The notes below the pieces were generated by a model. That model had not been told where the DNA came from, ran no database searches, and worked only from the letters and a program-made list of their open reading frames with translations. A stretch of DNA of 64,000 nucleotides, from assembly GCF_003113895.1 (NCBI RefSeq), contig NZ_BDUD01000002.1:310001-374000 (forward strand). Reading direction: 5' to 3'. Position 1 is the first letter of the stretch, and every line of letters begins with the position of its first letter. This document shows positions 1 through 64,000 of the stretch, in pieces. The position numbers and the translations under genes were made by a program. The DNA is from Nostoc commune NIES-4072. Its GTDB lineage: Bacteria > Cyanobacteriota > Cyanobacteriia > Cyanobacteriales > Nostocaceae.

Positions 1-137
1 TAAGGGTGGGTGTTGGTGTGAGGTAAAGGTTATTTGCAGCCGCTCAAGCGAACCGTTAGCAGTAGTTACGATGCACTTCAACAGACTTTGGACAAGCAAC
101 TAAATCGAAATTACAATCATTACCAGACAAAGTAATC

Positions 138-881
138 ATGGAATTCAACCCAAACAACAATGTTGTTAAACTCTGTCTTCAAGGTATGGGCATGGAAGAA
201 AAAGGCAAACCAGAAGAAGCAAGTAAACTGTTTCTTCAAGCCTGGAACGAAGCGACATACGACTTTGAAAAATTTATTTCAGCTCATTATGTCGCCCGAC
301 ATCAAAAAGATGTTTCCGATAAATTAAAATGGCTCGAAACGGCTTTGCATTTTGCATTAAAAATAAATGACGACTCTGTTAAGAGTGCAATACCTTCTCT
401 ATATTCAAACATTGCCAAATGCTATGAGGACTTAAGCGACCCTGACAAGGCAAAAAAGAATTATGAATTAGCAACTTCGTTTAAGGATAAACCTTCTGAC
501 AAAGGCCCTTTTTATCATGGGACGAAAGCAGATTTGCAGGTTAGCGATTTGCTGAGGGCAGGGAATAATTCTAATTATAAATCTGAACTCAAAATGAATC
601 ACATTTATTTTACAGCCCTTGTTAGTGGAGCGGGACTAGCTGCTGCATTAGCAAAAGGCGATGGACGTGAACGTGTTTATATCGTTGAACCGACAGGGGA
701 GTTTGAAAATGACCCGAATGTTACAGACAAAAAATTTCCCGGCAATCTGACACGCTCATATCGCTCCCAAGCACCATTAAAAATCGTTGGCGAAGTCACA
801 GATTGGGTGAGACAAACACCTGAAGAACTCCAAAAATGGCGTAAAAAGTTGGCCAATAACAAAGGAGAAATTATTAATTAA
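138..881 (+). CDS. TPR-Arr fusion: rifampin ADP-ribosyltransferase-like protein
   Basis: 247 aa. The C-terminal half (about residues 123-235) matches the Arr family, which transfers ADP-ribose from NAD to rifampicin. The Arr catalytic triad His-Tyr-Asp is present as H127 (FYHGT), Y157 (HIYF) and D192 (EFENDPN). The spacings of 30 and 35 residues equal those of Arr-ms (H19, Y49, D84). The N-terminal 115 residues are helical and TPR-like (KAKKNYELA near 105-112), which classic short Arr proteins (about 140 aa) lack. The TPR part may present a protein partner, so the substrate may not be an antibiotic; that is inference. The start is the only ATG that keeps the TPR part. It is a single gene with remnants downstream. 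Confidence 0.85.
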   Translation: MEFNPNNNVVKLCLQGMGMEEKGKPEEASKLFLQAWNEATYDFEKFISAHYVARHQKDVSDKLKWLETALHFALKINDDSVKSAIPSLYSNIAKCYEDLSDPDKAKKNYELATSFKDKPSDKGPFYHGTKADLQVSDLLRAGNNSNYKSELKMNHIYFTALVSGAGLAAALAKGDGRERVYIVEPTGEFENDPNVTDKKFPGNLTRSYRSQAPLKIVGEVTDWVRQTPEELQKWRKKLANNKGEIIN

Positions 882-911
882 TTTCTAAGATTCCCACACC
901 CTGCTCACCGA

Positions 912-1552
912 TTGAAATCAACGTCTTTATGTTTTAACAATTTTTCCAATTGCAATGCTGTTGAAATACCAGAATTGACCGACGAGCAAGAGATTTGCGA
1001 CCACCTGCGCCCAGAGCGAAAAGTCGAGAGGGCTTTCTTTGAAGCGGGGAAGGCATTAATGGAATTACGCGATCGTAAGTTATATCGCTCTACTCACAAA
1101 ACCTTTGAGGAGTATTGCCGCATTCGCCCTTGGCGTTGGCGAAGCCATCGATTTAGCGAATAATGGAACGTACCCAAGTACCTAACACCTATCAATTAGG
1201 CGAGGTATGCCAAATCTTAGCCAAAGATAATCTAGAACTCAGGGGCAAGGGTGGCTGCTGGGGTATCGTAAGCCAAGTGAATGATTTTAGCTGTACTGTG
1301 AAAATGTGGGATAGCGAGTACACCGTTGGGTTACAACACCTGAAGTCTTACGATTACTTGCCTTCCGAGTGTGAGCAGATGCAGGTGATTTGCGATCGCA
1401 TTACACAGGTGTATTCGAGTGGGTTGGAGGAGTCGGTGCAGAAGTTTTTGGAGATGCTGGGGAAGCTGAATCGTGCTTATTTGACTGAACTGGAAGAGAA
1501 AGTGCTGACTGTCTTGGAGTCGGAAATTACACATAAGGAAGCCTGGGGGTAA
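912..1552 (+). pseudogene. Broken coiled-coil/replication-type orphan (two overlapping fragments)
   Basis: Two short reading frames, 912-1163 and 1163-1552, overlap by one base at a TAATG. The first carries a domain (ERKVERAFFEAGKALMELRD, then FEEYC) resembling the N-terminal domain of the 532-aa protein at 39791. That copy reads DRFEWQAVDEILQMREQQLY, then FSEYC. The second fragment resembles the C-terminal part of such plasmid proteins: a basic beta-rich segment then a helical tail. The join lies in GC-rich DNA (about 1122-1155, CGCCCTTGGCGTTGGCGAAG) that looks like a small dispersed cyanobacterial repeat. I read this as one gene whose middle was replaced by a repeat. Two coupled small genes cannot be excluded. 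Confidence 0.5.
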
Positions 1553-1573
1553 GGCAGGGATTTATGTGAGCGA

Positions 1574-1945
1574 TTAAGTCATTGTCAATGAAGTCTGCTG
1601 TTCGAGCCGACTTTGTAAATCTACAATCAGGTTTTCTCCACTGCGTCGGGCTGACCATACACCAGAATACTGCAAACCTATATTCCACTCTCCTTGCATA
1701 TAATCTTCATTTTCACAAAATCTGCCTGTATATCTAACTGGTACAGGTGAGGTAACTAAATAACGTTTAGTAAAACTGATAGTGCGCCCAATTACCTCGC
1801 CATTGACCTGAGCTTCTCCTAAATAGTTGTCATCCAAAATGGAACCACTAAAAGTATTTCCACTCTGAACAAAGGTTGCTTCAAAGCGACTAGGGATGTC
1901 ATCTTGCCAATAAGTTCCTAACCAATCACCGCTAAGGTCTGCCAT
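1574..1945 (-). CDS. Hypothetical protein, small beta-rich
   Basis: 123 aa with no signal peptide or membrane segment. The pattern of alternating hydrophobic and Gly/Thr/Ser residues (DWLGTYW, FSGSILDDNYLGEAQVNG, YTGRFCENEDYMQGEW) suggests a small lipocalin-like or beta-barrel fold. Proteins of this look are common in cyanobacteria as stand-alone hypotheticals. The ATG has a weak purine-rich site (AAGAAG) upstream. It converges on the remnant at 912-1552. No function assigned. Confidence 0.55.
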   Translation of the reverse strand: MADLSGDWLGTYWQDDIPSRFEATFVQSGNTFSGSILDDNYLGEAQVNGEVIGRTISFTKRYLVTSPVPVRYTGRFCENEDYMQGEWNIGLQYSGVWSARRSGENLIVDLQSRLEQQTSLTMT

Positions 1946-2065
1946 ATTGCTTCTTAGTAAAAATGTCTATGCGCTCACCTGAATTGAAGTAATTGACGCG
2001 GTATGTAATTATAATCGCTATTGTTAAGCTAAAGCTGTCAACCACCTAAATCGATATTATCGCTG

Positions 2066-2251
2066 TTGAGTATTGCAGTAAACCCTAGTAAAATACGACG
2101 GTACAAGGGGGAAGGTAGCGCTAGTATTCATTGGCGAACCATTACTAAGAATGGCAGAGATTACCAACAGGCATACTATCACTACGAATTTTGGAGTGAG
2201 GACGATCACTTGGTTAAGTCGCGAATTAACTTGCTGCTGGTGTGGTTATAG
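2066..2251 (+). pseudogene. Remnant of a Nostoc orphan protein
   Basis: About 60 residues open with a TTG start (SIHWRTITKNGRDYQQAYYHYEF). It looks like the N-terminal module of a longer family seen on Nostoc plasmids: Gly-Ser-rich, then SIHWR...KNGKDY..AYY. The frame runs into unrelated residues and stops after 61 codons, immediately before the end of the GST gene. There is no clear ribosome site. Probably a 3'-truncated remnant. Confidence 0.35.
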
Positions 2252-2279
2252 TAATTTTTTAAAACGTAAGTGTATCCTG

Positions 2280-3085
2280 TTAAAATCCAGGCATTGCAAC
2301 GTAAAGAGGAAGCTGCTTGATGCGAGTAACCCAAGCGCTCACTTGCGGATATGCCTCAAGAACAATTTGGGCATCACTGGCAAGTTCGATATAGGGATAG
2401 CAGGCAATATCTGCGATCGTTGGGTGATTTGTCTCTAGCCAGTCTCGATTCAGAAGATGCTTATCTATCACCTCAAGCGTATACCTTGCCTTTTGCTGTG
2501 CGCCTTCTAAATCGATAGGTGTACCTAATAGAAAAAACCGTCGAGCCGCAGATAGACTATTCTGACTTTCATTGGCAGCAGTAGACAACCATTGCAAAAC
2601 TTTACCCATTGCTTCCGGTTCTGAGGGCAACCAAGATTCTCCGCCATACTGACGAGCTAAGTACACCAAAATAGCTTGCGAGTCACGCAGAACTAGCTTG
2701 CCATCAATCAAAACTGGAACTTGCCCAAAAGGGTTAAGTTTCAAAAACTCTGCTGACTTCTGTTCCCCCACTATCAGATCAACCCGGATAATTTCATGTT
2801 CTAGCCCCAGCAGGGATAACAAGAGTACAACCGGGAGCAACGCGAAAAAGTGAGATCCTCGTGAAATAGGCAGGGGGGGCAGGGGGAGCAGGGGAAGCAG
2901 GGGGAGTAAAGAGAGAAAGTAGTAATTTTTGCTACCGACATACCCTGAAGTATACTTAATTTCTTTCTCTCCCCCTGCCTCCCCTGCCTCCCCTGCCTCC
3001 CCTGCTTGCCTACCTCACAAAATCGCATTGCTCCCAGTACAACCTTGTAGCAATTTCCTGATCGCTCATGAGCGTATAATTGCAT
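2280..3085 (-). pseudogene. Glutathione S-transferase gene interrupted by a MITE
   Basis: Glutathione S-transferase: N-terminal thioredoxin-like domain (SGNCYKV near the start; FGQVPVLIDG then DSQAIL, the glutathione-binding motif) and a C-terminal helical domain. The intact start codon is at 3085 (reads MQLYAHERSGNCYKV). A 203-bp element at 2833-3035, with a 9-bp duplication AGTACAACC on both sides, sits inside codon 17-18. Removing the element plus one duplicate gives KVVLLLSLLGLEHE in frame and a normal-length protein of 197 aa. As it stands only a 186-aa product from a TTG inside the element could be made; it would lack the glutathione-contacting first strand and is probably inactive. Confidence 0.85.
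2833..3035. mobile_element. 203-bp MITE, ISKra4-type ends (copy 1)
   Basis: Terminal inverted repeats are GGGAGCAACGCGAAAAAGTG at the left and GGGAGCAATGCGATTTTGTG (reverse strand) at the right. The 9-bp target duplication AGTACAACC is at 2824-2832 and 3036-3044. The interior has G-rich and C-rich blocks (AGGGG/CCCCT) that can pair into one long hairpin. By eye it is identical, inverted, to 51373-51575. It has no gene of its own; its ends match those of the ISKra4 element at 6997-8924, the likely source of transposase. Confidence 0.9.
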
Positions 3086-3793
3086 TTTTGAGAAATTCAC
3101 TCCTGGAAAGGGAATATAATCTGCGTACAAGAAAAACGATTTTACCCAATGCAATGATAAGTGTTAACCCCTGGTATTACTGGTTTTGGGGTGTCGGGTG
3201 TCGGGTGTCGGGTGTAGGGAATTAGGAACAACTTGGTTTTGTCTGGCGCTAAAACATTCAATTTTTATTAACACTACACCCAACACCCTACCCCCAACAC
3301 TCTGCCCTAACGATATTTCACCTTTTCTTCATGCCATTGGGTTAAAGGGGAAGGGGAATGAGTGCAGAACCTTTTCCCCTTACCCCTTCACCTTTTCCCG
3401 ACTTATGCAAGAAGTCTATTGTTGTTAGACAGCAGGGATTATCTGATGTTGAATCGCAGATTTGGCACAAGGCGATCGCTCTTGCTGTGTACAAGTTTGA
3501 TCGCTCCTCCTCAAGCGTAATCTTCCAGTTACCGATGCCGATTTAGCCTTTTGAGAACGGTTTTTCAACGGAACTGTTGGGGTCGCTTGAGGGCTGTGGT
3601 GGGCGGTAGTAAGGCGATCGCACTGAGCGCATTTTTAACAAAGTTCCACAACACAAGCCAATATAAAAATAAGTTTTTGAGCCAAGGCTAGTATATTTGG
3701 TCGTGTAATCGCAATTTTAATTGTTAGTGCAAGAGCTAAGTAGACTGGTTTGTTGTAAATATAGGAGTATCAACTGATCTGACTTTTCACGGG
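3086..3793. other. Non-coding stretch with short tandem repeats
   Basis: No convincing gene. It holds a heptamer microsatellite (GGTGTCG repeated four times near 3190-3220), the C-rich blocks CACCCTACCCCCAACAC and CCCCTTACCCCTTCACC, and several HIP1-like sites. A short stretch near 3440-3510 (ESQIWHKAIALAVYKF) vaguely resembles the start of four-helix-bundle 23S-intervening-sequence proteins, but it is too short to call. Confidence 0.5.
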
Positions 3794-4021
3794 ATGTGGA
3801 AAGTCAGGCCAGTAGGTAAGGGAACTGGTTTAGGAATGTCAATTAGCTATCAAATTATCACAGAAAAACATCAAGGAAATTTAAACTGTATTTCATCTCC
3901 AAGAGCAGGAACTAAATTCATAATCGAGATTCCCATTCAACAAATTAAACCTATACAAGCAAAGATACAAGAAGCTCATAATATGGGGTATGAGTATCAT
4001 CAGAATAGAAAACCTGGTTAA
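3794..4021 (+). pseudogene. Histidine kinase C-terminal fragment
   Basis: 75 codons covering the end of a HATPase domain: PVGKGTGLGMSISYQII is the G2 ATP-lid box, followed by GTKFIIEIPI, the last strand. The dimerisation domain, H-box, N-box and G1 box are absent, and nothing upstream extends the frame. It ends with a short charged tail. Typical of cyanobacterial multi-sensor kinases after 5' deletion. Non-functional as a kinase. Confidence 0.75.
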
Positions 4022-4109
4022 GCTTAAAAGCCTAATTCGCTAAGGGTTTTATCAATCCTGAAATGGATGGAAGAAGTGGTTTATCCGACACACTGCCTTT
4101 GATTTCCTC

Positions 4110-4153
4110 ACTCTTCAAATGTACAGAGCTTTTTCAGAAATCAAATATTAGTC
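4110..4153. repeat. 44-bp repeat, copy 1 (second copy at 53644)
   Basis: ACTCTTCAAATGTACAGAGC...AAATATTAGTC is identical to 53644-53687, in the same orientation, and weaker similarity extends on both sides. No gene lies in it. It may be the end of an unrecognised insertion sequence or a small dispersed repeat. Confidence 0.8.
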
Positions 4154-4236
4154 TAAACTCCAGTTAATAATTATTTATTAGGAAAATTATTAGCATTGGG
4201 GTTATGTAATTAATGTTAAAAGACTTCTCTAATATG

Positions 4237-5154
4237 TTAAATCTCCTCACAAACGCTTATGAGCATCTGTCGTAACCAGCAATTGGCTTGATCCTGCTCT
4301 GTAAGTTTGCTCCATAGCATTGAAATCATCCACGGTTGAGTTTGTACTGGAAGTTCAAAAATTTCTAATGCATCTTGATATGCCAATGGTGCTAGCAATC
4401 GTGATGGAACAGCAGCAATTAAATCAGTTGATGAAATGATTGCTGGTAGCACTAGTAAGTGAGGAGTTGTCAAAGCAACTCGACGCTGGAGATTGTACTG
4501 GGCAAGCGCATTATCGATTTCACCAACTTCATCTTGCCTAAGAGTAAAAAGAGCATGAAGAAAATTAGCGAAGATTTCTGGTGTGATAACGTCCTCCAAG
4601 AGAATGGGATGTCCAAGACGACAGATGCCGACAAAGTGTTCTGGAAATAATGGTATTTGTATTGTTTGTCTGGGTGGGTCTTGAAAAACACCCAAAGCTA
4701 GATCAATCTCTCGTCGCTCTAATAGTTCTCCAACAAAGTTTTTTGCAAAACTAATTAATCGAAAATTAATGCTTGGTGCAATTCGACGACAAACTTCAAG
4801 AAGCTTGGGCATGACAACATAGCTAGTGTAATCTGAACTGCCAATTGTAAAAGTACTTTTAGAAGTAGTAGAGTCAAATGTTTGGCTCGTTTCCAATGTC
4901 TGCCGAATTTGTTGCAGGGCAACTCTTATACCTTGAGCAACTTCCAGAGCTTTTGCTGTGGGTTGCATTTGCCTACCAATTCGGATAAATAATTCATCTT
5001 GGAATAGTATGCGTAACCTAGCAAGTGCCGCACTCATTGCTGGTTGCCCTAAGTACAATCGTGTTGCTGCTGCTGTTACACTCCTTTCTTCAAAAAGTGC
5101 TTCAAAGGCGACTAGAAGGTTCAGATCAATGGCAGACAAGTCTATTAATCGCAT
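4237..5154 (-). CDS. LysR-family transcriptional regulator
   Basis: 305 aa. The N-terminal winged helix-turn-helix (about residues 8-67: LNLLVAFEALFEERSVTAAA then QPAMSAALARLR) and the substrate-binding domain from about 95 onward match the LysR family, NodD/LinR-like branch. It is divergent from the SDR gene at 5239 with an 84-bp gap, the usual layout in which the regulator controls its neighbour in response to a small-molecule ligand. The ATG at 5154 fits the family N-terminus. The ligand is unknown. A dyad in the gap is a candidate operator. Confidence 0.93.
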   Translation of the reverse strand: MRLIDLSAIDLNLLVAFEALFEERSVTAAATRLYLGQPAMSAALARLRILFQDELFIRIGRQMQPTAKALEVAQGIRVALQQIRQTLETSQTFDSTTSKSTFTIGSSDYTSYVVMPKLLEVCRRIAPSINFRLISFAKNFVGELLERREIDLALGVFQDPPRQTIQIPLFPEHFVGICRLGHPILLEDVITPEIFANFLHALFTLRQDEVGEIDNALAQYNLQRRVALTTPHLLVLPAIISSTDLIAAVPSRLLAPLAYQDALEIFELPVQTQPWMISMLWSKLTEQDQANCWLRQMLISVCEEI

Positions 5155-5173
5155 CGATTAAATATATTATTTC

Positions 5174-5186
5174 AATCAATTTGATT
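5174..5186. promoter_or_regulatory. Candidate LysR operator between divergent genes
   Basis: AATCAA-T-TTGATT is a perfect 6+1+6 dyad in the 84-bp gap between the LysR gene and the SDR gene. It has the T-N11-A shape expected of LysR sites. Inference from position and symmetry. Confidence 0.5.
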
Positions 5187-5238
5187 AATTTAAAACATTT
5201 GAGTAAAGTAAAACTGAAAGTTGTGAAAAGTTATTAAA

Positions 5239-5985
5239 ATGACTTACCAGAAAAAGATTGCTGTAGTAACAGGTAGCAATCGTGGGTTAGGATATGCCAT
5301 AGCTCGTAAATTGTCCCAAATTGGCATCCATGTTGTTCTAACAAGCCGTAACCAAAGAGATGGTCTTGCTGTTAAAGAACAATTATCTAATGAAGGGCTT
5401 GATGTGAACTATCACACACTGGACGTTACGAGTGATTTGAATGTGGCAGAGTTTGTTCAATGGCTAAGAGAAGCCTACGGCAGGGTAGATATTTTGGTGA
5501 ACAATGCCGGCATCAATCCTACAACCAAGCCAGAGGAATCTAGTTTATTGACAGTTCAACTAGAAACGATGCGCTCTACATTTGACACCAATGTTCTAGC
5601 GCTCCTGAGAACTTCTCAAGCATTAATTCCGTTGATGAAGGTTCACAACTACGGTCGCATCGTCAATGTCTCAACTGAAATGGCATCTTTGGCTGCAATT
5701 ACTAGTGACTACTACCCAATAGCACCTTCCTATCGACTATCCAAACTAGGGGTGAACGGGCTAACTGTTCTTCTAGCAAAAGAACTCCTTGGCGCTAATA
5801 TTCTCGTTAATGCTTATTCTCCAGGTTGGATGAAAACTGATATGGGAGGAGAGAATGCGCCGTTTACAGCAGACCAAGGAGCCGAAACTGCTGTTTATTT
5901 AGCAACACTTCCAGATGGAGGAGCGCAAGGACAGTTTTTTGCAGAGATGCGTCAGTTTGGCGGTCCCATAAAATTACAGTGGTAA
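5239..5985 (+). CDS. SDR-family NAD(P)-dependent oxidoreductase
   Basis: 248 aa, a classical short-chain dehydrogenase/reductase. The cofactor motif TGSNRGLG is at about residues 12-19 and NNAG at about 89-92. The catalytic Ser is in NVSTEMAS and the Tyr-x-x-x-Lys pair in SYRLSKLG. The length is typical. It probably reduces a carbonyl or oxidises an alcohol; the sequence resembles carbonyl-reductase-like members. It lies divergent from LysR and 57 bp upstream of another NADP-dependent gene, so the three probably form one regulated unit. Confidence 0.92.
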   Translation: MTYQKKIAVVTGSNRGLGYAIARKLSQIGIHVVLTSRNQRDGLAVKEQLSNEGLDVNYHTLDVTSDLNVAEFVQWLREAYGRVDILVNNAGINPTTKPEESSLLTVQLETMRSTFDTNVLALLRTSQALIPLMKVHNYGRIVNVSTEMASLAAITSDYYPIAPSYRLSKLGVNGLTVLLAKELLGANILVNAYSPGWMKTDMGGENAPFTADQGAETAVYLATLPDGGAQGQFFAEMRQFGGPIKLQW

Positions 5986-6042
5986 ATCTAGATGAAAAAT
6001 AGTGCTTTTATTTCCATTGAACTGTATTAAGGAGAAATAGCA

Positions 6043-6702
6043 ATGAAGGTCAGCTTTATCGGTTATGGCAGCATGGCACAGTCTTTAAGCTCACGTTGGG
6101 TGGGAAAACACGAGCTATTTGTTGCAGGTCGAGATTCTAGCAAAGCACAGAGTTTGGCAGATAAACTTGCTCAGGGGACAAAAGCTGGTTCCCCTCAAGA
6201 GGCAGCAGAGTTTGGTGAAGTCATTGTTTTAGCGACTCCTCACCAAGCAGTATTTGAAGCTATGGAAGCAGCTGGAGGAAGTGAAGCTTTTGCAAACAAG
6301 ATTTTATTAGACATAAATAATCCTGTTGACCTCTCTAACGGTAATTACTTAACGCAAACTTATGATGGAGTATCACTATCAGAAGCGATCGCTGCTTATT
6401 CTCCCAAGGCTAAGGTAGTGAAGGCGTTCAATATGTGTCAGGCAAAAGTTTGGCAGATGGAGCAGCCTAATTTCGATGGTCGGCGGTTAGTAACGCTCTA
6501 TTGCGGCGACGATACTGATGCGAAACGTCAAGTGGCTTCGCTGATTGAAGATGTTGGGAGTGAGCCAGTCGATTTGGGGGAGTTGAAGTATGCTCGATTG
6601 TTAGAGTCTGCGGCAGCAATTGTGATTAAGCTGCTATTTTCTGGTCGCGATCCTTACACTGTTCTTAATCTGATTCAACCAGAAGTCAAACCGATTTCTT
6701 GA
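6043..6702 (+). CDS. NADPH-dependent reductase, F420-type Rossmann protein
   Basis: 219 aa. The N-terminal Rossmann motif FIGYGSMAQSL (GxGxxA-like, residues 5-15) and the pattern DINNPVDL ... KAFNMCQA match the NADP oxidoreductase coenzyme-F420-dependent family (FNO-like). In bacteria without F420 these act as NADPH-binding reductases of unknown substrate. A strong ribosome site (AAGGAG) sits 8 nt before the ATG. It is probably co-transcribed with the SDR gene. Confidence 0.87.
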   Translation: MKVSFIGYGSMAQSLSSRWVGKHELFVAGRDSSKAQSLADKLAQGTKAGSPQEAAEFGEVIVLATPHQAVFEAMEAAGGSEAFANKILLDINNPVDLSNGNYLTQTYDGVSLSEAIAAYSPKAKVVKAFNMCQAKVWQMEQPNFDGRRLVTLYCGDDTDAKRQVASLIEDVGSEPVDLGELKYARLLESAAAIVIKLLFSGRDPYTVLNLIQPEVKPIS

Positions 6703-6996
6703 AAAAAGCATATACAATTGCATGAAAGTACACACTTGCTGCGATATTTACTTACTTTTTGGGGCTGTTGAGTGACGCACTCCGACAATAGCCTAATTAC
6801 AACAAGCTACTGGGGTTGAATGGCAGGCTTGAAAAGCGCAAATCCTTAATGTTGCAGGGTCAAGAATTAAAATCGAATGGCACGCTTGTTAAGCACAAAC
6901 CCCTGATATAACTGGATGAGAGGGTGTGGGGTGTAGGGTTGCAGGTATTGGGGAATCAAGAAAATGTTGAACTCCTTGACGCAACTAAAGGTTAAT
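6703..6996. other. Spacer before the ISKra4 element
   Basis: 294 bp without a gene. It has short repeats (GGTTGAATGGCAGGCTTG near 6815, echoed as ATCGAATGGCACGCTTG near 6872), so it is probably a small dispersed repeat. The last 8 bases (AGGTTAAT, 6989-6996) are duplicated after the element. Confidence 0.5.
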
Positions 6997-8924
6997 GGGA
7001 GCAATGCGGTTTTGTCAGATCCAGTAAACAAGGTGCGATCGCTAAATTATTTTCTCCGTAACACAAATAAAATTATACTTATTAAACCGCATTAACACTT
7101 GAAAAGGACAGATGAGTTTGAGTCACAAGTTGCAAGACTCTGTTTTTTGACCTAAAAAAGGCTAGGATTCCCTTTGAGCAATAATTTTGAGACAGGGATT
7201 ATCTACCTTAATGGAAAAAAGTATATGTGCAACTCTAGATTTGAGCAAATCATTATCAAACTTTTCTTCCGAGGCGACAAAATGTTTAGAATTGACGAAT
7301 ATCACAGAGTGGAATGGGAAAATTCTTGAAGAAAGAGAAAGACAAATTAGAGAAATTGCACTTATTTTAGCTGGTCAATGTATTGCTATTTTGTTGTATA
7401 ACCTCTCTCAATCTCAGTCAGCCAATCAAACAGCTATGAATAAAACAAAAGGCTGGTGGGATAGCAATATGCAAAAACACGGTTATCGAAAACGGCAAAT
7501 ATTAACAGTTGGGAATGTTTTAGTTACTTTAAAATTGCCATATATGGTAAAAAGAAAGTCAACACCTACGACCAAAAATAAAATCCCTACTCAGGGATTC
7601 TGCCCATTATTAAAGTGGTTGGGAATGTCAGACGGCTTAACCCCATTAGTATGGTCAACAGTTGCCCAATACGGTGCAATTACTAGCTCATTTGAAGCAG
7701 CCTGTACAACTTTGACGGGTTGGGGAATTAACCTTAGTTTAAAACGAATTGAACGTTTAACATATAAATTTGGTCAGATTGGGATCAACTTACGTCAATC
7801 TAAAATCTTAAATCGCCAATTAGGGAATTTAGCTGAAGGTAATATTCTTAAAGGTCAAAGAGTTGTCATCGCTGTAGATGGTGGTCGGAGTAGAATCAGA
7901 ATTAATAAAAAGGGAAGAAAAAGCTCCAAAACCAAGCGACACGGGTTTATCGGCAAATGGGTTGAGCCAAAGTTATTTACAATTTATGTTGTTGATGAGC
8001 AAGGTAAAAAAATAAATAGTTCTGAAATTCCTATTACGAATGATGGCACTTATGAAGGATATAAAGCGCTTTTGGAGATTTTAGAAGCGTATTTAGTTGA
8101 CTTGGGAATTAGTCAAGCAAAACAAGTCTTATTAATCGGGGATGGAGCGGAGTGGATCTGGATACATATCCCACCACTTTTGACAAGATTAGGATGCCCA
8201 GCCGAAACTTATCAGCTATTCGATTTCTATCATGTTACGGAAAATATAAAAGTATTTGCAGACGCGGCTTTTAATGAAGAAGTACAGTCTAAAGACTGGT
8301 TTATAAAAGTTAGAAAAAGTTTAAAAAAAGGTAAAGCTAAATCCTTAATTAGCCAGATGGATGAGTTGATTGCTGTAGCTACTGGAGAGCGGTGTAAGAT
8401 TATGGTAACTAAACGAAATTATATTTTAGATGCTTATCGTAAAGGGCGTTTAAATTACGATAAAGCAATAAATAAAAAACTACCTATTGGCAGTGGTGCA
8501 ATTGAGAGTTTAATCCGCCAAGTTGTAAATTTAAGAATCAAAGGAAACAGTAAATTCTGGTTGAAAGAAAATGCAGAAATTATGTTACATCTGCGTTGTC
8601 AATGGATAGCTAAAAGTTGGGATAATTTTTGTGCTTCCATTTTTAATTCCTTTATCAAACCAGAAACTGCTTGATAAATTTTATACTTTACTTCTACTCT
8701 CAACTTATTATTTGGTTGAATTAACACTAAGTATAAAAGAATAATTGTAGATATTTTTGTTAACAATCGTCAAATACCTTGCTAGTAATCTTTTTGAGAT
8801 ATCTCATCAAGATGAATTCACCTGGATATCAGCGTATATTTAGTAAATAAAATTACTTCTTACTTAGATTTGATTTTTGCGATCGCACCTTGTTTACTGG
8901 ATCTGACAAAACCGCATTGCTCCC
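6997..8924. mobile_element. Complete ISKra4-family insertion sequence, 1928 bp
   Basis: Perfect 46-bp terminal inverted repeats at 6997-7042 and 8879-8924, starting GGGAGCAATGCGGTTTTGTC and ending in a HIP1 octamer. They are flanked by an 8-bp target duplication AGGTTAAT (6989-6996 and 8925-8932). It contains one full-length transposase gene. Intact ends, gene and duplication indicate a recent, probably active element. Its outer 12 bases are shared with the three MITEs in this window. Confidence 0.95.
7187..8674 (+). CDS. ISKra4-family transposase
   Basis: Up to 495 aa from a TTG at 7187; the first ATG (MEKSICATLDLS) at 7211 is a good alternative start giving 487 aa. ISKra4/UPF0236-like DDE motifs are visible: AVDGGRSRIR (first Asp), GDGAEWIW (second Asp) and the C-terminal GSGAIESLIRQVVNLRIKG (Glu). 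It catalyses cut-and-paste movement of the element that carries it and could mobilise the MITEs in trans. No frameshift or premature stop. Confidence 0.93.
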   Translation: MRQGLSTLMEKSICATLDLSKSLSNFSSEATKCLELTNITEWNGKILEERERQIREIALILAGQCIAILLYNLSQSQSANQTAMNKTKGWWDSNMQKHGYRKRQILTVGNVLVTLKLPYMVKRKSTPTTKNKIPTQGFCPLLKWLGMSDGLTPLVWSTVAQYGAITSSFEAACTTLTGWGINLSLKRIERLTYKFGQIGINLRQSKILNRQLGNLAEGNILKGQRVVIAVDGGRSRIRINKKGRKSSKTKRHGFIGKWVEPKLFTIYVVDEQGKKINSSEIPITNDGTYEGYKALLEILEAYLVDLGISQAKQVLLIGDGAEWIWIHIPPLLTRLGCPAETYQLFDFYHVTENIKVFADAAFNEEVQSKDWFIKVRKSLKKGKAKSLISQMDELIAVATGERCKIMVTKRNYILDAYRKGRLNYDKAINKKLPIGSGAIESLIRQVVNLRIKGNSKFWLKENAEIMLHLRCQWIAKSWDNFCASIFNSFIKPETA

Positions 8925-9345
8925 AGGTTAATTGTCTTAAACACACGAAGCTGCAACCCTACCCCCAACACCCTGCCAAGCGCGAGGTTTCACGTTTTCT
9001 TAGTAACATTCCTTTCAGAGACGCTCCGCGAACGATTTAGTGGACTGCAATTGGTGTGGGTTTGAAGCCCAGACCATATTGCTACCTTCTGCCCTCTGAC
9101 TTGAAAATGCTATTTAGATGAGTATCTATATAGCTCAGTTCCACACCACATTTTCATGCTTGACTGTGAAACTTGTTTCATCGGGACTGACTTGAAAGTG
9201 CTTATTAGATGAGTATCTAAATAGATAAATATTCTTCGGCACTTTCATACTTGGTGATGTACGAAGTTCATCGGGACTGCCTTCTGACTTCTGCCTTCTT
9301 CACAGCTAATTCCCCTTCTTTAGCGTTGCCAACTTCTTTTGACGA
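8925..9345. other. Non-coding stretch with tandem hairpin repeats
   Basis: No gene seen. It contains C-rich strings (CCCTACCCCCAACACCCTGCC near 8950-8975) and, from 9098, two tandem hairpin units annotated separately. Confidence 0.5.
9098..9277. repeat. Two tandem ~90-bp hairpin repeats with compensatory changes
   Basis: Units 9098-9187 and 9189-9277 both begin GACTTGAAA and end TCATCGGGACT. Each folds into a stem: TGAAAATG/CATTTTCA (9102-9109 / 9149-9156) in unit 1, TGAAAGTGC/GCACTTTCA (9193-9201 / 9239-9247) in unit 2. The A-to-G change on one arm is matched by T-to-C on the other. An inner hairpin TTAGAT-GAGT-ATCTAA is present in unit 2 and nearly so in unit 1. Structure rather than sequence seems conserved. 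Confidence 0.7.
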
Positions 9346-9490
9346 TTACAAATCAAAATCAAGGCTGAATGTTTCCCCTGAAGAATCTTCTTCTTTCTCC
9401 TCAGCAAATGGAGTTGCAGTCCAAGAGGTGAGTTGGTTTGACTCAGTATTAATCGGAGTGTTTGCTAAAAGTTGTGCAGGTAATCCAGCC
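9346..9490 (-). pseudogene. Possible C-terminal gene fragment cut by a MITE
   Basis: On the minus strand an open frame runs from the MITE edge to a TAA at 9346-9348 and reads like a natural C-terminus (AQLLANTPINTESNQLTSW then FSLDFDL-stop). I do not recognise the family. The opposite strand is also open here, so the coding strand is uncertain. Confidence 0.3.
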
Positions 9491-9639
9491 GGGAGCAACG
9501 CGATTTTGTGAGGTGCTAAAATCTGGGACGTATATAGCTTGTTTCAGGATGCGATCGCAACTAAAAAACCAGATTTTGTTGAGAATATAGGGGTGTAATT
9601 GAGAACTAAACCCCGATCTCACTTTTTCGCGTTGCTCCC
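9491..9639. mobile_element. 149-bp MITE with ISKra4-type ends (different interior)
   Basis: Left end GGGAGCAACGCGATTTTGTG; right end, read on the other strand, GGGAGCAACGCGAAAAAGTG. The ends match copy 1, but the interior (with a HIP1 octamer near 9551) is unrelated to the 203-bp type. No target duplication: the left flank is AATCCAGCC and the right flank CAGAACAAT. The element therefore marks a deletion or recombination junction. Confidence 0.8.
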
Positions 9640-10142
9640 CAGAACAATCCCATACTATTCGCCTACCCCATGACCTGACTAAAAGATTGATGCAAATCAA
9701 AAAGGCACACGTTGAACTTTTTCAAACCTTGGGAAGAACACCCACTATTATAGAAATCGCTGAAGCTGTTGATGCATCACCTAAACAAGTTGCCGAATGC
9801 CTAAACGCATTTCGTCCGCTAGTTTCTTTAGAGCTAGGAATTGGAGAGGAGCAAGAAAACCAACTGCAAGAGATATTACCCGACGAAAGAATCTCCGCAC
9901 AAGAGTATGTTGCTCTAGAATGTCTCCGATCAGATTTACAGGATTTATTAGCTACCTTGAAACCAAATCAACGCCAAGTCTTAATGTTACAGTTTGGGTT
10001 GTCGGGCGAGGACAAGTTGACAGCAAAACAGGTTGCACAAAAACTTAATCTCAGCCATTCCAAGGTACGCTCTGCTCATGGACAAGGTATCAAAGCTTTA
10101 CGACGTGAGCAAGACAAAATTAAAGATTATTTGGCTAGTTAA
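9640..10142 (+). pseudogene. Sigma-70 family factor, C-terminal part only
   Basis: The frame is open from 9642 (EQSHTIRLPHDLTKRL), exactly at the MITE edge, and corresponds to sigma region 3 onward. An ATG at 9690 could give 150 aa: region 3 (LGRTPTIIEIAEAVDASPKQ) and region 4 with its helix-turn-helix (LTAKQVAQKLNLSHSKV). Regions 1.2 and 2 (core binding, -10 recognition) are gone. Alignment by eye with the complete factor at 23840 is continuous (EQSRTIRLPIHINEKL there). Region 4 alone can bind DNA or anti-sigma factors, but this is most likely a decayed group 2 sigma gene. Confidence 0.8.
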
Positions 10143-10277
10143 AACTGTTTATGGCAAAGGAGAAGGAATCACTTTTGTTGAAAGTACTTCTGGCGTATTC
10201 AGTCTAATCGCCGTTTGCTCACATTTGGGACATCTGAGTCTTAGACAGAATAAGATGCAGTAACTTCTAGTCCAGTT

Positions 10278-11201
10278 TTAATCATCCTCGTTAATTAAAA
10301 TCTCTATTTGAGCAAACAATAATTCAAGCTTCTTGCGCTTTTTGGGATTATCCCATAGCTTTGATTTTTTCATTTTCTTATAGGTAGAATCTATTTGCTT
10401 CTCTAATTCCTTCTCTTCTGTTGACGACTTACGGGTTTTCAACCGTTCTCGAATTTCATTTAATGATAAATTTTGTAATATCGCCTCTTCCAATAAAGCA
10501 ATACGTTCTGTCTTTTCTTTCAACTTAGCGATTACTTTAGCTTTTGTGTATTCAATTTTTCCTTGGCGTAGAACTTCTAAAATTTCATCAGGCAACCGCA
10601 AGAGAGGAAGTCTGTTAGCAGTGAACGACTCCCATTCCATAAGCCCCAAGCCTGTAAAAATCATTTTTACATCCTCTGCATGAGAATTACTGATAACGTT
10701 ATCAGTAACTTTTCCCGCCAAAATATTTTGCATTTTATAAAGTAAAGATATAACTTCTGGCACTTTCTTATCTAGTTGAAGTGCTATAAGTTCTAAAATA
10801 CCTTCTGTTTCTTCAATAGGATTGAGATCGTCTCGCTGTAAATTTTCTACCAATGACAGTTGCAGGGCTTCCTGATCATTTAACGAACGTGCAATTACAG
10901 GTACTTCAGTTAATCCTGCTAAACTAGCTGCTCTGTAACGCCTCTCTCCGGCTACCAACTCATATTTATCATCAGATAAGTAACGGACTAACAATGGTTC
11001 TAAGATGCCATGTTCTTTAACCGACTGTACTAACTGCTCTAGCTTTTTTGGATCAAAATAACGGCGAGGCTGCTGAACAGAGAGTTGAATTTTTTCGATA
11101 GTGACAAACTGTCCACAGGGAAGAGTGTCTACAGACTCGCCAATCAAAGCTTCTAATCCCTTAAGACGGCGACCATAAGGCTTATCACGCTTTATACTCA
11201 T
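10278..11201 (-). CDS. parB: ParB/Spo0J-type plasmid partition protein
   Basis: 307 aa. The N-terminal ParB/Srx CTPase-type domain (about residues 28-115) has VQQPRRYFDPKKLEQLV, then LVAGERRYRAA (the GERR box) and LQLSLVENLQRDDLNP. A helix-turn-helix linker and a Lys-rich C-terminus follow. It binds a centromere-like site and works with ParA to segregate the plasmid. The start has a GGAG site; it overlaps the parA stop by 4 bp, so the two are translationally coupled. A perfect 22-bp palindrome lies inside the gene. Confidence 0.93.
   Translation of the reverse strand: MSIKRDKPYGRRLKGLEALIGESVDTLPCGQFVTIEKIQLSVQQPRRYFDPKKLEQLVQSVKEHGILEPLLVRYLSDDKYELVAGERRYRAASLAGLTEVPVIARSLNDQEALQLSLVENLQRDDLNPIEETEGILELIALQLDKKVPEVISLLYKMQNILAGKVTDNVISNSHAEDVKMIFTGLGLMEWESFTANRLPLLRLPDEILEVLRQGKIEYTKAKVIAKLKEKTERIALLEEAILQNLSLNEIRERLKTRKSSTEEKELEKQIDSTYKKMKKSKLWDNPKKRKKLELLFAQIEILINEDD
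10687..10708. promoter_or_regulatory. Perfect 22-bp palindrome inside parB (candidate parS)
   Basis: TTACTGATAAC followed by its exact reverse complement GTTATCAGTAA. An 11+11 palindrome with no spacer is unexpected by chance in a window of this size. Its place inside parB makes it a candidate ParB-binding centromere or an autoregulatory operator. Confidence 0.5.
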
Positions 11202-11974
11202 AATAATTTCTCCAGCCCTTTAACAATTTTTTTTAGGATTGATAAAGCTGGATGCTTAGGATTAAAGATTGCCAGAGGAACATTTTCTTCAGCAGCATCA
11301 GCAAAAGCAGTAGATCGAGGAATTGGGTCATAGACTATCCCAACCTGTGACAGTTGTTCTTGAATAGCTAATAGTGTTCGTTCATCTTGGCTATTACGTG
11401 AATCAAACATCGTTGGGATAAACCCAGCAATTTTTAACTTTCGATTTGGAAGAGACTTAACGCGTGTTACTGTATTTAAGAGTAATTCTGTCCCCAAGAA
11501 TGCCTTGTATTGCGTCTGGATCGGCACTAAAACGTGAGTTGATGCCACTAAACTGATATAAGTAAGAATGCCTAAACTAGGGGGGCAGTCAATCAAAATA
11601 AAATCATACTGTTCGCTTACAGGTTCCAAAGCATATTTAAGACGTAAATCACGCATATCTGCTACTACTAACTCTAATTCAGCTGAAGTCAGATCCTGAG
11701 ATGACGGAACAAAATCCATCCCATGAATTTCTTTAAGAATTGGTAGTGCTTCCTGATCAATCACTGCATTATAAATGGTTTTTTCTTGGGATTCAGGCGC
11801 AATTCCCATAAAGTTAGTAAGTGAAGCTTGAGGATCTATATCAATTAAAAGAACTCGGTAGTGATGCTTGGTTTTAGCAGGCTTTAATTGTGCTAAGTGA
11901 TAACCAAGATTAATCGCTAGAGTGGATTTCCCAACTCCACCAGCTTGATTAAATAAACAAATAATAAGGCTCAC
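11198..11974 (-). CDS. parA: ParA-family partition ATPase
   Basis: 258 aa. The deviant Walker A motif NQAGGVGKSTLAINLG is at about residues 9-24, DIDPQASLT at about 45-53 and the Walker B-like IDCPPSLGILTY at about 127-138. This is the Soj/ParA type without an N-terminal helix-turn-helix (type Ib-like length), so autoregulation probably rests on ParB or another protein. GTG start at 11974. It drives plasmid segregation by ATP-dependent binding to the nucleoid. Confidence 0.95.
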   Translation of the reverse strand: MSLIICLFNQAGGVGKSTLAINLGYHLAQLKPAKTKHHYRVLLIDIDPQASLTNFMGIAPESQEKTIYNAVIDQEALPILKEIHGMDFVPSSQDLTSAELELVVADMRDLRLKYALEPVSEQYDFILIDCPPSLGILTYISLVASTHVLVPIQTQYKAFLGTELLLNTVTRVKSLPNRKLKIAGFIPTMFDSRNSQDERTLLAIQEQLSQVGIVYDPIPRSTAFADAAEENVPLAIFNPKHPALSILKKIVKGLEKLL

Positions 11975-12383
11975 TAAATTGGCTCACTTATAATTTCGGC
12001 TAACTTTTTCTTGAAAACTAGATTATAACGACAACGGAGTAAGCACAGATAATATTTGGCTATCTAAATTTGGACTTTCATAAGCTTATATAGTTGAATC
12101 AACTCAAAAGCTTATCATCACTTCGTTTTAAATAAATTAAGCTGGGCTACTCCGCGCTGCTGTCCAACTAGCCACCGTAGTTCTACCACAAAGTTAGATG
12201 TATTTCATCAAAATCAAGGTAGAGGGAACGTGCGGTGTCAATTTCTCTTTGTTTCTGAAGATAGTATCTGATGTATTTGGTGCTTCTTCATTACACTAAT
12301 TTCAGGCAGGCAACTTAGTATTTATGTACTATAATTAACTGATTTCTAGTATTATAATGATGTGCGGCATCTGATGATAAGCA
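11975..12383. promoter_or_regulatory. parA-recD2 divergent control region with nested dyad
   Basis: 409 bp between divergent genes. It holds a nested symmetric element at 12080-12115: outer arms ATAAGCTT / AAGCTTAT and inner arms AGTTGA-A-TCAACT share almost the same centre. It could be a partition site, operator or part of the origin. TATAAT-like boxes occur near 12345 and 12352 upstream of the rightward gene. Confidence 0.45.
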
Positions 12384-14627
12384 ATGTCCACTCCACCGAA
12401 TCTTTCCCCTCAACAAGTAAGCGCCTTTCCTCAACACGAAACAATCACCGGAGTCGTAGAACGTTTAACTTTTTACTCTGCTGAATCGGGTTACACTGTG
12501 GCAAGGCTGACCCGTCCCCGTAGCACCGAACTGACAACAATTGTCGGCAGCTTTGCTAACATCCAGCCAGGGCAGACTTTACAACTAACTGGTTTCTGGC
12601 GTGACCATCCACAATTTGGGCCACAGTTCCAAGTCATCAATTATCAAGAAACCAAACCAGCCACTCTTACCGGAATTGAGAAATATTTAGGCAGTGGACT
12701 CATAAAAGGTGTTGGGTCAGTAACAGCCAAACGCATCGTAGCTCACTTTGGACTTGAAACGCTCGACATTATCGAAAACCAGATTGAACGACTGATTGAA
12801 GTCCAGGGTATTGCCAAAAAGCGGATCACTCTCATCAAAAACGCTTGGTCAACTCAAAAAGCGATCAAAGAAGTTATGGTGTTTCTCCAGGGGCATGGTG
12901 TTTCTACCACTTATGCTGTGAAGATTTACAAGCAATATAAGGATGAAGCGATCGCTACTGTTACCAAAAACCCCTACCAGCTAGCAGCCGATATCTACGG
13001 TATTGGCTTTCTGACTGCTGACAAGATTGCGAGAAATATCGGAATTGCCCCTGACTCAGAATTTCGTTACCGTGCGGGGATTATCCACTGTTTAAGTGAA
13101 GCCGCCGAAGATGGTCACTGTTACCTGCCACAAAGTGAACTGATTGAATCGGTAATCAAACTGCTGGCTACCGAATCTCATCAGCCCACAGAAGAAGCGG
13201 TTGCGATCATTATTAAAGATATGGCTCTCGCAGAGGACTTGATTAGAGAGCGGGATGAAGAGAAAACACTACTTTGCTACAAGCCGACTTACTTTCATAC
13301 GGAACAGAATTTAGCTCAACTGATACGCCAACGCTTGGAAAAACCTGTTGGCACTGACATTGAGCGTGTGCGTGATTGGATTGAGCGCTTTACTGCTAGC
13401 CGGAAAATTCAGCTTTCAGAACAGCAACGCCAAGCTGTAGAAACAGCAGCCTACTCCAAAATCATGATTTTGACTGGTGGCCCTGGCGTTGGAAAGACCT
13501 TCACAACTCACACCATTGTCAGCCTGTGGAAAGCAATGGGTAAATCTATTGCGTTGGCTGCACCCACTGGACGGGCTGCTCAACGTTTAGGTGAAATGAC
13601 TGGGCTGGACGCTAAAACTATTCATCGCTTGTTAGAATTTGACCCCCGCTCAAGGGGTTTCAAGCGCGATAGCGAAAATCCTTTGCCCCACACGGCAATT
13701 ATCGCTGACGAAGCTTCGATGCTTGATTTGTTTCTGGCTTACTCCTTGGTTAAAGCAGTATTGGCTGGCGCTCTACTATTGTTGGTGGGTGACATTGACC
13801 AGCTACCATCTGTGGGCCCAGGTCAAATACTTGCTGATTTGATTAATTCTGGTTGCGTGCCAGTAGTGCGGTTAACTCAGGTATTCCGCCAAGCTCAAAC
13901 AAGTGCAATTATCACTGCTGCTCATCAGATTAATCGAGGAATTTATCCCACGATTGAACCGATTTCTGACAATCCTGTGTCCGATTGTATTTGGCACGGC
14001 GGCGGACATCAGCCCGAACATGGTGTACAGGCAATCTGCGAGTTGATTACCGATTTGATTCCCCGCTTAGGTTTTAATCCTGCCACTGATGTGCAAGTGC
14101 TTTGCCCGATGACACGGGGAGTAATCGGGACTCGTAACCTGAACACAGTATTGCAGCAGTTGATCAACCCACCCAGCCCGAGCAAGGTGGAGATTAACAG
14201 AGGTGGGAATTTGTTGCGCGAGGGCGATCGCATCATCCAGTTGACCAACGACTACAACCGAGAAGTCTTCAACGGCGACTTAGGAATTATCCTCGCTATT
14301 GATACTGTCGAGCAGGAAGTTACAGTGCAATATGGTGAGCGGACTGTGGTTTACGATTACGCTGACCTGAATGAAATTGCCCTTGCCTGGAGCATTTCGA
14401 TTCATAAAAGCCAAGGCTCAGAATATCCGGTGATAGTTCTGCCAATCTATATGCAGCACTATATGATGTTGACCCGGAACCTGTTTTACACTGGTATAAC
14501 TCGTGCCAAGAAATTAGCGATCGTAGTTGGCGCAAAAAAAGCGATATCTCTGGCAGTGCGCTCTACCGACGACCAACAGCGCTACACAAGGTTAAAGCAG
14601 AGGTTACTTCAGGCAGGACTGCATTGA
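12384..14627 (+). CDS. recD2: RecD2-like ATP-dependent 5'-3' DNA helicase
   Basis: 747 aa, SF1B helicase of the RecD2/TraA type. The N-terminal OB-like part (ITGVVERLTFYSAESGYTVA) is followed by helix-hairpin-helix motifs (GVGSVTAKRIVAHFG; YGIGFLTADKIARNIGI), Walker A GGPGVGKTFTT at about residue 365 and Walker B-like ADEAS at about 440. Downstream are GDIDQLPSVGPG, the SIHKSQGSEYP motif and FYTGITRAKK near the end. RecD2 acts alone in DNA repair or replication restart in bacteria lacking RecBC. A plasmid copy could serve replication or transfer. Full length. Confidence 0.95.
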   Translation: MSTPPNLSPQQVSAFPQHETITGVVERLTFYSAESGYTVARLTRPRSTELTTIVGSFANIQPGQTLQLTGFWRDHPQFGPQFQVINYQETKPATLTGIEKYLGSGLIKGVGSVTAKRIVAHFGLETLDIIENQIERLIEVQGIAKKRITLIKNAWSTQKAIKEVMVFLQGHGVSTTYAVKIYKQYKDEAIATVTKNPYQLAADIYGIGFLTADKIARNIGIAPDSEFRYRAGIIHCLSEAAEDGHCYLPQSELIESVIKLLATESHQPTEEAVAIIIKDMALAEDLIRERDEEKTLLCYKPTYFHTEQNLAQLIRQRLEKPVGTDIERVRDWIERFTASRKIQLSEQQRQAVETAAYSKIMILTGGPGVGKTFTTHTIVSLWKAMGKSIALAAPTGRAAQRLGEMTGLDAKTIHRLLEFDPRSRGFKRDSENPLPHTAIIADEASMLDLFLAYSLVKAVLAGALLLLVGDIDQLPSVGPGQILADLINSGCVPVVRLTQVFRQAQTSAIITAAHQINRGIYPTIEPISDNPVSDCIWHGGGHQPEHGVQAICELITDLIPRLGFNPATDVQVLCPMTRGVIGTRNLNTVLQQLINPPSPSKVEINRGGNLLREGDRIIQLTNDYNREVFNGDLGIILAIDTVEQEVTVQYGERTVVYDYADLNEIALAWSISIHKSQGSEYPVIVLPIYMQHYMMLTRNLFYTGITRAKKLAIVVGAKKAISLAVRSTDDQQRYTRLKQRLLQAGLH

Positions 14628-14746
14628 TGATATGTTTTGACTATTAAAAATAGAAAATGGCTATAGCGAGTGAAGCCTTTAAATTATATTCCGGATCAGA
14701 CTGATGTAAGGGAGTGAATATATAAAGAATAGGATTATATTCCCAG

Positions 14747-15199
14747 ATGATTAACCAAATTACCGCCTTAGAATCCTGTTGGCATATTTCTCCTGGGTGG
14801 GGTAAGACCATGCCTCCATTAGCAGTGAAAATGTTAGAAAAAGTTTTGTTGCCAATCTCAGACTTGTCAGGTTATTGCTGTGGTGTTGAGTGGTCAGGAC
14901 AAGAATGGATTTATGCAATTGTTTGCCAGAATGAAACTCTCTACTTAGCTGAACAAGAATTTCATACAACAAATGTACTAAAAAAGTCCACTGTTTCTAC
15001 TCCAGCTTTTAGATTGGGGGACATAGTTGAGGTTGATTTTGGTGAACGGCCAACACGCCGAATTATTCAAGGAATTTTTAGTCTCAAAGAGAATTGGCTT
15101 TATGGGGTAGAGTGGCGCTCTCCAACTTTAGAAGAAGTGTCTGCCCAAAGCAGAACAATATGGCTTGCTGATGTTGATTTAGTTAATGTTAGTGTATAA
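14747..15199 (+). CDS. DUF1392-like Nostoc hypothetical protein
   Basis: 150 aa with two related halves (CGVEWSGQEWIYAIVCQN ... YGVEWRSPTLEEVSAQ), each with a short beta-rich repeat and conserved Trp/Glu. Size and look match DUF1392, a family known almost only from Nostoc and Anabaena and often on plasmids. Function unknown. It follows recD2 by 120 bp on the same strand but probably has its own promoter, since the gap is AT-rich with a TATAAA-like box. Confidence 0.65.
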   Translation: MINQITALESCWHISPGWGKTMPPLAVKMLEKVLLPISDLSGYCCGVEWSGQEWIYAIVCQNETLYLAEQEFHTTNVLKKSTVSTPAFRLGDIVEVDFGERPTRRIIQGIFSLKENWLYGVEWRSPTLEEVSAQSRTIWLADVDLVNVSV

Positions 15200-15270
15200 A
15201 TATTTTCATTTGATATTCAAGAATAAGGCTATAGGTTACTATCACTCGATCCTCTTGGTTTTGAGTGAGT

Positions 15271-15414
15271 TTAAGATGTCATACTACCCAGGGAATTTTC
15301 CATTGGTTGAGCCACATTTTCAGCATTGTCTACGAGTTGGGGTTCTGCTGCATCTAAAAGTTGTGATACTACAATAGTAGATGTTTCCGTTTTTACCTCG
15401 TTTTTCGTTGCCAT
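15271..15414 (-). CDS. Small hypothetical protein, 47 aa
   Basis: ATG at 15414 to TAA at 15271, reading MATKNEVKTETSTIVVSQLL and ending in NSLGSMTS. Preceded by an AGGA ribosome site. Acidic and Ser/Thr-rich, with no motif. The amino-acid mix looks coding and it lies upstream of nothing obvious. Short, so moderate confidence. Confidence 0.45.
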   Translation of the reverse strand: MATKNEVKTETSTIVVSQLLDAAEPQLVDNAENVAQPMENSLGSMTS

Positions 15415-15492
15415 TAGTCCTGACTGAAAAAATCTTTCTGAGTGTATAGTTTGATTGACCTTGTTATTTAGTATGACTTCTAGGGAATAACA

Positions 15493-15690
15493 TTAGCCAC
15501 GACGAAACAGAGTTTCGAGATAAACTTGGGAAACACCGCGATCCCCATCAGCATTTTGCAGCAGAAACAGGGAGATAGCTGCGGTAATAAGACGATGTTC
15601 ATCCCAATCAGGATGTTTTTCTAAGTAGGTATTAAGAGATTGATGTAGCGTTTCGGGAAGAGTAGTAAAGATATTTTGGGTTGAGTTCAT
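15493..15690 (-). CDS. DUF2811 family protein
   Basis: 65 aa; LPETLHQSLNTYLEKHPDWDEHRLITAAISLFLLQN and the C-terminal YLETLF match the cyanobacterial DUF2811 family of small helical proteins. Such proteins resemble ribbon-helix-helix-like folds in size, but no function is known. Full length for the family. Confidence 0.7.
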   Translation of the reverse strand: MNSTQNIFTTLPETLHQSLNTYLEKHPDWDEHRLITAAISLFLLQNADGDRGVSQVYLETLFRRG

Positions 15691-16209
15691 ATAATAAAAG
15701 CTTCAGAAAAAGCAAATCAATAGGGACAACAAGCTAGAGGTGATACAGTGCAAGTACAGTTTCACCCATTCAATGCTAGCCGAACCACTGGCACTAACAA
15801 CTGAATAGTTTTATACAGTTGATGCTCAAAATGGAACAGGCGGCAAAGGCTAGTGGATTTATTTTGTGCTGATTGGCTTAGTTTGTCAATGTTGCAAAAT
15901 ATTAAAGAGAAATATAGAAAAAATAAATAATTACGTGAAAGCTAATGTTAGAAGTAGGTTTGGTTTACGTTACGTAATAATAACTCAGTAAAGCAGACTG
16001 ATTGCTACAGACATGACAAAATACCCATTGGGTGAACAGAAGCTGATTATCTTGTAAAACAACAGTGGAAAACAGCAGAAATAGCTGTGGAAAGTCTGTG
16101 GAATCTGCCAGGAAAAGTAGAGGTAATGATAAGAATTGCAAAAAGTTGAGATTTGTAATCTCTGCCGTTGCAGTGTAATATCAGCCTCAGTATTCCGAAG
16201 GAGCTAATC
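15691..16209. other. Intergenic region, no gene seen
   Basis: 519 bp between a leftward and a rightward gene. AT-rich, with a TACGTAATAATAAC segment near 15971. It presumably holds both promoters; no strong dyad recognised. Confidence 0.4.
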
Positions 16210-16626
16210 ATGAGAGGATGGGTAAACGATCCACATTCAGGAGGGGTAAAAATCCCGGAGCAAGTCAAACAGAGAACAAAGCAACGAATATTAGCTTATG
16301 CAGAGAAGCATTACGCAGGGAAATACATACGTATTGATGTCCGTTTTAAGGGATATTTCTGTTACATAGATGCTTATAAAGAACCATTTTTACCAGACAA
16401 TGATGACCTATCAATGTTTAAAATAACACGCTCAGAATATATAGAGAGAGCGAAGAATACACCAATTCATCTGTGTCGATTGCGGTACAAAGGGAATGAA
16501 GAGAAATGGACAAAGGCTTTTTACACCTATAGTAATGAAAAGTACGAACCTAGCGTATTTAACAATGGTACTTTTTATGGGACACCAGAAGAGGCATTTC
16601 AGAGTTCAGCATTGTATTTAGATTAA
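16210..16626 (+). CDS. Hypothetical Nostoc plasmid protein, 138 aa
   Basis: I chose the ATG at 16210 (MRGWVNDPHSGG) because AAGGAG lies 7 nt upstream; an earlier in-frame start at 16168 is less likely. The protein has an invariant-looking start (GWVNDPHSGGVKIPE), then RIDVRFKGYFCYIDAYKEP and FYTYSNEKYEPSVFNNGTF, with no membrane segment. Repeated aromatic/charged patterns suggest an alpha/beta fold. I have seen no known family for it. It lies alone upstream of the dioxygenase remnant. Confidence 0.7.
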   Translation: MRGWVNDPHSGGVKIPEQVKQRTKQRILAYAEKHYAGKYIRIDVRFKGYFCYIDAYKEPFLPDNDDLSMFKITRSEYIERAKNTPIHLCRLRYKGNEEKWTKAFYTYSNEKYEPSVFNNGTFYGTPEEAFQSSALYLD

Positions 16627-16710
16627 TCAAATTTCGACAGCTTTCATGATTTTTGAGATAGAAATATAAAATTGTTTGGCTAATAAAAAAAAGTAACAAT
16701 ATCGCTCAAT

Positions 16711-17168
16711 ATGTCTGAATTGTATACGTTTCAACCTTTACCGCTTATTAATCCTAGCTTGGATATTAGTGAGAATCACTACTGGAATTACCATAATATC
16801 AAGGAACTAATTAGTTGTAAAAAGCCTTTGACGGCATCTGTTGATGAAGATTTATTTATTGCTGTGCATCAAATGTGTGAACTTGCTTTTCACCAAATGA
16901 TTATTGATATGGAACGAGTTTTGAAGACTTTAGCACAAGCACTACAAGATGGAACTGATCCGATCATTGGCAATACGGCAGAGGTATGCTATTTCTTTCG
17001 TCGCATCCTGCGTCTTTACGAAGTTGTAAATACAATATTCAATCAGCACATCCTTCACCACTTTCTGCTCACAATGGTTTTTTTGGTAGCAAGCCCTTTT
17101 CAGCTATTAATTCTGCATTAATTTCTTATGGACAACCAGAAATTAATTGGCAAATACCAAATATTTAA
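16711..17168 (+). pseudogene. Tryptophan 2,3-dioxygenase-like, N-terminal remnant
   Basis: The first about 110 residues match tryptophan 2,3-dioxygenase: YWNYHNIKELISCKKPLTAS, then DEDLFIAVHQMCELAFHQMI (with the active-site His of the VHQ/FHQ region), then [13 protein letters not shown]. After about residue 113 the frame changes to unrelated residues and stops at 17121. The other forward frame continues to 17168 ([12 protein letters not shown]). The heme-binding C-terminal half is missing, so no activity is expected. Confidence 0.75.
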
Positions 17169-17201
17169 AAAATAAATACTTTATTAAAGATAAAGAAAAC
17201 T

Positions 17202-18320
17202 ATGAGCGAGTACCAGTATTACGAATTCCAGGCATTAGACCGACCATTAACTGCATCAGAACAAGCATATATAAGTAGTCTATCTAGTCGAGTACAACTG
17301 AGTGCAACAAACGCAATTTTTACCTACAGCTATGGAGACTTTCGAGGTGAACCCAAGGAAGTTTTAGAAAAGTGTTTCGACATCATGTTATACATGGCGA
17401 ATTGGGGGACGCGACAATTAATGTTTCGTTTCCCTAAAACTGTGGTTGCTTCATCAGTTTTTGAGCCTTATTGTGTAGCTGATAAAATTACTGTATCAAG
17501 GAGCAAAAACTATGTAATTGTGGATATTAGTATCCAGGACGAAGAATATGGAGATTGGATAGAAGGGGAGGGATGGCTAGCACAATTAGTGCAGTTGCGT
17601 GATGATATTTTGCAAGGAGATTATCGAGTTTTATACCTGGCTTGGTTAAAAGCAGCTTCAATAGCAATTGAAGAAGGGGAAGATGAAGAAGATTTAGTTG
17701 AACCACCTGTCCCAGCCAACTTGAAAAAACTACCTGCTGCAATTGAGACTTTTACGGAGTTATTTGATATTGACCAGGATTTAATTGCATCGGCATCTCA
17801 AGTAAGTATTGATAAAAAAGAAAATACTGAACCCATAAAAGAGTGGATTACAGCTTTGTCATCAGAGGAAAAAGACTATTTTCTTTTGAAAGTGGCAACA
17901 GGTGAAATTAATGTTGGAATACAACTTGTAAACCGACTGCGAGAACTATTTAAAATTCCCAAAAGTGATAGTAATTATGATACTCACAGACGCTCATTCT
18001 CCCAGCTACTAGAAAATGCTAATGAGCAAATGCAACAGCGTCAGCAACGAGAAAAATTAGCAGCACAACAGGAAAAAATCCGAAAGTTAGAAGTTCTAGC
18101 TAAAAATCAAGATAAAGTATGGTCAGATATATATAAGTTACTTGAATTCAAGCAATCCAAAACTTATGACCAAGCAGTTGCACATCTAGTTGACTTACGG
18201 GAATTGGCTGAATATCAAGGAAAGCTAGAGGAGTTCAAAGTTTCTATTAAGCAGATGCAAAAAAATTATAGCACCCGGACTGGATTGCTATCGCGCCTGA
18301 AAAAAGTTGGATTATTGTAA
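17202..18320 (+). CDS. Conserved hypothetical protein, 372 aa
   Basis: Starts MSEYQYYEFQALDRPLTASE, then SSRVQLSATNAIFTYSYGDF, FRGEPKEVLEKCFDIMLYMA and ANWGTRQLMFRFPK. This N-terminal module occurs in a widespread bacterial family of unknown function, in some genomes next to SWIM-zinc-finger or helicase genes (from memory, not checked). An acidic linker (EEGEDEEDLVEP, about 150-165) and a coiled-coil C-terminus (MQQRQQREKLAAQQEKIRKL) follow. It ends with a basic tail. Cytoplasmic. The gene is intact although its upstream neighbour is decayed. Confidence 0.75.
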   Translation: MSEYQYYEFQALDRPLTASEQAYISSLSSRVQLSATNAIFTYSYGDFRGEPKEVLEKCFDIMLYMANWGTRQLMFRFPKTVVASSVFEPYCVADKITVSRSKNYVIVDISIQDEEYGDWIEGEGWLAQLVQLRDDILQGDYRVLYLAWLKAASIAIEEGEDEEDLVEPPVPANLKKLPAAIETFTELFDIDQDLIASASQVSIDKKENTEPIKEWITALSSEEKDYFLLKVATGEINVGIQLVNRLRELFKIPKSDSNYDTHRRSFSQLLENANEQMQQRQQREKLAAQQEKIRKLEVLAKNQDKVWSDIYKLLEFKQSKTYDQAVAHLVDLRELAEYQGKLEEFKVSIKQMQKNYSTRTGLLSRLKKVGLL

Positions 18321-18611
18321 ATTCTCTAAGTGTACAATTTTTCTTTTCTGACATGGTGATGCTGATTACCATTTTATTTTACATTCATGGTATGAAGCCC
18401 CTATTTTTAAATAGGTAGAAAAAAAAAAGAAGATTTTTAAGGCACGTAGTGTGATAACTTAGCAGTGCGGAGCCGGAGCCGCTCCGCCTCCGGCTCATAT
18501 TTGAAACAAGAGCTTTTAAGTTACTTATTCCCTTTCCCATTTCCCTTTCTTCACACTCTTGTTTGAGCGAAAAATAAGCTGATGTATCTAATAAATACAT
18601 CAGCTTTTGAC
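18321..18611. other. Convergent intergenic region with palindromic repeat
   Basis: 291 bp between convergent genes. A GC-rich palindrome GAGCCGGAGC...CTCCGGCTC at about 18471-18498 looks like a cyanobacterial dispersed repeat. The minus-strand terminator is annotated separately. Confidence 0.55.
18576..18606 (-). terminator. Rho-independent terminator of the helicase gene
   Basis: Perfect 12-bp stem AAGCTGATGTAT / ATACATCAGCTT with a 7-nt loop, followed on the minus strand by TATTTTT. It lies 6 bp past the stop of the gene that ends at 18612. Confidence 0.8.
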
Positions 18612-21600
18612 TTATCCCAAGATTTCAATCACAGCCGCGAGAATAGCTGGTGCTTTGTCTGAAACCGGAATGAATACCCGCTTTTGCCAGTTGATGATCT
18701 CGGTGAAGCAACCCACAGCTAAGAGTCGCTCTGCCAGTGAGATAGCATTAACCAGTTCTATGCGAGGTTCACCAGCAATGAAAGAACGTCGCAAGGTTAC
18801 GCCACCCGGTAACTGCTGGGAATAGCCTTCGTTTAGCACTAAAGAGACTAACTCCTGTGGGCTTAACAGCTTATCCTTCAGTCCGAGTTGTTCAGCCACC
18901 GACTTAATATCATTAGCATTCACCACCCGACCGAGAATCTTTTGTCCATCGCTGGTTTGCAAGCGGAATACTCGACTATTCTGCTGTGGTAGGATTTTCC
19001 AGATGGGTAGGAGAATACCAGTTACCAAATGCAGGTAATCGGTTGTGAACTTGGGTAATTCGTCTACTTCTGTAGACCATGCAGCAGTAAACGCATCAAT
19101 AGAAACTTGCCCCCATGTGGAAGATTCCAAGTCTTGGATTGGTAGGCGAGTTTCTTTCTGTGGGCGAATCAGCAAAACTCTTGGGACAATTCCACCCTCA
19201 GAGTCGAATAGACTGTGAGTTGGAATTGTTATCGCCGCACGACCTTTCTCATTCACCATGAATTGCCCTTGGTACTTGGCAGCAAACTCAACCATCTCAA
19301 TATCCGTTTTGATGTTGTTCTTCTGAACTCGCTCAATTTTGAGGTAGTTGGTGACGCTACCTGTGGCAGGGTGTGTATAAACTGCTTCCTGGCTTTCGAT
19401 GGTAAAACGTTCAGCCCGGAGTGTCTCTACACCCATCTCATAGACCCCTGCCGCGATCGCTGCTTCAATCTGCTGGCTCAAGAGTAATTCAAACCTCTCG
19501 AAAATCACGTTTTGCATATCAATTCGTAGAGCCAGTAGTCGATTGAGGAATTGCCGCAATGGGGGCAAGTCGATTTTCATCCCGCCTTCGTTAGAGGTTA
19601 AGCTAAGTCCCGTCATTTGCTCGAACTTTCCTAAAGGCACTTCATAAAATCGACCTTGGTATATTTGTCTGAATAACTCATACAGGGCGTGTTCTGCATA
19701 GTTAGACTCCAGATTATCCTTAGCCTCAAAGATCCCATTGCCACCTGTTTGGCGTTGACCACGAGTAAGAGCGCCCAAGCTATCCAGCCTTCGGGCAATA
19801 GTGCTGATGAATCGGCGTTCACCTATAACGTTCGTCGTGACTGGTCTGAACACGGGCGCAGATGCTTGGTTGGTTCTGTGCGATCGCCCCAACCCCTGGA
19901 TTGCATTGTCTGCTCTCCAGCCGGCTTCAAGCAGGTAGTGCGATCGCCGCCGCCGATTCACAGCGTTGAGGTCAGCATGGTAACTGCGACCAGTACCACC
20001 AGCATCAGAGAAGATGAGAATTTGTTTCTCGTCCGCCATGAATGCAGCAGTTTCAGCAATGTTAGCGCCGGAACCACGCGAATCAACGAATAAACGTCCA
20101 GATTCATCTTTTAACACCCGTTTGCTACGACCAGTAACTTCAGCCACTTGCTTGTTACCGAAGTGCCACAGCAATTGTTCTAATGCACCAGGGATTGGGT
20201 CAAGACTTGCTAACTTATCGACTAAGGCATCTCTCAAAGCTACGGCTTCAATAGAAATAACTGGAGAGCCATCGGCATCAAAGACTGGCTCGGATCTTTC
20301 TTCTCCATCAACGCCAGAATGGATGGAATGAAGATGAATGGGGAAAGCACTCATCAAGTAGTCCATCACATATTCGCGTGGAGTTAGGTCAAGATTGAGA
20401 TCCTTCCATTCGGAAGCAGGAACTTCATCAAGTCGTCGTTTCAAAAGTTCTTCATTAGTCGAAACTATTTGAATGACAATTGCAAGACCTTGGGCTAGAT
20501 CCTGCTCAATCGCTTTAATTAACTGCGGACATTTCATGCCAGTCAACAGATGATTGAAGAATCTTTGCTTATGCGACTCGAACTGAGACACTGCGCTCAT
20601 CTTCGCAGCACGGTTGTAAGTCTTGTCACCAGAGATATTACAAGCTTCCAGGGCTTTATCTAAATTATGGTGAATAACACCAAAAGCATCGGAGTAGCTG
20701 TTATAACTCCGTTCCTGCGTGGGCGTTAACTCAATTTCTAGAGTCTGATACTCCACCCCCTCAAACGAGAGACTCCGCGCCAGATATAGTCCCAAAGCCT
20801 TGAGATCCCTGGCTACGACTTCCATCGCGGCGATACCACCGCCCTCAATGGATTCCACAAAATCCTCACGGGAGGTAAATGGGAAATCTCCAGTCTGCCA
20901 AAGTCCCAGACGATTGGCGTATGAGAGATTCGAGACTTTAGTTGCACCAGTAGCAGAAACGTAGATAACCCGTGCTGAGGGCAGTGCGTTTTGCAACCTC
21001 AGCCCAACAATGCCTTGCTGGGATGCTGCAACCATGCCAAGTTTGCCCTCTTGAGCCATTGCGTTACCCATCGCGTGGCACTCGTCATAGGCGATCGCTC
21101 CCTCAAAATCCTTACCTGCCCATTCAACAATTTGCTTGAGCCGACTTTTACCGTTATGAAGAGAACGTAGAGTTGAGTACGTGCAGAACAGAATGCCTTG
21201 GGTGAAGGGTATTGGATCGCCAAGCTTAATGTTGCTCAGGTCGATGATGTCGCGCTCAGTACCACCCAGCGCACACCAATCTCTACGGGCATCTTCAATT
21301 AAGGCAGAACTTTTGGATACCCAGATTGCTTTTCTTCGTTCCTGACACCAGTTGTCGAGGATGATTCCTGCACATTGTCTTCCTTTCCCCGCGCCTGTCC
21401 CATCGCCTAAGAACCAGCCACGACGAAATTTTATGGCATTTTCTTCGCCAGTTGCCGCTACAGTCACATTATCCCATGAATCATCGACAATATAAGACCC
21501 AGAAAGAAATTCACCGTGCGCCTGACCTGCGTAAATAACGCTTTCGAGTTGTGCTTCAGATAACAATCCTTGTGAGACAATGTTTCGCGGGAGATGCGGT

Positions 21601-22889
21601 TTGTAAGTGGGTGGTGGTGGCGAGACAAGCGCTAGGGCTGCACTCTCACAGAGTAGCGAGGGATGAGGTAAAGCATCTTTAATTCTGATTCGTTGTGGGC
21701 GATAGGTTTCATATAAAGTATCTTTGAGTCCTTCTGTAGCAGACCATTCGATAACCTCATACTCCAACACTACTATGTCGTCTGGAAGAAAGGAAACAGT
21801 TTCTGGTTGTGCAACTGTAGTACGTTTTGGCAATTGAACAACTTTTGCTCTCGCAGCAGCTTTGATATCTGAGCGTTCCCACGAAGACCTCTGTGGCAAT
21901 TGCTCAATCAACGCCAGTATTTCAGGCAGATCCAAAGTTTCAGTAATACAAGGGATTTCGTTGGAGTCAGCCGGAACTTTGTCGATCACTGTAATCCGAG
22001 TGTCGATTTGTGTACCATGCTTTGAGTACACCTTGCCGTTAATCCCAACAGATAGTAGAACTCGCGCAAAATCCTGCCACTTAACAAAAGTCTCTCGCCA
22101 GCTTGGGTTAGCCGGAGAAAACCAGTTGGCTGTGATTGTTACCAGCCGTCCACCGTCAGCCAGTCTTTGCAATGCCGAGTTGATGTGGCTCTTAGTTGCG
22201 TCGGGGTTGCGACTGTTGATTTTGGGAGATGCAGAGAAAGGTGGATTCATCAGCACAACTGAGGGCTGAGTCTTGCCAACCAGATAGTCGTTAATCTGTT
22301 CCGCGTTTACTGAGAATAGCGGTGTACCTGGAAACAACCGACGCAGAATCTTACTTCTATCGGGTGCAAGCTCGTTGAGCATCAGACTTGCACTGTGCAA
22401 TTTAGCCATTTGTGCCAATAGACCAGTTCCGGCACTTGGCTCCAGAATCAAATCAGTAGCTTGTATAAATCCTGCTTTGGCTACCAGAAATGATAGCGGC
22501 AGAGGGGTGGAGAATTGCTGAAGCTGTACTGATTCTTCACTACGGCGAGTATGCGTCGGACAAAGGGCTGTTAATTCTTCTAATTGTTGCACAACCACTT
22601 GAGGTTGTTGTGATAAAATCTTAATTCCCAGATGACGCAGATATAATATTTGCGCTACTTCCACAGCTTCGTAAGCGTCTTTCCACTGCCATGCACCAGA
22701 CGCGGCAGTGCCTAGAAAGTAGCGATTCATCTGGGAAGAAACAGTTTTCGTAGAGAGAGGGCGATTATCTATTAAAACTTTTGCAAGCTCTTGGGCAACA
22801 TTAATAACTGACTGCCCATAATCGATTACTGTTTGCAAATCGAATAAAGAACCTTGAGTGAAAAGTTGCTGTACCATTGCATCACTCAC
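18612..22889 (-). CDS. DNA methylase-Strawberry notch helicase fusion protein
   Basis: 1425 aa. The N-terminal part is a Rossmann methyltransferase-like domain: LEPSAGTGLLAQMA (motif I) near residue 149 and MNPPFSAS (NPPF, as in N6-adenine methylases) near 213. Next comes a Strawberry-notch-type SF2 helicase: Walker A GDGTGAGKGRQCAG near 493, DECH (YDECHAMGNA) near 600, and the SBNO C-terminal domain with RSHRTNQASAPVFR and SNYAEHALYEL. Such giant proteins occur on phages and plasmids and are thought to modify or protect DNA. GTG start at 22889, with an ATG four codons in. Single gene with its own terminator. Confidence 0.9.
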   Translation of the reverse strand: MSDAMVQQLFTQGSLFDLQTVIDYGQSVINVAQELAKVLIDNRPLSTKTVSSQMNRYFLGTAASGAWQWKDAYEAVEVAQILYLRHLGIKILSQQPQVVVQQLEELTALCPTHTRRSEESVQLQQFSTPLPLSFLVAKAGFIQATDLILEPSAGTGLLAQMAKLHSASLMLNELAPDRSKILRRLFPGTPLFSVNAEQINDYLVGKTQPSVVLMNPPFSASPKINSRNPDATKSHINSALQRLADGGRLVTITANWFSPANPSWRETFVKWQDFARVLLSVGINGKVYSKHGTQIDTRITVIDKVPADSNEIPCITETLDLPEILALIEQLPQRSSWERSDIKAAARAKVVQLPKRTTVAQPETVSFLPDDIVVLEYEVIEWSATEGLKDTLYETYRPQRIRIKDALPHPSLLCESAALALVSPPPPTYKPHLPRNIVSQGLLSEAQLESVIYAGQAHGEFLSGSYIVDDSWDNVTVAATGEENAIKFRRGWFLGDGTGAGKGRQCAGIILDNWCQERRKAIWVSKSSALIEDARRDWCALGGTERDIIDLSNIKLGDPIPFTQGILFCTYSTLRSLHNGKSRLKQIVEWAGKDFEGAIAYDECHAMGNAMAQEGKLGMVAASQQGIVGLRLQNALPSARVIYVSATGATKVSNLSYANRLGLWQTGDFPFTSREDFVESIEGGGIAAMEVVARDLKALGLYLARSLSFEGVEYQTLEIELTPTQERSYNSYSDAFGVIHHNLDKALEACNISGDKTYNRAAKMSAVSQFESHKQRFFNHLLTGMKCPQLIKAIEQDLAQGLAIVIQIVSTNEELLKRRLDEVPASEWKDLNLDLTPREYVMDYLMSAFPIHLHSIHSGVDGEERSEPVFDADGSPVISIEAVALRDALVDKLASLDPIPGALEQLLWHFGNKQVAEVTGRSKRVLKDESGRLFVDSRGSGANIAETAAFMADEKQILIFSDAGGTGRSYHADLNAVNRRRRSHYLLEAGWRADNAIQGLGRSHRTNQASAPVFRPVTTNVIGERRFISTIARRLDSLGALTRGQRQTGGNGIFEAKDNLESNYAEHALYELFRQIYQGRFYEVPLGKFEQMTGLSLTSNEGGMKIDLPPLRQFLNRLLALRIDMQNVIFERFELLLSQQIEAAIAAGVYEMGVETLRAERFTIESQEAVYTHPATGSVTNYLKIERVQKNNIKTDIEMVEFAAKYQGQFMVNEKGRAAITIPTHSLFDSEGGIVPRVLLIRPQKETRLPIQDLESSTWGQVSIDAFTAAWSTEVDELPKFTTDYLHLVTGILLPIWKILPQQNSRVFRLQTSDGQKILGRVVNANDIKSVAEQLGLKDKLLSPQELVSLVLNEGYSQQLPGGVTLRRSFIAGEPRIELVNAISLAERLLAVGCFTEIINWQKRVFIPVSDKAPAILAAVIEILG

Positions 22890-23022
22890 AATATTATTTT
22901 TTCACTTTTGCTATGGCGAAGCCTTTCTCTTATTAATAAATGAGGCAAGCAATTGCCTCATTTAAACTTTTGAACCTTCAGATATTTATTCTTCGGTGAT
23001 CGGACGAGAATTAAAAAGCGAA

Positions 23023-23469
23023 TTAGCCAGCTTTACGCGGTCTACCTGGCTTGCGTTTGCCTGAAGAATTTACATGAGCCTTTTTAGTTTTCGGTGACTT
23101 GTTGGCAGTATTGTTAGCTTTATTTGAACGAGTAGTACGTTTTGGTTGTGGTGAAATTTCTTCAACTGGAGGCAGCAATCTCAATGTAGGGAATGAGAGA
23201 ATAACTGCTTCGTTACTGGTACAATGAATGACTTCATCCTCTAACATCCAAGGATCTGGCAATTTTTCAAAAGTCATCGCTTGTGGTGTGATTACTTGTG
23301 ATACTGATGGGATTGTAGAAGCCGCTATATTTAGATTGCTAACCGAAACCACATTACTAGTGTAAGCATCCGATACAAATAGTCCGTTAATGAACTGGAA
23401 TATAACGAGAGTAACGAATGCCCAAAAGATAGCTACTATTGTCAAAGTGAGCAGAGATTGCATATCCAT
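23023..23469 (-). CDS. Membrane-anchored protein with AT-hook-like tail
   Basis: 148 aa. One N-terminal membrane segment (LTLTIVAIFWAFVTLVIFQF, about residues 6-29), a central Ser/Val linker, and a very basic C-terminus with KRKPGRPRKAG, an AT-hook-like motif (GRP core flanked by basic residues). This suggests a protein tethering DNA to the membrane, on the cytoplasmic side if the N-terminus is out; inference. It lies 133 bp upstream of the large helicase gene on the same strand and may be co-transcribed with it. Confidence 0.65.
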   Translation of the reverse strand: MDMQSLLTLTIVAIFWAFVTLVIFQFINGLFVSDAYTSNVVSVSNLNIAASTIPSVSQVITPQAMTFEKLPDPWMLEDEVIHCTSNEAVILSFPTLRLLPPVEEISPQPKRTTRSNKANNTANKSPKTKKAHVNSSGKRKPGRPRKAG

Positions 23470-23839
23470 GATTATTTATCAACTAAGTATTTGTAATTTT
23501 CAATTGATTTACGCAAAGCGTCTTTGAGCCTTGTCCAAATATGAAGCGGATTTGAACATATCCTCTCTTCAAGAGAGGACTTCACTCTAAAATTAGCGTA
23601 GCGTATCTTTGATTTAATCTAACTAAATCTCTTTATTACTTTAAAACTTAGTTACAAAATAAAGTAGGTTTTAGTATTTACCTATTTGAAGATTTAAAGT
23701 ATTATATTTATAAACTTATTTCCCAAATATAAGCATTGGGTGAAGTCTATGGTTAAGATTTGATTGGTTAGCTAATTCTGGAAATAAAAGATTCTATTCA
23801 AACGAAAAATAAAAGTAGTCGTCACAATTAATTGAAAGT
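23470..23839. promoter_or_regulatory. Divergent promoter region with 19-bp palindrome
   Basis: 370 bp between divergent genes. It holds a perfect palindrome at 23561-23579 (TCCTCTCTT-C-AAGAGAGGA), a candidate operator or hairpin. The rest is AT-rich with no gene. Confidence 0.5.
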
Positions 23840-24787
23840 ATGCCTAGCCCAACTACCGACTTAGTGCGCTCTTACCTCAAAGAAATCGGACGCTACCCTC
23901 TGCTAACTCCTGAGCAAGAAATTACAAATGCAAGGGCGTTGCAGCAGATGATGGCGATTGAAGAACAGCGCTCAAGCCTTGCACTTCAATTAAACAGAGA
24001 ACCAACCATAAGAGAATTAGCTACCTTGCTTGGGCAAAGCGAAGCTGAAGTGGAGTCAATTCTTCATCAAGGGGAACGAGCAAAGCAGAAAATGGTGACT
24101 GCTAACCTACGGCTGGTGGTGGCGATCGCTAAAAAGTACCAGAACCGAAACTTAGAATTTCTTGATCTGATCCAAGAAGGTACACTCGGTTTATACCGTG
24201 GCGTTGAAAAGTTTGATCCAAACAAAGGCTATAAACTTTCAACTTATGCCTATTGGTGGGTTACTCAATCAATCACACGTGCCATCGCAGAACAATCACG
24301 AACTATTCGTTTGCCTATTCATATCAACGAAAAACTGAATAAAATCAAGAAAATGCAACGGGAATTATCCCAGTCATTGGGTAGAAAACCAACTGTAGTA
24401 GAAATTGCTGAAGAATTAAAGGTTAAACCAGAGCAGGTTCGAGAATATATTCAAGCAGACCGAAAGTTAGTTTCGCTAGAAATGCGCGTTGGGAATGAAC
24501 AAGAAACAGAATTAAGCGAACTTTTAGCTGACGAAAAGATTTCCCCTTTGGAAGAATTAAATTCTTCACTAATGCGCCAGAATATTAAAGAGTTGCTAGC
24601 ATCCTTAGCTCCAATACAACGAGAAGTACTAACTCTACGTTTCGGGCTAGAAAATGACCATCAACTGAGCCTAACTCAAATTGGAGAACGCCTTAACTTA
24701 AGCCGAGAAAGAATTCGCCAGCTTGAATATAAAGCGCTCTCTATTCTTCGCCGTCAAAAAAGTGATATTAAGGAGTATCTTAATTAA
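23840..24787 (+). CDS. Group 2 RNA polymerase sigma factor (RpoD/SigA family)
   Basis: 315 aa. Region 1.2 (DLVRSYLKEIGRYPLLTPEQ), region 2 (NLRLVVAIAKKYQNRNLEFL, then GVEKFDPNKGYKLSTYAYWW), region 3 (RTIRLPIHINEKLNKIKK) and region 4 with its helix-turn-helix (LSLTQIGERLNLSRERIRQL) are all present. It lacks the long N-terminal extension of the primary factor, as cyanobacterial group 2 factors (SigB/C/D/E type) do. It directs RNA polymerase to alternative promoters. Plasmid-borne sigma genes are common in Nostocales. A terminator follows. Confidence 0.94.
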   Translation: MPSPTTDLVRSYLKEIGRYPLLTPEQEITNARALQQMMAIEEQRSSLALQLNREPTIRELATLLGQSEAEVESILHQGERAKQKMVTANLRLVVAIAKKYQNRNLEFLDLIQEGTLGLYRGVEKFDPNKGYKLSTYAYWWVTQSITRAIAEQSRTIRLPIHINEKLNKIKKMQRELSQSLGRKPTVVEIAEELKVKPEQVREYIQADRKLVSLEMRVGNEQETELSELLADEKISPLEELNSSLMRQNIKELLASLAPIQREVLTLRFGLENDHQLSLTQIGERLNLSRERIRQLEYKALSILRRQKSDIKEYLN

Positions 24788-24828
24788 GTTAATCGTCATT
24801 CATTTTTCCAGAATGATTCGCTTATAGT

Positions 24829-24850
24829 CAGGGCTGAAGCCCTGCTTTTA
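24829..24850 (+). terminator. Terminator after sigma factor gene
   Basis: Stem CAGGGC / GCCCTG with loop TGAA, followed by CTTTTAT; 41 bp past the stop codon. Confidence 0.65.
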
Positions 24851-25029
24851 TGCAACTTAAATGCCGATTAGCTTAGAATGATTTCCATCTCTACTATCAT
24901 CGCGGACGTAAAGGTAATATTTCCCCAGGGCAATTATCCTTGTTTTAATCATGAAGATGATTCTCTGGCTATACTATTAGTCAAAAACAAGAAACTATAT
25001 TTATAAATAGCAACTTAAAAAACTAATAA

Positions 25030-25281
25030 ATGTCCAGCAAAACAATCGATGTCCGAGAGTACACCGTTAGAGCGCACAAGCGGGAAATTCATACTCGCGT
25101 TTTCAACTTCGTGTGTAAGCAGTGTGAGCAACCCACACAAAGAGAAACTTTTGGTGTGCGACCGCTCTACTGTGAAAAATGCCGTCCACCACAAGCACCC
25201 AAGAAATCGAAAGTAGTCCCTATAGGCAAAATGAAACCCAGAGCTATGAATTATGAGAGTGGTAAAGACATAGCTGGATGA
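25030..25281 (+). CDS. Small zinc-ribbon-like hypothetical protein
   Basis: 83 aa, basic. Two Cys pairs ([10 protein letters not shown] and YCEKCRPP) about 19 residues apart make a probable zinc ribbon; the N-terminus ([20 protein letters not shown]) is beta-like. Such small proteins may bind nucleic acid. No partner gene nearby; expressed alone from the AT-rich region upstream. Confidence 0.65.
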
Positions 25282-25520
25282 TTTGTTGTCTCTTGGGTGA
25301 GTGAAGCAGTGCGCTGATTCGCCCAACCTAATTCAAACTGGTAAAAGGTAACTCCAATGAATTCACATTAAACATATTTTCTTCTTCGATTTATCTGTAG
25401 GATTAAGAAAACTTCCCAGATTAAGATTAATTGGTAAGCAACTTCAACACAATTCTCAAATCATACACTGCCTCACAAGTAGTAATACAATCAGGGGCGT
25501 GAGTTCGTTGTGGAACAAGT

Positions 25521-26486
25521 ATGACCAATGTCAACCCCCAAACGGAATATGATTCGCCGTGGAAACAGATACTACAACTTTATTTTGAAGATTTCATGCT
25601 GTTTTTCTTTCCGCAAGCACATAGGGAAATAGATTGGACACGACAGCCTGAGTTCTTGGACAAAGAATTAGAGCAGGTAGTGCGTGATGCCGAACTAGGG
25701 AAAAGACTTGCAGATAAACTGGTAAAAATATACCGTATTGGTGGCGAAGAATCGTGGATACTGATACATTTAGAAATCCAATCCCAGTCAGAGTCAGACT
25801 TTAGCGAAAGGATGTTTATCTACAACTACCGCATCTACGATAGATATAAGCGGTCAGTAGCATCCTTGGCAGTTCTAGGTGATGAGCAGGTAAACTGGCG
25901 ACCAAATCGGTTTGGTTACGAGTTGTTTGGCACTAAAGTTGAGTTTCAGTTTCCAATTGTCAAATTGCTAGACTATCAACAACGTCAGTCTGAGCTAGAA
26001 GCCAGCCGTAACCCTTTGGCGACTGTGGTGATGGCACATTTAGCAGCAGTACAAACTAAGAGCGACAGGTTACAACGTAAGCAGCAGAAACTAAGTTTAG
26101 TGCGGAGACTGTACCAGCAGGGGTTTGAACGTGAGGATGTTCTAAACTTGTTGGCTTTTGTAGACTGGGTGTTGACACTCCCCCAAGATTTAGAGCGAGA
26201 GTTTCTTTTTGAAGTAGAACAATTGGAGGCAGAGCAACGTATGCAGTATGTTACTTCTTTTGAACGCAGTGGTATTGAAAAAGGTAAGCTTGAAGCTTTG
26301 TTAAAAGGTATAGCATTGGGATTAAAGCTCAAATTTAGTGAATCAGGTCAAAATTTATTACCCGAAATCGAATCTATCCAAGATGTAAGTGTGCTAGAAG
26401 CCATTTTGGAGGGCATAGATACGGCTAGTACTGTTTCACAATTGCGTCAAATTTACCAGTCGTCCACAACAGACACTCAGCAATGA
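25521..26486 (+). CDS. Rpn/PD-(D/E)XK nuclease family protein (DUF4351-type)
   Basis: 321 aa. The N-terminal half (SPWKQILQLYFEDFMLFFFP ... DKLVKIYRIGGEESWILIHL-E-IQ) matches the Rpn/transposase_31-like PD-(D/E)XK nuclease family, with D-x(n)-ExQ as catalytic residues. The C-terminal LLPEIESIQDVSVLEAILEG is like the DUF4351 tail. Rpn proteins promote RecA-independent recombination in Escherichia coli. Cyanobacteria carry many copies. ATG start at 25521. Confidence 0.85.
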   Translation: MTNVNPQTEYDSPWKQILQLYFEDFMLFFFPQAHREIDWTRQPEFLDKELEQVVRDAELGKRLADKLVKIYRIGGEESWILIHLEIQSQSESDFSERMFIYNYRIYDRYKRSVASLAVLGDEQVNWRPNRFGYELFGTKVEFQFPIVKLLDYQQRQSELEASRNPLATVVMAHLAAVQTKSDRLQRKQQKLSLVRRLYQQGFEREDVLNLLAFVDWVLTLPQDLEREFLFEVEQLEAEQRMQYVTSFERSGIEKGKLEALLKGIALGLKLKFSESGQNLLPEIESIQDVSVLEAILEGIDTASTVSQLRQIYQSSTTDTQQ

Positions 26487-26666
26487 GATTGGGCATCGCC
26501 TAATTTCCCTATCCCCGAATCAACAAGCCCAAGACGAATTTAACTAAAATCAGGTATGCCCAAGACTTGGACCCGGATTTCTCACAAAGGTTTAAACGAT
26601 TAGCCCAAAACGCTTATGACACTTAGACTTTAGATAAAATACTTTGTTCACATACTGCTGTGATTC

Positions 26667-27941
26667 GTGCAGCGTCTAAAACGCTCAAAATCTAAGCCTG
26701 ATAAAGGTTTGGTAATAGCGATCGCAAAGCTTGTGAGAAATCCGGGTTGGAACATCAAGCTGGATAACTATATTCAAGCCAATCCCAATTGCATCATCGC
26801 CACCGCCCATGTAGACTCATTCCCTATAGACCTGCCGCTAGAACCGAACATCAGGGAACCCAACCGCAAAAGCGCGACCTACAGACAAATCTTCGACTCG
26901 CTGACGACCGAACCTGCAAAATTCTTCTCTCGCCACAGTGGAATCGTCCTGTCAGCTAATATTGTTAAGCCCAACAGAAACAAAACTGAACTCGAACTGG
27001 AAATTTTAGAAGCTTCCGAGGGCGGTAGCGATGGGATTATCAACGGTGGGCATACAGTTTTAGCATTTGAGCAAGCGAAAAATTATAAATATGACCTAAC
27101 CCAAGCCAGAGTAAAAGTTACGATTCACATCGGACTGACTGAAGAATCAGCACTAGATATAGCCTTGGCTTCAAATTCCACAACGCCAGTAGATTCTCGC
27201 TCCAAAGTCAACGCCAGGGGTGATTACAAATTTCTCAAGCAGTATTTAGCTGACTTAGAACACAAAGAAGATAGAAAATTCCGCATCGCTTATTATCAAA
27301 ACCAAAGCGGCGCTCCCAGAAATGCCCAGTGCAATGTCACCCATTTGCTCAAGCTCCTTTACTGCCTCGACAGAAATAAATACAACCCGGACGGCAATAA
27401 ACGAACCAAACACCCAGCAGGGATGAGTCTTCCAAGTAACATCACAGATGCAGAAAGAGAAAGATTAACCACCTTACTGCCTCTCTTGACTCATGCTTTG
27501 TGGATAGAGCAAAGACTCTACGAAATAATCCAAGAATATATCAGCAACCCCAGAAGAAAGGGTGCTAACGATTTAGCATCAATTGATACACGTAAAACGA
27601 CGTTGTTGCCTGACAGCAAGTATTCATTCGGGTTTGGTGCGCCAACTGACCTTGCACTACCGATAATCGCGTCCTATCGGGTATTTCTAGATAAAGATTA
27701 TAAATGGATTCTGCCGTTTAACGAATTCGCTGAAGATTTTCTCCAACATCTGTGGAATAACTACTTCCGCAAATACTTGGTGTCAGAGAAAACAGCAGGG
27801 AATACAGTCGGCACAAAAATCAGCCGCAATCAAGAGATTTGGGAAAGTTTGTATATCTCAGCGCAGAGTTATCTAAATCAGCACTTGGTGAAAATGGTCA
27901 AATCCGGGAAATCTAAAGAATTAAAGCTAACACCAGGCTAA
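26667..27941 (+). CDS. AIPR-like protein (abortive-infection phage-resistance family)
   Basis: 424 aa, GTG start. The centre has IINGGHTVLAFEQAK (about residues 128-142), like the NGxxT box of AIPR proteins. Around it are FFSRHSGIVLSANIVK, then the helical SKVNARGDYKFLKQYLADL and a long helical C-terminus. AIPR proteins were first described as abortive-infection phage-resistance factors, but many members have no tested role. It lies next to an Rpn-type nuclease, which fits a small defence patch. Match by eye, so moderate. Confidence 0.6.
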   Translation: MQRLKRSKSKPDKGLVIAIAKLVRNPGWNIKLDNYIQANPNCIIATAHVDSFPIDLPLEPNIREPNRKSATYRQIFDSLTTEPAKFFSRHSGIVLSANIVKPNRNKTELELEILEASEGGSDGIINGGHTVLAFEQAKNYKYDLTQARVKVTIHIGLTEESALDIALASNSTTPVDSRSKVNARGDYKFLKQYLADLEHKEDRKFRIAYYQNQSGAPRNAQCNVTHLLKLLYCLDRNKYNPDGNKRTKHPAGMSLPSNITDAERERLTTLLPLLTHALWIEQRLYEIIQEYISNPRRKGANDLASIDTRKTTLLPDSKYSFGFGAPTDLALPIIASYRVFLDKDYKWILPFNEFAEDFLQHLWNNYFRKYLVSEKTAGNTVGTKISRNQEIWESLYISAQSYLNQHLVKMVKSGKSKELKLTPG

Positions 27942-28107
27942 AACTTAAATAGGAACAAAGGAGCGGTAAATAATCGCTCTTACATTACTCTGGTCAAAAA
28001 AATCTTAGCCAAGTTTTAAAAAAGAGATAGAAACTGGGTTTTGAGCTTCATACGTTGAGTTAGTGTATGCTTGTTAATGTATAAATCTAATTCTATTTTA
28101 CGTTCAA

Positions 28108-28548
28108 ATGTCTATTCCTGAAATTACCCAAAAACTTTTAACAGCCAAAGAAAACAAGGGGCTGACTTTTGCAGAATTAGCAGAAGTTCTACAATGTAAC
28201 GAAGTATGGATTGCCTCTGTAATTTATCGCCAAGCGAGTGCTTCACCTGAAGAAGCAAAGTTATTAGTTGATACATTAGGGCTTGATATAGACGATGCTA
28301 AAGAACTGAGTAAATATCCGATAAAAGGTAGTGATGCTATTGTTCCAACTGACCCTTTTATTTATCGGTTCTATGAAATTATGCAGGTGTATGGACTTCC
28401 ACTAAAAGATGTAGTTCAAGAAAAGTTTGGTGATGGAATTATGAGTGCTATTGATTTTACCTTGGATGTAGACAAGGAAGAAGACCCAAAAGGCGAACGC
28501 GTGAAAATTGTTATGTCAGGTAAATTCTTGCCTTACAAAAAATGGTAA
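28108..28548 (+). CDS. cynS: Cyanate hydratase (cyanase)
   Basis: 146 aa, full length. Cyanase turns cyanate and bicarbonate into ammonia and CO2 (via carbamate), both detoxifying and supplying nitrogen. An N-terminal helix-turn-helix-like domain is followed by the catalytic domain. Active-site residues are visible as R87 and E90 ([12 protein letters not shown]) and S113 ([11 protein letters not shown]), corresponding to R96, E99 and S122 of the Escherichia coli enzyme. ATG start at 28108. No cynABD transporter genes nearby, so it probably works on internally formed cyanate. Confidence 0.96.
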
Positions 28549-28713
28549 TTATTTTGAGCGTAGATACTTTCAATTGAATTGCAAAGCGCCTGCAAGTGTT
28601 TATTAATATACATTTAACTTCATAAAAATTCCTCAGAGCAGATTTCCTCTCTTTTTGTAGCAACAAAGAATCAAAGAAGAAAGTAAACTTGTAGAAGTTC
28701 AACACTTTTGAAA

Positions 28714-29040
28714 ATGACCGACACACCCGAATACTTCCCAAGCCGATTAGATCGCGCAGAGCAAATAATCTTGGGTTTAGCGGAAAGACAAGCTAACGCC
28801 CAGTTAGAAATGTCTGAGCTAAGACAGGAAATGAGGCAACTTACAACTAGAGTTGACACACTTACAGATAATGTTGATCGTGTTTTAGCTCGTAGTGCGA
28901 TTTTAGATGATGTGTTACTTGAGTTACGTGATAGCCATGAACAACATCAGCGTAATTTTGAAGAACATCAACGCACCACGAACGCAGCATTACAAAGTCT
29001 TGAGTCTATCTTGTTACAATTAATTAGAAATAATTCTTGA
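28714..29040 (+). CDS. Coiled-coil hypothetical protein, 108 aa
   Basis: ATG at 28714 (MTDTPEYFPSRLDRAEQIIL). Almost entirely heptad-patterned: AERQANAQLEMSELRQEMRQ, TRVDTLTDNVDRVL and a His/Gln-rich segment (SHEQHQRNFEEHQRT). No membrane segment. Similar coiled-coil orphans are frequent in Nostoc. Function unknown. Confidence 0.65.
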   Translation: MTDTPEYFPSRLDRAEQIILGLAERQANAQLEMSELRQEMRQLTTRVDTLTDNVDRVLARSAILDDVLLELRDSHEQHQRNFEEHQRTTNAALQSLESILLQLIRNNS

Positions 29041-29167
29041 GATGCGATTATAGGAGTTAACGGCCGCAGGTAGCGTGTAAAAGTACCTACGGAGAAACTT
29101 GAGTTATTGAGTATCGTCTTTATCCTTAGAGGTTTCTAGCAAATAGTGTACAGCTATAGCTATAATT

Positions 29168-29503
29168 TTAATCCTCTTTTTGAACTAGCAATTTCCCAGA
29201 CACCCCAGCCGTAAAACCCAGCCCAATCGCCGCTACAGTGACGCTGGGTTTAATAAACAAAGTCGCAATTCCGATAACTGCACCCCAAAGACAGCCATAA
29301 CAGCAAGCAATAATCAACTGATTTTTGGGTTTAGCCCTTTCGTCCGATATGGATTGATGGATTATGGCATAATCTTCAAGCTCATTGATAATTTCTAGTA
29401 AAGAAGCGCCGTACTGTTTTTCTAGGCGTTCAATAGCCAATCTGTCTGCCTTAACTGAGCTGATAGCTAGTTTTTGTAAAGAATAAGTTAATTTATCGCT
29501 CAT
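29168..29503 (-). CDS. Small two-TM membrane protein
   Basis: ATG at 29503 (MSDKLTYSLQKLAI) chosen because GGAAG lies upstream; 29527 is an alternative. About 111 aa: N-terminal helical cytoplasmic part (ERLEKQYGASLLEIINELED) and two membrane segments at the end (IIACCYGCLWGAVIGIATLF and VTVAAIGLGFTAGVSGKLL). It lies downstream of the ATPase gene on the same strand and may be the last gene of that cluster. An array of 11-bp repeats separates them. Confidence 0.6.
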   Translation of the reverse strand: MSDKLTYSLQKLAISSVKADRLAIERLEKQYGASLLEIINELEDYAIIHQSISDERAKPKNQLIIACCYGCLWGAVIGIATLFIKPSVTVAAIGLGFTAGVSGKLLVQKED

Positions 29504-29615
29504 TTTTAGACTTCCCGATGCTTCCACATTCTGGAAAATGTTTAGAAAAAATTAAAACTTACTGGAGAGACAAAAAGACTCTATTTTTCAGCCGTACTTG
29601 GAAATGTAAGAATAC

Positions 29616-29660
29616 CGGAACTTGACCGGAACTTGACCGGAACTCAACGAGAACTTTGAC
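29616..29660. repeat. 11-bp iteron-like array (3-4 units), downstream end of cluster
   Basis: CGGAACTTGAC, CGGAACTTGAC, CGGAACTCAAC and a degenerate fourth unit GAGAACTTTGAC, in tandem. The core CGGAACT is shared, on the opposite strand, with the six-unit array at 34363-34426. Confidence 0.75.
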
Positions 29661-29665
29661 GAAGA

Positions 29666-31582
29666 TTACTGCTTAACATTAAAAACGCTGAAACCATCTT
29701 TTTCATTTCCGCACAATCGGTTAGTGTCAATCAATTGTGATAGGGCATTTCTCAAGTAAAGAACACTCTTTTTCTCGTCGCCCCACTTGCGGCTGTTTCT
29801 GATAGCTGCAAAAGAAGTTGGAGGACTAGCAGTAGCCGCAACGATCGCCACAATCTGTTCTAAATCAGCCTCAGAAATACTATTTTCTTCTACTTCCAGA
29901 AATTCCACTTCTTGATAAGGCTTTGAAAAAATGGACTCCAGATGATTAACTGCGTCTGATGGGGCAATTTTCTCCCCTCTGGGTATGACTGCCCTTTCAT
30001 GCTGTTGAACTAATTCTGGGAAGAATTGAAGTAATGTTCTTGCTGGATCTGGTTGCCCATTGCCTGGGTGCAAATGGGTCTTTAGCCATTGGGGAATCAT
30101 GCCCAAGTTGCCACCGCTAACAGGTTCTCCAAAGTTATTAGGGTTGGCTTTGAAATATTCTCCACTAGCAACATTCATTTTGCGTAGACCACCAGCGCTA
30201 ACCGCTTGAGCTACACAGCCAATAAAGTTAACCGATTGCTTAAAGGTATCTGCCAGCCCAGCCGTAGCTTTACCGACCACGCTTGTCAGGTTAGAGCCAT
30301 GCAGCACGATAATTAATGTACCACCCGACTTAGCGAAGCGAGAAAGTAAATATTGAATCGCCCAGGTGCGATCGCTCTCCTCCAACAATGACAGCAACCG
30401 CATTGCCTCATCAATTACTAGCAGTAAATTTTTATGGGAGTAAGGTTCGCTTCCATCTAAACCCTTAAGAAATTTCAATAAATCACGAGCGACGAGTTGA
30501 TCAGCCCCATCCGCATCTTTATCCGGGTACTTAAGGGCAGAGGTTAAGTTGCAGGCAAAGGGGTAAACGTCCACCCCAGCAGTAAAGTATTGGGTATTCA
30601 ATCCGGGGTCAAGTGCAGTTGATAATGTTGCTAAGATTGCTGCTAAGGTTCCCTTGCCACCTCGCTGAGTACCAGCGATCGCAATGACTTGGGAACTCAT
30701 CATATCCTCTACTTGGAATCCACTTTTCGTTAAAGCAGCGATCAGTGCGTTTGCCCTATTAGTCAGAGGGATATTAATTATAGTCTCTGGTACAAGCCCA
30801 TCAGAGGAAGATGGTTGTAACTCTGTAGGTCTAGAAAGCTCCGCAGCTTGGTTCATCTTCCCAATATCTACCTGTGGCGATTGAAACTGTTTGATATCTA
30901 CGGTCGGTGGTAACTGGGCTTGAGCCTGTGCGATGGCACTTATCTCCGAGCGATTCACCCGGCTGTCAATTGTCACATCCTGTAAATGAAGAGCCATGCT
31001 TTCATAAGTGGGTAGCTGACGACCCTTAAGCTTGCCAAACCAGCCAAACATCCAACGATAAGCATAAAAACGTTTTCCTGGTTCAACTTGCGTTAAATAC
31101 TGGCCAATATTTTCAAATTCAGCATGAAGAAAGGCGTACTCTTCAGCCTCGTGTCGTTCTAGGAATTTAACACTATTAGCAAGATGATCCGCCTGATAAT
31201 TGCTCCGATTGTCATAGTCACCAGCACGAGCTAGAGCGTCTATAAAATTACCACGCACAAAAGGCAAGGGGGCGATCTCCTTGGTTCTGTTGGAATGTTC
31301 GACAACAAACCATAGCCACGCAGCACCACCAACTAAACCACCAACTAGTGCCAAAGGGTTAACCGCATAGCAAACCGCTCCGATCCCAGAAGCCAACAAA
31401 CCAAGTACACGGGTCATGTCTGCTTCATTCTCAGATGCCCGTGCCATTTCAAATAATCCATCTTTTCTCTCTTGCAGCCATTGGGCGATATTGCCAGCTT
31501 CCAAGTGAGACAAGCTAGGATATGATTCGCGTAAATGTTCAGTTTCTTTAGTTGTAATTTTCGGGATATTATTACTTTGCAT
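29666..31582 (-). CDS. Membrane-anchored P-loop ATPase (FtsK/HerA/VirD4-like)
   Basis: 638 aa from the ATG at 31582, chosen for the strong AAGGGAGG site; an upstream TTG at 31672 would add 30 basic residues and overlap the previous gene. Two membrane segments (about residues 57-95, VLGLLASGIGAVCYAVNPLA ...) are followed by a RecA-like ATPase with Walker A GTQRGGKGT near 303 and Walker B LLLVIDEAM near 385. The overall layout (TM hairpin then P-loop) resembles FtsK/HerA DNA pumps and VirD4/TraD coupling proteins. It is the largest gene of a leftward cluster of membrane proteins. Which DNA or protein it moves is unknown. Confidence 0.75.
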   Translation of the reverse strand: MQSNNIPKITTKETEHLRESYPSLSHLEAGNIAQWLQERKDGLFEMARASENEADMTRVLGLLASGIGAVCYAVNPLALVGGLVGGAAWLWFVVEHSNRTKEIAPLPFVRGNFIDALARAGDYDNRSNYQADHLANSVKFLERHEAEEYAFLHAEFENIGQYLTQVEPGKRFYAYRWMFGWFGKLKGRQLPTYESMALHLQDVTIDSRVNRSEISAIAQAQAQLPPTVDIKQFQSPQVDIGKMNQAAELSRPTELQPSSSDGLVPETIINIPLTNRANALIAALTKSGFQVEDMMSSQVIAIAGTQRGGKGTLAAILATLSTALDPGLNTQYFTAGVDVYPFACNLTSALKYPDKDADGADQLVARDLLKFLKGLDGSEPYSHKNLLLVIDEAMRLLSLLEESDRTWAIQYLLSRFAKSGGTLIIVLHGSNLTSVVGKATAGLADTFKQSVNFIGCVAQAVSAGGLRKMNVASGEYFKANPNNFGEPVSGGNLGMIPQWLKTHLHPGNGQPDPARTLLQFFPELVQQHERAVIPRGEKIAPSDAVNHLESIFSKPYQEVEFLEVEENSISEADLEQIVAIVAATASPPTSFAAIRNSRKWGDEKKSVLYLRNALSQLIDTNRLCGNEKDGFSVFNVKQ

Positions 31583-31650
31583 AAATGCCTCCCTTGGTAA
31601 ACGTTGCCGCCCTTTTTTTATAGTTATTGGTTTTTTGGGCGGTTTCCGTT

Positions 31651-32358
31651 CTAATCCTTTGTCAGTCGCCAAATAGCGAACCCAATTTCACCCGCCATCA
31701 TTGTGCCGATGTTAAACAATATGCAGCCCAGAATTATGAAGGGGGCTGTAAATTCAAATGGGTTACGAGCTGCAAAAGTGGTGACAATATCGAACACCCA
31801 AACCGCAATCACAACCAGCCCTGCGCTAGAGCGATCGCGTGTACCTGCGGTCTTGTAGTCCGCCCAGAGTTGTCCTACCAAATCAATCTTGCCACTAGGC
31901 TTGGTTTCAAGCTCATAAACCATGTGGTCTTGAAGTTCCCGCCTAGCTGAATCTGGGTTTTTACCGCGTAGGGCGTGGGCTTCAATTACTTGCACACCTA
32001 CAGAAATCATGAATGCCAAGTAAAAAAACGGGTTGAACAGTGCAAACGGCACATTTAGCCAATTCCAAGTCGGCTCAAACCAGGGAAAAACAGGGGGGCC
32101 TTGAAAGATTAATTGCCAAGTTGAATCAGCACTAATCATGGAACCACCGATAAATAAAATCCCACCTACCAAGGCACGACCTGCACCACCATTAGCAACA
32201 AACTGATTAACAATCGCGGCGGCAGCCCGAATGGGTAAGCCGACAATCATCACAACAGCCTTGGCACAAAAATCTATAATTTCACCAAGCGATCGCTTCT
32301 TATCTTTGGGCTTACTATCGCTGTTGCTAGTGCTGCTATTTTCTGCACCATTACCCAT
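31651..32358 (-). CDS. Multi-pass membrane protein, 235 aa
   Basis: Charged Ser/Lys N-terminus followed by at least four hydrophobic segments: AVVMIVGLPIRAAAAIV, GRALVGGILFIGGSMIS, FALFNPFFYLAFMISVGVQV, and GLVVIAVWVFDIVTTFA with FIILGCILFNIGTMMAG near the end. The start has an AAGGAGG site and overlaps the upstream stop as TAATG, so it is translationally coupled to the 136-aa gene. No recognised family; it could be a membrane platform for the ATPase encoded next. Confidence 0.75.
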   Translation of the reverse strand: MGNGAENSSTSNSDSKPKDKKRSLGEIIDFCAKAVVMIVGLPIRAAAAIVNQFVANGGAGRALVGGILFIGGSMISADSTWQLIFQGPPVFPWFEPTWNWLNVPFALFNPFFYLAFMISVGVQVIEAHALRGKNPDSARRELQDHMVYELETKPSGKIDLVGQLWADYKTAGTRDRSSAGLVVIAVWVFDIVTTFAARNPFEFTAPFIILGCILFNIGTMMAGEIGFAIWRLTKD

Positions 32359-32768
32359 TATTTCCTCCTTACTGGTTTGATATTTTGAACACTTTTACAA
32401 ATCCCTTTATCTTTGTGCTTCCACTTCCAAATTCCTTCTTCAATCCGCCCAATACACCTACCCGTTGCGTCAAAAACATCAATAATCTCGTCATCTTGAT
32501 AAAGGGTTGTGTCTGGTCTGGGATTGCGTTTAGCACTATCAAAGTAATTGGTAATTCTCAACTTGCGACTTGTGGGCATCACTCCTGCCTCATATAAGGC
32601 ATCACTGGTTTTTGCCCGTTCTTCTATGCGGGAACGTTCTAATTCTTCTGTAGCTTTTAGCCGTTGAAGCTCTGCATAAGCCCCCAACTTGGGTACTAAA
32701 GGGATGATTACAGGCAACATGCAAATGCCAACACCAGCCAAAGCTAAGTACAGTTGTTTCTTATACAT
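32358..32768 (-). CDS. Signal-anchored hypothetical protein, 136 aa
   Basis: One N-terminal membrane segment (LYLALAGVGICMLPVIIPLV, about residues 6-26), a charged helical region (LQRLKATEELERSRIEERAK), then a small beta-like domain (DEIIDVFDATGRCIGRIEEG, IWKWK). First gene after the TGAAAC-hexamer region, so that region is its promoter. Family unknown. Confidence 0.7.
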   Translation of the reverse strand: MYKKQLYLALAGVGICMLPVIIPLVPKLGAYAELQRLKATEELERSRIEERAKTSDALYEAGVMPTSRKLRITNYFDSAKRNPRPDTTLYQDDEIIDVFDATGRCIGRIEEGIWKWKHKDKGICKSVQNIKPVRRK

Positions 32769-32815
32769 GAGACTGCTGTGCTATAGCGCGTTCTTAGACA
32801 TATCTTTAATGAGGC

Positions 32816-33077
32816 GTTTCATGTTTCACGCTGTTTCACTACCCTGAAACACTGATGAAACCGTTGAAACAGTTTCATGAAACAGTGCTGTGAAACAGTT
32901 CTATGAAACACTCCCGCCCATAAAGGCTTTCGAGCAAGGAATTGTCTGGTGTTTCATGTTTCACGTTTCATGTTTCATGCTGGGAGAATGCTGTTTCATG
33001 GTGTTTCACGCCCTGAAACATTGATGAAACCGTTGAAACGTTTCATGAAACAGTTCTGTGAAACAGTTGGATGAAAC
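32816..33077. repeat. Dense array of 23 GTTTCA/TGAAAC hexamers in two duplicated blocks
   Basis: By eye 11 GTTTCA and 12 TGAAAC in 262 bp. Two blocks (about 32829-32920 and 32989-33089) keep the same order and nearly the same spacing of 9, 11 and 13 bp. Each has an exact 12-bp dyad GTTTCATGAAAC (32872-32883 and 33040-33051) and ends in CACTC-CGCCCAT. The hexamer is half of the chromosomal parS consensus TGTTTCACGTGAAACA, but no full parS is present. Candidate origin, centromere or operator upstream of the membrane-ATPase genes. Confidence 0.85.
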
Positions 33078-33178
33078 ACTCTCGCCCATCACTTTCAGAG
33101 GGTGTAGTGTTAGGAAAATTGAATTTTAGTGCATCAAATAGAACAACATCTTCTTCCTTCCCCACACCCTTTTCCCTA

Positions 33179-33451
33179 TCATCTTGATGCCCGTCTCAGA
33201 AATGTCAATCCTGCACCAACAAGCAATCCCAAGGGAATGAATATCCCGCTACCAATTAATCCAGTAGCGACAACGCTACTAACGATATATGCACTACCAC
33301 CTAAAGCGCCAATAACTGAAGTAGCAAACAATCCCGTACTGAGAATATCCATGTCCTGATTTTTCTTTTGATGAGTTAATAGCTCTTGAAGTAATCGGAT
33401 TTGGGCAACAATGGCAACAGTTTCATTTTGGATTTGTAACAATGCCGCCAC
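33179..33451 (-). CDS. Small two-TM protein, 90 aa
   Basis: GTG start at 33451. Helical N-terminus (LQIQNETVAIVAQIRLLQEL) and two membrane segments (LSTGLFATSVIGALGGSAYI and VVATGLIGSGIFIPLGLLVG), ending FLRRASR, a basic cytoplasmic end. It lies 14 bp downstream of the 191-aa gene on the same strand, hence probably one transcript. Family unknown. Confidence 0.65.
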   Translation of the reverse strand: MAALLQIQNETVAIVAQIRLLQELLTHQKKNQDMDILSTGLFATSVIGALGGSAYIVSSVVATGLIGSGIFIPLGLLVGAGLTFLRRASR

Positions 33452-33465
33452 TGTTTTATAAGCTT

Positions 33466-34041
33466 CTAAAATCGGATCTGTGTCCCCATTGAACTGACTC
33501 TCTCTCGTAACGAATTGAGTCGTACTTTGAGTTGTTCTTTTTTTCGGATCGACTCCCCCAACCTTGTTGAGGCTTCTTCTGCCAAATTAATCAAACTATG
33601 ATCTATCTCGGTAATCTGATTATCAACTTCCAACATGGATTGTTCAGCAAAGGCATCCAACACCGTCCCTTTGGCTCCAATCAAGGATTCCATGAACAAT
33701 AAAGCTCCGGTGACACCAGTTGATGCACCCAAAATCTTAGATTGCTCATTTTGAACAGCTATAGCACCAGAAATAATCTCTTTATCAGCCGCAGTTAACT
33801 TGTATGAGGCTTGTTGAATTGCTTCATCAGCTTTGGTGATTGTGGCTTTGGGTATATCTGCTACAGGTGATTGTTGAGGCTGTAATCTCTCACTATTAGT
33901 AATATCTTGGAATCTAGCTAAAATCTCCTCTGGAACTAGTGAATCGACCGTCCATTTTTGCTCTGGATATTGACGGCGCAGCTCATCAACTACTTTTCCT
34001 GGTACTTTGTTGAGAGCTTGTGCAAATTCTTTAACGATCAT
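33466..34041 (-). CDS. Hypothetical helical protein, 191 aa
   Basis: N-terminal part may be a small DNA- or protein-binding helix bundle (VKEFAQALNKVPGKVVDELR). The centre has a glycine-rich hydrophobic stretch (SKILGASTGVTGALLFMESL), and the C-terminus is a coiled coil (SLINLAEEASTRLGESIRKK). GGAG site 10 nt before the ATG; 3 bp after the previous stop. Second gene of the cluster. No family recognised. Confidence 0.65.
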   Translation of the reverse strand: MIVKEFAQALNKVPGKVVDELRRQYPEQKWTVDSLVPEEILARFQDITNSERLQPQQSPVADIPKATITKADEAIQQASYKLTAADKEIISGAIAVQNEQSKILGASTGVTGALLFMESLIGAKGTVLDAFAEQSMLEVDNQITEIDHSLINLAEEASTRLGESIRKKEQLKVRLNSLRERVSSMGTQIRF

Positions 34042-34044
34042 TAT

Positions 34045-34347
34045 TTAGGCTCCTAAAAACTTTTCGGGGTGATTTTTTAATTCAATTGCCACCTTCTTCA
34101 AAGAACCCTTGGCTAAAACGTAACTTCTAATTCTTTGAAGCACAGGTAAATGCCAGTTTGTCAACTTTGCTCGTCCGTTTAGCCCTCCGTTATCTTCGTC
34201 CCGAAAATCCTCAAATTCTGGCAGGTACAAAGAAGCTAAGTCTAAATACTTTTGGAACTGTCTAATTCCAACTGATGGCTCTAATTGTCTGGCTGCCTCC
34301 TCTCGTGTTAACAATTGTTCAACTACACAGCTTCCCTGAATTAGCAA
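34045..34347 (-). CDS. Putative small DNA-binding regulator, 100 aa
   Basis: TTG start at 34347 with an AGGAG site upstream. Contains a MerR-like or Xis-like helix-turn-helix start (LLTREEAARQLEPSVGIRQF) and a Lys-rich C-terminus. It is the first gene after a six-unit array of 11-bp repeats lying immediately upstream of its start. This makes it a candidate protein that binds those repeats and regulates its own cluster. Confidence 0.6.
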   Translation of the reverse strand: MLIQGSCVVEQLLTREEAARQLEPSVGIRQFQKYLDLASLYLPEFEDFRDEDNGGLNGRAKLTNWHLPVLQRIRSYVLAKGSLKKVAIELKNHPEKFLGA

Positions 34348-34362
34348 TGGTTTCGGCTCCTA

Positions 34363-34426
34363 GAGTTCCGATTGAGTTCCGATTGAGTTCCGATTGAGTT
34401 CCGGTTGAGTTCCGATTGAATTCCGG
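34363..34426. repeat. 11-bp iteron-like array (six units) upstream of regulator
   Basis: Read on the minus strand: CGGAATTCAAT, CGGAACTCAAC, three CGGAACTCAAT, then CGGAACTCTAG, head to tail. It ends about 15 bp before the start of the 100-aa regulator. Unit length equals one helical turn. An inverted related array lies at 29616-29660 at the other end of the cluster. Confidence 0.85.
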
Positions 34427-34443
34427 TACTGATAATACTAATA

Positions 34444-34466
34444 ATAAAAAAACCACCTACTGGTGG
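34444..34466 (-). terminator. Rho-independent terminator of the 69-aa regulator gene
   Basis: On the minus strand CCACC-AGTA-GGTGG followed by TTTTTTTATTATT, 37 bp past the stop at 34503. It separates that gene from the repeat array and the cluster. Confidence 0.75.
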
Positions 34467-34502
34467 GGAGGGTTTTTCTAATTGCTTAGTGTTTGGGAAA
34501 CA

Positions 34503-34712
34503 CTAACTTCTTGATAAGTAACTATGAATCGCTCCAAAATGGTTAAGTATATACGGCTTTGGTTCGACAAATCTGGAACTACTTTCATCAGCTAACCAGT
34601 TTTTTAGTGCCTCGACTGAGTAACCTGACAAACGGCTCATTTGGTAAGTCGAAAAATTATGAACTCTTTTAAATTCTTTAGGATGTATTGGCTTAATACC
34701 AATATTTTTCAT
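34503..34712 (-). CDS. Small helix-turn-helix regulator, 69 aa
   Basis: FSTYQMSRLSGYSVEALKNW has the spacing of a helix-turn-helix (helix, SG turn, helix), followed by WLADESSSRFVEPKPYI. GGAG site 10 nt before the ATG. Own terminator downstream. Probably a plasmid copy-number or transfer regulator; target unknown, though the neighbouring 11-bp array is an obvious candidate. Confidence 0.65.
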   Translation of the reverse strand: MKNIGIKPIHPKEFKRVHNFSTYQMSRLSGYSVEALKNWLADESSSRFVEPKPYILNHFGAIHSYLSRS

Positions 34713-34998
34713 ACTTGATTGCTCCTACTATTTGTGAAGCTATTGTGTGAGTAGTCCATTTTCAACAAAGTTGCTCTTTCGCAGTCGCAAGTGAAGAACT
34801 CTCAAACGGTTCAGTTTAAGTCCCAGGCTTCTATCAAGCCGCAAGTATGTGTTTGCGGGGTCTAAATCCTCGTTACAAAACTTACTTGCGACTTGCGACT
34901 TGGCACTTGCGACTTGAGTTTAACGTACCATACCGCACAAATATTTGTAAACATAACGTAAACTGCCGTACTATCTTTATATTATTTCTCCGTTGTGT
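34713..34998. other. Intergenic region with ACTTGCG heptamer repeats
   Basis: A run of ACTTGCG-type heptamers near 34882-34918 (copies of CTTGCGACTTGCGACTTGG). The related CGCAAGT occurs at about 34787 and 34841. It looks like an STRR-type cyanobacterial repeat. It also carries the promoter for the rightward gene at 34999. Confidence 0.5.
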
Positions 34999-35268
34999 AT
35001 GCCGAAACCAGGATTTAAAACAATCACAGTACCGGACTGGATTGTTGATGAAATTAAGAGACAGCCTGACTATAAAGGGAATCAAGCTGCCACTTTGGGG
35101 GCGCTCGTTAGGGATGGTGTTGCGGCTCGTAGCGGAGAATTGGAAAACCCAGCAATATTCCTTGTACGCATACTGAATCACTTACCTAATTGGGAGCGGC
35201 GCGAATCCTGGGAGTTAGCGCTGACTATTTTAAGTTGGTTGCAAGAAACAGAGCATAATGCTGAATAA
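34999..35268 (+). CDS. Small plasmid protein, 89 aa, possibly ribbon-helix-helix
   Basis: ATG at 34999 (MPKPGFKTITVPDWIVDEIK). The N-terminal TITVPDWIVDEI followed by ALVRDGVAAR has the strand-helix-helix shape of small ribbon-helix-helix regulators. The C-terminus is helical and Trp-rich. First of a rightward run of small genes with gaps of 9-14 bp, so probably an operon (34999-36731). Confidence 0.6.
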   Translation: MPKPGFKTITVPDWIVDEIKRQPDYKGNQAATLGALVRDGVAARSGELENPAIFLVRILNHLPNWERRESWELALTILSWLQETEHNAE

Positions 35269-35277
35269 AATTGGTTC

Positions 35278-35850
35278 ATGGGTAATTTTGGTGCTATGCG
35301 AACAAAAGTAGAACTAATTCGCGGTCAAGATAACACGATTGTGGAAGCAGATTTAGTGGAGCTATTGCAAAAGCACGTCGATGATTATGCCAACAAGTGG
35401 AAAGAACAATTACAATTGCACGGGCAATCAGACAAATTTTGGGACTGGGAATTTAAACTGGAGTTTATCATTAATAGACAAGCAAACCGCGAAGGCTATG
35501 CGATTGAGTACGAAGGTGAAACTCAAGGATTAATGCTGATTGAAACTCAAATGCACGGTTCTCGCCTGATAGAGGGTAAACGCTTGGTATACATTGATGG
35601 CATAGCTACCGCACCCTGGAATCGGGCATATATCCAACGTCCTCCGAAATTAAAAGGTGTTGGAACTGCATTCTTAGCGTTTGCCAGAACTCGCAGTTTA
35701 GAGCTAGGTTATGAGGGAAGAGCAGGGTTACACTCACTACCTGGAGTAGAAGAATTTTATGACAACCAAGGAATGATTGATGTGGGAGAAGATGAAGATT
35801 ACGACGATCTAGTTTATTTTGAGTATGGAGTTTTTCGTTCTCCTGTATGA
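35278..35850 (+). CDS. GNAT-like N-acetyltransferase
   Basis: 190 aa (an inner ATG at 35296 is also possible). The GNAT acetyl-CoA core is visible: VYIDGIATAPWNR (strand 4), KLKGVGTAFLAFARTRSLEL (the R/Q-x-x-G-x-G/A pyrophosphate loop) and GLHSLPGVEEFYDNQGMIDV (C-terminal strand with the FY-x-x-x-G pattern). The substrate could be a protein or small molecule. Ten bases after the previous stop, so co-transcribed. Confidence 0.75.
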   Translation: MGNFGAMRTKVELIRGQDNTIVEADLVELLQKHVDDYANKWKEQLQLHGQSDKFWDWEFKLEFIINRQANREGYAIEYEGETQGLMLIETQMHGSRLIEGKRLVYIDGIATAPWNRAYIQRPPKLKGVGTAFLAFARTRSLELGYEGRAGLHSLPGVEEFYDNQGMIDVGEDEDYDDLVYFEYGVFRSPV

Positions 35851-35864
35851 GGTAGTAAAGCTAA

Positions 35865-36338
35865 ATGAGTCAATTATTTGATGAAGAATCTTTAAGAAAA
35901 AGTGTTGAAGCTGAGGATAAAGTTGGTGGCAACATTGGGGCTGGATTAGATTGGGGGTCAGCATTTGGTTCTTTAATGGGCAATCTAGAACTGTTGGGAC
36001 GTTTCACGACGTTGCGTATTTCTCTAAATAGAGAAGTGCGGTTGCTGCTGAATAATTGGAATTTAGGTACAGCTACGAAAATTGCAGTCATTACTGCAAG
36101 AGAAAGAATACTTGAAAATTTTAGACTGCCGACACCAGAGGTAAGAGAATACATACTTGCTACTCTGGAAAATGATCAGCTTTATGGTGAAGAATTCATT
36201 TCTAATCGAGAGATACTGCGCGAACTGCTTGGGTTGTTATTAAAACAAGAAGATTGGGAAACCATTGCAGCAGTCGCAGCAGATTCGTTAAAGAAAGAAA
36301 TTATACATCAAGCTGTTAGTGAAAAAATCTCAGCATAA
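35865..36338 (+). CDS. Hypothetical protein, 157 aa
   Basis: Mostly helical, acidic N-terminus (MSQLFDEESLRKSVEAEDKV), then GLDWGSAFGSLMGNLELLGR and a helical C-terminal half. No membrane segment and no recognisable motif. 14 bp after the acetyltransferase gene. Probably part of the same operon. Confidence 0.65.
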   Translation: MSQLFDEESLRKSVEAEDKVGGNIGAGLDWGSAFGSLMGNLELLGRFTTLRISLNREVRLLLNNWNLGTATKIAVITARERILENFRLPTPEVREYILATLENDQLYGEEFISNREILRELLGLLLKQEDWETIAAVAADSLKKEIIHQAVSEKISA

Positions 36339-36356
36339 TTTATATTTTCAAAAAAA

Positions 36357-36524
36357 ATGAATGATTTTGTTTGTGAACAAGAAAGTTTTGTACAAGATGA
36401 TGTGACTACACGTTTACGTCGTCTAGCTACACACTTGTCACAAATTCAATCTTTGTGGACTCAAGGCTCATCAGAGGATTTAATACTGGCTTTGGTTGAT
36501 GAAAGCCGATACTTTATTGAGTAG
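36357..36524 (+). CDS. Tiny hypothetical protein, 55 aa
   Basis: ATG at 36357, MNDFVCEQESFVQDDVTTRL ... ending DESRYFIE. 18 bp after the previous stop; helical and acidic. Its C-terminal half (SEDLILALVDESRYFIE) looks like the start of the next protein family in this operon. Short but well placed between two co-oriented genes. Confidence 0.55.
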   Translation: MNDFVCEQESFVQDDVTTRLRRLATHLSQIQSLWTQGSSEDLILALVDESRYFIE

Positions 36525-36536
36525 ACTGTACCAGAT

Positions 36537-36731
36537 ATGGTAAAGGCAGATGATATTGACCGAGCCTGTGAATTAGTTGATTTAGTTCGTCTTCTGACTC
36601 GTTGGCTATTCCATTGGGACGATATCTGGACTGATGCTGAACAAAAGCAATCTGCATCTGCTCAAATTTCATATTGGTTACAGCGAGTTTTGGAAATATC
36701 TGGTACTGAACCGGAATCAATGAGTGCTTGA
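36537..36731 (+). CDS. Tiny hypothetical protein, 64 aa
   Basis: MVKADDIDRACELVDLVRLL then TRWLFHWDDIWTDAEQ. Helical, 12 bp after the previous stop. Last of the rightward small-gene run; its end converges, 3 bp away, on a leftward gene. Function unknown. Confidence 0.55.
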   Translation: MVKADDIDRACELVDLVRLLTRWLFHWDDIWTDAEQKQSASAQISYWLQRVLEISGTEPESMSA

Positions 36732-36734
36732 TCT

Positions 36735-37010
36735 CTATGAAGTCTGACGTTGTTTAACCAACAGCGATCGCAAATACTGCCGACAAGCTGCTTCTCCTCG
36801 ATAAATCAGAATCCGCAGCGCCTGTATTTCCTGCATTGGAGAAACACAGATTTCGGCAATCGCAGCAATCAAATTCTGTTGCTTCTGCACATAATCTTGA
36901 TGCTGCTGCTCCAACTCTTGAATCTTGGAGTTTAGCTGTTGTATTTGTCGTAATGCTTGCGTTAAGGACGATTCTTTGTTTTGAGAGCGATTATTCAGAG
37001 TTAACGTCAT
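36735..37010 (-). CDS. Coiled-coil protein, 91 aa
   Basis: Heptad-rich centre (ALRQIQQLNSKIQELEQQHQ) with a basic end (RSLLVKQRQTS). Ribosome site AAGGG before the ATG. Last gene of a leftward string of small genes (36735-38260) with tight spacing. Function unknown. Confidence 0.6.
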   Translation of the reverse strand: MTLTLNNRSQNKESSLTQALRQIQQLNSKIQELEQQHQDYVQKQQNLIAAIAEICVSPMQEIQALRILIYRGEAACRQYLRSLLVKQRQTS

Positions 37011-37028
37011 TTTCTTACCCTTCTAAAT

Positions 37029-37256
37029 TTAGATTTTTTCTGTTTGCTGTTCGGTCATCTGCTCCACCTCATCAATTGCATTCACTATTTCTCCCAAAAT
37101 ATTAAAAGCATTGTTTAACACCACACCATTCGAGGTAGAAAAGTACTCGGACGATTGAAGCCTACGATAATCCTTACTACTACCCAAAAGCTGCAACGTA
37201 TATTGACAGCCTTGTAAAATAGTCCGAATTTCTGAAGTAGTTAATTTGATTTCCAT
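37029..37256 (-). CDS. Small hypothetical protein, 75 aa
   Basis: Start set at 37256 (MEIKLTTSEIRTILQGCQYT) because a strong AGAAGGAGAAATAGTA precedes it; the longer frame would overlap the neighbour. Helical: TILQGCQYTLQLLGSSKDYR then ILGEIVNAIDEVEQM. 14 bp after the previous stop. No known family. Confidence 0.6.
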   Translation of the reverse strand: MEIKLTTSEIRTILQGCQYTLQLLGSSKDYRRLQSSEYFSTSNGVVLNNAFNILGEIVNAIDEVEQMTEQQTEKI

Positions 37257-37270
37257 TACTATTTCTCCTT

Positions 37271-37594
37271 CTAAAACTTGTCTTGACGAATACTGAGACT
37301 TGCCCCAACCAAAGCGCTGCCAAAAAAGCCAGAGAATCCAATTAGCATTGCACCTAAGCAAATACTTTTCTGCTGCTGCCAGTAATGAGAACTCGTAGCA
37401 ATCTCCATTCCCCAGCAGCCCATCGCCCCTACTCCTGCAAATCCGGTAAAAAGTAAAGATACAATTGCAGTTGTTTCTATGATGCGATCGAGAAGAATTC
37501 TGGGGTTGAATCTTTTTCGAGTCCGGCGTAGAACTAATTTATTACGAGTATTTGAAGGCAAAGATGATTGATAAGTAGCTTTCTGTGTTTTCAT
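37271..37594 (-). CDS. Small two-TM membrane protein, 107 aa
   Basis: Basic N-terminus (KLVLRRTRKRFNPRILLDRI), membrane segments ETTAIVSLLFTGFAGVGAMG and SICLGAMLIGFSGFFGSALV, short basic tail. It overlaps the previous gene by 4 bp (ATGA), so it is translationally coupled. Unknown function. Confidence 0.6.
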   Translation of the reverse strand: MKTQKATYQSSLPSNTRNKLVLRRTRKRFNPRILLDRIIETTAIVSLLFTGFAGVGAMGCWGMEIATSSHYWQQQKSICLGAMLIGFSGFFGSALVGASLSIRQDKF

Positions 37595-37791
37595 TTAGCA
37601 TCCTCCAATTCAACAAAAAATCCTGCACCAGTATTATTAATCTTTACCAACTTTTGATTTACCAATGTTTGAATCACTCCCAGACTAAATTTGATACTGC
37701 ACAATCGAGCGCTACCTCCGCAACGACGCAGATACTGTAGGCATAGTGAGGACTGGTCAGTAGGAATAGAATGAGTGGATTTTCTCGGCAT
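37591..37791 (-). CDS. Small winged-helix-like protein, 66 aa
   Basis: Start at 37791 (MPRKSTHSIPTDQSSLCLQY) with GGAAAAAT upstream. CLQYLRRCGGSARLCSIKFS and VIQTLVNQKLVKINNTGAGF read like a small winged helix (helix, helix, recognition helix, strand). Possibly a regulator. Coupled to the next gene by a 4-bp overlap. Confidence 0.55.
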   Translation of the reverse strand: MPRKSTHSIPTDQSSLCLQYLRRCGGSARLCSIKFSLGVIQTLVNQKLVKINNTGAGFFVELEDAK

Positions 37792-37831
37792 AATATTTTT
37801 CCTATCAGTGTTATGAGAAGAAATGTTTACT

Positions 37832-38260
37832 TCAATTAAATTCAGGTAATTGTGCAAGCGCTCCTTCCATCCATGCTTGAATTACTTCCATCTCAGAAAC
37901 ACCTCGCAAGACAGCATCAATTACGTGTTTCTGATAAGAATTAACAGCATGATCAGGATGTCCAAACTTATTCCCAGACCAAGCCAAACACATAGTTTTC
38001 ACTAGTTCATCAATTTGAAGAGAACCAAGCTCACTCGGACTAGTCACATTTTGAGAATGCAGCCACTCTTTGACTAAATCCAACGGATAATTTAAAAGTG
38101 TGCGAACTTCTTTGACTCGCAAATCTTTTGGGTTGATTGATGGTGCAGTTACAGCTTGTTTTGGTGGCTGAACTCTATACTGTTGATTGTCTTTGCGGGG
38201 TCTAATATTGTTCTGTGTTTGTTCAGTCTTTTTAGGAGTACCAGCCAGGGTTAGCGCATC
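37832..38260 (-). pseudogene. 5'-truncated plasmid gene, C-terminal part
   Basis: Open without a start codon from 38260 to the stop at 37832 (about 142 residues). Linker KKTEQTQNNIRPRKDNQQYR, then a helical domain VRTLLNYPLDLVKEWLHSQN and CLAWSGNKFGHPDHAVNSYQ. The frame begins at a TGA next to GATGCGCTAACCCTGGC, possibly the end of an insertion-sequence remnant. A shorter product from a GTG or TTG near 38122 could still be made. Confidence 0.5.
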
Positions 38261-38407
38261 TCAAACCCTATTGACACGGTGGTTTTGGGGTTCAACCAAA
38301 GCACAAATAAGTTCAAAATTACTACACTGAGCCAAGGGGTGGGATTGACATTTTCGTATTTATGTGGTCAAAAAACATAAAAAGCTATTTGACCCATGTT
38401 TTTTCAA
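38261..38407. other. Possible insertion-sequence remnant
   Basis: 147 bp with no gene. The edge AGGGTTAGCGCATCTCAAAC cuts the neighbouring gene; the rest is AT-rich and contains AAAAAGCTATTTGACCCAT. That string resembles part of the IS4-type transposase gene at the window end (GGTTATTTGACCCATTC). Weak. Confidence 0.3.
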
Positions 38408-38626
38408 TCATTTACGACAATTTGTCCTATTTTGAATGAAAAACTGATATTCAGATAGAGTTTTAAGCTTTTTGTCTGTATCAAGAGCTACAAAATTAGA
38501 TGCGCTTACCCTGGCTACGGCTTGGGCTTGGGTTTCGAGAAGGTGGTTTAGTTCTGCTTGGGCGAGGGCTTGCTCGTCAACAGAAGAACTAGAAATTGCT
38601 TGCTGTGTATGTGTTGTATAGTTCAT
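38408..38626 (-). CDS. Hypothetical protein, 72 aa
   Basis: MNYTTHTQQAISSSSVDEQA, then a helical ALAQAELNHLLETQAQAVAR and a C-terminal LKTLSEYQFFIQN. CGGAGATT ribosome site before the ATG. Unknown function; similar short Gln/Ala-rich proteins occur in Nostoc. Confidence 0.5.
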   Translation of the reverse strand: MNYTTHTQQAISSSSVDEQALAQAELNHLLETQAQAVARVSASNFVALDTDKKLKTLSEYQFFIQNRTNCRK

Positions 38627-39162
38627 AATGGAAATCTCCGTGATAGGGGAAAAGGCGATCGTGAAGTTTCTCAGGCCCAGCGATCGCCTTTGTTATGTGT
38701 GCAAAGAACGTTGTGGTTTAGCACAACGCTCTCAAAAAGATTTGGCGTAGCCATATATTTGTGACTCAAAGCCAGTGGCACTTGAGTAATACCAAAACAG
38801 GAGATACAGCGTATCAGGCGACGTGTATGGCTTCAAAGGCTTTAACTGTTGTCCGTCGTCCTGCTAGTAATTTCTTATTCAGTGCAAATCCATTTCCATG
38901 CTGTGTACCCCTCGCCTTCTCTGGTTGTGCCAGTGCCTCGGTTACTCATCAAGCAGTCACTTTGGATTGTGCTGTCAAAGTTCAGATAGTGCAAACCCTT
39001 TTTGCGTTCGGGTGCAGGCGGTTGCATTTCCTTGCCCTTATATTTATATAGTGTATTGCCATTGACGATACTTTGTCAATACCAAAAACAATACAGTTGC
39101 CAATACCGCCACAGCTTGATAGTTTTGTGGTAGGCATTCTTAACGAGGCTTGATACGACTAT
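38627..39162. promoter_or_regulatory. Intergenic region with TATTG/CAATA operator-like motifs
   Basis: 536 bp. A HIP1-containing inverted repeat at 38652-38661 / 38681-38690 (AAGGCGATCG / CGATCGCCTT). Near the rightward gene, ATTGAC-8 nt-GTCAAT at 39061-39080 and several CAATAC motifs (about 39078, 39090, 39111) plus GTATTG at about 39053. These could be binding sites of the small regulator encoded at 39163. Confidence 0.55.
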
Positions 39163-39396
39163 ATGGCGAAGAGAGAAAGGACTTTTATTTCGATTGAAAT
39201 TGATCCAAGCAAAAAAGCAGATTTTGTTGCTAAGGTCAAAAGCGAGAACAAAAACGTTACCGAAGTTCTTACAAACTGGATTGATGGATATCTTGGAGTT
39301 GCTGGAGGTATTGACGTTGTTGATCTCAAGAAACGTGTAGAGGCCATAGAACAGGCTTTAAAAGAGGGGGATATTATGGGGGAATCGGCCGCCTGA
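39163..39396 (+). CDS. Small ribbon-helix-helix-type regulator, 77 aa
   Basis: RTFISIEIDPSKKADFVAKV then NVTEVLTNWIDGYLG follows the strand-helix-helix plan of ribbon-helix-helix proteins, with a short coiled-coil tail (DLKKRVEAIEQALKEG) for assembly. Such proteins control copy number or partition on plasmids. The CAATAC motifs upstream and the GTATTGG/CCAATAC dyad downstream suggest its targets. It lies just upstream of the coiled-coil/winged-helix pair. Confidence 0.65.
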   Translation: MAKRERTFISIEIDPSKKADFVAKVKSENKNVTEVLTNWIDGYLGVAGGIDVVDLKKRVEAIEQALKEGDIMGESAA

Positions 39397-39420
39397 GAGA
39401 GGAAAATCGTTCTCTCAGGC
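39391..39420 (+). terminator. Perfect 10-bp hairpin at the end of the regulator gene
   Basis: GCCTGAGAGA / TCTCTCAGGC with a 10-nt loop; the left arm overlaps the stop codon of the 77-aa gene. No U-run, so it is an attenuator or RNA-stabilising hairpin rather than a standard terminator. Confidence 0.55.
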
Positions 39421-39458
39421 AAACTCATGAACAATTGCTGAAATTGCTTAAAGAAAGG

Positions 39459-39492
39459 CCCGCCAACAGTTAATGTAGGCGGGTTAACTTTT
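39459..39492 (+). terminator. Hairpin terminator CCCGCC/GGCGGG
   Basis: CCCGCC at 39459-39464 and GGCGGG at 39478-39483, followed by TTAACTTTT. Ends the regulator transcript. Confidence 0.6.
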
Positions 39493-39500
39493 AAAGGTCT

Positions 39501-39541
39501 TGCTTGTATTGGTTTGGTATTATAATATTCCAATACAAGCA
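39501..39541. promoter_or_regulatory. 12-bp perfect inverted repeat around an AT core
   Basis: TGCTTGTATTGG (39501-39512) and CCAATACAAGCA (39530-39541) with a 17-bp spacer containing GGTATTATAATATT. Shares CAATAC with the sites upstream of the 77-aa gene. Likely operator or promoter region for the rightward gene pair. Confidence 0.6.
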
Positions 39542-39790
39542 CCAGAATAACTCAAGATGATTAAGATTATTCCAAAGTCTGTAAATCTAGTATTGCTCTT
39601 AATTGCATAGCAAAAGCGATCGCCGCCGGCAAGCAATGCGATCGCCCGTTCAATTTATTCACCACAAAGTGAACTAACTATAATGCTGACACATTTTTGG
39701 AAAAATCCATCTTACAGCTACCTTGTTCACTTTGGTTAAACTGCAACACCCCAACTTTCAAGCATTTACCATACATAGTGGGCAAGAGAT

Positions 39791-41389
39791 ATGCTGACAC
39801 TAGACAGAGAACAAACAACAGCACTCGATTACAGCAACCTCAACACCAGTATCCAGGAAACCTTCGCTGCCATCGATAGGTTCGAGTGGCAAGCGGTAGA
39901 TGAAATTCTCCAGATGAGGGAACAACAGCTTTACCTGCAAGCTGGCTATAAAAGTTTTTCAGAATACTGCCAGCGTGAATTATACGCCTGGGGCGGATAC
40001 CGACGAATCAACCAACTGCTAGGAGCCAAAAAGGTCATAGACGCAGTTAGTGAGTTGGGCGGACACATCAAAAACGAGCGTCAGGCTCGTCCGTTACTTC
40101 GCTTAGTTAAGGAACCAGAGAAACTAAAACAAGCTGTAACGCTCGCTCTGAAAGATAACCCGTCCCCTAGTGTTTTAGACTTTGCGGCTGCTGCAAATAT
40201 TGTAGTTCCTCAACTTCCACGCAAAAGGCAATCTATTCAGGAACCATTGGTTCCCAAAATTCAAGAACCAGTGGTTCCTCAAAAAGCTATTGTCACAGTT
40301 TCACAACAGTCACACCCAAGGTATGGAGAAGAGGGAACCATTGAGGCAGACGCACCAAATCGTTGGCAACAGATTGTTACCTTTGCTGATGGCGAGAGGC
40401 TGTTAATCAACAATGCTGAGTTGGATGCCCCAAGCGTTCCATTCCCCAGGGAGCGTACTTACCCCGCAGAATATTCTGAGGCAATCGCAGCACTTAAAGA
40501 GCAACACCAGCAGGAGCTAGAGCGTTTACAGCAGGAATTGAGGATTGGGCTACAGTCAGAGGCCACAGCCAGAGCAGAAGAACAAGTGCAAGAGCAAATC
40601 CAATCTCTGCAACAACTCTTTAAACAACAGAAAGAAGAAAATATCCAGTTACAGCAACGGCTGGATGAAATGGAAGGGTTGAGAAAGCTGGAGATTGAGA
40701 ATCAGCAACTCCAACAACGTATCCAAGAATTAGAACACGCCGTAGAGCAACGCCCTTCTCAAGAATGGGGAAATACCATGACCCAGCAAGCTACCAAAGC
40801 GTTGAACAAGCAAGTTAAACAAGCTCTGGAAAAAACTATTGATCTGCGATCGCTGGCCCAGAAACCCCCAAAAGAGAATGCCCAAGAATGTCTACGGTTG
40901 ATGGGCATGGCTTTGAAAAACCTTGCCAGTGCTATGAACAATACGCAAGCATTGAAGGCAGCAGCGATAATTCTGGGAAGTGAACCAACACCATCTGCGA
41001 TCGCCTACCGAGCCGAGCAATTGGAAATGCTACCCCAGGCAGTTAGCGACATTAGGGCAGTGCTAACTAAACCTGGGTGTACATGGCTGGACTATTGGGC
41101 AGTGGCGCAAGAGTATGAGGTGATTAAATCAGATTATCTAGCAGAATTGACTACCCAGGAAACAGAGTTAATTACCGCACTTCAAATGGCATCTACTAAA
41201 CCGGACACAATCGGGCTTGGCTCTATCGTTGCTCACGCTGACCCATACCGTACTTTGTATGTGGAAAGAGGTGAAGTTGTAGACGATTTGGGCGAGGAAC
41301 TTGTGGTTGCCTGGGATTGTTGGAAGGAGCAATCAAAAAAGACTGACAGGTATTTCCGAGATGAATTGCGATTCTGGCTGCCTCAATAG
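39791..41389 (+). CDS. Coiled-coil plasmid protein, 532 aa (copy 1, intact)
   Basis: N-terminal domain (FEWQAVDEILQMREQQLYLQ then GYKSFSEYCQRELYAWGGYR and RRINQLLGAKKV) looks like the DUF3102/ParB-like helix-turn-helix family of plasmid and phage DNA-binding proteins. Then comes an SH3-like stretch (RYGEEGTIEA ... WQQIVTFADGERLLINN) and a long Gln-rich coiled coil (about 235-330). A conserved C-terminal domain (PPKENAQECLRLMGMALKNL to the end) follows. That C-terminal domain recurs alone at 50120-50668. Its neighbour at 41495 is also duplicated downstream of that copy, so the pair moves or works together. Likely plasmid maintenance. Confidence 0.7.
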   Translation: MLTLDREQTTALDYSNLNTSIQETFAAIDRFEWQAVDEILQMREQQLYLQAGYKSFSEYCQRELYAWGGYRRINQLLGAKKVIDAVSELGGHIKNERQARPLLRLVKEPEKLKQAVTLALKDNPSPSVLDFAAAANIVVPQLPRKRQSIQEPLVPKIQEPVVPQKAIVTVSQQSHPRYGEEGTIEADAPNRWQQIVTFADGERLLINNAELDAPSVPFPRERTYPAEYSEAIAALKEQHQQELERLQQELRIGLQSEATARAEEQVQEQIQSLQQLFKQQKEENIQLQQRLDEMEGLRKLEIENQQLQQRIQELEHAVEQRPSQEWGNTMTQQATKALNKQVKQALEKTIDLRSLAQKPPKENAQECLRLMGMALKNLASAMNNTQALKAAAIILGSEPTPSAIAYRAEQLEMLPQAVSDIRAVLTKPGCTWLDYWAVAQEYEVIKSDYLAELTTQETELITALQMASTKPDTIGLGSIVAHADPYRTLYVERGEVVDDLGEELVVAWDCWKEQSKKTDRYFRDELRFWLPQ

Positions 41390-41494
41390 GCTTTCATTGC
41401 ATCAGTAGCTTTTTAGACAAATAAATGCACGTATCAAGCCTCGCATCACAGTGGGGGATATTTCCGTGCGTCAATATAAATAGGAGATTGAAAG

Positions 41495-42715
41495 ATGACT
41501 GCAACTATTACTCGTCCCAAGCTCAAAAAGGCTGCTGCTAAAGCACAATCACCGTATAAGCGGCTTCATGTGATTATTCCCATAGAAGATATGTTGTGGG
41601 CATCGCAGCAAAAGCCTTCAGTTACGCAATTGTGGCAGGAGTGTTGGACGGCTGACCCTTATGGCTCCCGGTGGATGCCTCTAACTTCTGCTTTAGGGTA
41701 CAGTACTTTTATCTCTGCAAAGAAAATTCTTTCCGAAAGCGGGTTGTTTATTTTCAAGCCCGACAAGTCCATAGAAGATGGCCGGGAAACTGTGAGGTGG
41801 ACTGTCAAGAATTTACATGGAAGCAGAATTAGGGACTTTTGGGAGAAAGCTAATGCCGAAAATCAGCAACCAGATGCTGAAAAACGAGAATTAAATGCTG
41901 AAATTTCAGACAAAGATGCTGGCTCTGAAGAAATGGGTGCTTTGTATGAAGCGTCTATTTTAGGAGAAAGTCAGTCAGAGAAAGCATTTCAGAAACACTC
42001 ACGAACTACTCAGGAACATCTCACCAACTCATCAAATGAGTTGGTGAGATGTTTCTCTGACACGCTTACAGGAAATTCGCGTGACGAGGAGACGGCTCAT
42101 GCGCCCTTGAGGGGCGCGTCGCCTCAGACTCTTGAAAGCGTGTCAGAGAAAGAGAAAGACTTACCTGTGGCAATGGACTGCACGACGCTGGCGCTTGTGG
42201 ATGATGCACGGGGGGAATGTGCTTCGTTACTGGCTGAAAATCAGGATTGTGGTGTTGAGGCGACAATTTATCATGAAGGTACTTGTTCCGCCGCGTCCGT
42301 CGCTAAAAATGAATTTTCTTCAACTTTAGCGATGTCTAGCGACAAGCCGTTTCACGTCTACGCTAATCAAACTCAGGGGCAAGTAGAACAAAGTAATTCC
42401 GCTTCGTTGTTGGCTGAAAACTCGGTTTCGGGTGTAGAAGTCAAAGCAGTTGATGAGGGTGAAGGTTCCGTCGCGCCCGTCACCAGCGCTGAAAAATGGT
42501 CACATGAGGCGATAGTTGCAAGGTCGCAGATTCGACCTGAGCGTATGCAAAAACTCAAAGTAGCGGCGAATTCAGGGCAGAATCCGGGGTTTGACTTTTT
42601 GCAAGAGTGCTGGAATGACCCTGCTTTGCAGATTGTGATCAAGAAGCTGCTGGTGAAGTTTCCGCAGTGGGGGATTGCGATTGTGGATGGGGTGTTGGTG
42701 AAGTGGGAGGGGTAG
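41495..42715 (+). CDS. Winged-helix-like plasmid protein, 406 aa (copy 1, intact)
   Basis: N-terminal domain (LHVIIPIEDMLWASQQKPSV then QLWQECWTADPYG and LGYSTFISAKKILSESGLFI) reads like a helix-turn-helix/winged domain of a plasmid replication or regulation protein. The middle is low-complexity and carries in-frame palindromic repeats (AHAPLRGAS). The C-terminus (QNPGFDFLQECWNDPALQIV and IKKLLVKFPQWGIAIVDGVL) is strongly conserved among three copies in this window. AGGAGATTGAAAG precedes the ATG. 105 bp after the coiled-coil gene. Confidence 0.65.
   Translation: MTATITRPKLKKAAAKAQSPYKRLHVIIPIEDMLWASQQKPSVTQLWQECWTADPYGSRWMPLTSALGYSTFISAKKILSESGLFIFKPDKSIEDGRETVRWTVKNLHGSRIRDFWEKANAENQQPDAEKRELNAEISDKDAGSEEMGALYEASILGESQSEKAFQKHSRTTQEHLTNSSNELVRCFSDTLTGNSRDEETAHAPLRGASPQTLESVSEKEKDLPVAMDCTTLALVDDARGECASLLAENQDCGVEATIYHEGTCSAASVAKNEFSSTLAMSSDKPFHVYANQTQGQVEQSNSASLLAENSVSGVEVKAVDEGEGSVAPVTSAEKWSHEAIVARSQIRPERMQKLKVAANSGQNPGFDFLQECWNDPALQIVIKKLLVKFPQWGIAIVDGVLVKWEG
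42088..42123. repeat. In-frame GC-rich palindromic repeat in coding DNA
   Basis: GCTCATGCGCCCTTGAGGGG continuing CGCGTCGCC forms a hairpin (GCGCCC/GGGGCGC). It is translated as AHAPLRGASP inside the 406-aa protein. The same repeat is at 51628-51660 in the paralogue. Looks like a dispersed cyanobacterial palindromic element tolerated in frame. Confidence 0.7.
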
Positions 42716-42879
42716 CGTGAGCGGTAGTTCGAGAACTTTATAAAGTAAAGTTTTGTCAAGTTACCAAGTTCTTGCGAAAAACTGGAGTTTTCAGGCAAAA
42801 ACCTAGTAGCCTAATTAGTAGCTAGTAACTTGATTTATGCTTAACTAAAGTTGGCTGCTGCTATTAGTGGAGGCAAGCA

Positions 42880-45800
42880 ATGTCAGGTTTGGGTTTTACT
42901 CATTGGGGTGCTTTAGCGACTATCGCTTTCGGTGTCAGCTTTTGTACCATTGATTATGCAAACGCTCAAATTACTCCAGATAGCACTTTACCAAATAACT
43001 CTAGCGTCACAAGAGAAGGTAACACGTTTAACATTACTGGAGGAACTCAAGCTGGTGGTAATTTGTTTCACAGTTTTGGTGAGTTTTCTGTGAATACTGG
43101 TGGCACTGCTTCTTTTAATAATGCTCTAGATATTCAAAATATTATTGGTCGAGTAACAGGTGGGTCAGCTTCTACTATTGATGGGATAATTCGCGCTAAC
43201 GGCACGGCTAACCTGTTTTTAATAAATCCCAACGGGATTATTTTTGGTCAGAATGCCCAATTGAATATTGGTGGTTCTTTTGTTGGGACTACAGCGAATG
43301 CACTGCAATTTGAAAATCGAGGATTTTTTAGCGCTACTGAGAAAAATATCCCTTCCCCCTTGTTGACTGTTAATCCTTCAGCATTATTGTTTAATCAAAT
43401 TAATCAAAACGCAGCGATTCAAAATAGCTCAGTTGCATTTGCAGGAACAGATCCGGCAGGTATTGATGCATTTGGTTTACGAGTACCAGATGGAAAAAGT
43501 TTGCTGCTGGTGGGTGGTAATGTCAGGGTGGATGGGGGACGATTAAATGCTTTTGGTGGACGAGTGGAATTAGGAGGATTGGGCGAACCTGGTAGTGTAG
43601 CACTGGGTGTAGATGGCGATAATCTCAGCTTGAGATTTCCTGAGAATATTGCGCGAACAGATATATCTTTTACTAATAATGCTCGTGTTTTTGTAGAAGC
43701 TGCTGGTGGCGGTAATATTGTAGTCAATGCTAGAAATCTAGACATATTGAGAGGAAGTCTTTTAAGTGCTGGTATTGGAAAAGATTTGGGGACACCTCAA
43801 ACAATTGGGGGAGATATTACGCTTAATGCTACCGGGGAAATCAAAGTTGCATCTCGCAGTGCAGCTGTTAATTATGTGAAAACGGGGTCACTTGGCAATG
43901 GGGGCAACATTACTATCGATTCTGGTTCCTTCTCATTACGCGATCTCGCTGGACTTCAAGCCTCAACTTCTGGACAAGGGAATGCGGGGAATGTGACACT
44001 GCGAACGCGAGATGCTATTTCTCTTGCAGGTAATGCCTACATCCTTAGCACCGTGCAATCAGGAGGTATAGGTAAAGGCGGCAATATCGACATTAATGCT
44101 GCAACACTATCACTATCGGATGATGCTCAACTTGCTGCCTCAACTTTTGGACAAGGGAATGCGGGGAATGTCACAGTGCGGACGCGAGATGCTATTTCTC
44201 TTGCAGGTAATGCCTACATCCTCAGCACGGTACGAGGTATAGGGAAAGGTGGCAATATCGATATTAATGCTGCAACACTATCACTATCGGATGATGCTCA
44301 ACTTGCTGCCTCAACTTTTGGACAAGGGAATGCGGGAAATGTCAATGTTAATGTTACTGGCGCTGTTGATATTGCTGGGGGTAAAAACAGTTTAAGTGAG
44401 ATTTACAGCCTAGTGGGAATGGGGGCAGTTGGCAATGGAGGTAACATTACTATCGATTCTGGTTTATTCTCATTACGCAATGGCGCTCGACTTGTTGCCT
44501 CAACTTTTGGACAAGGGAATGCGGGGAATGTCACAGTGCGATCTCTTGATGCTGTTTCTCTTGCAAATAATGCTTCCATCCTCAGTACAGTGGAATCTGG
44601 GGGTGCAGGTAAAGGTGGCAATATCGATATCAATGCCGCAACACTATCACTATCTAATCGCGCTGAACTTGCTGCCTCAACATTGGGACAAGGAAATGCG
44701 GGGAATGTCACAGTGCGATCCCTTGATGCTGTTTCCCTTGAATATGCTGTCATCTTCACCACGGTGTCAGCAGGAGGTGTAGGTAAAGGTGGCAATATCG
44801 ACATCAATGCTGCAACACTATCACTATTTAATGGCGCTCAACTGCAAACCCTCACTGGTGAAGCATTTGCTACCCAACCAGCAGGACGGGGGGATGCAGG
44901 GAATGTCAATGTGAATGTTACTGGCGCTGTTGATATTGCTGGGGAGAAAAATGGTATTAACAGTGCGATTTTGAGTCAGGTGGAAACAGGAACAGTTGGC
45001 AATGGGGGTAACATTACTATCGGCTCTGGTTCCTTCTTGTTACGTGATCGCGCTAGACTTTCTACCTCAACTTATGGACAAGGGAATGCGGGGAATGTCA
45101 CAGTGCGATCTCGAAATGCTGTTTCTCTTGCAGATGCTACCATCTTCACCACAGTGGAATCAGGGGGTGTAGGTAAAGGTGGCAATATCGATATTAATGC
45201 TGCAACTTTATCATTAATTGATGGCGCTCAACTGCAAACCTTTACTCGTAGTGCATCTCCTACCCAGCCAACAGGACGGGGAGATGCGGGGAATGTCAAT
45301 GTGAATGTTACTGGTGCTGTTAATATCGCTGGGGAGAAAAATGGTTTTAACAGTGGGATTGCCAGCTCGGTGGAAACTGGCACAGTTGGCAATGGGGGCA
45401 ACATTACTATCTATTCTGGTGACTTCTCATTACGCGATCGCGCTGGACTTCAAGCCTCAACTCTTGGACAAGGGAATGCGGGGAATGTGACAGTGCGATC
45501 TCGAAATTCTGTTTCTCTTGCAGATAATGCTACCATCTTCAGCACGGTGGAATCAGGGGGTGTAGGTAAAGGTGGCAATATCGATATCAATGCTGCAACA
45601 CTATCACTATTTAATGGCGCTCAACTGCAAACCCTTACTCGTGAAGCATCTGCAACAGCGCCAGCAGGAAGGGGCGATGCGGGGAATGTTGATGTTAATA
45701 TTACTGGCGCTATTGATATTCTTGGGGAGAAAAATGGTTTTTTTAGTGGGATTTCCAGCCGGGTGAGTACGGGGACAGAAGGTAATGGAGGTAACATTAC

Positions 45801-47157
45801 TATCGATTCTGGTTCCTTCTCGTTACAAAATGGCGCTTTTCTTGCTACCTCAACTTCGGGACTTGGAAATGCAGGGGATGTGACAGTGCAGGCACGAGAT
45901 GCTGTTTCTCTTTCAAATAATGCTTCCATCTTTAGCACGGTGGAAGCAGGAGGTGTCGGTAAAGGTGGCAATATCGACATCAATGCTGCAACGCTGTCAC
46001 TAATCAATGGCGCAAGCCTGTTAACTTTTACTCGCGGTACATTTGCTAACCAGCTAGCAGGACAAGGGGATGCGGGGAATGTCAATGTTAATGTTACTGG
46101 CGTTGTTGATATTACTGGGGAGAAAAATGGTTTTCCCAGTGGGATTAGCAGCAAGGTGGAAACTGGGACAGTTGGCAATGGGGGTAGCATTACCATCGAT
46201 TCTGGTTTATTCTCATTACTTGATGGCGCTCTACTGACTGCCGAAACACTTGGACAAGGTAATGCAGGCACAATTAAAGTTAATGCTGCTGATTTTCTTA
46301 CCATTTCTGGTAAAAGTTCAAACTTTAACAGTGGCTTGTTTGTTAACTCCCAAAGTCCGACGGGTACTGCCGGAGATATTATCGTCACCTCACCTAGAGT
46401 TACCTTAGACAACGGTGGCATACTTAACGCCCAATCTGCATCAGGTAACGGTGGCAACATCAACTTACAAACTGATTTACTGCTTCTGCGTCGTGGCGCT
46501 TCCATTTCCACCACCGCAGGCACAGCCCTAACTGGTGGTAATGGTGGCAACATTAATATTGATGCCCCATCGGGCTTCATTGTTGCTGTCCCAAGCGAAA
46601 ATAGCGATATTACTGCGAATGCTTACACAGGCAGTGGTGGAAGAGTAGATATTCGAGCCATTGGTATCTATGGCATTCAACCCCGCTCTAACCCAACTTC
46701 TCTGAGTGATATTACCGCTAGTTCTGAATTTGGTGTAAACGGTACTGTAGAACTTAACACGCCGGATATTGACCCTAACAGTGGCTTAGTCAACCTGCCA
46801 ACAGTACCAGTTGACACCCAAGTAGCACAGACCTGTCAAGCTGGTGGAAATTTAGCTAAGAGCAGTTTTACAATCACTGGACGCGGCGGCTTGCCACCTA
46901 ACCCAGGCGATGCCCTCAACACTGATGCAGTGAAGGTAGATTTGGTGAGTCTTAATCCCAGCACCAGAGAAGACAAGAGTCCACCTGTTACCATCAAACC
47001 TACTACTACACCAGCACCGATTGTCGAGGCTACTAGATGGCGAACTAATACTAAAGGTGAGATAGTACTTACAGCCAACGCATCTAATGGCGCTCCTCAC
47101 AAAAACTGGCAGCAGTCACCAGTCACTTGTAGTTCTGCAAAATCTGCTTCCAATTAA
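42880..47157 (+). CDS. Two-partner-secretion exoprotein (filamentous haemagglutinin type)
   Basis: 1425 aa. Signal peptide (about residues 1-29, cut after YANA) and TPS secretion domain (residues 30-150) with LFLINPNGIIFGQNAQLNIG, the hallmark of TpsA proteins. Then about eight copies of a roughly 110-130-aa unit (GNGGNITIDSGSFSLRD ... GQGNAGNVTVRSRDAVSL ... GGNIDINAATLSL), a right-handed beta helix. The C-terminus is Pro/Thr-rich (TIKPTTTPAPIVEATRW). It is exported through an outer-membrane TpsB pore, but no tpsB gene is in this window. Good GGAGG ribosome site. Confidence 0.93.
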   Translation: MSGLGFTHWGALATIAFGVSFCTIDYANAQITPDSTLPNNSSVTREGNTFNITGGTQAGGNLFHSFGEFSVNTGGTASFNNALDIQNIIGRVTGGSASTIDGIIRANGTANLFLINPNGIIFGQNAQLNIGGSFVGTTANALQFENRGFFSATEKNIPSPLLTVNPSALLFNQINQNAAIQNSSVAFAGTDPAGIDAFGLRVPDGKSLLLVGGNVRVDGGRLNAFGGRVELGGLGEPGSVALGVDGDNLSLRFPENIARTDISFTNNARVFVEAAGGGNIVVNARNLDILRGSLLSAGIGKDLGTPQTIGGDITLNATGEIKVASRSAAVNYVKTGSLGNGGNITIDSGSFSLRDLAGLQASTSGQGNAGNVTLRTRDAISLAGNAYILSTVQSGGIGKGGNIDINAATLSLSDDAQLAASTFGQGNAGNVTVRTRDAISLAGNAYILSTVRGIGKGGNIDINAATLSLSDDAQLAASTFGQGNAGNVNVNVTGAVDIAGGKNSLSEIYSLVGMGAVGNGGNITIDSGLFSLRNGARLVASTFGQGNAGNVTVRSLDAVSLANNASILSTVESGGAGKGGNIDINAATLSLSNRAELAASTLGQGNAGNVTVRSLDAVSLEYAVIFTTVSAGGVGKGGNIDINAATLSLFNGAQLQTLTGEAFATQPAGRGDAGNVNVNVTGAVDIAGEKNGINSAILSQVETGTVGNGGNITIGSGSFLLRDRARLSTSTYGQGNAGNVTVRSRNAVSLADATIFTTVESGGVGKGGNIDINAATLSLIDGAQLQTFTRSASPTQPTGRGDAGNVNVNVTGAVNIAGEKNGFNSGIASSVETGTVGNGGNITIYSGDFSLRDRAGLQASTLGQGNAGNVTVRSRNSVSLADNATIFSTVESGGVGKGGNIDINAATLSLFNGAQLQTLTREASATAPAGRGDAGNVDVNITGAIDILGEKNGFFSGISSRVSTGTEGNGGNITIDSGSFSLQNGAFLATSTSGLGNAGDVTVQARDAVSLSNNASIFSTVEAGGVGKGGNIDINAATLSLINGASLLTFTRGTFANQLAGQGDAGNVNVNVTGVVDITGEKNGFPSGISSKVETGTVGNGGSITIDSGLFSLLDGALLTAETLGQGNAGTIKVNAADFLTISGKSSNFNSGLFVNSQSPTGTAGDIIVTSPRVTLDNGGILNAQSASGNGGNINLQTDLLLLRRGASISTTAGTALTGGNGGNINIDAPSGFIVAVPSENSDITANAYTGSGGRVDIRAIGIYGIQPRSNPTSLSDITASSEFGVNGTVELNTPDIDPNSGLVNLPTVPVDTQVAQTCQAGGNLAKSSFTITGRGGLPPNPGDALNTDAVKVDLVSLNPSTREDKSPPVTIKPTTTPAPIVEATRWRTNTKGEIVLTANASNGAPHKNWQQSPVTCSSAKSASN
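43900..46260 (+). repeat. Tandem coding repeats of the TPS exoprotein
   Basis: Units of about 330-390 bp share nearly identical blocks such as GGTAAAGGTGGCAATATCGA and GACAAGGGAATGCGGGGAAT. High DNA identity, not only protein similarity, indicates recent expansion or gene conversion, so copy number may vary between strains. Confidence 0.85.
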
Positions 47158-47442
47158 TTTGGAAATAAATATGTGAGTAATGAAGCAGCGATGGCGCAAG
47201 CACCCGCCAACTCTTGGAGACGCAATGCGTTCGGCATCGCAAACTGAGAGTTGTAGATTATTCTGATTTCCGATCTTAAGACTATTAATTTTCTAAACCT
47301 CTTAATCAGGCAATTATTTCAGCTTTTCTTAGTACCATTCGTGTCAGTAAGTTCGTTTCCTTGTGCAAAATTTTCATGACTAGTCTTCAATTAAGCTGTT
47401 GATGCCCTGTGCCTGCTTAAATTTAATGCGTATTTCCATACC
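47158..47442. other. Intergenic, with a small dispersed repeat
   Basis: 285 bp. GCGCAAGCACCCGCCAACTC...CGCAATGCGTTCGGCATCGC near 47190-47240 looks like a Nostoc small dispersed repeat. No gene. Confidence 0.45.
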
Positions 47443-47799
47443 TTACTGTTCTTTTTTGTTAGCATTGCTCAAGTAGGGAATGGCTGTATCTTTGCTCGGC
47501 CAGTTGCTCCAGAGGAAGCGCGATAAGAAAGTTAAAGATATTGCCATAAGTACAATACCAAGCCACCAAGAAGAACGTAATTGTTGCAGTTGCTCTGCTG
47601 GAGTGTACGTCAATGAATTAGAGGGTAAAAGTTGCATTGACACAGCCACAATGTTATTTAGCACATGAAAAGTAACAGGCACAATTAGGGAGCGCGTTTT
47701 GATGTAAAGCACCCCTAAAATAATTCCGACTAACGACAATCCAATCGGATTATTGGGATGACCAAAACCGAAAAGCAGTCCTAAATCATTTGCGAAAAG
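47443..47799 (-). pseudogene. CPBP (CAAX-protease-like) membrane protein, C-terminal fragment
   Basis: Open without a start from 47799. GLLFGFGHPNNPIGLSLVGI, ILGVLYIKTRSLIVPVTFHV and LNNIVAV match the last two motifs (including FH-x-x-x-N) of CPBP intramembrane proteases. The first motif (EExxxR) is gone. The 5' edge joins a repeat containing AGATCCCCGAC...GTCGGGGA. Truncated and presumably inactive. Confidence 0.7.
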
Positions 47800-47834
47800 T
47801 TAGATCCCCGACAACTTTTATGAAGTCGGGGAAC

Positions 47835-47926
47835 TAGACATCTCCAGAAATTAAATATGCGTTACCCAGAACCCTTGTAGAAACATAGCACTGCACGTCA
47901 AAACAATTCTTTTTCGGAGATGTCTA
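47835..47926. mobile_element. 92-bp MITE-like element with IS630-type TA ends
   Basis: TAGACATCTCC at the left and GGAGATGTCTA at the right form inverted repeats (with further pairing of AGAAA/TTTTC) and end in TA on both sides, the target of IS630/mariner transposons. It lies 6 bp beyond the stop of the EF-G gene. No gene inside. No related transposase in this window. Confidence 0.6.
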
Positions 47927-47932
47927 ATAGGT

Positions 47933-49936
47933 TCAGGACTGGCGATAGCAGGCAAACTCCATTGAAAAAGTAGCCATACCAGAAGTAAGCGATCGCAATT
48001 CTGTAGAATACCCAAACATTCGCGCTAGCGGTACTTCGGCTCGAATCACCGTATATCCCTGCATTGTCTCAGAACCCAACAACAAACCTCGACGGGAGGA
48101 TAAGTCACCTTGAACCCTTCCCATGAACTCGTTAGGTGTTTCCACCTCTACAAGCATTATGGGTTCGAGGATGTAGGGTTTTGCTTTGGCGATCGCACCT
48201 TCAATAGCCTGATGGGACGCTGACCGGAAAGCCAATTCTGAAGAGTCAATTGGGTGATAAGAACCACCATCCAAAACAACTTTCACGCCAGTTACGGGAT
48301 AGCCTTCCAATTGTCCTGATTCCATCGCCTCACGGAAACCCTTCTCACACGCCGGGATATATTCTTTAGGAATCGCACCCCCAATCACCCGATTCTCAAA
48401 GACAAACGGTTCATCTGTGGGTTCAATCCACCCAGTAATATGGGCGTACTGACCGGGGCCGCCTGACTGTTTCTTAAATCGGTAGTCAAAGGTTGCTTGT
48501 TGTCTAATGGTTTCTCGGTACGCCACGGCGGGAGTACCAACGTAGACCTCGGCATTATATTCCCGTTGGATGCGTTCTAAGTAGATTTCCAAGTGGAGTT
48601 CACCCATCCCAGAAATCAGAGTTGATCCTGATTCGGGGTCAATGCTCAAACGGAAGGTAGGGTCTTCCCTTTGAAAGCGATTGAGTGCTTTGGAAATGCG
48701 ATCGCTGTCTTCCTGCTTTTTGGGCGTAATCGCTAGTGTAATCACTGGTTCCGGCACAAACATCTTCTCTAGAGATACCAGTGGTTCCCCAGAACAGAAT
48801 GTATCACCAGAAGCACAATCCACACCCAACAGAGCCACAATATCCCCAGCAACGGCAACTTTTAATTCTTCTCGCTTATTGGCGTGCATCCGCACCAAGC
48901 GACCGATTTGCACTCGCTGTTCAGTCCGCGAGTTGTAGACTGTATCGCCGGGTTTGAGCGTCCCAGAGTAAATCCGGGTATAGGTCAACTGCCCAAAGGA
49001 TTCAACAGTAAGTTTAAATGCCAATGCCACCAAGGAAGCATCAGGGTTAGGGTAGACACTAACCGACTCTGCGGTTTTGACCACTTCTCTATCTATCGGA
49101 GATGGTAGATAAAGCGTAACTGCATTCAATAAGTTTTGCACTCCTTTATTTTTGAATGCCGAACCCAGCAGTACAGGCGTGAATTTTAGGCTCAAGGTTG
49201 CCTGTCGGATGGTTTCCCAAATTAATTCTTTAGGAATTTCCTCACCCGCCAGTAGCATCTCGGTCATCGGTTCTGAAAACAGCGACAAAGTATCTAGCAA
49301 TCTTTCGCGTGCCTGTTGTGCTTCATCCCTAAGTGATTCGGGAATTGTCTTTTTCAGCCAGTTTTCCCCGTTTTCACCTTCAAAGTAGTCAGCAGTCATT
49401 TCTACCAGGTCGATCACTCCCTGGAATTGGTCTTCACTGCCGATCGGGTACTGGAGCAATATTGCATTTAGTTGTAAGCGATCGCGTATTCCCTGTACTA
49501 CACGAAATGGATCTGCTCCCGTCCGATCCATCTTGTTGATGAACGCCAAACGCGGCACTCGGTAGCGCTTCATTTGCCGATCCACCGTAATGGACTGGGA
49601 CTGCACACCCGCCACAGCACACAGCACCATCACTGCCCCATCCAATACCCGCAGGGCACGTTCCACTTCTATTGTGAAATCTACGTGTCCAGGTGTATCA
49701 ATCAAGTTGATTTGGGTATCGTGCCACTGGCAGGTAGTAGCAGCAGAAGTGATGGTTATACCATGTAGTTTTTCTTCTGGCATAAAGTCCATCGTTGCAC
49801 CCTTACCGCCTCCCCGCACTTCCTCAATAGCGTGGATTCTGCCCGTGTAGAAGAGAATTCGCTCTGACAACGTAGTTTTACCAGAGTCGATGTGGGCAGA
49901 GATACCAATATTTCGGATGCGTGTTCGGGGAATCAT
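47933..49936 (-). CDS. fusA: Elongation factor G, mitochondrial/spirochaete-like type
   Basis: 667 aa, full length. G1 [21 protein letters not shown]3 [21 protein letters not shown]4 NKMDRTG; domains II-V follow ([40 protein letters not shown]). AHIDSGKTT and [20 protein letters not shown] resemble mitochondrial EF-G1 and the spdEFG1 group rather than the usual bacterial AHIDAGKTT EF-G. EF-G drives ribosome translocation; a plasmid-borne variant could be an alternative or antibiotic-tolerant factor. It is not in a ribosomal-protein operon (no rpsL, rpsG or tuf nearby). Confidence 0.93.
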
Positions 49937-49988
49937 AAAATTTCCTTTTGTTCAAGCGACAAACAATCACCAACTGAGTGGCGATATA

Positions 49989-50014
49989 TTTTGTATTATA
50001 CATGTAGTACAAAA
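49989..50014. promoter_or_regulatory. Dyad upstream of fusA
   Basis: TTTTGTA...TACAAAA around ATACATGTA, 53-78 bp upstream of the fusA start, with a TATAAT-like box on the minus strand. Possible operator in the fusA promoter. Confidence 0.45.
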
Positions 50015-50101
50015 GAATGAATAGACTGATTTATGTATTTTTTCGTATGGAACCGACCTGCTAAGAGCAAGCAAGGAGGGAACATGGAAAGGTAAAGACG
50101 G

Positions 50102-50668
50102 TTGTTCGTAAGTAAGTTAAGTAGACTAGCACAGGAACCACCCAAAGAGAATGCCCAAGAATGTCTGCGCTTGATGGGCATGGCTTTGAAAAATCTCGCC
50201 AGTGCGATGAACAACACCCAGGCGCTTGAAGCTGCTGCAATAATTTTAGGTAGCGAACCGACACCAATTGCGATCGCTTATCGAGCCGAACAACTGGAAA
50301 TGCTACCCCAGGCTGTTAGCGATATTAGGTCAGTGCTAGCTAAACCTGGGTGTAACTGGCAGGAGTTTTGGAATGTTGCCCAAGAGTACGAGGTAATTAA
50401 GTCGGATTACTGGGCAGAACTTACTACTCAAGAAACAGAATTAATCAAAACTCTGGAAAACTCATCCACTCAACCTCGGACAATTGGCATCGGTTCTACT
50501 GTTGCTCATGCTGACCCGTACCGAACTCTGTATTTGGAGAGGGGCGAAGTTGTAGACGAGGTAGAGGGCAAAGTAGTTGTCGCCTGGGATCACTGGTGCA
50601 ATGAGTTGAAAAAGACTCAAAGCTATTCCAGGGAAGAGTTGCGATTCTGGCAGGGCGAGAACCAGTAG
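50102..50668 (+). pseudogene. Coiled-coil protein, C-terminal domain only (copy 2)
   Basis: From RLAQEPPKENAQECLRLMGM onward this matches residues about 350-532 of the intact 532-aa protein at 39791, with many identities. The N-terminal DNA-binding domain and coiled coil are absent and only a TTG is available as a start. A short product carrying the C-terminal domain could still be made, but the gene is a 5'-truncated duplicate. It keeps the same neighbour (the winged-helix gene), confirming a duplicated pair. Confidence 0.75.
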
Positions 50669-50759
50669 ATAAAGACTCGCTTTGAGAATAGCCAAAAAAC
50701 TTAAACGCGGCATTGCAACCATGCTGCTCACATTGTCATGGAAAAATTTAGGAGGAATT

Positions 50760-52444
50760 ATGACTACAGTGTTAAAAGCAATCAACGGTGGCAGCAAACA
50801 GCGTAATGAACGCGAGGCAAATAAGCAAGATAAATCGATTAGACCACATTGCAAAGTATCAATTGAGGATATCAACTGGGTTCGTCAACAGCCTCCGTCT
50901 GTGCAGCAGCTTTGGTTAGATAGCGTGGCGGCTGAACAATTTGGGGGTTCTGCCCATAAACTCGATACCAACCTCACCTATAAATCTTTGCAAAAAGCAG
51001 GGGCGGCGTTGACTGCCCAAGGATTGTTTCAGTTTGAGGAAGTGTTTGGCCGCTTACCCTCTGGTAGACCTGGGTTGATTGGGTATCGTGTTCGTAATCT
51101 TCATGGTTATTACAATCGCTTTTATTGGGAATCGTCCACATCTGAGGGAACCAATTCTTGTGATGAGAAAACCGTCCACGCCGGGGAGAAAACGAATGCG
51201 CCCGGACGGAATGAAAATTACCCCAAAGTGGAACAAATCCAGCCTGATTTGGAATCATTCCAAAAGAATGGTCAAAAAAGTGAGGATTTGCAAGGGTTCC
51301 AAAAACCTAACAACGTTTCTAACTACCCCTTAACTACCTACCAACACCCAACTAATGTTGTTGGTATGGTAGGGGAGCAATGCGATTTTGTGAGGTAGGC
51401 AAGCAGGGGAGGCAGGGGAGGCAGGGGAGGCAGGGGGAGAGAAAGAAATTAAGTATACTTCAGGGTATGTCGGTAGCAAAAATTACTACTTTCTCTCTTT
51501 ACTCCCCCTGCTTCCCCTGCTCCCCCTGCCCCCCCTGCCTATTTCACGAGGATCTCACTTTTTCGCGTTGCTCCCGTATGGTAGTTGGTTCTGACGCGCT
51601 TGCTCGAAATCCGCGTGTTGAGGAAACGGCTCATGCGCCCTTGAGGGGCGCGTCGCCTTCACATATCGAAAGCGCGTCAGAACTTGAAGAATTGCCTACG
51701 GCAATAGACTGCACGATGCTGGCGCTTGTGGATGCTGCACCGAATCAACCTGCTCCGTTGCTGGCTGAAAACCAGGATTGTGGTGTTGAGCCAAGAGAAT
51801 GTCATGAAGGTGCTTGTTCCGCCGCGCCCGTTGCACAAAATGAAGAATGTTTAAGTTCAGCGATCGCATATCAAAAAATAGAACCGAGTCGTCCTTCTGC
51901 TTCTTTGTTGGCTGAAAACTTGGTTTCTGGTGATGAGGATAAAGTAGATCATGAAGGCAATTGTTCCGCCGCGCCCGTCGCTCAAAATGAATTTTCTCTA
52001 GATTCTGCGATCGCTAATCAAGCGCCCGTGTCATTAAATCAAAGTGAGATATTTGAATGGTTGGATAGAGCAAACGTTGGAGAATGCCCCCCATTGTGGG
52101 TAATTCAATATCTGCTAGACAGCAAGTATTACGCCAGCATGAGGGCAAGCATCACCAAGTTTGAGAAGCAGTGGAATATATCTGTAGTCAATTATCAGGT
52201 GCAAAAATCTAGTGAGGCTTTGTTTACCGCCAAAGACATCGCCATGAGATCCCAAGCTAGACTATTGCGAATGGAGAAACTGAAGATGGCTTCTCAGGTT
52301 GGGGAAAATCCTGGTTTTGATTTCTTGCAAGAGTGCTGGAGGGATGATCCGGCTTTGCAGATTGTGATCAAAAAACTACTAGGGAAGTTTCCGCAGTGGG
52401 GGATTACGATTGTGGATGGGGTGTTGGTGGATTGGGAAAGGTAA
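50760..52444 (+). pseudogene. Winged-helix-like plasmid protein (copy 2), split by a MITE
   Basis: ATG at 50760 with an AGGAGG site. N-terminal winged domain (KVSIEDINWVRQQPPSVQQL then ALTAQGLFQFEEVFG) like the copy at 41495. The 203-bp MITE at 51373-51575 interrupts codon about 205. Removing it and one 9-bp duplicate (GTATGGTAG) restores VVGMVVGSDALARNP and a 490-aa frame. Downstream, two internal repeats (LLAENQDCGVE ... EGACSAAPVAQNE) and the conserved C-terminus (NPGFDFLQECWRDDPALQIV) remain. As it stands the N-terminal 212-aa half (stop at 51398) and the C-terminal half are separate frames. Confidence 0.8.
51373..51575. mobile_element. 203-bp MITE, ISKra4-type ends (copy 2)
   Basis: By eye identical to copy 1 (2833-3035) in inverted orientation. 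Flanked by the perfect 9-bp target duplication GTATGGTAG (51364-51372 and 51576-51584). Confidence 0.92.
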
Positions 52445-52503
52445 AAATCACACTGTCTCAGAATAGCGTGTAGCTAAAGCGATTGCTGCTTGACGGTTAT
52501 AGA

Positions 52504-53025
52504 TCAAGATTCCCTTGCATTAATACTGCCAAGCGACCAATTATTTTCTGAAAACGGGGACGCATAATCTGCGACTCGCTCCCATCCCCACTTATAAGCA
52601 GTGTCAACTAGAATTTCTTTACCATTTCGGAACTTAATAAATTCCTGCCCGTGGTCGTAAAATATGTCTGCAACCAGTTGATTACGCGCATCGTAACCCC
52701 ACTTATCCACTGCTGCCCTCCACCAGCGCTTTCCGGGAGAGAGCAACTGTTCAAGTTCTAAATACTCTGGTTTCCAGTACTTGGTGCGCCATTGATTTGC
52801 CAGCGCCTCGATTAGTATCGCAGTCGGGTAGATGGGCTTGAGATTTTCTTCTAGCCAAAGCATATAAACAATCGCGCTCCTGAAAGCATCTTCTAAACCA
52901 TAGTTGGATGCTTCTAGAGTGTCTTGGAGTTGCTCGTCATTAAAATTTACGCCAAGCGTTCGCAGGGCTGGAGCGTACAAATCAAATAATTCTTGTTCTA
53001 CTGAATCGGCAGACCAGAACCACAT
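52504..53025 (-). CDS. Hypothetical protein, 173 aa
   Basis: Trp/Tyr-rich helical protein: MWFWSADSVEQELFDLYAPA, VYMLWLEENLKPIYPTAILI and QLLSPGKRWWRAAVDKWGYD. No signal peptide or catalytic motif recognised. Sits between the MITE-broken gene and its third copy, on the opposite strand. Gene looks intact, ATG at 53025. Confidence 0.6.
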   Translation of the reverse strand: MWFWSADSVEQELFDLYAPALRTLGVNFNDEQLQDTLEASNYGLEDAFRSAIVYMLWLEENLKPIYPTAILIEALANQWRTKYWKPEYLELEQLLSPGKRWWRAAVDKWGYDARNQLVADIFYDHGQEFIKFRNGKEILVDTAYKWGWERVADYASPFSENNWSLGSINARES

Positions 53026-53100
53026 AAGAAAAAGAAAACTCCTACTGGGTAGCTAAATAAAATTTAGCATTTAGCGTGCTTCGTGTTGATGTGGGGACGA

Positions 53101-53468
53101 GTAGCGATCGCCAATCAAACACCAGGGCAAGTAGAACAGAATCACTCTGCTATGTTGTTGGTTTAAAATTCAGCTTTAGGTGTAGAAATCAAAGCAGTTG
53201 ATGAGGGTGAAAGTTCCGCGCCGCGCCCGTGCCACAATCTGAAAAATGGTCGCATGAGGCGATTGTTGCGAGGTCAAATGCGCGACCAGAGCGTATGCAA
53301 ATACTTAAAGTGGCGGCGAATTCGGGGCAGAATCCGGGCTTCGAGTACTTGCAAAAGTGCTGGAGTGACGATCCGGTTTTGCAAATTGTGATTAAAAAAC
53401 TATTGGCGAAGTTTCCGCAGTGGGGGATTGCGGTTGTTGATGGGCTGCTGGTTGATCGGAATGAGTAG
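53101..53468 (+). pseudogene. Third copy of the winged-helix protein C-terminus
   Basis: 53101-53228 is decayed DNA similar to about 42370-42495 (GGGCAAGTAGAACA, then AAATCAAAGCAGTTGATGAG). From 53229 the frame encodes SEKWSHEAIVARSNARPERM, then SGQNPGFEYLQKCWSDDPVL and LLAKFPQWGIAVVDGLL. These match the conserved end of the 406-aa protein. No N-terminal domain; a stop codon lies in the decayed part. Remnant of a third copy. Confidence 0.8.
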
Positions 53469-53643
53469 TGAACCAGGAGAGTGAGATTGACAACTCTTTT
53501 AGAGAACAGGAAAGGTTAAGAAATCTTTAGGGAATTTTCAAAGTGCCATTACATTAAAGCGTTTCTGTGCTTTGATTCCTTCGTTCTCTCATCTCAAATG
53601 GATGTTTGAGTAGTTTCTCCAACACACTAATTTTGATTTTACG

Positions 53644-53687
53644 ACTCTTCAAATGTACAGAGCTTTTTCAGAAATCAAATATTAGTC
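53644..53687. repeat. 44-bp repeat, copy 2 (first copy at 4110)
   Basis: Identical to 4110-4153. It lies in a 284-bp spacer (53469-53752) with no gene. Confidence 0.8.
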
Positions 53688-53752
53688 CTATACCTACTTA
53701 TTATTCATTTTTGCAAGAAACTCCATTACTTTTGTAAGCACTAGTTAACTAT

Positions 53753-54394
53753 TTATTCGTATGTAAATTTGCGTCCTTGAAATGAAGCTATTGGAACACA
53801 GTTTAAATGAAATTTAACTAATACTTTTATTGACTCAGCATACCATCTTTCATCTTCAGTTGGTACATACGCTTGAAACTCAGCACAATAATTAGAAAAA
53901 TAATAAGTGAGATTTATAATTCTATTGTCTGGTATTTTAGCCCAACCAGGAAGTTGAATCTGCTTGAAAAACTCTACAATGTGTTCTTCAAAAAGTTTTT
54001 TTTCTTCTTGATTTAGTTGCTTTTTAAAGAAAAAGACATACCATGTATATTCAACTAGTTCATCATTTCCTTCAATCCTTGCTACTTCCCAATCTAATTG
54101 AACAACAAAAGGTTTTTTAAGGAAACTTTGCACATACTTGTCTGATGAAGAATTATCAACTATAGCACGAATATGCTGGTGTTTTAATTCTTTAGCAATT
54201 AATAAATATTGATGTCCATGAACTACGAATACGCCTTCAGCACAAACTTTTATAGTAATAGTTGGTAAAGAATAAAATTTTGAGCAGTAATACCGAAGAT
54301 GCTCAAAAATAAATCCATTTTTCTCAGTATTAGGAAAGATATCTTCATTAATTGAGATGTCATCAGGATTTACTTCGATTAAAATGATGTTCAT
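53753..54394 (-). CDS. Candidate immunity protein for the RHS toxin, 213 aa
   Basis: MNIILIEVNPDDISINEDIF, then KVCAEGVFVVHGHQYLLIAK, WEVARIEGNDELVEYTWYVF and an aromatic C-terminus. No signal peptide, so cytoplasmic. I recognise no family. It is the first complete gene downstream of the RHS toxin gene on the same strand, where immunity genes of polymorphic toxins sit, but a 395-bp gap with a transposase-like remnant intervenes. Assigned by position only. Confidence 0.45.
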   Translation of the reverse strand: MNIILIEVNPDDISINEDIFPNTEKNGFIFEHLRYYCSKFYSLPTITIKVCAEGVFVVHGHQYLLIAKELKHQHIRAIVDNSSSDKYVQSFLKKPFVVQLDWEVARIEGNDELVEYTWYVFFFKKQLNQEEKKLFEEHIVEFFKQIQLPGWAKIPDNRIINLTYYFSNYCAEFQAYVPTEDERWYAESIKVLVKFHLNCVPIASFQGRKFTYE

Positions 54395-54789
54395 TATTTA
54401 AGTACTTTTACAGTATTTTTTTAAAGCTGAACGGCATTTAAGCTGCAATATAGTAGCTATTACCTTTATTTTTTCTTGACTGACCCCACTTTCATTCCAA
54501 AACATACCAGTAAACGCCCCAGTTGTTCTAGTACTATTGATGATTATTGAGCAGGTTTTTCTTGAAACTTAGTCATTTGTATTAGGTTTTGTTTATCTTG
54601 TAGTTCATATTTAGTCCAGATATGAATATACCTTTTTTGTTTTAATATCCTCCTAGCATGAAAACTACTTAAATGAATATCTCTTTTCTCAGTTAAATAT
54701 GTAGCTAATCATTGGATTGGTTTTTGGTTGGTGGCGGCATAGTTACTTTTCAAAGCTTTTCCATTTTTATTATGCAAATTAAGTAGCCA
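54395..54789 (-). pseudogene. Possible transposase remnant between RHS gene and immunity gene
   Basis: 395 bp. On the minus strand (about 54540-54760) a decayed frame reads LATYLTEKRDIHLSSFHARR then ILKQKRYIHIWTKYELQDKQ, similar in look to the DNA-binding part of IS630-type transposases, with a stop inside. Weak; no ends found. Confidence 0.3.
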
Positions 54790-57700
54790 TTAGCTTACAG
54801 GAATAAAGCGGGAAATTTTTTCAAATTCAGGTACTGCATGATATGGAATTATTGTTTCGGTTTGTCCTGGTGTTGGTGGCTGAGGGACGGGAACTTCAAC
54901 TGCAATTCCATATCTAGCTGCAAATATATCAAATTGCCTTTCTGGAACAATTGCCGCAAAAATACCTGGGCCTCCTCTTTTGTTTCCTCTGCTTACATAA
55001 TCGGCATAGTATGATGCTGTTAATAACTGGCTTGAAAAGTATACTCCTTGTCTATCTGGAGTATATCTATAACGAATCTGACTTTCAATAATACGCTGCA
55101 AGTCAATACGCTGAGTTGCTACTGTTTCTATTGCATCATAATATGATGTACCACGATAGAAAGTACGTTCCTGCAAATCTTCTCTTGGGGCGACATCTCC
55201 TGTGAGTGTTGTAGCAAGAATTCCAGCAAGAAGACTTATAATTAGAAAGGTAATATCTAATTCAGCCTGAGTCGCTATAAGTCCACTTGGGTCTATAAAA
55301 ATAACTGGATCGTCGTTAGCGTAAAGATATTTATGTAGTGATATTGAATGATAAATATCACCTTCATAAGTATCTCTTCTTATAAATCGTCCTATCTCGG
55401 TATCGTAATACCGCTGTCTCAAATAATAATCGCCAAGGTTTTGGTCAAGCTGTTCACCTGCAAATAAGTATTTATTCTCTACCCCACCAGTAGAGCTAAT
55501 TAATTGCCCGTAAGCCTCATAATTATAGGTACTAACAACACTACCAGTTGCATCAGTCAGTATTCGTGTACTACCCAGCCCATCAACGTGGTAGAAAGTG
55601 CGATCGCTATCCTTCTCCTGAGCAATTAAATCATTACCGTAAACATACTCCACCTGCACAGCACCATTAGGAGAATATTCCTCTAAAACCTGTGCATACG
55701 CTTGCATTTCGTCAATCAAATATCGCGTCTCAACTCTATCAACCGTTGCTGCAACTCGAATACCATTATCGTTATACCTATACTGCATCGCTTGTTGGAT
55801 TGCACCGTTAGCATCCTTCACCCTTGCCGCAATCAATCGATTTTCATAATTCCAAGTGTATTCGGTTGTAATGGCGTTTTCGGTTTTAGTTAAAGTGTTG
55901 CCATTGTTGTCATAAATATAATTAGCAACTACTTGCTGATTGACCTTTTCATTTAACAATCGGTCATTGGCATCATAGGCATAATCTGTAACCGTCCTAG
56001 CACTGTTAACAGTTTCACTCTTAGTATTGCGGTTGCCCACTTTATCGTAAGTGTAATCGTAGATACGATTTCCATTAACTGCATCAGTAATTTTCTCTTG
56101 GGTTAGCCGATACAAAACGTCGTAAGTGTAATCAACAGTACGTTCATTATGTTCTACAACTTTAGTATGGTTGCCTACCTTATCTAAGGTGTAAGTGTAG
56201 CTGGAGAGGATGGTATCACCCTGACGATTTTCCAGATATTTGAGGCGGTTAAGGTCATCATAGGAGCGAATCTCTTGCGTACCATTAGCTAAAGTAGTAC
56301 GCACCAGATTATTTACTACATCATAGTCATAATCTGCGGTTACAACCCCATCCTCAATAACTTTATCAAGGCGGTTGCGAACATCAAAGGTATAGTTGAC
56401 TGTACCTGAAGCTGTAGTAACTGAAGTGCGATTACTTGCAACATCATAGGTGTAACTAATATTACGACTCACTCCACCAATGTTATCTGTGCGCTGAATG
56501 AGGCGATCACGTTCATCGTAATCATAATCGTAACTTGCAGTAGTTACACCATTTGCGTCAACAAACGCAATCACATTTTGCAGCCCTGTATTCGTATGAG
56601 TATATGTTACCTTCGACCCATCCTGGAACTGCTTAGAAGTCATCCAGTTCATGGGGTCGTAACTGTAGCTGGTAGTATTGCGGTTGAAATCCGTGTATGC
56701 CTTCAGGTTGCCGACAGCATCGTAGGTCATGTCAGCACGTTGAGCCATTGGTAAAATAGCAGCCGTGCGACGACCAACACCGTCATATTCATAACTGGTT
56801 GTGTGCTGATTAGCATCTGTTTGTGAAATCAGGTTGCCAACCTCGTTGTACTCATATTCCGTCCAGTCCTGAAGTGTATTTTTAACCCCAGTCAAGCGAC
56901 CAAAAACATCATAGCTATACTCAGTCCGCTTGCTATTTTGGTCGGTCATTGCAATTCGCCGACTTAGGTTATCGTATTCACTAGTGGTGTAAGTTTTGTC
57001 GTTGAACTCAGTCTTAACTAACCGCCCTAAATCATCGTATTTATAGCTAGTGGTGTGATTGAGCGCATCAGTTTCAGAAATACGCTGCCCTGCCTTATCA
57101 TAAGTGTAAGTAGTTTTCGGGTTATCTGTTAAAGTTGCAGGTGTATCATCTGCGTAAATTACCTGATTTTGCCGACCATCAGCATCGTAGCGAAACTCTG
57201 TGCGATTACCGCGTTCGTCAATTTGGGCTTTTACCAGACCATCGCTGTAATATTCGGTACGAGTTTTAGTATTGTCATCCCAATTATTTGGTGTTGAATC
57301 TGGATTGAGAGTTTCAATTAATCTACCAACATCATCATAGACAAAGCGTGTTTCCCGTCCAGCTTTATCAATGGTGGCAATTGTACGCCCAGCCTCATCA
57401 TAACGGTTGATTTCCCGTAGGTTGTCATCTGGGTTGTCAGGTGTATTATCTGCGTAAATCGTTGCAACCAACTGACCTTTATCATCGTATTTATACTCAG
57501 TTTTGTGCTGAAGTGCATCAATAACCGCAGTTTGATGACCTAATTTATCATATTCATAAGTCGTTGTATGATTTTCGGCATCAGTCATCGTTTTCATTCG
57601 ACCGTTGTCATCATACGTCCAGGTTGTTAACAACTCTCGTACCTGAGCATTGGCGACAGTCATTTGACGAGTTTCAGTCAGTTTGTCCCCGTTGGCATTG

Positions 57701-59400
57701 TAAGTATAATTTGTAACATTGCTTAACGCATCTGTAACGCTGGTAACATTACCCTTGTCATCGTAATCAAAGGTTGTGATATTCCCGTTAGCATCTTTGA
57801 CAGACCGGAGTTGACCTCTGAGATCGTAGTCATAACCAGTAGTGTGACCAAGAGCATCAGTAGTTGAGCGTAAATTGCCACTTCTGCTGTACACATTAGT
57901 AGTCGTGCGACCCAAGGCATCAGTCTCAGTCAGTAAGCGACTGTTAGCACCATAAGTGTAAATTGTGACATTATGTAGTGGATCTTCTTCCGTTAGCTTA
58001 TTGCCAAGGCTATCGTAGGTGTACTTAGTGGTAAAACCATTTGGGACAGAGCGGTCTGAAATGACGGTTTCTTCCAGAACATAGTTGTTATCATCGTACT
58101 TGCGCTTGGTGATTTTGCCTTCTGCGTCAATCTCAGTTAAGATGTTACCCCTAGCATCATATTCGTAAACTGTGGCATGACCGAGCTGGTCTAGTACAGT
58201 CTGCCTAGAGCTATTTGGGTCATAGGACATTTCCACCTTCTGACCGTTAACATCTTCCAGATACTTCAACCGCCCATCATCACCGTACTCGTTCTTGACA
58301 CCAGTCCTGCCCAAGGGATCGATGATTTTGTCGAGGTAATGCTTACGCTCTTGGTCATACTCCATCCTTGTAGTATTACCTTCGCGGTCTGTTACACTAA
58401 CTAAATCACCCTGAGTATTATACTGGTAATGAATTTGCTTACCAGCCGGGTCAGTCACCGTCGCAATCCGTCCTTGTGCATCCCGCCCAAACGTAATCTT
58501 CTGCCCAGTCGAGCTAGTGATATCCGCATCGGTATAGGTTAACGTGTTACCATTCGTATCCGTGACAGTCAACAAATCGCCCGTTGCGGCATCAATCTGG
58601 TAAATAATGCCCTCTTTCGTAGTCAGCGTATAAACACCACCATAGTAAGTGTCGGCAGGGTTATAAGCACTGCCACCCAAACCGTAGTACTGATTAGTAC
58701 CAGCGCCATGAATGATGCGGGTGTTTTGCACCGTGAGGGTATCGGTTACGCCAGCATCAGCCACAAAGGAGGGGTGGTATATATTTGGGTCAGAATCAAC
58801 ACTACCAGCACCCCTTAAAAACTGAGAAAGTGGGTCAATTGTCGGTTTAAAGGTAAACCCTTCCCGCTTGCCTCCAGGCAAAGTAATGTATACTTTAGTA
58901 CCATCTTTGAAGGGGTTCTGTCCTCCTAGTTCCGCAACTTCTCCACTGGGTTTGCCGACAGAAGTCCGCAAATCCGTATCCCTGAATTCCATGCGCCAGC
59001 CGTAGCCAAAATCATCAGTAGTACCAGATGTCAAGGAATCATACGTGCGTGTCAGCGTAATAGGAATTCCAGTAACAGGAATCGACAAATCTGTAAACGA
59101 CAGCCTAAAGTTACCGAGCTTCAATTCGCCAGAAACATTAACTGTATCTTCAACAAAGCTGACATTCCCGCCTTTATCATGAGCTTCCAGGCGCAATGTG
59201 TAGCTGTCATTTTCCAGTAATGATGGGTCAAACTTGCCTAGTACATCATTATTAACAGTGCTTGTGCCTCGGAAAATCTCTTTGAAATCGCTACTGCCAA
59301 TGGGTGCAACCAAGAGACGATAGTAATCGAGATTATCATCGCTGACCGTGCCTTTAATCTCAACAGGCGCGGTAACTGTACCACCAGCGATCGCACCCAA
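54790..59400 (-). CDS. RHS-repeat polymorphic toxin, C-terminal part with putative ADP-ribosyltransferase tip
   Basis: 1536 aa from a TTG, but it is really the second half of the gene starting at 63509. It has an Ig/beta-like start, the RHS N-terminal domain (PVTGIPITLTRTYDSLTSG), dozens of RHS repeats (YDxxGR) and the RHS core ending YLYANDDPVIFIDPSGL. About 190 variable residues follow. The tip has TFYRGTSYYDAIETVATQRI, GVYFSSQLLTASYYADYVSR and a terminal AVPEFEKISRFI. This is the Arg/Tyr-rich, FxSS, Glu order of ADP-ribosyltransferase-fold toxins. Used in contact-dependent competition or developmental signalling; target unknown. Confidence 0.85.
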   Translation of the reverse strand: MGAIAGGTVTAPVEIKGTVSDDNLDYYRLLVAPIGSSDFKEIFRGTSTVNNDVLGKFDPSLLENDSYTLRLEAHDKGGNVSFVEDTVNVSGELKLGNFRLSFTDLSIPVTGIPITLTRTYDSLTSGTTDDFGYGWRMEFRDTDLRTSVGKPSGEVAELGGQNPFKDGTKVYITLPGGKREGFTFKPTIDPLSQFLRGAGSVDSDPNIYHPSFVADAGVTDTLTVQNTRIIHGAGTNQYYGLGGSAYNPADTYYGGVYTLTTKEGIIYQIDAATGDLLTVTDTNGNTLTYTDADITSSTGQKITFGRDAQGRIATVTDPAGKQIHYQYNTQGDLVSVTDREGNTTRMEYDQERKHYLDKIIDPLGRTGVKNEYGDDGRLKYLEDVNGQKVEMSYDPNSSRQTVLDQLGHATVYEYDARGNILTEIDAEGKITKRKYDDNNYVLEETVISDRSVPNGFTTKYTYDSLGNKLTEEDPLHNVTIYTYGANSRLLTETDALGRTTTNVYSRSGNLRSTTDALGHTTGYDYDLRGQLRSVKDANGNITTFDYDDKGNVTSVTDALSNVTNYTYNANGDKLTETRQMTVANAQVRELLTTWTYDDNGRMKTMTDAENHTTTYEYDKLGHQTAVIDALQHKTEYKYDDKGQLVATIYADNTPDNPDDNLREINRYDEAGRTIATIDKAGRETRFVYDDVGRLIETLNPDSTPNNWDDNTKTRTEYYSDGLVKAQIDERGNRTEFRYDADGRQNQVIYADDTPATLTDNPKTTYTYDKAGQRISETDALNHTTSYKYDDLGRLVKTEFNDKTYTTSEYDNLSRRIAMTDQNSKRTEYSYDVFGRLTGVKNTLQDWTEYEYNEVGNLISQTDANQHTTSYEYDGVGRRTAAILPMAQRADMTYDAVGNLKAYTDFNRNTTSYSYDPMNWMTSKQFQDGSKVTYTHTNTGLQNVIAFVDANGVTTASYDYDYDERDRLIQRTDNIGGVSRNISYTYDVASNRTSVTTASGTVNYTFDVRNRLDKVIEDGVVTADYDYDVVNNLVRTTLANGTQEIRSYDDLNRLKYLENRQGDTILSSYTYTLDKVGNHTKVVEHNERTVDYTYDVLYRLTQEKITDAVNGNRIYDYTYDKVGNRNTKSETVNSARTVTDYAYDANDRLLNEKVNQQVVANYIYDNNGNTLTKTENAITTEYTWNYENRLIAARVKDANGAIQQAMQYRYNDNGIRVAATVDRVETRYLIDEMQAYAQVLEEYSPNGAVQVEYVYGNDLIAQEKDSDRTFYHVDGLGSTRILTDATGSVVSTYNYEAYGQLISSTGGVENKYLFAGEQLDQNLGDYYLRQRYYDTEIGRFIRRDTYEGDIYHSISLHKYLYANDDPVIFIDPSGLIATQAELDITFLIISLLAGILATTLTGDVAPREDLQERTFYRGTSYYDAIETVATQRIDLQRIIESQIRYRYTPDRQGVYFSSQLLTASYYADYVSRGNKRGGPGIFAAIVPERQFDIFAARYGIAVEVPVPQPPTPGQTETIIPYHAVPEFEKISRFIPVS

Positions 59401-59402
59401 GT

Positions 59403-62400
59403 TCAGACTGACATCTGGAGCGTTAACATCACTCGGATCGAGAACAGCAACATTAAATATAGCTTCACCAATATTACCAGCCGTGTCTTTTGCGATCGCT
59501 TTTTATTATTTAAATCCAGATAAACACTGACATTTTCTTTAAACGGTTCTAAATTGTAGTTTTCATCTAATCCGCTAAACAATGTAGTCAAAGACTCAAT
59601 ATCTTTGAGCCGAATCGCATTTGGATCGATTTCTTTGAGGGTATCTAAAGTTGATGCTTCACCGATGGCTAATGCAGTAACATTACCTGAGCGCATCGGA
59701 TCGCCAAAGCCTGTTTTAATATCATTGGCAACACTAGCAGCAAGAACTGGGTCAAGTTGTCCGTAGCCATCGGACATAAAAATCAGATTTGGCGTACCAC
59801 TAGATGCCTGTAGTAATGTCCTAATTGTGGTCAATGCGGCATCAAATCCACTTCTGCCCGGTGGATAGAATTTGTTGTCAGCAAAGATTTGCTGTCCTAA
59901 AACTTCATTTAAATTGGTGATACCGTTATTATTGGTATCTAACAATGCGGTGGTGTATTCCTGTAATCCGGCGGCAGATAAATCCATATCTTCAATTGCG
60001 CCGCCAGCAACGAAGGTGATTAACCCAATCTTGACGTTATTGCCTTGACTTTGGGCAATGATTCCTTTTGCCAGTTCTTTGATGGCAGCAACTTCGGCAT
60101 CTTTAACAACTTTTACATTCGGAAAGTTGCGGGCACCATAGAATGGCGCTTCAGTACTCCCTGACACGTCAAAAGCAATAATTACGGCAGGATTTGTACC
60201 CTTGATCAGCTTGGAATCCAGTAATCCATTACCATTCAGGTCATCAAATACCGCACCTTGGATTTTGCCAAGTTTACTGTAGGCATCCACTGTGAAGGTT
60301 TGAGTATCTTTACCACCTCTGCGATCGCTGACTTCGACGGCGAAGTTGGCTTTACTACCAGGAATGACACTAGCTTCAGGGAACCAAAGTAGTTCACCTG
60401 TATCTCGATTAATAATTGCACCGACAGGAGCATTAACTAAGCGATATACTAATGGGTCATTATTTGGATCTAGGGCAGTGAGCGTATAGCGATAACCATC
60501 TTCTGCCAAACTGTAATTGGTGTCAGGCGTGCTGGTAATTAGAGGATTGGCGTTATCGGGGTCGGCAAATAGTTTGATATTGTAGTCTTGGAAAGCACTG
60601 CCGCCTTTGCCATCTTTGGAAAGTAATTTTATAGCTACAGTTGCTAGAGAGCCGTCATCTACTTGAACGTTGGATTTGCCAACACCAGGAGTAATAATGT
60701 CTCTGGCGTTGCTGATATCTGTTTGTATAACTCGGAACTTGTAGTCTAATTTATCAGTTGCGGCTTGTCCTCGAATCACAAGGGTGTATTCGCCACTATT
60801 GGTGAAGTCATATTGAAAATCATTGTAGATATAATTGTTAGTACTATATACATAGCTACCATCGGGTGCATAAAGTCCCCAAGTGAAGCGGTAGATATCT
60901 GTGGTGGTAGTAGCTGATAAATTATCAAAATATAACCGCTTCCCAGAGATCGCATTAATTTTGTAAAAGATATCCTTCTGTCCATTGTCCAATGACCCAG
61001 TAGTAGGCAGATTGTATTCCACAGTCGGCGCACTGCTTGCGTCTAGCATCTGAAAGCTATAGTTGCGATTTGCTCCCGAGTCGCCAGCGATCGCTAAATG
61101 GTATAGTCCTTCTTGTGTTAATACATATTGGGCAGAATCAGTGTATTGGAAGTTGCCGAAGTTCATCACCACATTGCCGCTGGGGTCGTAGAGATAAGCA
61201 TTGACTCCATATCCAACCATGCCATTGAATAGAACTTTTGTACCGACAAAGTTCTGGAAGGTGAATACCTTAGCTTCTCCACTATTGAGCGTGCCTGTTT
61301 CTATTCCATTCAAGGCTAAATAAGTTGCCGCAGGTGAACGGAAACTATTAGGCATTTCTAAAAGGTTGTATTTGTAATTACCTGTTATATTGCCGTAGTA
61401 ACTATAAGTCTGGAATTTATAATTACCTGTTTCCTTCAGCAGAATTGGCGCAAGGTCGTAGCGCAGATCCAAGTTGTCAGCGATTAATACTCCATTTGGA
61501 TCGTAAATCCTGCCTCGGATATATCCATTGGTACTGTCGTCTTGCCCATCGTAGAAAATTTGCGTACCTGCTGTGGCACTGAAAGTGTAATCAACTGGTG
61601 TACTTGCAGTTAGAGTTCCACTTTGTAACGTATTCAAGCCACTATTAGTTACGGGTGAAGGCGCAATATTAGTACAGGTGAAGTTGTAGTTCAGGTTTTG
61701 GGCATTTGCTCCACCAATTGCAAGGGTGAATAGCCCTGTTGATGGCAAGGTAATTTTGAAGTCGGGACTGGATGTAGCAGTAGAGGAGATTGCTACACCT
61801 GCGGAGTCATAAAGTACCCAATTTGCGCCTGTCCAACTGGGAGCAGCTAAATCAAAGTTGAGGATTTGTCCTTGGATACCGTTGATTCTGTAGAGCTTGG
61901 CGTTGTTGCCATTTACTGTATCTGTAATTGCCGTGCCGAGAGTGATTGCTGGGATAGATACATCATTGCGATCGCTAAAAGTAAAGCTGTATGCCCCTGT
62001 TGTCCCGTTATCGCCAGAAATCTCAATCCGATAAGTACCATTTTCTTTTAAGGTTTCTGGTAAAAAATCGCCACTGTTCAAAAATCTTTCGTTCAACAGC
62101 ACTCCTGTTGGACTATAGAATTTCAGCCTCTCATTTGCAGGCGCAACTAGATAATCAAAGTACAATTTTTGTCCAATTGTGCCTGTGAAGGTGTAGGTAT
62201 CAACTTCTCCTTTTTTGGCGATCGCAGTGTTGACCGATGTTCCCAATGTGTAATTAGAATCGGTATTATCTGGTGTTAATACTTGGAAACTGTAATCATT
62301 GCGAGAATCATAAACGGAAGTATTGCTGTAGTTGCCAGTGCCATAAAATTCAATTGTGTAATCGCCTGTAAATGGTAGGACTATGCTTCTGCTGGTATAG

Positions 62401-63509
62401 CCTTGACCAAAAGGAATTCCATTTTGACCAGAGACAAATTCGCCATTGTGCGAGAAAACTGAGTAGCCATTAGGATAAGTACCTGCGGTGACATCCACAA
62501 AGATTGTCTGTCCTGCGGATGCAGTAAATTTATATAGATTAGATTTCAATCCTTTCGGATCGTCATACTTACCAGAAATAACGGTATTTAGTGCGATCGG
62601 TATAGCTTGAGAAGCGGCAGTAGAAGCGGCATTGGCATACTCTAATAACCTCAAGCTGTAGTTACCAATTTTATCATTCCTTGGATCAATTACTAATGTG
62701 TAAGTTCCATTTTCATCAAGGATATTATTGACCTTGTTATTACGAATATCCCAACCAGAGAGTGAAGTTGTCCCATCAGTTACTACTTTGCCACTGGGAG
62801 AGTAGAGAGTAGCATAAATATTATCTGTGCTAGAGAGCGAGTCAAAGAATAAACGCTGTCCTGCTTTACCTTCAAACTTGTAGGTGTCGTTCTGTCCAGG
62901 CTTAGAAATTGTACCATTTATAGTGTCACCAACCGTATATTTAAAAACTGGCTGATCGGGCGTGACAATTTTAAGCTTGTAGTTTGGGTTAGAGCCAGTT
63001 CCTTGCATGACTAGTAAGTACTCGCCGATGTCTAACCAAAATTCTCGCTTGTTACCAGTGTCATTTAGTGAAGCAGAATTTAAGTAGTAACCATCGATAT
63101 TGTAGAGAATCCAGTTGCCATCGCCCTGCTGTACGTCAAACAAGACATACTCACGTTGTGAAACTGTAAAGCGATAGTCATTTGCTCCTCTAGCTTCGAG
63201 GGTGCTATCAAGTGGATTGTTATCAAAAGTACCTGAAACTACAGGCTCTGGATCAACAAGTAATGGTGCAGTGGCTTTGTCTAATAGACGAAAGCTGTAG
63301 TTACCAGTGTGAGGATAGGAATAATCACCGTAATAGCCGACATCCGTACCACCAATTATTAGTTTGTAAGTACCATCCATCTGAAGAGTCAAACCATTAC
63401 TTGGGTCAGAGCCGAATGGCACTAAGAAAAGCTCTAAGTTATACGGTATAAGGGCTACAACTTTTAAAGCTATTGAGGGGTCAGGCGGTCGTCCTCGATG
63501 CAGTGTCAT
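59403..63509 (-). CDS. PPC/vWA surface part of the RHS protein (frameshifted, 5'-incomplete)
   Basis: 1368 aa. From the N-terminus: about nine beta-rich units of PPC/bacterial pre-peptidase type (DYRFTVSQREYVLFDVQQG; GQRLFFDSLS; GNYSFRLLD), a cadherin-like unit (YRYTLTALDPNNDPLVYRLV), an SdrD-like GKIQGAVFDDLNGNGLLDS and a von Willebrand A domain (IIAFDVSGSTEAPF, MIDAS DxSxS). After ENVSVYLDLNN the frame shifts at an A-run next to a HIP1 octamer (about 59495-59510). The other frame continues AIAKDTAGNIGEAIFNVAVL into the RHS part. No signal peptide: the 5' end is missing, cut near the IS4 element. Confidence 0.8.
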   Translation of the reverse strand: MTLHRGRPPDPSIALKVVALIPYNLELFLVPFGSDPSNGLTLQMDGTYKLIIGGTDVGYYGDYSYPHTGNYSFRLLDKATAPLLVDPEPVVSGTFDNNPLDSTLEARGANDYRFTVSQREYVLFDVQQGDGNWILYNIDGYYLNSASLNDTGNKREFWLDIGEYLLVMQGTGSNPNYKLKIVTPDQPVFKYTVGDTINGTISKPGQNDTYKFEGKAGQRLFFDSLSSTDNIYATLYSPSGKVVTDGTTSLSGWDIRNNKVNNILDENGTYTLVIDPRNDKIGNYSLRLLEYANAASTAASQAIPIALNTVISGKYDDPKGLKSNLYKFTASAGQTIFVDVTAGTYPNGYSVFSHNGEFVSGQNGIPFGQGYTSRSIVLPFTGDYTIEFYGTGNYSNTSVYDSRNDYSFQVLTPDNTDSNYTLGTSVNTAIAKKGEVDTYTFTGTIGQKLYFDYLVAPANERLKFYSPTGVLLNERFLNSGDFLPETLKENGTYRIEISGDNGTTGAYSFTFSDRNDVSIPAITLGTAITDTVNGNNAKLYRINGIQGQILNFDLAAPSWTGANWVLYDSAGVAISSTATSSPDFKITLPSTGLFTLAIGGANAQNLNYNFTCTNIAPSPVTNSGLNTLQSGTLTASTPVDYTFSATAGTQIFYDGQDDSTNGYIRGRIYDPNGVLIADNLDLRYDLAPILLKETGNYKFQTYSYYGNITGNYKYNLLEMPNSFRSPAATYLALNGIETGTLNSGEAKVFTFQNFVGTKVLFNGMVGYGVNAYLYDPSGNVVMNFGNFQYTDSAQYVLTQEGLYHLAIAGDSGANRNYSFQMLDASSAPTVEYNLPTTGSLDNGQKDIFYKINAISGKRLYFDNLSATTTTDIYRFTWGLYAPDGSYVYSTNNYIYNDFQYDFTNSGEYTLVIRGQAATDKLDYKFRVIQTDISNARDIITPGVGKSNVQVDDGSLATVAIKLLSKDGKGGSAFQDYNIKLFADPDNANPLITSTPDTNYSLAEDGYRYTLTALDPNNDPLVYRLVNAPVGAIINRDTGELLWFPEASVIPGSKANFAVEVSDRRGGKDTQTFTVDAYSKLGKIQGAVFDDLNGNGLLDSKLIKGTNPAVIIAFDVSGSTEAPFYGARNFPNVKVVKDAEVAAIKELAKGIIAQSQGNNVKIGLITFVAGGAIEDMDLSAAGLQEYTTALLDTNNNGITNLNEVLGQQIFADNKFYPPGRSGFDAALTTIRTLLQASSGTPNLIFMSDGYGQLDPVLAASVANDIKTGFGDPMRSGNVTALAIGEASTLDTLKEIDPNAIRLKDIESLTTLFSGLDENYNLEPFKENVSVYLDLNNKKRSQKTRLVILVKLYLMLLFSIRVMLTLQMSV

Positions 63510-63706
63510 GGAAGCGATGCCTACGGCGGTAAACTACGCCACGCAAGACACGCTGAGTTTGCGATCGCCTACGCCATCGCTTTGTCTTGCACCAGAAAGT
63601 GGAATCAGATATACAAGTTGTCTAAAAATTTCTGGTAGGTAGAAAAAGCTTGCTCGTCCGTGAAATACTTTTCTGAGACGAGCAAGCTAACATCATAAAT
63701 ACTACT
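63510..63706. other. Junction between RHS gene and IS4-type element, with hairpin
   Basis: Contains dispersed-repeat-like DNA (GATGCCTACGGCGGTAAACT; GCGATCGCC) and a perfect 12-bp inverted repeat AGCTTGCTCGTC / GACGAGCAAGCT (63647-63658 / 63677-63688, 18-nt loop). The hairpin just before the transposase start is typical of elements that block read-through transcription. The exact left end of the element is not resolved. Confidence 0.6.
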
Positions 63707-64000
63707 GTGACACTAAGAGTACAAATCCTCAAGGATAAATTCAGCCAAAGTCTGGGGCTACCTTTTAAAGAACTATTGCCAGAATCTGCAATAAAACTTG
63801 CAATATCTGAGCTAAAAATCAAATATAAAAAACGGTTATTTGACCCATTCGTAACTTTATGGGCATTTTTATCTCAAGTATTAGATACAGACAAAACTTG
63901 TAATAATGCTGTGAGTAAAATAATTGCACATTTGGCTGAGTCAGAAGTAGAAGTTCCCTCAACAGATACGAGTGCTTACTGCCAAGCACGGGCAAGATTA
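63707..64000 (+). CDS. IS4-family transposase, N-terminal part (runs off window)
   Basis: Partial, from a GTG at 63707. LKDKFSQSLGLPFKELLPES, FDPFVTLWAFLSQVLDTDKT and EVPSTDTSAYCQARARL are the N-terminal part of IS4-type DDE transposases, with the Asp of STDTSAYCQAR as the likely first catalytic residue. The rest lies beyond the window. No stop or frameshift seen. Confidence 0.85.
   Translation, partial: MTLRVQILKDKFSQSLGLPFKELLPESAIKLAISELKIKYKKRLFDPFVTLWAFLSQVLDTDKTCNNAVSKIIAHLAESEVEVPSTDTSAYCQARARL

Follow-up and report, generated by a model that had tools for sequence, protein, structure and literature searches.

An array of TGAAAC/GTTTCA hexamers in Nostoc commune NIES-4072 stands at the head of an operon that ends in a membrane ATPase gene. 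Comparison with relatives establishes, at the level of sequence, that the array is conserved, that it occupies a fixed place in its gene neighbourhood, and that it is tied to the C-terminal domain of the ATPase. Our best explanation as a whole, held with about even confidence, is that it is a conserved centromere-class iteron array, kin block by block to an array on small plasmids. A centromere-class origin of the array, taken by itself, is probable. We use the label centromere-class because the small-plasmid block sits in the place of parC, before genes for a ParM-fold protein and a parR-like protein.

Array and gene neighbourhood in the window

The window is the whole stretch of DNA analysed (64,000 bp; bases 310001–374000 of contig C2, which comprises 806,781 bases). 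The 23 hexamers claimed in the initial annotation are located at exactly its coordinates, 32816–33077; its strand counts were interchanged, the plus strand carrying 12 TGAAAC and 11 GTTTCA. The hexamers occupy 138 of the 262 bases of the array, with start-to-start steps of 7, 10, 12, 11, 9, 7, 6, 13, and 13 bp in the first block in coordinate order, a step of 47 bp between blocks, and steps of 7, 7, 7, 21, 10, 11, 11, 9, 6, 6, 13, and 13 bp in the other block. The duplication into two blocks, also claimed there, holds: both blocks keep the step run 11-9-(7 or 6)-6-13-13 and the dyad GTTTCATGAAAC. No other hexamer cluster in the window is as dense as this array, whose 23 copies compare with 2 to 4 in the densest 262-bp stretch when the window was simulated 40 times under a first-order Markov model. 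The window-wide excess of the hexamer is mild (62 copies versus 50.2 expected, standard deviation 6.8; 4 of 100 shuffles reach 62).

Table 1. Features of the array and its operon neighbourhood (window coordinates)
Feature	Coordinates	Strand	Remarks
Array block 1	32951..33077	-	13 hexamers; first in operon orientation
Linker between array blocks	32910..32950	-	Conserved in other two- and three-block arrays
Array block 2	32816..32909	-	10 hexamers; ~47 bp upstream of C136 start
C136	32358..32768	-	Small protein with N-terminal hydrophobic segment; first gene after array; no Pfam match
TM235	31651..32358	-	Several hydrophobic segments; no Pfam match
ATPase668	29666..31672	-	N-terminal membrane helices, P-loop motor (model residues 266-526), C-terminal HHH-EE domain
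Predicted C-terminal winged helix of ATPase	29684..29872	-	Residues 572-634 of the model, with the IRNSRKW motif; candidate reader of the array
D90	33179..33451	-	Small hydrophobic protein upstream of array; large-plasmid type only
E191	33466..34041	-	Conserved with large-plasmid type
F100	34045..34347	-	Conserved with large-plasmid type; possibly DNA-binding (by eye)
G69	34503..34712	-	Conserved with large-plasmid type; possibly helix-turn-helix (by eye)
h119	29168..29527	-	After ATPase in most large-plasmid loci reaching that far

Homologues of ATPase668 begin ~30 residues further in. Elsewhere in the window, genes for ParB (PF02195, E = 2.4e-31) and ParA (PF13614, E = 3.7e-47) lie in a row at 10278–11974; they form a separate, canonical partition pair of the contig, 21 kb from the array. 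Two open reading frames of exactly 1425 amino acids each run in opposite directions (18612–22889, minus strand; 42880–47157, plus strand), the first encoding a Strawberry-notch-type helicase, and the segments 26667–28548 and 47933–49936 contain genes for an AIPR-family protein, a cyanate lyase, and elongation factor G.

Related arrays and their three arrangements

Searches with the ATPase as query yielded 48 loci from species genomes, together with 53 records of plasmids, every one of the latter Nostocales by name. Matches occurred in 19 of 388 genomes drawn from the order, 17 of the 19 belonging to the window's own family. A cluster of at least 4 hexamers is present at 32 of the 48 genome loci; together with 4 plasmid records and the window, this gives 37 arrays at ATPase-found loci, all within the same gene neighbourhood. 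Three arrangements are seen: the large-plasmid or W type (17 loci including the window), with the order G69-F100-E191-D90-array-C136-TM235-ATPase and some genes missing in some loci; the P type (14 loci), with an array of 7 to 10 hexamers followed by M395-R64-S74-T85-C136-TM235-ATPase; and the H type (6 loci), with an array of 7 or 8 hexamers (24 in L025) followed by T85-C136-TM235-ATPase. C136, TM235, and the ATPase are thus common to all three. W arrays mostly contain 20 to 35 hexamers (11 in L013) and span up to ~490 bp. In operon orientation, with < for GTTTCA and > for TGAAAC, the block plan is <-<-<>-<-<-<->->->->->, present as one block in the P type and as two or three in the W type. 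By our reading of the neighbour map, the 16 genome loci that lack an array comprise 12 that stop at a contig end before the array place and 4 broken copies (L043, L047, L049, and L050).

A search with the core pattern GTTTCANCGGTTNCATCA matched 37 of 217 family genomes, versus a single match in one genome for the reversed-pattern control, and all 30 loci fetched from the 37 genomes lie beside C136/TM235/ATPase genes or a ParM/R64 pair. Across 41 blocks from the 16 other W loci, with the hexamers placed as in a single block of the window, hexamer positions are 98.0% identical and spacers 85.7% identical (Mann-Whitney p = 4e-9). Judged by sequence, the hexamers are under purifying selection, and the difference in identity lends good support to the earlier proposal that the array binds protein cooperatively. 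A complete W module with 20 hexamers is present on a chromosome-size contig of 8.2 Mb (G468:C1; L226, 9441–9700), where a plasmid centromere would not be needed; this locus fits poorly with a pure plasmid centromere. A distant S74 homologue (43%) lies at window positions 37029–37361, upstream of G69, and a similar one lies upstream of several W loci; these are perhaps remnants of a par operon.

On each of contigs C6 and C11 of the same genome, this array is represented by one block. On these small sister plasmids, the block lies directly upstream of the ParM-fold gene M395, which is followed by the parR-like gene R64, and so occupies the place of parC. R64 is likely a ribbon-helix-helix protein, with weak matches to that fold (E = 0.04–0.045) in two of the four family members scanned; single-sequence PDB searches with the ParM-fold protein gave matches at chance level only. 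Within the genome, M395 matches are confined to C6 and C11. Nine ParM-type queries found no match in the window, and a search of its contig found no R64. A search for M395 in 20 genomes of another family found none. A second ParM type (parM′) occurs at seven loci, six with a TGAAAC array and one (L096) without; the C-terminus is IRNSRKW at L020, L027, and L031, the three of the six array loci at which it was read, and is different at L096. Upstream of parM′ in L020, a further array with the repeat TAGCCA occupies 2338–2617, so that such a plasmid has two repeat arrays.

The repeat unit differs by lineage. Specifically, arrays upstream of M395 homologues are built of GTTCCA/TGGAAC in the Tolypothrix plasmids L093 and L094; GTTGCA/TGCAAC in L110 and L144; CCGGGTA in L118, L119, and L122; GTGACA in L120; TGACAG in L121; TGTCGC in L145; TTCTCAG in L146; and TGTTTC in L142. 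TGTTTCA units appear again in L159 and L158, and no clear array is present in the stretch read at L156, L111, or L127. The first strand of R64, RLNYNVP or near (L054, 27809–28003, and homologues), is almost constant although the units differ widely. At L147, TGAAAC units go with an R64 strand of the TGGAAC-plasmid kind; L148 has R64 as in the TGGAAC plasmids, but a TGAAAC-type ATPase C-terminus together with TGAAAC units. Between the array and the start codon of the M395 homologue, seven loci with differing units (L110, L119, L120, L121, L142, L145, and L146) share an element similar to GTGTGACAGTTGCGA, perhaps a promoter or leader.

Candidate readers and alternative roles of the array

We compared ATPase C-termini with arrays at 33 loci (18 with the motif IR[NK]SR[KR]W, 14 with other C-termini, and 1 with the ATPase cut off). 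The array is present at all 18 motif loci, which represent 17 distinct plasmids, L037 and L167 being one plasmid; L094, with six GGAACA and only four perfect GTTCCA, was counted as an array. None of the 14 loci with other C-termini lists TGNAAC among its three densest hexamers (L191 has six GGCAGA). In the motor tree, L172, which has an array, is sister to L095, which has an unrelated C-terminus and no array (support 98/100); the tree also pairs L148 with L096 and L149/L161 with L097/L098/L100, though these pairings depend on long branches. At the fourth position after the W of the motif, seven ATPases whose arrays have TGAAAC or nGAAACA units carry K, and the four whose arrays have TGGAAC or TGCAAC units carry N, a correlation that represents a handful of independent cases; among the 120 homologues listed, this residue is K in 35, N in 6, and S, P, or E in one each, and 76 are without the motif. 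By these comparisons the array is tied to the ATPase C-terminal domain. In most loci the association could be one of linkage with the parM type, broken only by W loci and by H or parM′-type loci.

The nature of the domain is predicted from a structural model. The ATPase model (pLDDT 78.8, pTM 0.48) shows membrane helices and, at residues 572–634, an HHH-EE order (pLDDT ~75–93) that we read as a predicted winged helix; no Pfam winged-helix family matched in 62 ATPases. Among the matches listed, the best structural matches of the predicted motor are FtsK, EccC, TrwB, and TcpA, tied with RecA-type ATPases. A Foldseek search with the motor found nothing at E ≤ 0.001, no Pfam family of FtsK/coupling-protein motors scored above cut-off in the window ATPase, neither the ATPase nor its alignment matched anything in single-sequence PDB searches, and a PHROGs search gave only weak matches.

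In 11 of the 14 genomes with a large-plasmid array, no R64 was detected at E ≤ 0.1, so another reader is to be expected for the window's array and R64 is unlikely as its sole reader. From the sequence association and the model, the ATPase C-terminus is our leading candidate for the reader. The converse case also exists: 5 of the 10 genomes searched have M395 and the array without the ATPase, one of them (G406, L158) with TGTTTCA units. In these five genomes there must be another reader, most simply R64, and the array can work without the ATPase.

A role as operator only, in which a repressor would set expression of the ATPase operon and the array would serve neither segregation nor transfer, is unlikely. 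The array does always head the operon, ~47 bp before C136 in the window, and parC sites often double as operators. However, 20 to 35 hexamers over up to ~490 bp far exceed the needs of an operator, no soluble repressor gene is common to all three arrangements, and a promoter scan of 32700–33500 gave a single weak site, a number not above that in shuffled sequence.

Somewhat less likely still is a parC of ParMRC that acts in trans, or a hitch-hiking or decoy centromere, bound by R64 of the two small co-resident plasmids. C6 and C11 share the hexamer and the block plan with the window and have them upstream of a ParM-fold gene and R64, and the variation of units seen here resembles the variation of parC units by ParMRC family described in PMC9426499. 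Against this reading stand the W genomes without detectable R64, together with G344, G378, and G384, in which neither M395 nor R64 was found and the arrays are intact (these three are not independent of L014, L041, and L010). The R64 strand, moreover, hardly differs between lineages with very different units.

The initial annotation had offered an origin, a centromere, or an operator; the centromere and operator options gain support, as the array heads the operon and, on small plasmids, precedes the ParM-fold gene, and the origin option does not. An origin with iterons is very improbable: on small plasmids the dense short repeats do have an SF3/D5 primase-helicase gene nearby, but that gene is separate and divergent, an SF3 query detected no such gene next to arrays of the large-plasmid type, the scanned neighbours (many without a Pfam match) include no recognised replication gene, and the module is present on the 8.2-Mb contig. 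Least credible are parS-like or half-parS sites for a chromosomal or plasmid ParB, even though the window contig encodes ParA and ParB and TGAAACA matches the greater part of a parS half-site: as the initial annotation stated, there is no complete parS in the array (no start position in 32701–33200 gives GTTTCACGTGAAAC with up to 3 mismatches), the genome has no TGTTTCACGTGAAACA, the consensus used for that search, at up to one mismatch, and homologous arrays use TGGAAC, TGCAAC, or quite different units. The half-parS link drawn there is not supported, and the resemblance of the hexamer looks coincidental.

Proposed mechanism and comparison with known systems

For the centromere-class array that we favour, we propose the following course. 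The array would have started as parC of the M395/R64 ParMRC family. On the large replicon, the parM/parR pair would have been lost (or was perhaps never present), the block would have been duplicated, and the array would have come to head the C136-TM235-ATPase operon. The reader would be the ATPase alone in the window type, and a ParR-like protein plus the ATPase where both exist. The putative winged helix of the ATPase would bind the TGAAAC/GTTTCA units cooperatively and so load the replicon onto a motor of FtsK/coupling-protein type, itself anchored in the membrane, that may anchor or move plasmid DNA at the membrane or septum, for segregation or transfer. The bound protein may also control the operon.

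A more speculative extension, to which we assign a low probability, is that C136, TM235, and the ATPase form a TraB-like double-stranded DNA translocase, with the array as its clt-like loading site, and that this translocase carries plasmids from cell to cell within a filament or from one filament to another. Such a system would be a ParMRC centromere fused to a membrane motor, with C-terminus and iteron co-evolving and swapped as a matched pair.

The literature searched contained no description of the array, and GTTTCATGAAAC turned up in two papers that are, by title, on other subjects. With the proposed mechanism, an unannotated plasmid module of heterocyst-forming cyanobacteria gains a testable scheme, in which a centromere-like array is combined with an actin-type segregation pair, exchangeable and sometimes absent, and with a membrane motor that varies at its C-terminus in step with the array. 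Should this motor be the reader of the array, a single site would unite plasmid segregation with DNA pumping, and the TGAAAC, TGGAAC, and TGCAAC sister lineages would constitute a ready-made specificity series. The array module could also serve as a marker and stability element for Nostoc vectors.

The closest known system on the small plasmids is type II partition (ParMRC). As with parC, the sister-plasmid array immediately precedes a ParM-fold gene, after which comes a small gene for a probable ribbon-helix-helix protein, and the unit sequence differs between families both here and in PMC9426499, where ParR proteins recognise only the parC of their own family. Unlike parC, the array has short units in both orientations and perfect dyads; unlike ParMRC, the window type has no parM or parR, and its array is part of a membrane-ATPase operon. 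Other actin-like systems of filamentous cyanobacteria, FcmB/FcmC and CorM/CorR, were found on the chromosome and concern cell-shape regulation or, by title in the case of CorM, cortical filaments, whereas M395 is mostly found on small plasmids, with an upstream array. ParM-type actins recruited to the chromosome are reported for Nostoc (PMC12645912).

On the side of the motor, the FtsK and coupling-protein ATPases (TrwB, TcpA) resemble the window ATPase in structure no more closely than RecA/DMC1-type ATPases do, the latter tying with them at a score of 11.3. The TraB protein of Streptomyces, which acts together with Spd membrane proteins, binds clt repeats of 8 bp, and spd genes often form one unit with traB (PMC12857230). 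The likeness is one of layout, with short cis-acting repeats next to an operon for membrane proteins and a membrane-anchored motor; the differences are that the hexamer is not the clt repeat and that the kinship of the ATPase with FtsK is structural only, tied with RecA-type folds. Finally, a precedent for a tie between ParM systems and transfer ATPases comes from plasmid R1, whose ParM binds the coupling protein TraD (PMC4949242).
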